DNA of 20,155 bases from positions 1 to 20,155 of the IMG/VR virus record IMGVR_UViG_3300042502_000678; one strand, written 5' to 3'. This document shows, piece after piece, positions 1 through 20,155 of this stretch. The stretch's first letter is position 1; every line of letters begins with the position of its first letter. A program made the translations under genes and the position numbers. Source of the DNA: a virus. The notes under the pieces are model-generated. The model saw only the letters and a list, made by a program, of their open reading frames with translations. It searched no databases and had not been told where the DNA came from.

Positions 1-40
1 CAGCCTCGAGAGTACTGTGTCCAACAGCCTCGAGAGTACT
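1..40 (+). repeat. Two direct copies of a 16-bp unit, period 24
   Basis: CAGCCTCGAGAGTACT occurs at 1-16 and again, identical, at 25-40. The 24-base period keeps the reading frame and encodes QPREY(C/Y) twice in the partial membrane protein. Further copies could lie upstream of the window. Confidence 0.8.
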
Positions 41-261
41 ACGCCAGGGATAACATAAAGACCATTCTCGGCAACGTAGTGGTCGCAACTATCTGCCTTA
101 GCTTGGCAGTTGTCAGCGTGTACCTAGCGATACATGTACCAGAGTACCCCTTCTTGATGTTCGGTTGTTTTACCAGCACCGGCATCTTCAGTTTCATATC
201 CGCACTACACATGCTATCCGCAAGAAAGGCTTATGACGACTATGAATCCACTCTTAACTGA
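1..261 (+). CDS. Small two-helix membrane protein, 5' end outside window
   Basis: The frame is open from base 1 and ends at TAA 259-261, so the 86 visible residues are probably the C-terminal part of a gene that starts before the window; an internal GTG at 79 would cut into the first membrane helix and is a poor start. The visible protein has a polar N-terminal part with QPREY twice (residues 1-5 and 9-13), then two hydrophobic segments at about residues 22-44 and 50-72, and a short charged tail ending YESTLN. This predicts a small integral membrane protein with both termini on the same side. The family is not recognised. The next gene overlaps its end, so it belongs to the same plus-strand operon. 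The role is unknown; phage small membrane proteins include holins, superinfection-exclusion proteins and takeover factors, but nothing here selects one. Confidence 0.6.
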   Translation, partial: QPREYCVQQPREYYARDNIKTILGNVVVATICLSLAVVSVYLAIHVPEYPFLMFGCFTSTGIFSFISALHMLSARKAYDDYESTLN

Positions 262-460
262 GGCCAGCACTCGTGAGTTGACTAAGCATGCAATTCTCAC
301 TCGAATTGAGACCCTTCTCAACCGCATTGATTTGGATAAGAAGTTCACACGCAAGCTTCCCAAACAACACGCCCGCATTCTCCGTGCCTGCAAGATAGCA
401 CGCCGAGATGGTGGTGTTATCACCCAAGGCATGTTTGCCGTCATAGCGAGGTATGCATAG
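233..460 (+). CDS. Small basic protein of unknown function
   Basis: A 75-residue protein that overlaps the end of the membrane-protein gene by 29 bases and whose TAG stop (458-460) shares one base with the GTG start of the nuclease gene. It is basic (RIETLLNRI, KKFTRKLPKQ, ACKIARRDGG) with predicted helices, and the order KQHARILRACKIARRDGGVI suggests a short helical nucleic-acid-binding or adaptor protein, but no family is recognised. Two starts are possible: ATG 233, with AAAGG only 3 bases upstream, or ATG 242, with the same AAAGG 12 bases upstream; neither spacing is ideal. Its tight coupling to the downstream nuclease suggests co-expression. The function is not known. Confidence 0.6.
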   Translation: MTTMNPLLTEASTRELTKHAILTRIETLLNRIDLDKKFTRKLPKQHARILRACKIARRDGGVITQGMFAVIARYA

Positions 461-1446
461 TGAGAAAACCAAACTACCTATCCTACTCTGCACTCAGCCT
501 ATTTGAGAGCGATCTTGACGAATACTGCCTAAGGTATCTTGTTGATGAGAGGCCTCCGCGTGAGACTCAGGGCGTACCTGCCGGGGTTGGCTCAGCGTTT
601 GACGCAAGAGTTAAATCAACCCTGTACGATTACTCCTATGGCAAAGGCTACAAGCCTGAGCTGTACAGCTATGAGGTCCTGTTTGAGAAACAAGTCGAAC
701 CACCAAATCGCGACGTCTGTGGACCAGCAGGCGACCATGTTTTTGCATGCTACAAGCTATCTGGTTTTCTTGACCGGATCAAAGCACTTGCTGCAAAGGT
801 GATTGAGCCACCACAGTATGAGTTCAGTGTCGAGAAGAACATCGGCGGCGTCCAGTTGTTGGGAAAACCAGACGGGCTACTTCGACTGCCTGACGTCAAT
901 GTTGTACTCGACTGGAAGGTTAATGGCTACTGTTCCAACACCACAGTGAGCCCCAACCAGGGCTACATACTATGTCGAGACGGGTATATTGCACTCAAGC
1001 AGTCAAAGTCACACGACACTGCCCACAAGAATGTAACGAACACCATCTACAGGGGCGTCACCATTGGTGGCCACTTGGAAGACTCAAGTGAACCCTGGGC
1101 CAGTCAGCTTGCGGGGTATGCTTGGTGCTTAGGTGAACCTGTTGGTTCAGAGAACGTTGTATTCATGATTCACCAGTGTGTCGCTAAGCCAATACCGGAG
1201 ACACGACCACTATTGAGGTTCGCAGAATTCTGTGGGCCTGTGAGAAAACCATATCAAGAGTTTCTACTCACGCGATATCAGAAATGCTGGGCTGCTATTC
1301 AGAACGAACACATCTTCCATGACCTCAGCCTCGAGGAGAGTAGGAAACGGTTCAACATGATGAATGCTCAGGCAAAAGCAATGGTTGCCGATGGTGGCGA
1401 CTCCATTTGGGTACAGCTTGTTCGGCCAACATGGCGAGGTAAATAA
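460..1446 (+). CDS. PD-(D/E)XK nuclease, RecB/Cas4-like
   Basis: A 328-residue protein with the hallmarks of the PD-(D/E)XK exonuclease superfamily (RecB C-terminal domain, Cas4, AddB type). The N-terminus has the usual YSALSLFE start followed by GVGSAFDA (about 42-49). The catalytic core is GKPDG with D138, then LDWKV with D151 and K153, and a downstream QLAGY gives the Q-x3-Y motif (Q216, Y220). E121 or E125 may supply the other metal ligand. Family knowledge predicts a metal-dependent DNA exonuclease acting in recombination, replication or end-processing; no helicase domain and no clear four-cysteine iron-sulphur cluster is visible. Start is GTG 460 with GAGG at 448-451. The stop overlaps the GNAT ATG (TAATG), so the nuclease, GNAT and methyltransferase are translationally coupled. 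Superfamily assignment is firm; exact role is inferred. Confidence 0.85.
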   Translation: MRKPNYLSYSALSLFESDLDEYCLRYLVDERPPRETQGVPAGVGSAFDARVKSTLYDYSYGKGYKPELYSYEVLFEKQVEPPNRDVCGPAGDHVFACYKLSGFLDRIKALAAKVIEPPQYEFSVEKNIGGVQLLGKPDGLLRLPDVNVVLDWKVNGYCSNTTVSPNQGYILCRDGYIALKQSKSHDTAHKNVTNTIYRGVTIGGHLEDSSEPWASQLAGYAWCLGEPVGSENVVFMIHQCVAKPIPETRPLLRFAEFCGPVRKPYQEFLLTRYQKCWAAIQNEHIFHDLSLEESRKRFNMMNAQAKAMVADGGDSIWVQLVRPTWRGK

Positions 1447-1976
1447 TGTCAGTGTATGCAACGTTTAGTACGGCTAGCAGGATGGATTTGGGTAAGCTTG
1501 AGCAAGCCGATGTTATGTGTTTTGATGACTGCTGGACCAAGGACCAGTGGGAGGAGATTGTCAAAGCAAACATGGTCAGGTTGGTTTACTCAAGCTTTGG
1601 CCTAGTGGGTTTCTGGTGTGCAAGGGTTAGCGAGCCAGATAATCCCGATGCAGTACACGATGTTGAGATAATCAAGATTGGTGTAATGCCAAAGCATAGG
1701 GGCCAAGGTTTGTCACGCGCAATCCTGAGGGACATTCGTAGTTGGTTACAGACAGACTTCGTTGACTCCTCTGAGTTCAAAGTAACGATGTTGGTGCCGG
1801 ACTGCCTACTGTTGCCCTCGTGGCCGTCATTTATTGGTAAGTGGTTAGGGCACGTTGGCTTCAAGGCCAATAAGGAGAACATGTTGGTGGAATTCCCACA
1901 TGCTTTCTATGGTGTCAAGTTCCAACATGCCGTCCGCTTCGACTTCCCACGGCTCCCCGGAGTCTATGGCCTATGA
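1446..1976 (+). CDS. GNAT-family acyltransferase
   Basis: A 176-residue protein of the GCN5-related N-acetyltransferase fold. Motif A is clear: a beta-strand VEIIKIGVMP (73-82) runs into KHRGQGLSRAIL, giving the acyl-CoA pyrophosphate-binding loop R-G-Q-G-L (R85-L89) and the following helix. A later GHVGFKA stretch fits the last part of the fold. GNAT enzymes transfer an acyl group from acyl-CoA to amines on proteins, small molecules or, in the Mom-like branch, modify DNA bases. Substrate cannot be read from sequence. SD GAGG lies at 1436-1439. The stop overlaps the methyltransferase start as ATGA (1973-1976), tying the two together, so a link to DNA modification is possible but is inference. 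Confidence 0.8.
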   Translation: MSVYATFSTASRMDLGKLEQADVMCFDDCWTKDQWEEIVKANMVRLVYSSFGLVGFWCARVSEPDNPDAVHDVEIIKIGVMPKHRGQGLSRAILRDIRSWLQTDFVDSSEFKVTMLVPDCLLLPSWPSFIGKWLGHVGFKANKENMLVEFPHAFYGVKFQHAVRFDFPRLPGVYGL

Positions 1977-2737
1977 CGCATTCCCTGTGGCATGGCGACA
2001 ACCTGGACTTCCTGGCAAGGGCTAACAACCGTCTCTGGAAGTGGGACATGATCTTCGCAGACCCACCTGACAACATTGGGTTGGGGTATGACGAGTGTAA
2101 AGACCACGTTCACAGTGATGACTACTACGAGCTATGCCGTCTATGGATAAACGCAGCAATGCGTGTAACGGACACTCTCTGGTGGTCATTCAATGCACGG
2201 CACACAACCGCGATGGGTCACATCCTTTATGAGGCAGCAAGAGGAGACAACTGGGCACCAGATTGGATGCAAGGTGTCTCCTGTAAACCCTGCGTTCAAA
2301 CGTTTACGTTTGGGCAGCACAACAAACATGACTTCGGCAACAACCACCGTCCTCTCTGGCGAATAACCAGAGGTACGCCACGAGTGTATCCAGGACAGAT
2401 CATGGTGCCCTCGTGGCGACAACTGAATGGGGACAAGCGAGCCAAGGAGGGTGGCCGCGTGCCCGGCGATGTTTTTGATTTCCCCCGAGTAACGGGGAAT
2501 AGCAAACAACGTCGTGCATGGCACCCGACACAGTTGCATGAAGCCTTAGTAGAGAGATGCATCCTTTCATCCACATGGGAGGATGGCACTGTACTCGATA
2601 TTTTCGGCGGGACAGGGACAACGCTCCGTGTCTGCAAACGAATCAAACGTAATTGCACGCTAGTTGAAATGTCATCCAACTACTGTGCAGAAATTTCCAA
2701 AGAGCATGACATCCAAATTGAAAGAGTAACACCATGA
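1973..2737 (+). CDS. Beta-class DNA methyltransferase (N6-adenine or N4-cytosine)
   Basis: A 254-residue amino-methyltransferase. Motif IV comes first (FADPPDN, residues 28-34), then a central variable region likely to include the target-recognition part, then HPTQ (184-187, motif X-like) and motif I LDIFGGTGTT (208-217), the AdoMet-binding loop, followed by NCTLVEMSSNY. The order IV...X-I is that of the beta class (PF01555-like), which methylates exocyclic amines of A or C. The usual DPPY aromatic is Asp here (DPPD), a deviation to note although the catalytic DPP is kept. No restriction endonuclease is adjacent, so it looks like an orphan phage methylase, perhaps shielding phage DNA from host restriction. 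Start overlaps the GNAT stop (ATGA) with GGAG at 1959-1962. Target sequence is unknown. Confidence 0.88.
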   Translation: MTHSLWHGDNLDFLARANNRLWKWDMIFADPPDNIGLGYDECKDHVHSDDYYELCRLWINAAMRVTDTLWWSFNARHTTAMGHILYEAARGDNWAPDWMQGVSCKPCVQTFTFGQHNKHDFGNNHRPLWRITRGTPRVYPGQIMVPSWRQLNGDKRAKEGGRVPGDVFDFPRVTGNSKQRRAWHPTQLHEALVERCILSSTWEDGTVLDIFGGTGTTLRVCKRIKRNCTLVEMSSNYCAEISKEHDIQIERVTP

Positions 2738-2991
2738 GCAACGCAACAATTGAAGCCCCAGTACCAACAGTCGAGTCCCCAGCAAAGTTTGCAGTCCGTG
2801 ATATCTTCGGGAGACCTATTTTCGAGGGGGACACAATCGTCTACGCAACCCGTAGGGGCTCCGATACCTTCCTCAACAAGTTGGTTGTCACGTTCGTTGG
2901 TGTTAACGCAATCAAAGGATGGACTCCTGAGGATGTGAACCGACGAACACGAACACTAACCAACTTCAAGACAGTGGCCAAGGTCGCATAA
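2734..2991 (+). CDS. Small conserved-looking phage protein, unknown function
   Basis: An 85-residue protein whose ATG overlaps the methyltransferase stop (ATGA, 2734-2737). After a Pro/Val-rich N-terminus it carries the pattern DIFGRPIFEGDTIVYATRRGSDTFL (about 23-47) and then a strand-rich segment LVVTFVGVNAIKG. This pattern, 'dxfGrpixeGDxivYatrxgs', recurs in small phage proteins of unknown role and suggests a compact beta-barrel (SH3/KOW-like) fold; that fold is inference. The last third is basic (NRRTRTLTNFKTVAKVA). Nothing in it marks catalysis. It ends the tightly coupled nuclease-GNAT-methylase run; a 33-base gap follows before the zinc-ribbon gene. Confidence 0.65.
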   Translation: MSNATIEAPVPTVESPAKFAVRDIFGRPIFEGDTIVYATRRGSDTFLNKLVVTFVGVNAIKGWTPEDVNRRTRTLTNFKTVAKVA

Positions 2992-3024
2992 AGAACTAAT
3001 CAATACTCAAACCGAGGTATATGA

Positions 3025-3237
3025 ATGCCAACCTATGAATACGAATGCCAAGAATGCGGACACACTCATGAGGAGGTCCGCACTATGGCTCAAGGTCCAC
3101 ATACAGAGTGTCAGCGTTGCGGTGCAGCGGTGAAACAGAAGTATGGCATACCAATTCTCCAAGTTGGGGGTTACTCCCCGGCACATCCACGAAAGCTACG
3201 AGGTCGACGAGGTGCTAAGCCTAAAGCAACTGGTTAA
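3025..3237 (+). CDS. FmdB-type zinc-ribbon protein
   Basis: A 70-residue protein that starts with the signature MPTYEYECQECG, followed by TECQRCG at about 28-34. The two CxxC knuckles (C8-x2-C11, C29-x2-C32) form a zinc ribbon as in the FmdB/CxxC-CxxC-SSSS family of putative regulatory proteins. The C-terminus is basic and glycine-rich (KLRGRRGAKPKATG). Family members are small putative regulators whose target is not established. The start at ATG 3025 has GAGG at 3014-3017, 7 bases upstream. Its 3' part overlaps the next gene out of frame, by 95 bases if that gene starts at 3143 or 26 bases if it starts at GTG 3212. Confidence 0.8.
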   Translation: MPTYEYECQECGHTHEEVRTMAQGPHTECQRCGAAVKQKYGIPILQVGGYSPAHPRKLRGRRGAKPKATG

Positions 3238-3835
3238 GAGCGGCTCAGTCAATGAGATTTACCTTGACCTCGATGACACACTCAACACCTTCACGGCTTC
3301 CGTGGGGGTGTTGTATGGGGTGGCGACTGATGACTTTGACTTGTCATGGTGCCAACACAAACATGGGTTCGACCTCATTGAACAGATCAAAGGAGCATAT
3401 GAGACCAGACGTACACACGCTTTGATTGGCGAGTTTGACTATGACTCGTTTTGGTGGCACCTACCACCCTCGCTTTGGTCATCTACACCTCAGTCAAAAC
3501 ACTGCGATGACTTGGTCGTCGCTTGTATGGATGCCGTTGGACCTGAGAACGTATTCATTGCAACCTCCCCGACGAAGAATCCAAACTCGGCTAGTGGGAA
3601 GATGCACTGGATCAACACTTACATCCACCCGCTGTTGAGACGCAACTATCAGATCACACCTCGCAAGGAGAAGCTATCGGCCCCAGGTCGGTTGCTCATT
3701 GATGACTGCCAACTTCATCTAGACAACTGGGTTGATCGCGGAGGTCTCACATTCACGGTCCCCAAACCGTGGAATCGAAACCACTACTATAACGGTGACG
3801 ACACCCGAGCAATCATGGAGTTCATTGGACGATGA
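3143..3835 (+). CDS. HAD-superfamily 5'(3')-nucleotidase-like phosphatase
   Basis: A protein of up to 230 residues with the HAD motif set: motif I IYLDLDDTLN (39-48, nucleophile D42 and acid/base D44), motif II FIATSP (138-143), a motif III lysine around K175/K177, and motif IV LLIDDCQ with D187-D188. The layout, with a cap region rich in aromatic residues between motifs I and II, resembles deoxyribonucleotidases that remove phosphate from (d)NMPs; phages use such enzymes in nucleotide-pool control. Substrate is inferred. The start is uncertain: ATG 3143 has weak SD and overlaps the zinc-ribbon gene by 95 bases, while GTG 3212 has GAGG at 3200-3203 and would give about 207 residues with all motifs intact. 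The stop overlaps the next ATG (ATGA). Confidence 0.8.
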   Translation: MAYQFSKLGVTPRHIHESYEVDEVLSLKQLVKSGSVNEIYLDLDDTLNTFTASVGVLYGVATDDFDLSWCQHKHGFDLIEQIKGAYETRRTHALIGEFDYDSFWWHLPPSLWSSTPQSKHCDDLVVACMDAVGPENVFIATSPTKNPNSASGKMHWINTYIHPLLRRNYQITPRKEKLSAPGRLLIDDCQLHLDNWVDRGGLTFTVPKPWNRNHYYNGDDTRAIMEFIGR

Positions 3836-4122
3836 CAATAATCGTAATCGCAATTGTGGTGGCCCTCGCAGCCATCGTGTTTGGGATCTTCTTCATCCCT
3901 GGTGTGGGCTCCGCGCTCGCCACTGGATTTGGCCTAGCATTCTTCCGGGTGCTGGGAGAGAACCGGCAGAAACGGATTGAGGCCAGACGGGGTCGATGGC
4001 GACGTGACAACCCCGCCCCAACTGTGACGCCCAAGGAGGAACCGGAGGGGGTACCGGCGGATACCCCCGCCGAGAGTCCACGTAGAATTCGCCTCCGTCG
4101 ATGGAGGTTTCGAAGTGAATGA
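3832..4122 (+). CDS. Small membrane protein with basic proline-rich tail
   Basis: A 96-residue protein coupled to the HAD gene by ATGA (3832-3835). Residues 2-22 are a strongly hydrophobic helix (TIIVIAIVVALAAIVFGIFF), followed by a Gly/Ala-rich weakly hydrophobic stretch to about 41, then a long basic tail (ENRQKRIEARRGRWRRD) and a Pro/Glu-rich segment ending RRIRLRRWRFRSE. An N-terminal anchor plus a cationic cytoplasmic-type tail is predicted. Such an outline is seen in some lysis accessory or host-membrane proteins, but no endolysin is in the window and no family is recognised. Its last bases overlap the next small gene. Confidence 0.6.
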   Translation: MTIIVIAIVVALAAIVFGIFFIPGVGSALATGFGLAFFRVLGENRQKRIEARRGRWRRDNPAPTVTPKEEPEGVPADTPAESPRRIRLRRWRFRSE

Positions 4123-4246
4123 TAACTTCCCGGAGTTGGAGATTGCTTTACAGGTTTGGCGTAATTGGGACCCCACTTACACCCCAGTTGTTGTGACCTT
4201 TGGGCTACTCATACTCCTTGCCTACCTATACAGGAAAGTCCTATGA
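4115..4246 (+). CDS. 43-residue single-helix membrane protein
   Basis: A very short gene starting at GTG 4115 with a strong Shine-Dalgarno GGAGG at 4103-4107, 7 bases upstream, and ending at TGA 4244-4246. It overlaps the previous stop by 8 bases and the next ATG by ATGA, the same coupling style as the rest of the cluster. The product has an acidic/aromatic N-terminal half (NDNFPELEIALQVWRNWDP) and one hydrophobic segment at about 24-38 (PVVVTFGLLILLAYLY) capped by RKVL, so a single-pass membrane protein is expected. No family is recognised. The SD and junctions are the main reasons to call it. Confidence 0.6.
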   Translation: MNDNFPELEIALQVWRNWDPTYTPVVVTFGLLILLAYLYRKVL

Positions 4247-4485
4247 TGAACCGCCAAGCCCGTGTGCCGGGCACGAGGACCTGGGTCAGCTTTGGGAATG
4301 TCACCTACATTGAGGCCGGGCGTAAGCTTGCCTCAATTTTACACGCAACCGCTGAGGGCCCATACACTCTGAACTCAACACAGCGGGTTGAGGTCAGAGA
4401 CGAATTTGATGGTCTCCCACCAGTTACATTCGTCTACCGGGTGGATGTCGTCGCGAGCTGTCTCAACCCCAGGTTGGGTAGTTGA
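4243..4485 (+). CDS. Small protein of unknown function, last gene before terminator
   Basis: An 80-residue protein starting at ATG 4243, with AGGA at 4232-4235. The open frame continues upstream to an ATG at 4165, but that start would lie deep inside the 43-residue gene and lacks the coupling seen elsewhere. The product looks like a small soluble beta-rich protein (TWVSFGNVTYIEAGRKLASIL, PVTFVYRVDVV). It is not recognised. The TGA at 4483-4485 is followed within 7 bases by an intrinsic terminator, so this gene closes the first plus-strand transcription block. Confidence 0.6.
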   Translation: MMNRQARVPGTRTWVSFGNVTYIEAGRKLASILHATAEGPYTLNSTQRVEVRDEFDGLPPVTFVYRVDVVASCLNPRLGS

Positions 4486-4491
4486 TATTTG

Positions 4492-4520
4492 GCCTCAGAG
4501 AAATCTGAGGCTTTTCTTTT
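4492..4520 (+). terminator. Intrinsic terminator with GAAA tetraloop
   Basis: GCCTCAGA (4492-4499), loop GAAA, TCTGAGGC (4504-4511) form a perfect 8-bp stem closed by a GNRA-type tetraloop and followed by TTTTCTTTT (4512-4520). It sits 7 bases after the stop of the preceding gene and 9 bases before a -35-like box. Confidence 0.92.
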
Positions 4521-4528
4521 AGTTTTGT

Positions 4529-4556
4529 TTGACTTCTAGTTTTCTTGGCACATACT
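4529..4556 (+). promoter_or_regulatory. Conserved phage promoter-like element, copy 1
   Basis: TTGACT (4529-4534), a 16-base spacer containing CTAGTTTTCTT, and CATACT (4551-4556). The spacer core and the CATACT box are identical in two other copies (5439-5466 plus, 15386-15359 minus). It lies straight after a terminator and points at the gene starting at 4564. The ATG is only 7 bases after the -10-like box, predicting a leaderless mRNA. Sigma-70-like spacing is somewhat short at 16, and the conserved spacer suggests an extra recognition factor; this last point is inference. Confidence 0.75.
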
Positions 4557-4563
4557 AGTAAAT

Positions 4564-4734
4564 ATGAAACTCACTGCACTACTTGCACTTATCGCTCTGA
4601 TAATTGGCTTCACAACAAGCCGCATGATAGGGCCACCCAAACCAAAACCGCCCAAGCCTAAAGCCCCGGATGACTTCGACGTACTACTGGATGAATATAT
4701 GATTTACGACCCTGACCTGGATGGAAAGATATGA
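4564..4734 (+). CDS. 56-residue anchored or secreted proline-rich protein
   Basis: A short gene, ATG 4564 to TGA 4732-4734, too small to stand out by length alone but supported by a promoter directly upstream and an ATGA junction with the next gene. The N-terminus MKLTALLALIALIIGFTTS is a signal or membrane-anchor sequence. It is followed by a proline-lysine spacer (PPKPKPPKPKAP, about 24-35) and an acidic tail (DDFDVLLDEYMIYDPDLDG). There is no lipobox cysteine, so it is not an evident lipoprotein. The layout resembles small anchored phage envelope proteins, including spanin-like proteins, but that is only a resemblance. No Shine-Dalgarno precedes the ATG, consistent with leaderless translation. 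Confidence 0.6.
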   Translation: MKLTALLALIALIIGFTTSRMIGPPKPKPPKPKAPDDFDVLLDEYMIYDPDLDGKI

Positions 4735-5045
4735 TTTATGTGAATGTGGAGTTTCAAACAGGGGGACCTGTTTTCCAATATAGGGCGTACCAGTTTGTGC
4801 GCCCAGGACACACGGTCTTAGTGCCAGTTGGCGACAGCATTGCTATAAGACAGGCCCGCGTAGTAAGTATTGGATTCAAGCGGTACTACTGGGGCACTAT
4901 CAAGGAGATCCACGGAGTGGTCCGTAAGGGTTGGTATCGCTGGCTGTTCCATGCAAAGCCACCCAAGGCCCCTAAACGAAAGAAGGCCATACCAACATGG
5001 CCAGAAGACTTTGACTATGCCGAACAAGATTGGGGTGACCGATGA
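4731..5045 (+). CDS. Small beta-rich basic protein, possibly PriA 3'BD-like fold
   Basis: A 104-residue protein coupled to its neighbours by ATGA at both ends (4731-4734 and 5042-5045). The first 65 residues are strand-rich: YVNVEFQTGGPVFQYRAY, then RPGHTVLVPVGDSIAIRQARVVSIG. The phrase 'GxxVxVPxGxxxxxxxxxVxxI' recalls the small N-terminal 3'-DNA-end-binding domain of PriA, which some phage proteins share; this is a weak resemblance, not an assignment. The C-terminal part is basic (KGWYRWLFHAKPPKAPKRKK) and ends in an acidic tail. Role unknown. Confidence 0.6.
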   Translation: MIYVNVEFQTGGPVFQYRAYQFVRPGHTVLVPVGDSIAIRQARVVSIGFKRYYWGTIKEIHGVVRKGWYRWLFHAKPPKAPKRKKAIPTWPEDFDYAEQDWGDR

Positions 5046-5419
5046 GCGAGAAACTATTTCCAGCTATAGACGATACCGAGAAGACTCATGGGGCAGCGTA
5101 TCAACGGGGCCTAGAGGACGGTGAAGGTGTCACTGGTATGCCAATGCTCCCAAGTCGACGTGCTGACCTCAGTGAGAAGATTCGACGAGATTCCGGGCTG
5201 TGCACGTCGATAGCACATGATGATCATATGAACGCACTCCGGGCAAAGTATATCATTGACACTTATATTGAGTGGGCCTTTGGTGAAACGCTGGGTGACT
5301 ATGAGATGCAGCTCACCACCCGAAGTGGCAATGAACCATGGCGGCGTGTCCATCGGGCACCCTATGATTTCGGTTGCTACTGTTACCGGCTGAAGAAGTA
5401 TGACGAGTTGGATGAGTAA
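5042..5419 (+). CDS. Unrecognised soluble protein, last gene before second terminator
   Basis: A 125-residue protein starting at ATG 5042 (ATGA with the previous stop). It is soluble, of mixed charge, without membrane segments: KTHGAAYQRGLEDGEG at 14-29, a central helical part LRAKYIIDTYIEWAFGETLGDYE (67-89) and a Tyr/Cys-rich end YDFGCYCYRLKKYDELDE. No family is recognised. Its TAA stop (5417-5419) is built into the left arm of the following terminator hairpin. Confidence 0.6.
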   Translation: MSEKLFPAIDDTEKTHGAAYQRGLEDGEGVTGMPMLPSRRADLSEKIRRDSGLCTSIAHDDHMNALRAKYIIDTYIEWAFGETLGDYEMQLTTRSGNEPWRRVHRAPYDFGCYCYRLKKYDELDE

Positions 5420-5440
5420 GAAATCTAGAAGATTTCTTTT
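5418..5440 (+). terminator. Intrinsic terminator merged with a stop codon and a -35 box
   Basis: AAGAAATCT (5418-5426), loop AGA, AGATTTCTT (5430-5438) form a 9-bp stem followed by TT. The left arm includes the last two bases of the upstream TAA, and the T tail runs into the TTGACA at 5439. The T tract is short, so termination may be partial. Confidence 0.7.
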
Positions 5441-5466
5441 GACAACTAGTTTTCTTGATGCATACT
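5439..5466 (+). promoter_or_regulatory. Conserved phage promoter-like element, copy 2
   Basis: TTGACA (5439-5444, a perfect sigma-70 -35 hexamer), 16-base spacer with the invariant CTAGTTTTCTT, and CATACT (5461-5466). Unlike the other two copies, the next start codon (5505) is 38 bases downstream of the -10-like box and has GGAG at 5492-5495, so this transcript would have a leader of about 30 bases. It opens the third plus-strand block. Confidence 0.78.
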
Positions 5467-5504
5467 TGTAGTATCACCAAGCCAGCCACCCGGAGACAAC
5501 CACC

Positions 5505-5771
5505 ATGCAACTTATCAGAAGGTATCACGAACATGAAGTAGATTACATCCCATGGCTCTCACAAGAGAACCGGCCATTGAATGAAAGACCATACGGCCCA
5601 GACTGGGTCGTACACAAACTCAGCTACGACGTTGAAGACAAGTCGTACTGGGCACAAGGCCTCAACCTTAACAACGATGAAGCCTTCTTTTGGAACCTCA
5701 GAGCAGATCGCCCAATGTCGTGGCGATACGACTTCACCAACACCAAGTACTTTCAAGGACAACATGACTAA
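5505..5771 (+). CDS. Small aromatic-rich protein, unknown function
   Basis: An 88-residue protein with GGAG at 5492-5495, 9 bases before the ATG; first gene after promoter copy 2. It is rich in Trp and Tyr (YIPWLSQENRP, GPDWVVHKLSYDVEDKSYW, FFWNLRADRPMSWRYDF) and has no membrane segment. The run VVHKLSYDVEDKSYWAQGL looks like a beta-hairpin-rich small domain. No family is recognised. The next gene overlaps its last 8 bases, so the two are likely translated together. Confidence 0.6.
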   Translation: MQLIRRYHEHEVDYIPWLSQENRPLNERPYGPDWVVHKLSYDVEDKSYWAQGLNLNNDEAFFWNLRADRPMSWRYDFTNTKYFQGQHD

Positions 5772-6117
5772 GAAAACTTCCTTTGCGTTCCTTATGCTGG
5801 CAGCAGCGGCTGTATTCCCAATTCAATCCCAGGCACAGACACAAACCTACTCTGTGCAGAAGTTTGGGGGTCAGACGATCCTCGTACCTCAAGGGGTTAT
5901 CAAGAGCGGCCCGCGATCCTATAGCGCATTCGACCCCTCAAATCCCTACCGTACTGCTAAGGACTACACCGGGCGAACCGGTTACGAGCGGGCAGCCTCA
6001 AGCCAACTGCCGGTAATCAACCGCAACGGAAACTGCCGTGTTGAGCCACGGGGCGTCACCGGTGGTGTGTACTTCGGTAATGGACCCGTGATCATCGTCA
6101 ACCCATTTGTCAAGTAA
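5764..6117 (+). CDS. Secreted protein with signal peptide
   Basis: A 117-residue protein starting at ATG 5764, which overlaps the previous stop; the frame is open further upstream, but that extension is a shadow of the preceding gene. The N-terminus is a clear Sec signal peptide: MTKK, a hydrophobic core FAFLMLAAAAVFP, and a probable signal peptidase I site after QAQA-type residues (SQA before QTQTY, about residue 24). The mature part is about 93 residues, Gly/Pro/Tyr-rich, with one Cys (NGNCRVEP) and a hydrophobic end GPVIIVNPFVK. A phage protein exported to the periplasm could act in host-envelope modification, superinfection exclusion or lysis, but no family is recognised. Confidence 0.7.
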   Translation: MTKKTSFAFLMLAAAAVFPIQSQAQTQTYSVQKFGGQTILVPQGVIKSGPRSYSAFDPSNPYRTAKDYTGRTGYERAASSQLPVINRNGNCRVEPRGVTGGVYFGNGPVIIVNPFVK

Positions 6118-6118
6118 A

Positions 6119-6481
6119 ATGATCACTAGTACACAGTGGGAACACATCAACGAGATCATGGACAACTTTGATTTCAGGCGTGTGGCCATCACAATGCGGT
6201 ACCTGAAATGGGGGTGGGGTATGGCGCCTAATACACACATCCCTGAGGAAAATGAGCTACGACAATACGTGCGGGCACGTATGGTTGAGATGCATCAACG
6301 AAATCTTACATACATGGACAGCGGTGGCTTCCGTGTTGAGAGGTCTGGGGATGCCTTTACTGTTTCTTTTGTTCTCACAGACTGGCAGACATATGACGAT
6401 AGCACTTGCACAGAAGGAAACGATGAACGGTCTCCTAAGCTTGTGGATGGCGAATGGAGTTCTAGGTTTACAACTAGCTGA
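6119..6481 (+). CDS. Unrecognised soluble protein
   Basis: A 120-residue protein taken from ATG 6119, two bases after the previous TAA; an in-frame TTG at 6107 is less likely. No convincing Shine-Dalgarno is seen, so the start may depend on translational coupling. It has an N-terminal helical part (QWEHINEIMDNFDFRRVAITMRYLKWGW) and a charged middle (EENELRQYVRARMVEMHQRNL), then a strand pattern GGFRVERSGDAFTVSFVL. This alternation suggests a small alpha/beta domain. No family is recognised. The end overlaps the next gene by 59 bases. Confidence 0.6.
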   Translation: MITSTQWEHINEIMDNFDFRRVAITMRYLKWGWGMAPNTHIPEENELRQYVRARMVEMHQRNLTYMDSGGFRVERSGDAFTVSFVLTDWQTYDDSTCTEGNDERSPKLVDGEWSSRFTTS

Positions 6482-6680
6482 GTGTCGAGCTATTGGTAAG
6501 GACCAGTTTGTACTCCGTCCACAACCAACACTCTTGGGATCGCTGCCCAAGTATTACAAGTTCGACTATGAACTGTTTGAGCGAGATTGGATGCGAATCA
6601 TGAGTCGTGAGTTGAATGCAACCGTGCATCCACTCCAGGGCACCATGCATGGGTACATCATCGTGGAGAGGACACTATGA
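6423..6680 (+). CDS. Unrecognised small protein
   Basis: An 85-residue protein taken from ATG 6423, preceded by AAGGA at 6414-6418. The frame is open back to 6252, but that part overlaps the preceding gene almost completely and reads as its shadow. The product starts MNGLLSLWMANGVLGLQL, moderately hydrophobic, and continues with FVLRPQPTLLGSLPKYYKFDYELFERDW and an end IIVERTL. No family is recognised. Its TGA overlaps the following ATG (ATGA, 6677-6680). The start is the least certain part of this call: ATG 6447 is an alternative that would reduce the overlap. Confidence 0.5.
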   Translation: MNGLLSLWMANGVLGLQLAECRAIGKDQFVLRPQPTLLGSLPKYYKFDYELFERDWMRIMSRELNATVHPLQGTMHGYIIVERTL

Positions 6681-6892
6681 GCAAAATTCAAGACGGCGAC
6701 TGGAAGAAACACTGGCACGAAGTAGATATCAAGATCTTGGAAAAGCGTGCCGAGATCGCTGACCTCATCGATGCCAGGAATGCTCGTCAAGGTGAGATGG
6801 AAAAGCAGTGTGTCAAAGACCATGGGAAGCACAAGGACGATGGCGGGTTTTTGTATGGCACATGCATACGATGCGGAGCACAACTTGGCTAG
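6677..6892 (+). CDS. Small coiled-coil protein with C-terminal zinc-binding-like motif
   Basis: A 71-residue protein coupled by ATGA to the previous gene. Residues about 10-42 are a charged amphipathic helix (VDIKILEKRAEIADLIDARNARQGEMEKQ), followed by CVKDHGKHKDDGG and GTCIRCGAQLG. C45, H49 and the CxxC at about 62-65 could bind zinc as a small knuckle. Function is unknown; such helix-plus-knuckle proteins are frequent in phage accessory regions. It ends at TAG 6890-6892, after which the same frame stays open for 18 more mostly hydrophobic codons. Confidence 0.6.
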   Translation: MSKIQDGDWKKHWHEVDIKILEKRAEIADLIDARNARQGEMEKQCVKDHGKHKDDGGFLYGTCIRCGAQLG

Positions 6893-6949
6893 GCGATCAT
6901 ATTGGGTGTAGCCGGACTCCTGCTTTCAACAAATTACTATGAAAGTTAA

Positions 6950-7216
6950 ATGATGAGATACAAACTTGAACTCAATGAACACCAACAAGCAATGTCACCT
7001 GACGAGGTCACCCAGTTAAAGATCGAGCTACAGCAACTGCTGAACCGACACCGCGTGGAGAATAACTCCAACACGCCAGACAGCATCTTGGCGGAATACA
7101 TGTACGCTTGCTTGGCGGCATTCGAGAAGGGCGTCAAGAGAAGAGACGCATGGTATGGGCTAGCACCCGAGCCGGGAAACTCCAAACGAACTGCGGAGGA
7201 GGCTGCGGACCTATAA
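6950..7216 (+). CDS. Small phage protein of the 'NTPDxILAEY' type
   Basis: An 88-residue protein with the segment NSNTPDSILAEYMYACLAAFEKGVKRRDAWYG (about 39-70). The pattern 'N-T-P-D-x-I/V-L-A-E-Y ... C-L-x-A-F ... R-x-x-W-Y-G' recurs in many small proteins of tailed phages and is well conserved although without known function; this is recalled from knowledge of phage proteins, not searched. The N-terminal part is a helix rich in Gln/Glu (QLKIELQQLLNRH). Start is ATG 6950, with a second ATG at 6953. The TAA stop overlaps the next ATG (TAATG, 7214-7218). Confidence 0.72.
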   Translation: MMRYKLELNEHQQAMSPDEVTQLKIELQQLLNRHRVENNSNTPDSILAEYMYACLAAFEKGVKRRDAWYGLAPEPGNSKRTAEEAADL

Positions 7217-7443
7217 TGGTCAAACTAACTTACTGCAAAGAAAAGCAGGACTACTTCGTCGACGACTGGTTGGTCGCTGCTGTGCTAGGGACCAAGGCAC
7301 TGCTGCAAAAGAAGGATGGCAAGAAGATGTTGGTTGCGACACTTGAGGGTGGGCGAACCACCGAGCAAAAGATTGGTGCCAAGGTCACTCTTGGGACGTC
7401 AAAGCTAGTTGCCAGCTCAAGGGGGTGGGTATTTGATGACTAA
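7216..7443 (+). CDS. Small beta-rich protein, last plus-strand gene
   Basis: A 75-residue protein from ATG 7216, which shares a base with the preceding TAA; the upstream open frame to 7108 lies inside the previous gene and is dismissed. It is basic and strand-rich (LTYCKEKQDYFVDDWLVAAVLGTKALLQKKDGKKMLVATLEGG, KIGAKVTLGTSKLVASSRGWVFDD). No family is recognised. Its TAA is part of the long terminator stem that closes the whole plus-strand block. Confidence 0.6.
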   Translation: MVKLTYCKEKQDYFVDDWLVAAVLGTKALLQKKDGKKMLVATLEGGRTTEQKIGAKVTLGTSKLVASSRGWVFDD

Positions 7444-7488
7444 ACGAAAAAAGCCCCGTGGTTTTAATCACGGGGCTTTTTTCGTTTT
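7442..7488. terminator. Bidirectional terminator between convergent blocks
   Basis: A perfect 19-bp stem pairs 7442-7460 with 7469-7487 around the loop GTTTTAAT. The GC core GCCCCGTG/CACGGGGC is flanked by A6 on the left and T6 on the right, so an RNA from either strand would form a hairpin followed by a U run. It separates the plus-strand genes ending at 7443 from the minus-strand genes ending at 7564. Confidence 0.95.
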
Positions 7489-7524
7489 GGGATCGGGCAA
7501 TAGACACACCAAAACATATAAATT

Positions 7525-7553
7525 GCACTGTAACCTACAGTGTGTTACGGTGC
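7525..7553. other. Imperfect inverted repeat with two competing hairpins
   Basis: GCACTGTAAC (7525-7534) can pair with GTTACGGTGC (7544-7553) with one G-T pair, while CACTGTA (7526-7532) pairs perfectly with TACAGTG (7536-7542). There is no T run, so it is not an obvious terminator. It could be a back-up RNA 3'-end structure for the minus-strand transcript or a protein-binding site; function is unknown. Confidence 0.35.
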
Positions 7554-7563
7554 CATATTTACG

Positions 7564-8088
7564 TTATGATAGATTGCCCACGAGTCTGTATACCTTGCAT
7601 GGTGACAAGTCGGTGAAGTAGGCCTTGTGAACACCAACGCCATAGACTTTAAGCCTCTTGCGACACAGGCGAGTGAACTCAGTTTGGATCGTTGCCTTGC
7701 AACCTTTGAGTTGCTCCATAGTCTTACCAGTAATGATCTCAACGATTGCAGACCGTGCTACGTCGTCCAATGTCGTAGCAACGTCCCAGTTGAGGCCGCC
7801 ATAAGCAAGCAGCATATCATTGATCGTGAACACTACTGACCCTGCGACAACAACAGACTTGTCGTCTTGTGTCGTAAGGACTTGACTTGGCAAACTCATC
7901 GTCTGCCTTGCCACAGGGACAACCTCAACCTGCGTGATGAGGGGCCAGTAGGCATGGAGCCCAGGCTTCATCACGATGGCCTTCTTGCCTCGACGGAACT
8001 TGACCCCTCCATGCGTGGTTCGGATTATCACAAGCCTCGGGATGATCCCCAGGATTGCTTGCAGAAACTGTCCCAATATATCTAGCAT
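7564..8088 (-). CDS. SPFH/Band-7 (stomatin-prohibitin-like) membrane protein
   Basis: A 174-residue minus-strand protein. Residues 4-22 (ILGQFLQAILGIIPRLVII) form an N-terminal membrane helix. What follows matches the SPFH start pattern: GGVKFRRGKKAIVMKPGLHAYWPLITQVEVVPVARQTMSLPSQVLTTQDDKSVVVAGSVVFTI fragments (about 27-89), that is, the 'V..G.h.~.P....v..v..r...l....~T.D...v.v...v.y.i' signature, then a helix (DDVARSAIVEIITG) and a C-terminal strand YGVGVHKAYFTDL. SPFH proteins form membrane-bound rings or scaffolds and modulate membrane proteases and ion channels. The family's long C-terminal coiled coil is missing, so this is a minimal version. It is the last gene of the minus-strand block. 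Why a phage carries it is unclear; control of host membrane proteolysis is an inference. Confidence 0.8.
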   Translation of the reverse strand: MLDILGQFLQAILGIIPRLVIIRTTHGGVKFRRGKKAIVMKPGLHAYWPLITQVEVVPVARQTMSLPSQVLTTQDDKSVVVAGSVVFTINDMLLAYGGLNWDVATTLDDVARSAIVEIITGKTMEQLKGCKATIQTEFTRLCRKRLKVYGVGVHKAYFTDLSPCKVYRLVGNLS

Positions 8089-8118
8089 ATTTTTTTCCCA
8101 TTAGGGTTAGAGGTTTGA

Positions 8119-8676
8119 TTACCAGCGACCTAAAGGACAGTTCTCGGTCGCCATCGAGATTTTATTCCCGAGCGGGTGGCCTGTTGGGGCAACCGCGCAT
8201 CCGCAGGACTTGCAAGACTTCGTCTCCGCGTCGAACCGTTCACACTTGGAGCAGTGGTCGTTGAAAATGGCCTCGACCTCAGCTTGGGAGCGTCTTGGTC
8301 TGCCCTTCTGTATCCATACCTTGATCGCATCGACGTAGGCGAGCGCCTTGGTACCAAAGTCAGCACTTGTCGCCTCGGCCAGCGATTCTCCCACACAGCG
8401 GTCGCATTGCTCAGGCGTCACGCCAAGGCCCGTTACCTTGCATGTCCCCGCCGTCCTCAGGGAGCAGGCCCGGAACCCATCCTGGATCACCGGGAGTTGC
8501 ACCACCGGAGACAGCTTGTCATTGCAGCCCTTCTTGGCCAACAGCATCCGCACAGGGCAGGCCCCACAGTCGGGCTCCTGCACAATGCTCAGATACTTTT
8601 CAGCTTGCCTGTTGATGCAGCGGAACTGTGGAATACCATCCACACGTTCTCGCTGCCTCTTTATGCAATCTTCCAT
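8119..8676 (-). CDS. Cysteine-rich putative zinc-binding protein
   Basis: A 185-residue protein with 15 cysteines in paired clusters: C37-x2-C40, C91-x2-C94, and a dense C-terminal group C142-x2-C145, C155-x2-C158-x-C160, C180. The C-terminus has the pattern CSKCERFD-x5-CKSCGC ... NKISMATENCPLGRW; a similar 'CxxC...CGC...NKI.MAT..CP.G.W' ending is seen in phage and bacterial proteins of unknown role. Several zinc knuckles or an iron-sulphur centre are possible. The middle is helical (ALAYVDAIKVWIQKGRPRRSQAEVEAIF). The ATG at 8676 is one base after the stop of the tail tip gene, so it is co-translated with structural genes and may be a virion or tail assembly factor. The Cys pattern is direct evidence; function is unknown. 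Confidence 0.7.
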   Translation of the reverse strand: MEDCIKRQRERVDGIPQFRCINRQAEKYLSIVQEPDCGACPVRMLLAKKGCNDKLSPVVQLPVIQDGFRACSLRTAGTCKVTGLGVTPEQCDRCVGESLAEATSADFGTKALAYVDAIKVWIQKGRPRRSQAEVEAIFNDHCSKCERFDAETKSCKSCGCAVAPTGHPLGNKISMATENCPLGRW

Positions 8677-8677
8677 A

Positions 8678-11600
8678 TTAAACCTTCGCGGAACTTTCAG
8701 TTAGGTGTTTGATCAAACTGTCATTACCATTCGGGCTGTGAAACCCAACTTGAGAGTTATTCTTTTCTTTCTGCTCAGGGCAGCTCAGCTTGCTCTGGGC
8801 TACAGGGCTGACGAAGTAAAGACCCCACTTGTTTCGGATCTGTTTACACTGCATCGCTGCGGCCTCGGCTGCTTTGCTTGCTCTAAATGACTCTGCGGCC
8901 TGTCGGTTAGAGAAAACGTGGCAAGCGCTATCTACAGTTGCAGAGCATGCAAAACCAGGAACATTATCTACAGATTCGCACGGGCCCGTATCACAGCCCG
9001 GTCGGATCAAGTCAGGTAACACATAAGTAACTGTGACAGTGAAGCTACACCCGGTCGAATCTGGGATAGTACAGTCATCAAGAGGATCTTTACGCTTTCT
9101 ACCACCCGCATCGCCAACCCCGCCACCGGAGGACTCTTGTGGGTTGCGAGGCACAAAGAAATCAACTGGTGGAGGAGACTTGCTGTCAAGATCATTCGCA
9201 AAATTGCTAAAAGCTTGGGTCTCGAATGGGCGGAATATTGGCTCAATATCCGCAGAGAACTCGGACCCTGTTGCAATTAATTGAGCACAGGGAGATGCTG
9301 GGTATGTGTCATCAAGATCCGATGGATTTCTGTCACCATCTGTTGGTAACCTCAAGGCACTTAAGTCAAAACCTTGACGTAGTGGGTGGCCCACAGGTGG
9401 GCGGACAACCTTCTTAAGACCATCCCCGTTGTCCTTATAGTCAGGCCCTGGAAACAATCCCACAGCAGGCAGCAAGGCAGGCCATGCCCAAACATAAGGA
9501 GAGTTCGTACCTGCTAGTATTGGGGTCCAACACCTGAACTTGATTGTGTTCGAATCAAAGTTCACATTGAGACTCTCAATGACGCACTTGGTTGCCGGGA
9601 AGCCGGGGTGCGATACCGTGATACAATCGTACACGTCAAGGTCAAGGTGCTTTATCGGCGTCTCGAACTCGACATACTTCCACGAGTTTGCATCTCGGAT
9701 CATCCAGAACGTAGCAGACTTCTCAATTGTCTTGAAGGTGTTCTGTGTGAAGTAATCCTTCTCAGTTGTGTTAGTGCCGAAGCGACCAACGTTGTGCTTT
9801 AGTGTGAACTTCTCTTCCACATCCTGGTTCGCATAGATCTTGGCTTCAGTAGCTTGCCAACTGATTATATGCTTTGTGAATATGTCTTCTGTGGGGGTTG
9901 TGCTAACAGAAAACGATGACCGAAGTATTTCACTCGCGGTTATTGACCTAATGCTAGTAGGTTCCTTGGATAGGTAAGTTAAGTAAACAACGCCTGCACG
10001 AATTGTCACAGCACATCGGAACTGGTACGCGATCTCTTTGATCAGCTCAAAAACGCTCTGACGATCTCGAACAACGAAGCTTGCAGGGTAGTTTGCCAAC
10101 GAGGCCTCAACAGAACCAAAACTGGCCACATCATATGTGTACTCAGTATAGGTATCAATTAAGTACTTTATAATGTTCACCGGGTTGGGCCCAAAGTTTG
10201 ACTCAAAAGACACATACACATCATCGTCCCATTTCTCATCGGGGATATCACTAAGCTTGCGGTCGAACTGCAACTCAGCGACTTGGTAGTCACCATAGTT
10301 AGTCAGGTTCACTTCGTACTCAGCAGGATCAACCTCTGTTAATATCTTTGAGTCACCGAATGTTCTATAAGCAGCAACTTGTGTCACCACACCGGGTACA
10401 AGACTAACAATGTGGGTTATCTTAGAAGAGGACTCCAGGAACACATCCGTTCCAGATGGCAACCAAATGAACCGGCCTGCTTTGAATGTCTCGAAGTACT
10501 TCCATGAAGCCCCTGGTCCAACTATAACCTCAGCCACCTCAGTCTTCTCTTTACAACCCGCAACTGTCGTAGGCAATTCAAAGGGTGAAGCTACGCCACG
10601 AATCTCATAGCGTTGGCCAATATTTTTGCAAGCTGGGTTTGTGATCTCAAGAGAGTCTGGGTGCGTGACGCCACGGATATTGAAAGTGGTGCCAGACATA
10701 ACCCCCGTGTACCGCACATCTCCAATCCGCAGTGTGATGACCGTGCCTTGGGGAAACTTCTCACCACCGATGATTTGTACTGAGGTCTTGACATAAGGAG
10801 TCTGCTGTGCAATCTCAGTTAAGATCGCGCACACTTGACTCTGTCGGGCTTCGACGCATTCCTGGTAAATTTTACGGGATCTATCTGCAACCTCATTTAT
10901 CTTGTTTTGGTATTCGTTAATGAGGTTAATCTCAGCTTGGCCCTCCGACACGCAGCCTGGGATTGGTTGAAATGCTGTATTCTGAACATTTGGGTTGGCT
11001 ACACGCTTCAAACAGAAGAACAGAGCTAACGCTTCGTCAGTGCTGTTACCAAAAGCGAAGCCAACACGTTGGCCCGAGGCCGCGCTGGGTTGGATGTGGA
11101 CAATACCTTTTCGAGCAGCAGCGTACTTTGCACGAAACGCTTCCAAAGCGGCATCCCTAGCTCTTTCTAGCTCATTGATTTCCTTCTGTGCTTCTGGCGA
11201 TATAACCGCCGGGCACTGAAGCTTTTGTGCTTGGCATAGTCGCTCTTGCAGTGTAGGGTCAATAGCACCAAGAGGCTCCCCTAGAACTCCTTTGAACAAT
11301 GGCTTAAGTGGGAGCGTCGCCACATTACAAACATCACCGAAAATAAGGGGCCACTGAAGGCCACGTTGATCCTCAGGTATGTTGGGGAAGTCTCCGTCAT
11401 CCATGGAGAAACCCGTCTCAGCATCGGCTGTCTTGCTGATGACAGTTATCGTTAGTGTCTTGCTCAGATCATTGTAAACAATAGGTGAGTGGATTACGCC
11501 TTCCATCAACAAGGCACGTTCGGAGAAAGGTACGCCTTGGAAACTAAGCGAGAATCGGACCTTACCAAGGCTAATGTCATTAGCGTCAATTAAGGTCTTA

Positions 11601-11848
11601 AGACTACTATCAGTATCATCCAGAGTCAGATCAATGGCTTGTGAGTCGCTCTGCAAAGTAGCAAGTGCCGTACTATCAAGATTGCCCACTTCAAGAATCT
11701 TTGGCAGTATACCGGGCTCCCCATTTAGGACTCGGTCAGCGTAAGCAACCGAGAAGCCTGGGATGAACTCAATTTCAGCAATGATGACAGGCTCGCTTCC
11801 ATATTGCCTGTTCAACTGACCTGCGATTGACGTGGGGAATACTCTCAT
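8678..11848 (-). CDS. Large tail tip / central hub protein
   Basis: A 1056-residue protein. The N-terminal 200 residues (RVFPTSIAGQLNRQYGSEP, NLDSTALATLQSDSQAIDLTLDD, then RGLQWPLIFGDV at about 162-173) match a type of phage tail protein found next to a LamG or small tail gene. Residues about 220-250 and 300-345 are charged helices likely to form coiled coils. Residues about 555-630 (NIIKYLIDTYTEYTYDVASF ... SVFELIKEIAYQFRCAVTI) resemble the tail-hub domain of gp27/Mu gp44/J-type proteins. The C-terminal 200 residues are Gly/Pro/Cys-rich with a basic patch (GGRKRKD), more like a variable host-contact part. Size, position after the tape measure and neighbours support a tip/hub role at the distal tail. 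ATG 11848 overlaps the previous stop (ATGA). Confidence 0.75.
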   Translation of the reverse strand: MRVFPTSIAGQLNRQYGSEPVIIAEIEFIPGFSVAYADRVLNGEPGILPKILEVGNLDSTALATLQSDSQAIDLTLDDTDSSLKTLIDANDISLGKVRFSLSFQGVPFSERALLMEGVIHSPIVYNDLSKTLTITVISKTADAETGFSMDDGDFPNIPEDQRGLQWPLIFGDVCNVATLPLKPLFKGVLGEPLGAIDPTLQERLCQAQKLQCPAVISPEAQKEINELERARDAALEAFRAKYAAARKGIVHIQPSAASGQRVGFAFGNSTDEALALFFCLKRVANPNVQNTAFQPIPGCVSEGQAEINLINEYQNKINEVADRSRKIYQECVEARQSQVCAILTEIAQQTPYVKTSVQIIGGEKFPQGTVITLRIGDVRYTGVMSGTTFNIRGVTHPDSLEITNPACKNIGQRYEIRGVASPFELPTTVAGCKEKTEVAEVIVGPGASWKYFETFKAGRFIWLPSGTDVFLESSSKITHIVSLVPGVVTQVAAYRTFGDSKILTEVDPAEYEVNLTNYGDYQVAELQFDRKLSDIPDEKWDDDVYVSFESNFGPNPVNIIKYLIDTYTEYTYDVASFGSVEASLANYPASFVVRDRQSVFELIKEIAYQFRCAVTIRAGVVYLTYLSKEPTSIRSITASEILRSSFSVSTTPTEDIFTKHIISWQATEAKIYANQDVEEKFTLKHNVGRFGTNTTEKDYFTQNTFKTIEKSATFWMIRDANSWKYVEFETPIKHLDLDVYDCITVSHPGFPATKCVIESLNVNFDSNTIKFRCWTPILAGTNSPYVWAWPALLPAVGLFPGPDYKDNGDGLKKVVRPPVGHPLRQGFDLSALRLPTDGDRNPSDLDDTYPASPCAQLIATGSEFSADIEPIFRPFETQAFSNFANDLDSKSPPPVDFFVPRNPQESSGGGVGDAGGRKRKDPLDDCTIPDSTGCSFTVTVTYVLPDLIRPGCDTGPCESVDNVPGFACSATVDSACHVFSNRQAAESFRASKAAEAAAMQCKQIRNKWGLYFVSPVAQSKLSCPEQKEKNNSQVGFHSPNGNDSLIKHLTESSAKV

Positions 11849-12231
11849 ATTATTTTCTCTTCGAGTTCAATTGTGGTAGTGTAGACCTCCCCTCCAGGGA
11901 TACCCTTTGCCCTACCTACTCCTTGGATTTCAAAGGGGTTAAGTGTTAGGAATCCAACCCTTACTACATTGTTGTGGTCAGTCACCTTAACAGGCTGTCC
12001 TGCGTAGATCTCTATGAATTCTCTCAACTCGTATGCCTTGTCTCGAGACACAGTAAAGTCATAGCGGAACTTTTTACGTCCACGCTTTGCCTTGGTGTAG
12101 GTAAACATTTCTCCGCTAGAAGTCCTCAATACTTGGATCGAGGATGTCAACGCATTGGTGTTACCTTGCCTAGGGCTTGGCAACACGAGACTACTCTGTA
12201 TCAATGGGTAAGGACCCTGTATAAAGAACAT
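11845..12231 (-). CDS. Small tail protein
   Basis: A 128-residue protein between the lectin-tail fusion and the tip protein. It carries the pattern FTYTKAKRGRKKFRYDFTVSRDKAYELREFIEIYAG (about 43-78), VKVTDHNNVVRVGFLTLNPFEI and a terminal TTTIELEEKII. This 'strand - basic strand - SRDKA helix - DH-N-x-V-x-x-G-x-L - ELEE' layout recurs in small minor tail proteins that precede tip proteins in tailed phages, and it resembles the C-terminal domain of the upstream lectin fusion in general plan. A structural role in the tail tip or as an adaptor is inferred. It starts 3 bases after the previous stop and overlaps the next start by ATGA. Confidence 0.65.
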   Translation of the reverse strand: MFFIQGPYPLIQSSLVLPSPRQGNTNALTSSIQVLRTSSGEMFTYTKAKRGRKKFRYDFTVSRDKAYELREFIEIYAGQPVKVTDHNNVVRVGFLTLNPFEIQGVGRAKGIPGGEVYTTTIELEEKII

Positions 12232-12234
12232 CTT

Positions 12235-14010
12235 CTAACCAATCGTGAAAGTTGCTGTCTGTGAAAACGCTAGGCTGTGGTTCGCGGGAGGGCCATCATA
12301 AGGCGACCCCTCAAACTCAAAGGCAACTGTCCAGTAACCATCCCGGTCCTCAGTTGCAGTCTCTTCAGGGTTGGTGACAATTCCTCGCCACGTAACACCT
12401 GTCCAGTCATGAAACAGGACTTCTTGTCCAAGGGTTGCTAACAGAAAAGATTGAAGCGACTCAAACACAGTTGTCTTGATCCCAACAACAGTAAATAGCA
12501 TGGACTTTGTTGTTGGCCAAACAGTGTCTCTGAATACACTAAGCTCGCCACCTAGAGTCTCGCGATTAACACGATCGAAAGACATACGGTGCTTATCGTC
12601 CATCTCAGGTGCCCGTATGAACACAGGTGCTGGCGAGCCATTCACAGATTCAAACGCAACTGGGATGTGATTACTCGCGAGTGGTTGAGTTGGTATACCA
12701 ACACCCCCACCACTACCTTCGAATCGAGAGTACTTTGTTTTGCTGCACTTACCAGAACCTACTACATAGAAACCAACTGCCTGTTGGAGTATGTTGGTGT
12801 GGGAGGTAGATCGACTAAAGCGGGACTCTGACGTCACAGATTGAGTAAACGTCAAGGTATCTAGAACAGTCTTGCCCTGGCTTAGCGTCACTGTTTGTGT
12901 GAAGGCTAAACTAGACACCGTTGGAGTAATGTGAGCCCCAACGCTAGACAGGTTGAGGTTGTCAGTAACACCATAATTCTGACCTCGATTTAATGACTCA
13001 TTAAAATTAAGGTTATCCGTAATAAAGTACCCACCTGACGGGATACCTATTCTAAAATCCGCTGACTGTGTAAGGGTAAGTGCCTCTGATCCAAATTCCC
13101 GCCCCTTGACCTTGACTGTGTCAACAAGGTTCAATGTGTGTTGAACCGGGATAGCTTGGGATAAGATAAAGAAGTTTGTATTTTGTGTTAGTGCAAGTGT
13201 GCTACTAACAGATCTAGATAACCCGGTCTCAATAACTGCATAAGTGGCGGTATCCACCAGGGCCAGCACCGAGTCTTCGGACTTGCTTACGCCTGAGACT
13301 GATGGTGCTACAGTTTTTCGCCTACGTGCTAAGTTAGCAACACCCCGCTGAGAGGCGAGTACTTTAATCTCACCAGCACTAAGTGGTCTGTTGTAGACAT
13401 TGATGTCATCTTGCATACCCTGTAGGGGTATACCACCAGAGGGTCCATTTATACCAATCTCAAATGGACGTTCGGCAAAAGTAGGCCCTGCGGGAGCGTT
13501 GGCACCCCGTATACCATCCAGATAGGTAAAGCCCGTTCCGTTCGTAGGATTCCACACCAGGGCGAAGTGATGCCATTTGTTCAAAGTTATGGTAGGCATA
13601 AGTGCCCAACCACCACTGCTACGTCTAAAGCCGATGTAGATCTCGTTAAAGGATGGCCATAGGTAGATATTCAAATATCTATCAACACCATCCTCGCACG
13701 TAACGAGTGCTTGATTCGAGGCCGATGAGCTGGTATTAAACCAGCACGACCACGTAAGGGCATCAGTCTTGGCAATCTCCGACATCACTTTGTTGGTTGT
13801 GATCTTGTCGTTCACACCATCAAAGAGATAAGCACCTTTGCCCTCGCTCCGAGTGTGGAACACTGAAAGGTCAGCACCAATTATGTCGCCGTGCTTGTCA
13901 TAGCCTGACAAGTCATAGGCCCTGGTGCCAGTCGCACCAGTGAGACTCGGACAGTATGATAGGATACGTCCAACTGACAGATTTGGGTGCTCATATTCAA
14001 TTGGACGCAT
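12235..14010 (-). CDS. LamG-lectin / tail-domain fusion with LxLTQ-type repeats
   Basis: A 591-residue protein in three parts. (1) Residues about 20-222 are a LamG-like concanavalin-A jelly roll: YDLSGYDKHGDI, GAYLFDGVNDKI, LTWSCWFNT, NKWHHFALVWNPTNG, FTYLDGIRGA, MQDDINVYNRPLSAGEI; such domains bind carbohydrate. (2) Residues about 245-415 carry a degenerate repeat of the type (S/T)L-x-(L/F)-T-Q-(S/T), e.g. TLALTQNTNF (271-280), ALTLTQSADF (310-319), SLAFTQTVTL (367-376), TLTFTQSV (385-392); a last copy, SLAFSQTATF, ends the protein (579-588). (3) Residues about 470-570 (RMSFDRVNRETLGGELSVFRDTVWP, LGQEVLFHDWTGVTWRGIV, WTVAFEFEG) form a minor-tail-type domain. The whole suggests a tail component that presents a sugar-binding head for host adsorption; receptor unknown. 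Confidence 0.8.
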   Translation of the reverse strand: MRPIEYEHPNLSVGRILSYCPSLTGATGTRAYDLSGYDKHGDIIGADLSVFHTRSEGKGAYLFDGVNDKITTNKVMSEIAKTDALTWSCWFNTSSSASNQALVTCEDGVDRYLNIYLWPSFNEIYIGFRRSSGGWALMPTITLNKWHHFALVWNPTNGTGFTYLDGIRGANAPAGPTFAERPFEIGINGPSGGIPLQGMQDDINVYNRPLSAGEIKVLASQRGVANLARRRKTVAPSVSGVSKSEDSVLALVDTATYAVIETGLSRSVSSTLALTQNTNFFILSQAIPVQHTLNLVDTVKVKGREFGSEALTLTQSADFRIGIPSGGYFITDNLNFNESLNRGQNYGVTDNLNLSSVGAHITPTVSSLAFTQTVTLSQGKTVLDTLTFTQSVTSESRFSRSTSHTNILQQAVGFYVVGSGKCSKTKYSRFEGSGGGVGIPTQPLASNHIPVAFESVNGSPAPVFIRAPEMDDKHRMSFDRVNRETLGGELSVFRDTVWPTTKSMLFTVVGIKTTVFESLQSFLLATLGQEVLFHDWTGVTWRGIVTNPEETATEDRDGYWTVAFEFEGSPYDGPPANHSLAFSQTATFTIG

Positions 14011-14027
14011 TATAATCCGATCACACT

Positions 14028-14459
14028 TTAGAGGGACTCAGTAACTGGGCGAATCTTCAGCGTGTTTCCACTGGCTGCTGTGGTCTGGCCTGACCCGTCA
14101 TTTCGGATAAGGGCCCTAATAGGTCCTGGCGGCATTGGGCATTCGACAACCATACGTTGCGCAGTTGTGACTGCACGTAATGGGAAAACCGCATCAGGAA
14201 CACTGGTAGGGATAACAGACGAAGTACCATCTTCGAAGTTAGTGCCGTCAATTTCCCGGAGCAACCATACAACCAGCGCACTGTTTGCAGTTGGCGCAGT
14301 GCTAAATGTAACAACAAGTTCCAACTCGCACCGGAGAAAGTTGGCTGACGTGATTGTGACTGAGGATGCATGTACTGCGTTAGTATTGTTTGCTAAGCTG
14401 TTAAGCTCAGTTGAAAGCAGTGTCTGCGTTGTACCTCGTACTGTGAGGACGTTTGCCAT
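14028..14459 (-). CDS. Small virion-type protein
   Basis: A 143-residue protein with a strong SD AAGGAG at 14470-14465, 5 bases before the ATG, right after a terminator. It is Thr/Ser/Ala-rich and beta-rich, with a pattern (TTQTLLSTELNSLANNTNAV, ELVVTFSTAPTANSALVVWLLREIDGTNFEDG, a hydrophobic PMPPGPIRALIRNDGSGQTTAASGNTLKIRPV end) that recurs in jelly-roll-like small structural proteins of phages. Decoration, tail-appendage or fibre-associated roles fit; none is proven. It is the first gene of a run that continues into the lectin fusion 18 bases downstream. Its isolation by a terminator from upstream genes, with a strong SD, suggests high, separately controlled translation. Confidence 0.65.
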   Translation of the reverse strand: MANVLTVRGTTQTLLSTELNSLANNTNAVHASSVTITSANFLRCELELVVTFSTAPTANSALVVWLLREIDGTNFEDGTSSVIPTSVPDAVFPLRAVTTAQRMVVECPMPPGPIRALIRNDGSGQTTAASGNTLKIRPVTESL

Positions 14460-14470
14460 TATGACTCCTT

Positions 14471-14498
14471 AAAAAGAAAGCCCCGCAGATACAGGGCT
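14471..14498 (-). terminator. Intrinsic terminator after the broken homing endonuclease gene
   Basis: Read on the minus strand, AGCCC (14498-14494) pairs with GGGCT (14483-14479) around a 10-base loop, followed by TTTCTTTTT (14478-14470). The stem is only 5 bp, so strength is uncertain. It ends just before the SD of the gene starting at 14459. Confidence 0.65.
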
Positions 14499-14518
14499 GT
14501 TGGTCTGGAATTAAGAAA

Positions 14519-15351
14519 CTAAGGGGTAGTTTTCTTAAGGTAACCCCAGTTGTCGGGGTCGGTTTTTTGATTTCGTAGAATGCGTTCTCGTATTGTATCG
14601 TTAAGAACGCCATGATCCTCAGCAGCGTCTTTGATGCAAGCATAAACCCAACCATCAACTAGGACGGGCTTAGCCATGCCGGAACTTGCACCTCGGGCGT
14701 AAGTGTCAGGTGATCGGTTTAGGTGGCTTGCGCCTATCTTGTCCTTGTGGCCCTGCGTAAACTCCCGGCCTAGCATTGCTTTACGCTTCTTCTTGCATGA
14801 GGCCTGGGTGTGTATGCGACCACGGTTTGCATTACCAATCTTGTCCTTAGTCTCCTGAGACAGGACCGCACCTAAGCGTCTCTGTTTACCCAAGGCCGAC
14901 GCACTCATCTTCTTTATTGTGTCTTTAGAGAACGTGCGGCCTGTTTGCGCAGCACTCATCTTGACCAATGTCTCTGGGGTATGTTTGCGACCCAACCAAA
15001 CCCGTCGCTTCTTCTCTCGTGTTTGGGGGCTATCCACATACCCTACAGAACCCTCACCACCAAGGGTCAAGTTGTAGCCGTTAGGTTTAACTGAGTTGTG
15101 CTTGGATATCTCTTTAATCTCACGAGAGAGAGAGCAGCACTATATGTTTTGTGCTTTGACACCAGGGAGTATTCAAAGTTTACTAAACCATACTTTTGTA
15201 TGGCCCGCCACAGCAGTAAAGACCCGTTACCACTCTCGTGGTCTCGCTTACGCTTCTTTGGCTGAGTTGAGATACCAACATACGCCTTACCGTTCACCAA
15301 GTTGGTGAAACGGTAAACATAGGTTGTCTGATTGTTTGCGGGTCTGGTCAT
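14519..15351 (-). pseudogene. GIY-YIG homing endonuclease split by a CT-repeat frameshift
   Basis: The N-terminal piece (15351 to about 15067) has the GIY-YIG half-motifs TYVYRFTNLVNGKAYVGIS, the Arg/His region and KYGLVNFEYSL. It then runs into junk (SLVRLKRYP) and stops. The next frame, from the CT run on, reads REIKEISKHNSVKPNGYNLTLGGEG, i.e. the missing catalytic Glu region and the NGYNLTxGG motif, then four or so NUMOD3 modules (LGRKHTPETLVKMSAA, GRTFSKDTIKKMSA, VLSQETKDKIGN, LGREFTQGHKDKIG) and a C-terminal NUMOD1/IENR-like DNA-binding helix-turn-helix (KPVLVDGWVYACIKDAAEDHG). Removing one CT from the run at 15134-15124 restores a single frame. It is a free-standing homing endonuclease gene of which the N-terminal fragment lacks its catalytic Glu. 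Without a correction it is inactive; a sequencing error cannot be excluded. Confidence 0.8.
15124..15134. repeat. GA/CT dinucleotide run (5.5 units) at the frameshift point
   Basis: GAGAGAGAGAG on the plus strand (CT run on the coding strand) lies exactly where the two endonuclease frames have to be joined. Loss of one 2-base unit would fuse them; this is the type of site where slipped-strand events occur. Confidence 0.85.
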
Positions 15352-15358
15352 AAACTCA

Positions 15359-15386
15359 AGTATGCATTAAGAAAACTAGAAGTCAA
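15359..15386 (-). promoter_or_regulatory. Conserved phage promoter-like element, copy 3
   Basis: On the minus strand: TTGACT (15386-15381), a 16-base spacer with the invariant CTAGTTTTCTT, CATACT (15364-15359). It matches copies 1 and 2 in both boxes, spacer length and spacer core. As in copy 1, the ATG follows 7 bases after the -10-like box (15351), predicting a leaderless mRNA for the GIY-YIG gene. Confidence 0.78.
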
Positions 15387-15407
15387 AGAAAACTTTACAG
15401 TTTTCTT
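15385..15407 (-). terminator. Intrinsic terminator merged with a stop codon and a -35 box
   Basis: AAGAAAACT (15407-15399), loop GTAA, AGTTTTCTT (15394-15386) form a 9-bp stem on the minus strand. The left arm begins inside the TAA of the upstream virion gene (15408-15406), and the right arm ends in the first T of the TTGACT of promoter copy 3. The stem is AT-rich and the T tract short, so termination is probably incomplete. Confidence 0.7.
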
Positions 15408-15897
15408 ATCCCGCCACTGTGTACGTCACCTTGAGTACGTCAGCCGCCAACACCGACGCAGGTGAGGAGAATGCTGCCGTGGACCACAATGTTCCTGCGC
15501 TGCCTGATTTCGTAGGGCTGGAAGTGATGAAAATCCCGCGAATTGTTGCGGTAGCGTTAATAGTAAAATCGACCGTCGAGCTATTGGTGATCGCTCGGCT
15601 AGCAGCCGTTCCAGCCGTCCACTCGGGTCTGGTTGCCTCAGAGTAACCAGCCGCCTCAGCCCACCCGCTGTGGGACGCCATTGTGTCCGCATTAGCCAGG
15701 GCTGTGAACCCGGCGTTATTTATCAAGCCCACGTACCATGCGGTAATCTGAGTGCCACCATTGAAGGTAGTTTCAAGTATATGATTGAGCCCAACATCCA
15801 CGATGCCATTTGGGAACTCATATTCACCTTTGGTGTTTCCATCTTTGTCCAAGTGGACTACTGTGAACTTCCCACGAAGACCCATTTTATTTTGCAT
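15406..15897 (-). CDS. Virion-type structural protein
   Basis: A 163-residue protein from ATG 15897, chosen because AAGG (15910-15907) lies 9 bases upstream and because the longer frame to 15936 would start inside the preceding terminator hairpin. The sequence has the look of a small phage virion protein: FTVVHLDKDGNTKGEYEFPNGIVDVGLNHILETTFNGG (about 11-48), ITAWYVGLINNAGFTALANADTM, RPEWTAGTAASRAITNSSTVDFTINATATIRGIFITSS, and an end DVLKVTYTVAG. This is a beta-rich plan with the 'NGIVDVGLNHILETxFxxG' and 'WYVGLI' phrases common to such proteins. A decoration, tail-tube-associated or fibre role is inferred from its place after the tape measure gene. Its stop codon is merged into the following terminator. 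Confidence 0.7.
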   Translation of the reverse strand: MQNKMGLRGKFTVVHLDKDGNTKGEYEFPNGIVDVGLNHILETTFNGGTQITAWYVGLINNAGFTALANADTMASHSGWAEAAGYSEATRPEWTAGTAASRAITNSSTVDFTINATATIRGIFITSSPTKSGSAGTLWSTAAFSSPASVLAADVLKVTYTVAG

Positions 15898-15925
15898 GTA
15901 ACTGTGCCTTAAAGCGTTGACCAGG

Positions 15926-15956
15926 AAAAAGGGCACACCAACGATTGATGTGCCCT
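15926..15956 (-). terminator. Intrinsic terminator after the tape measure gene
   Basis: On the minus strand AGGGCACA (15956-15949) pairs with TGTGCCCT (15937-15930) around an 11-base loop, followed by TTTT (15929-15926). It begins 17 bases after the tape measure stop at 15973 and lies before the SD of the next gene. Confidence 0.88.
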
Positions 15957-15972
15957 GTATGAAGAGTCAGAA

Positions 15973-18900
15973 CTATAAGAGGCTAGTGCCTCTACGCAGT
16001 TCTCGACGAAGTTGAACAGCGATCTCGCGGGCATCCACACTTGCGGATTTGCCACCACCACCTACATTCACATGAATGTCGCCAACGTTTGTAACGCTGG
16101 ACTGTCCACGTGATGCAGGCATTTGTCCTGCGTTGAGCGCATTGATTGCACCAAAGAATCTATTTGTCGCTCGGGGGTTGAGTACACTTTCACCAGGGCG
16201 AAGCCTTGCAGAGACCGTGTCAACGCCACGTGCAACACCCCCAGAGTTGAAGCTTTGGATCACACCACCGAACGAGTTCGATTGGACAGATTCAACACCC
16301 CCACTACCACCAGCGGCAGCCTTTGCCCTTGCGGCTGCTAGAGCAGCATTACGTAGACGATTGTAGGCATCGATCTCAGTCTCTATTGGCCCTGTGTTCG
16401 CAGGTAGAGTTATCGAAGCTGACTCCTTTGCAGTCTGTACAACAGGAGCCGTATCCAAGATCTTCTGAAACTGCTCGGCAAGTTTGGCAAACCCGGCCTC
16501 CTCAACGGAGAACGCCACCGCATTTGCTCTAGCACCACCTTCAGCAAGTGACTCTGTGATAGAGAGAAACTTTGCCCTCAGGGCCTCTGCATCAAAGTCT
16601 GGGTTGGAGAATGCCTCACCCAAAAGCTTTTTTATCTCTGGGATAGAATCTTGTAGCTGTTGTTTGAAGCCAGCGTTGTCGCTAGCCCCTGTTGCGTCGG
16701 ACAACTGGGACAAACCCGAGTTCTTGAGAGCAAAATTAGTGTCTAAGCCCTTTTGTATAAAAGTCAGTTCTCGTGTGGCGGCATCAATTGCGGCTGTCCG
16801 CTCTGCAAAAGCATCTGTAAGCTGTTTGTCAGCCTTTGATATGTTACCCATAGCCTCCAGTTGAGCTGTTGTCCTAGCATCCAAGTCACTTGGGCGTAGG
16901 TTACCCTCTCCTGGTAACTTCTGAGCCTTCACGAAGTCTTGCTCATTGAACTTGGCAAATATTGCATCCGCTTCAGCAAGTAGTCTAGCCCCACCGTCCT
17001 TCAGCGTTACTTCTATCTCAGCAGTCAGCCCCGTCAACTGTTCTGTTGCAACGGTGCGAAGCTGCCTAGCATTGAGTATCTCAGATAGATCTAGGCCAAG
17101 AGAACCAGCAGAGTTTAATCGCTCTAGGGACTCCTTAATCGCGGCCTCACGCTTTGCTAAATCTTCAGCTCGCAAGGGTTGGCCATCGGATCCAAAAGTA
17201 GATGCATTCTTTTGAATGTTCTTTACATCGACCGCTGCGGCATCGTTGATTGCTTGCTGCTGCTTTACAGCAGCCTCCGCTGCAACCGTACGCCTATCTT
17301 GAGCACGCTTGAGCTGTTCTTCGTTGTTTAGCCTCGCGCGTTGTAGGCCGCCAATAATGCGTTCCGCTTCAGCAACACGCCCTAGGCTTGCAGCGTTTGC
17401 TGCTGAAGCCTTGGCTGCATCAAACAATGCCTTGGATCTAGCCAAGCCCTCAGAGTCGCCAGTTCCTACCGCTGAGTTAAATGCGGACTGTGCTTCACGT
17501 GCGAGGTCTGCTGCACGTCTCAGGTTTGCTTGTGCTTTACCGGAGTCATTAAGGCCCCGCGTAGATTGCTCAAACTTCAAGTCACGCTGTTCGTCCTTGA
17601 TACTTTGGATGTTTCCGCGTGTTTGATCAGCTAACGATTTTGATTCACTGACTGCGGACTTAAGCAATGACAGACGTCTATCTAACGCAGAGGTTAACAC
17701 CTCCAATGACCGCTCAACTGCACCAGTGAATACGGCATCATTTTGGCCGAGAGTTCTGATCCCAGCCCCAGCATCTCTTACTGCTTGCTCTATTGATTCG
17801 CGACCAGCACGAATCTCTTCACTGAATTTTGCAAAGCTCCTCGCTGATTGGTCTCCAAAGGCCTTTGAAGCTGCGGTGATTTTCTTTAGGTCAGCATCAT
17901 TTAAGTCCTTCAGGCTCTTTCTAGTTGCTTCAAGCCGTGCGTTGTTTAGCGAGTTGAGCCCAACAGCAGCAGCCGCAATACCGGCAGCGATCAATCCAAT
18001 TGGATTGGCTTTTATAAAAACGTTAAGCTTAGCAACAGCCGCTGTTGCAGCTCCAGTTGCCGTCGTGAACCCAACCGTAGCGGCTGTACTAGCGGAGGTG
18101 CCAAGTACGTATGTAGCATAAACAGCCGCCGCACTTTGAAGAATGCCAATAAGATTACTGACACTATTGGCCTGTATATTCAGCAGGCCCGTGTTCTCAA
18201 GTGTTGCAGCAGTCGCATCAACGTAACCACTTGCGATCTCTGCAAGTGCGTTCTTGATTTGGTTGTAAGCTTTCGACAGCTTCTCACCACTAGTGTTAGT
18301 TGCTGTCTCGAAAGCCTTGTTTGCCTTACCTTGACTGTTTGTCACAGCTTCAAGGGTCTTCTCATAGTCAGCAAGGTTGTTCCCTGTCAAAGCAAAGACT
18401 AAACCAATGTTACGAACATTAGGGAATAGCTTTCCGAGGGCTTGTTCATTCTGTCCATAAGAATTGCGAAGCTTTTCAAGCAGCCCAACTAGACCAAACT
18501 GTTGGATGCCAGCCTTAGCACTAGAGATACCTAAGCCCTCAAAAGCATCCTTCATGGCATCTGATGGTTTGATAAGCCCTGTCAACGTTGCCCGAACTTG
18601 TGTGAGTGTTTCGTCAGTGGACAAGCCCTTGACCGACACGGCTGCGATTGCGGCACCAACCTGTTCAAAGCTGACACCGAGTTCAGCGGCAGCGGGTAAA
18701 ACCCGTCCAAGTGTGTTCCCTAGATCCTGGGCTGTTACCCGACCTTTGTCGATGGTAGCAAACAGAACATCGGATGCGCGGGATGTTTGATCAGCGCCAA
18801 GACCATAGGATTTCAACGCAGCAGACAGAGCGTCCACCGAGGCCGATAGTTCGGAATTGGTGGCCTTGGCAAACCTGCCCGCTTCAGCCGCAAAGGTTAG

Positions 18901-19455
18901 TGTTTCAGAAAATGTTCCAACCTGATTGGACACTGCGTTGTAGAGGCCCTCAGCAACTTGGAGTTGGTCTATGTTTAATGAGTCAGAGAGACTACGTGCA
19001 CCGGCGGAAATAGCTCCGGTGTCAACAGGAGTGTCGGTGCCGGGGAGGTCAATCCGTTGAGCAATCGTTGCGATCAATGCAAATTGCTTCTGCAAATCCG
19101 TCGCCTGTTTCACACTGTCAACAAGCGTCTCCCGAAAGGCATTAAGACCACCGATCGTTAGCTGTGTTTGCACAACTCGCGAGAGTGTTGCGAAGGTTAC
19201 AATAGCCTTGCTACCAGTTGTGTTGGTTGCAATAAGGACGCCGTTAAGTTTGCCAACAGCGGAAGCTGCGCCCTCAGCATTTGCCTTGAATGCGTTCAGA
19301 CCAGAACCACCAAGAGCATTTAGGTTACCAATACTTTTGGCTATTGAGTCAAGGCGGGTCTCAAACTTAGCTAATGCACCATCAAGCTTGACAAGCTCTT
19401 GTAGCGCTTGGCTTGCATTGATTATAAACTGCTGCTCTATGCGTTCGCCGGACAC
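15973..19455 (-). CDS. Tail tape measure protein (TP901-type core)
   Basis: A 1160-residue protein. Residues about 105-400 match the TP901-1 type tape measure core: TDLQKQFALIATIAQRI, SLSDSLNIDQLQVAEGLYNAVSNQVGTFSETL, AEAGRFAKATNSELSASVDALSAALKSYGLG, LGNTLGRVLPAAAELGVSFEQVGAAIAAVSVKGLSTDETLTQVRATL. Hydrophobic segments at about 433-500 (LIGILQSAAAVYATYVLG, ANPIGLIAAGIAAAAVGL) are the membrane-inserting parts, and about 520-1000 is long charged coiled coil. The C-terminus has the tape measure ending SFGGVIQSFNSGGVARGVDTVSARLRPGESVLNPRATNRFF. It sets tail length and passes through the tail with the DNA. Length predicts a tail of roughly 170 nm by the 0.15 nm per residue rule. Start is GTG 19455 with SD GGAGGAG (19468-19462) that lies inside the preceding homing endonuclease gene. 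Confidence 0.93.
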   Translation of the reverse strand: MSGERIEQQFIINASQALQELVKLDGALAKFETRLDSIAKSIGNLNALGGSGLNAFKANAEGAASAVGKLNGVLIATNTTGSKAIVTFATLSRVVQTQLTIGGLNAFRETLVDSVKQATDLQKQFALIATIAQRIDLPGTDTPVDTGAISAGARSLSDSLNIDQLQVAEGLYNAVSNQVGTFSETLTFAAEAGRFAKATNSELSASVDALSAALKSYGLGADQTSRASDVLFATIDKGRVTAQDLGNTLGRVLPAAAELGVSFEQVGAAIAAVSVKGLSTDETLTQVRATLTGLIKPSDAMKDAFEGLGISSAKAGIQQFGLVGLLEKLRNSYGQNEQALGKLFPNVRNIGLVFALTGNNLADYEKTLEAVTNSQGKANKAFETATNTSGEKLSKAYNQIKNALAEIASGYVDATAATLENTGLLNIQANSVSNLIGILQSAAAVYATYVLGTSASTAATVGFTTATGAATAAVAKLNVFIKANPIGLIAAGIAAAAVGLNSLNNARLEATRKSLKDLNDADLKKITAASKAFGDQSARSFAKFSEEIRAGRESIEQAVRDAGAGIRTLGQNDAVFTGAVERSLEVLTSALDRRLSLLKSAVSESKSLADQTRGNIQSIKDEQRDLKFEQSTRGLNDSGKAQANLRRAADLAREAQSAFNSAVGTGDSEGLARSKALFDAAKASAANAASLGRVAEAERIIGGLQRARLNNEEQLKRAQDRRTVAAEAAVKQQQAINDAAAVDVKNIQKNASTFGSDGQPLRAEDLAKREAAIKESLERLNSAGSLGLDLSEILNARQLRTVATEQLTGLTAEIEVTLKDGGARLLAEADAIFAKFNEQDFVKAQKLPGEGNLRPSDLDARTTAQLEAMGNISKADKQLTDAFAERTAAIDAATRELTFIQKGLDTNFALKNSGLSQLSDATGASDNAGFKQQLQDSIPEIKKLLGEAFSNPDFDAEALRAKFLSITESLAEGGARANAVAFSVEEAGFAKLAEQFQKILDTAPVVQTAKESASITLPANTGPIETEIDAYNRLRNAALAAARAKAAAGGSGGVESVQSNSFGGVIQSFNSGGVARGVDTVSARLRPGESVLNPRATNRFFGAINALNAGQMPASRGQSSVTNVGDIHVNVGGGGKSASVDAREIAVQLRRELRRGTSLL

Positions 19456-20060
19456 TTGCGTCTCCTCCAGTATTCACGTGTTTTTTGAGCTAGCTTCTCC
19501 CGCGTTTCAGCGGAGACGGGTCTGCCCGTGTTAATCTCAGCGAGCTTCTTTCGAGTCTCAGCCGAATGGGTCTTGCCCGTATTCGCCGCTGATAGTTTTT
19601 TTCGTCGAGCAAGGGCCTGACACCCTTTTGCAATATTTGCACGGGCCTCTTCGGTGTGTTTGCGGCCACTGTTTAGTAGGGATAACTTCTGACAATGCTC
19701 GGGGCTCAGTGTGCGTCCCATTAGGGCCTCTGAAATCTTCTTCTTCGACTCTGCACTATGCGTGCATCCAATCACGCCATCCCCGCCACTGGCAAGGTTG
19801 TAGCCGTGTGTTTGTGTGCCTAACCAGGATATCAACTCGATCTCAAATTTGACGGCTGTGGCCTTGTCCAACCCTGTCAGCAAGACATCAAATTCGAAAT
19901 TTTCTAAACCATATTTTTTAATCGCCCGGTGGAGTAGCTTGACACCGCAGGCACCTTGGTGCTCTTTCCACCGGATAGCGGGGTCTCGCCTAGTGAGACC
20001 TATGTATAGCTTCCCGTTCAACAGATTAGCAACCTGATATACAGAGTAATTGTCAGCCAT
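19437..20060 (-). CDS. GIY-YIG homing endonuclease with NUMOD3 modules
   Basis: A 207-residue protein. The GIY-YIG domain covers about 5-95: SVYQVANLLNGKLYIGLT (Y8, L18-Y19-I20-G21), the catalytic Arg in AIRWKEH (R30), KKYGLENFEFDVL, the metal-binding Glu region KFEIELISWLG (E73/E75), and GYNLASGGDG (87-95). Five NUMOD3-type DNA-contact modules follow (GCTHSAESKKKISEA, GRTLSPEHCQKLS, GRKHTEEARANIA, GKTHSAETRKKLAEI, GRPVSAETREKLA). It is a free-standing mobile endonuclease that would cut an allele lacking it and spread by repair. Start is ATG 20060, overlapping the previous TAA; the last 19 bases overlap the tape measure start. The first half-motif is VYQV rather than GIY, still within family variation. 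It is apparently intact. Confidence 0.88.
   Translation of the reverse strand: MADNYSVYQVANLLNGKLYIGLTRRDPAIRWKEHQGACGVKLLHRAIKKYGLENFEFDVLLTGLDKATAVKFEIELISWLGTQTHGYNLASGGDGVIGCTHSAESKKKISEALMGRTLSPEHCQKLSLLNSGRKHTEEARANIAKGCQALARRKKLSAANTGKTHSAETRKKLAEINTGRPVSAETREKLAQKTREYWRRRKCPANA
19462..19468 (-). promoter_or_regulatory. Shine-Dalgarno of the tape measure gene inside a homing endonuclease frame
   Basis: GGAGGAG on the minus strand, 6 bases before the GTG at 19455. It decides the GTG start and lies within the last codons of the upstream GIY-YIG gene, whose stop is at 19439-19437. Confidence 0.85.
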
Positions 20061-20155
20061 TAGATACTCACCTTCTTGATTCTGATGTTATCACGGGGGT
20101 CGGGGAGAACAAACTCACGCAGTATGACTAAGACGGCACTTTTCGTTTGACCTTG
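20060..20155 (-). CDS. C-terminal fragment of an upstream gene
   Basis: The minus-strand frame is open from the window edge to TAA 20062-20060, giving 31 residues: QGQTKSAVLVILREFVLPDPRDNIRIKKVSI split by the window edge. The stop overlaps the ATG of the homing endonuclease (TAATG), so both are coupled. By position, just upstream of the endonuclease and tape measure, it may belong to a tail gene such as a tail assembly chaperone; the fragment is too short to tell. Confidence 0.45.
   Translation of the reverse strand, partial: QGQTKSAVLVILREFVLPDPRDNIRIKKVSI

Follow-up and report, generated by a model that had tools for sequence, protein, structure and literature searches.

A repeated stem-loop/promoter cassette in a tailed phage genome, in one copy ahead of a putatively acquired homing endonuclease gene

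The promoter-early stem-loops (PeSLs) of T4-type phages, reportedly described by Arbiol in 2010 and by Comeau in 2014, are the natural starting point for the locus described here. Two other arrangements are also pertinent. Morons are autonomous single-gene phage units, with a promoter and a terminator of their own, that lie inside an operon of other function. In MerR-type spacer operators, a spacer of 19–20 bp contains a palindrome. According to the accessible part of PMC4503421, PeSLs mediate gene shuffling between T4-like phages; they are cited as well in the available part of PMC5931544, which reports that a search for promoters of mob and seg genes in its T4-like phage gave none. The promoters of phage sigma factors, as the available text of PMC4331800 sets them out, are typically well conserved and few, and are located toward the downstream end of the functional cluster and in the structural cluster.

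The window analyzed here is a virus record of 20,155 bp, and positions are window coordinates unless another record is named. Judged by its sequence, it contains a real repeated stem-loop/promoter cassette, one copy of which clearly precedes what would be an acquired unit (copy 3 and a homing endonuclease gene, HEG 1; Table 1). As in a PeSL, a stem-loop is followed directly by a promoter in an intergenic position (although the stem-loop is weak in copies 2 and 3), and the arrangement is repeated within one genome, with three copies in the window and in the larger contig G001, between genes of variable content. The analogy is not exact, because the genome is not that of a T4-type myovirus, there are three copies only, the promoter spacer has an invariant core, and two of the copies abut a start codon. 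Since the genome is not T4-type, we say that the cassette works like a PeSL and not that it is one; as such, it would extend stem-loop/promoter cassettes beyond the T4-type phages. In contrast to the mob and seg genes of the T4-like phage, as described in the available part of PMC5931544, HEG 1 has its own predicted promoter. The moron is similar in that a gene has its own promoter and terminator, but here the signal is a repeated, near-identical cassette. The cassette is not named in the literature covered, which concerned PeSLs, phage sigma factors, conserved spacers, GIY-YIG/leaderless genes, free-standing endonucleases and morons, with subscription papers mostly outside this coverage.

Table 1. 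Positions of the cassette elements and of the genes around them (window coordinates)
Feature	Position	Strand	Basis
Copy 1 stem-loop, GC-rich, 9-bp stem, GAAA loop, T-rich tail	4491..4512	+	Terminator scan; -15.0 kcal/mol
Copy 1 putative promoter box, TTGACTTCTAGTTTTCTTGGCACATACT	4529..4556	+	Sequence and box scan
Three overlapping small genes between copies 1 and 2 (4564-4734, 4731-5045, 5042-5419)	4564..5419	+	Open reading frames
Copy 2 stem-loop, AT-rich, 9 bp, begins inside TAA of 5042-5419	5418..5438	+	-6.4 kcal/mol
Copy 2 putative promoter box, TTGACAACTAGTTTTCTTGATGCATACT	5439..5466	+	Sequence and box scan
First gene after copy 2; ATG 38 nt past the box, with GGAG	5505..5771	+	Open reading frame
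Terminator-like hairpin past the end of HEG 1, ahead of AAGGAG and the next gene	14479..14498	-	Terminator scan
HEG 1, free-standing GIY-YIG/NUMOD3 homing endonuclease gene; ATG 7 nt after CATACT	14519..15351	-	Domain match
Copy 3 putative promoter box, TTGACTTCTAGTTTTCTTAATGCATACT	15359..15386	-	Sequence and box scan
Copy 3 stem-loop, AT-rich, 9 bp, begins inside TAA of gene 15406-15936	15386..15407	-	-7.8 kcal/mol

The boxes and the stem-loops before them

The 28-bp box, TTGAC-N2-CTAGTTTTCTT-N4-CATACT, is present in three exact copies, and all three agree letter for letter with an earlier note on this DNA, which had placed three copies with an identical 11-base core at these coordinates and on these strands. 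With up to 3 mismatches allowed, the window has three matches and 100 dinucleotide shuffles have none, which rules out a chance origin. The 11-mer CTAGTTTTCTT occurs without mismatch exactly three times in the window, in each case inside a box. The hexamers are laid out as TTGACW-N16-CATACT, within the 16–18 bp between -35 and -10 that is typical of sigma-70 promoters, and CATACT agrees with TATAAT at four of six positions. A generic consensus scan of positions 1-20000 found 17 sigma-70-like sites against 17.4 expected, a measure by which the three boxes are ordinary; because the number of such sites is at expectation, the evidence is the repetition of the box and not its match to the consensus. 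The boxes are best read as promoters of the form TTGAC-N17-CATACT.

Homology continues upstream of the box (52 nt at 81% for copies 2 and 3, 47 nt at 79% for copies 1 and 3). Downstream of CATACT, the copies are at background, with 4 to 6 of 15 positions in common. Inside the box, all four positions of the N4 block, and none of the remaining 24, distinguish copy 1 from copy 3, which rules out recent duplication without constraint as the sole cause. Across the three copies, 11 of 17 spacer positions are invariant; at each of the adjoining four, copies 1 and 3 carry different bases. The variable columns number 6 of 28 and fall in two runs, with a p value of 0.0034 if columns are exchangeable, which is weak, as the test was devised post hoc and there are three copies only. 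Because mismatches are confined to these columns, constraint on the spacer is plausible, and the invariant core is probably under some constraint. The arrangement does not have the form of a MerR-type operator, with 16 bp between the hexamers and a core that is not palindromic. The cassette would offer a compact example of a promoter spacer whose sequence is constrained, with a phage sigma-like protein as its potential reader. When intergenic windows of G001 were compared pairwise, 140 pairs had at least 20 of 28 identities, versus 5 after shuffling; the best-ranked pair arises artificially where two loci overlap, an unrelated repeat (rep2) comes second, and the cassette pairs follow.

The stem-loops are less uniform than the boxes. 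The view that each box directly follows an intrinsic terminator holds for copy 1, whose hairpin, by its stability, GAAA loop and T-rich tail, is likely to be the intrinsic terminator of the upstream genes. It does not hold for copies 2 and 3, whose hairpins are absent from the list given by the terminator scan of the window and, with their short T-runs, are weak terminators at best. A near-identical hairpin sequence without a promoter occurs at G001:1610-1630, again beginning in a TAA stop (shuffle mean 0.0, n = 100); alone, it folds weakly, at -2.1 kcal/mol.

In two of the three copies, the ATG lies exactly 7 nt past CATACT (ATG 4564 in copy 1, ATG 15351 in copy 3), a geometry that would suit leaderless mRNA. 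Neither start has a Shine-Dalgarno motif. Among the 28 listed genes, 14 have GGAG, GAGG or AAGG within 20 nt of the start, and the missing motif at copies 1 and 3 adds little because 12 of the 26 other genes are also without one. The three small genes behind copy 1 have no Pfam match at E 0.01, and further small genes lie downstream of copy 2. The genes of copies 1 and 2 have no match in 62 loci of relatives; the case for insertion set out below concerns copy 3.

Copy 3, HEG 1 and related genomes

The 62 loci of relatives comprise 44 of 48 tail-protein loci, L014, L015 and fetched regions, and in 32 of them, several being near-duplicates, gene 15406-15936 has a homologue extending as far as the C terminus. 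The 60 nt past the stop of this homologue fold at -10 kcal/mol or below in 31 of the 32. A site of the form TTGAC-N16..18-NANNNT was found in none of the 32 within the next 120 nt, where the best box match was 12 of 22, and HEG 1 has no tblastn match at E 0.001 in the 62 loci. Because the 32 loci are without such a site and HEG 1 is unmatched, the stem-loop, promoter and HEG 1 would most simply have been inserted together between the conserved gene and an older terminator-like hairpin. Copy 3 heads HEG 1, which has its own terminator-like hairpin at 14498-14479, and the proposal that the cassette also provides a promoter for the structural genes is therefore rejected.

A frameshift near a CT repeat (15060-15140, minus strand) divides HEG 1 into 15351-15067 and 15070-14519; G001 and G002 do not differ from the window there. 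We also considered the upstream regions of other GIY-YIG genes, taking 28 of 38 non-self loci, one of them without a start, which leaves 27. A promoter-like site is present in 6 of the 27, a count made without a null; the one in L100 lies 6 nt before the ATG, and the best match to the box, a CATACT site agreeing at 14 of 22 positions, is in L103. A distant blastn comparison of the copy 3 region with phages gave a best E of 0.06.

The boxes are carried by near-identical records only. G001 (44,830 bp) is identical to the window over 1-19055 and has the same three boxes, and G002 (10,994 bp) holds copy 3. The exact and slightly relaxed patterns matched viral contigs in G001 and G002 only, and the relaxed pattern, the only one used on genome contigs, gave 0 matches there. 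The earlier note had given the absence of further copies in the full genome as one half of what would count against its reading, and none appeared in the larger G001, a linear and possibly incomplete contig: no other site has at least 17 of the 22 fixed positions, the best having 16. Its structural genes begin at the contig end, and neither G001 nor G003 (0 of 2 records) has a terminase by PF03237 or phrog_2; copies beyond the ends of G001 could thus be missed. Because G003 also gave none, the terminase models may simply fail in this group. In the end regions of G001, 25 of 27 picked genes were scanned. Its matches include tape-measure proteins and a P22-type coat protein, with no T4 hallmark among them. 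Phage records gave no match by megablast of the window or by tblastn of the tail protein. Tail-protein relatives were confirmed in 0 of 80 stretches of genome contigs, and the capsid-protein matches, which are at ~30% identity and in many cases in actinobacterial phages, do not point to one host.

How the cassette may be read

Promoters with similar hexamers occur in some relatives. Sites of the form TTGAC-N17-NATACT number five in G029 and five in G020, against 0.05 and 0.15 expected, and the NATAAT version in the same search gave 0 and 1. Counts of the NATACT and NATAAT forms are 3 and 0 in G001, 2 and 2 in G032, and 2 and 0 in G030, with none in G003 and G026 (G026, G030 and G032 are partial). 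To judge by the counts in G029 and G020, the hexamers and their spacing are those of a principal-sigma type of promoter that some members of this phage group have. A TG one base before the -10 is a sigma-70 hallmark; it is present in 3 of 5 sites in G029 and 3 of 5 in G020, and the window boxes are without it. The relatives' sets thus resemble the cassette in the -35, the spacing, ATACT and, often, an AA or TT after TTGAC (all five spacers in G029, 5 of 8 in G020), but differ from it in having TG in 6 of 10 sites and no invariant 11-bp core. The best spacer pair in G029, and likewise in G020, shares 12 of 17 positions, versus 12, 13 and 14 for the G001 pairs; because these values are nearly equal, what sets the cassette apart is its continuous 11-bp core and not overall similarity. 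Across 44 loci (L022-L065), mostly of structural genes, promoters of this class are about as frequent as expected by chance. Two smaller features of the G029 and G020 sets (L079, L081-L083) may be recorded: many of their TTGAC-N17-TATACT promoters are followed by a TTAAATAG-like sequence, and at -10 position 5, C is far commoner than A.

We lean toward the reading in which a stem-loop/promoter cassette of ~50 bp, acting much as a PeSL or moron unit does, restarts transcription before accessory genes of a tailed phage, and find it somewhat probable. The RNA polymerase that recognizes the box would most likely be that of the host, as holoenzyme with the principal sigma factor; at copies 1 and 3, transcription would start at or beside the ATG and yield leaderless mRNA, and at copy 2 it would start some 30 nt before the ATG. 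The hairpin would dampen read-through from upstream, and the cassette could serve as a short homology for the swapping of modules. In favor of this reading are the non-chance occurrence of the box, the homology that extends into the hairpin, the canonical spacing of the hexamers, the 7-nt distance to the ATG, the apparent insertion of copy 3 with HEG 1, the TTGAC-N17-NATACT sites of G029 and G020, and the recurrence of the hairpin at G001:1610-1630. Against it are the lack of TG, the 4 of 6 agreement of CATACT, the weakness of the copy 2 and copy 3 hairpins as terminators, the chance-level frequency of the promoter class in L022-L065, and the invariant spacer core, which an ordinary host promoter does not require.

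Several alternatives address that core. First, the boxes, spacer core included, may form a phage-specific class, middle or late promoters read by a phage sigma-70-like protein with or without a phage co-factor, which we regard as possible though doubtful. A potential reader is encoded at G001:35044-35565 (L017:1045-1566, minus strand), in a replication cluster of G001 and ~1.7 kb outside the left edge of the window. This 173-aa sigma-70-like protein is a probable divergent sigma factor. It aligns to 158 of 165 positions of TIGR02937, nearly the full length (E 3.7e-6, 26.7 bits against a curated cut-off of 42.9), to the PHROG 1740 sigma factor (E 0.0023), and to Pfam Sigma70_r4 (E 0.0027, under the curated cut-off of 24.1). 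A profile of the protein and seven relatives' proteins (13–18% identity) matched solved sigma factors from E 6.5e-13 down, although an unrelated repeat protein ranks first and much of the signal comes from the relatives. In the structural model (mean pLDDT 64; 55 in a first single-sequence fold), the C-terminal domain is well predicted, and its fold appears to be like that of sigma region 4, which provides the best structural neighbors of the last 70 residues (Z 8.3 and 8.2), with unrelated helix-turn-helix (HTH) proteins scoring close behind. Foldseek returned nothing under E 0.001; its top rows, not significant, are ECF sigma factors. By tblastn the protein has no match, and related loci for it and for the polymerase were found in G001 only. 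Among 32 family records, 17 match TIGR02937 at E 0.01 and two, G003 and G029, pass the cut-off; since weak matches also occur in 14 of 14 control genomes, archaea included, such matches mean little. One near relative, G003 (tail protein at 45%), encodes a sigma factor that is clear, at 74.8 bits and above the cut-off.

The comparison with phages 7-11 and phiEco32 argues in the same direction. As far as the available text of PMC4331800 goes, these phages have few, well-conserved promoter copies, functional and structural clusters, and a sigma-like protein, and the cassette is comparably positioned, with copies 1 and 2 toward the downstream end of the functional cluster and copy 3 in the structural cluster. 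The motif given there for phiEco32 (TAATGTATA) and the 7-11 core TGATGT are, however, single short elements, unlike the two sigma-70-like hexamers and spacer core seen here. The clustered variation described above also favors a phage-specific class. Weighing on the other side, TTGAC and a -10 at N17 resemble a principal-sigma promoter, some relatives' TTGAC-N17-NATACT promoters have no invariant core, these promoters are missing from G003, the record with the strongest sigma-factor match, and no fourth copy exists within the contig G001. The earlier note's proposal of a phage-encoded activator or sigma-like reader receives partial support, in that a sigma-70-like protein, which may or may not read the boxes, is encoded and spacer constraint is plausible. 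Its class-specific phage promoter survives as a repeated, low-copy, well-conserved promoter, and loses its role in the structural block.

Second, in a related version that we consider unlikely, the promoter would have three parts, the -35, the 11-bp core and the -10, with the spacer read by a reduced sigma-like protein or a partner, for a leaderless, class-specific switch-on of the accessory genes and the homing endonuclease. Third, the core may be an operator, bound between the -35 and -10 by a phage repressor or regulator that silences the accessory units at some stage. A protein on the core would, by its position, keep RNA polymerase off the promoter; a second occurrence of AGTTTTCTT lies 17-18 bp upstream (unaltered in copy 3, with a single substitution in copy 1 and another in copy 2); and G001 encodes a protein with a ParB-type HTH over the cut-off (E 4.7e-5). 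We nevertheless find this improbable: the core is no palindrome, the repeats are not spaced by whole helical turns, no integrase is among the matches, and the lone repressor-like match is a weak one inside an exonuclease protein (phrog_35, E 0.0021). Finally, an RNA-level switch, in which the 5' arm of the hairpin would pair in read-through transcripts either with the opposite arm or with the core of the spacer, seems very improbable, because although such pairing gives copy 3 a 52-nt fold of -13.3 kcal/mol (z -3.6; 0 of 200 shuffles as good) and is slightly favored in the 50-nt fold of copy 2, shuffled sequences equal the latter fold in stability (z -0.7; 47 of 200 as good) and the core of copy 1 is unpaired with its hairpin.

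A second homing endonuclease gene and other features

A second GIY-YIG/NUMOD3 homing endonuclease gene, HEG 2 (gene 19437-20060, minus strand; window 19450-20052), is absent from G001 and G002, which provide the natural empty site. The window shows 12 differences common to its comparisons with G001 and with G002, at 19252-19447 on the tape-measure side of the insertion; the last ones may be alignment edge. Despite these differences, the tape-measure protein is unchanged past its first residues (160 codons compared). On the other side of HEG 2, 103 bases are comparable, with no difference beyond the edge. The differences look like co-conversion by homing. Further, HEG 2 seems to have captured for itself the ribosome-binding site and start codon (ATG) of the G001 tape-measure gene (20048-20075) and to bring a new GGAGGAGAC and GTG for that gene (19450-19470). 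Homing endonucleases in one phage population may therefore secure expression in two ways, through a private promoter (HEG 1) or through a taken-over ribosome-binding site (HEG 2).

Other features of the genome may be noted. A repeat around GGTGTAGCCGGACTCCTGCTTT, with 26 of 28 bases alike, occurs at 6904-6925 in the window and near 33,526 in G001, and may code for short membrane peptides; a position upstream of a tRNA was not supported by ARAGORN in L012. A long two-sided hairpin at 7435-7494, with 29-nt arms that are 86% complementary, lies between converging gene clusters and is probably a bidirectional terminator. In G001, genes for tRNA-Trp and tRNA-Phe are located at L016:8165-8238 and at L017:4895-4970 (minus strand).
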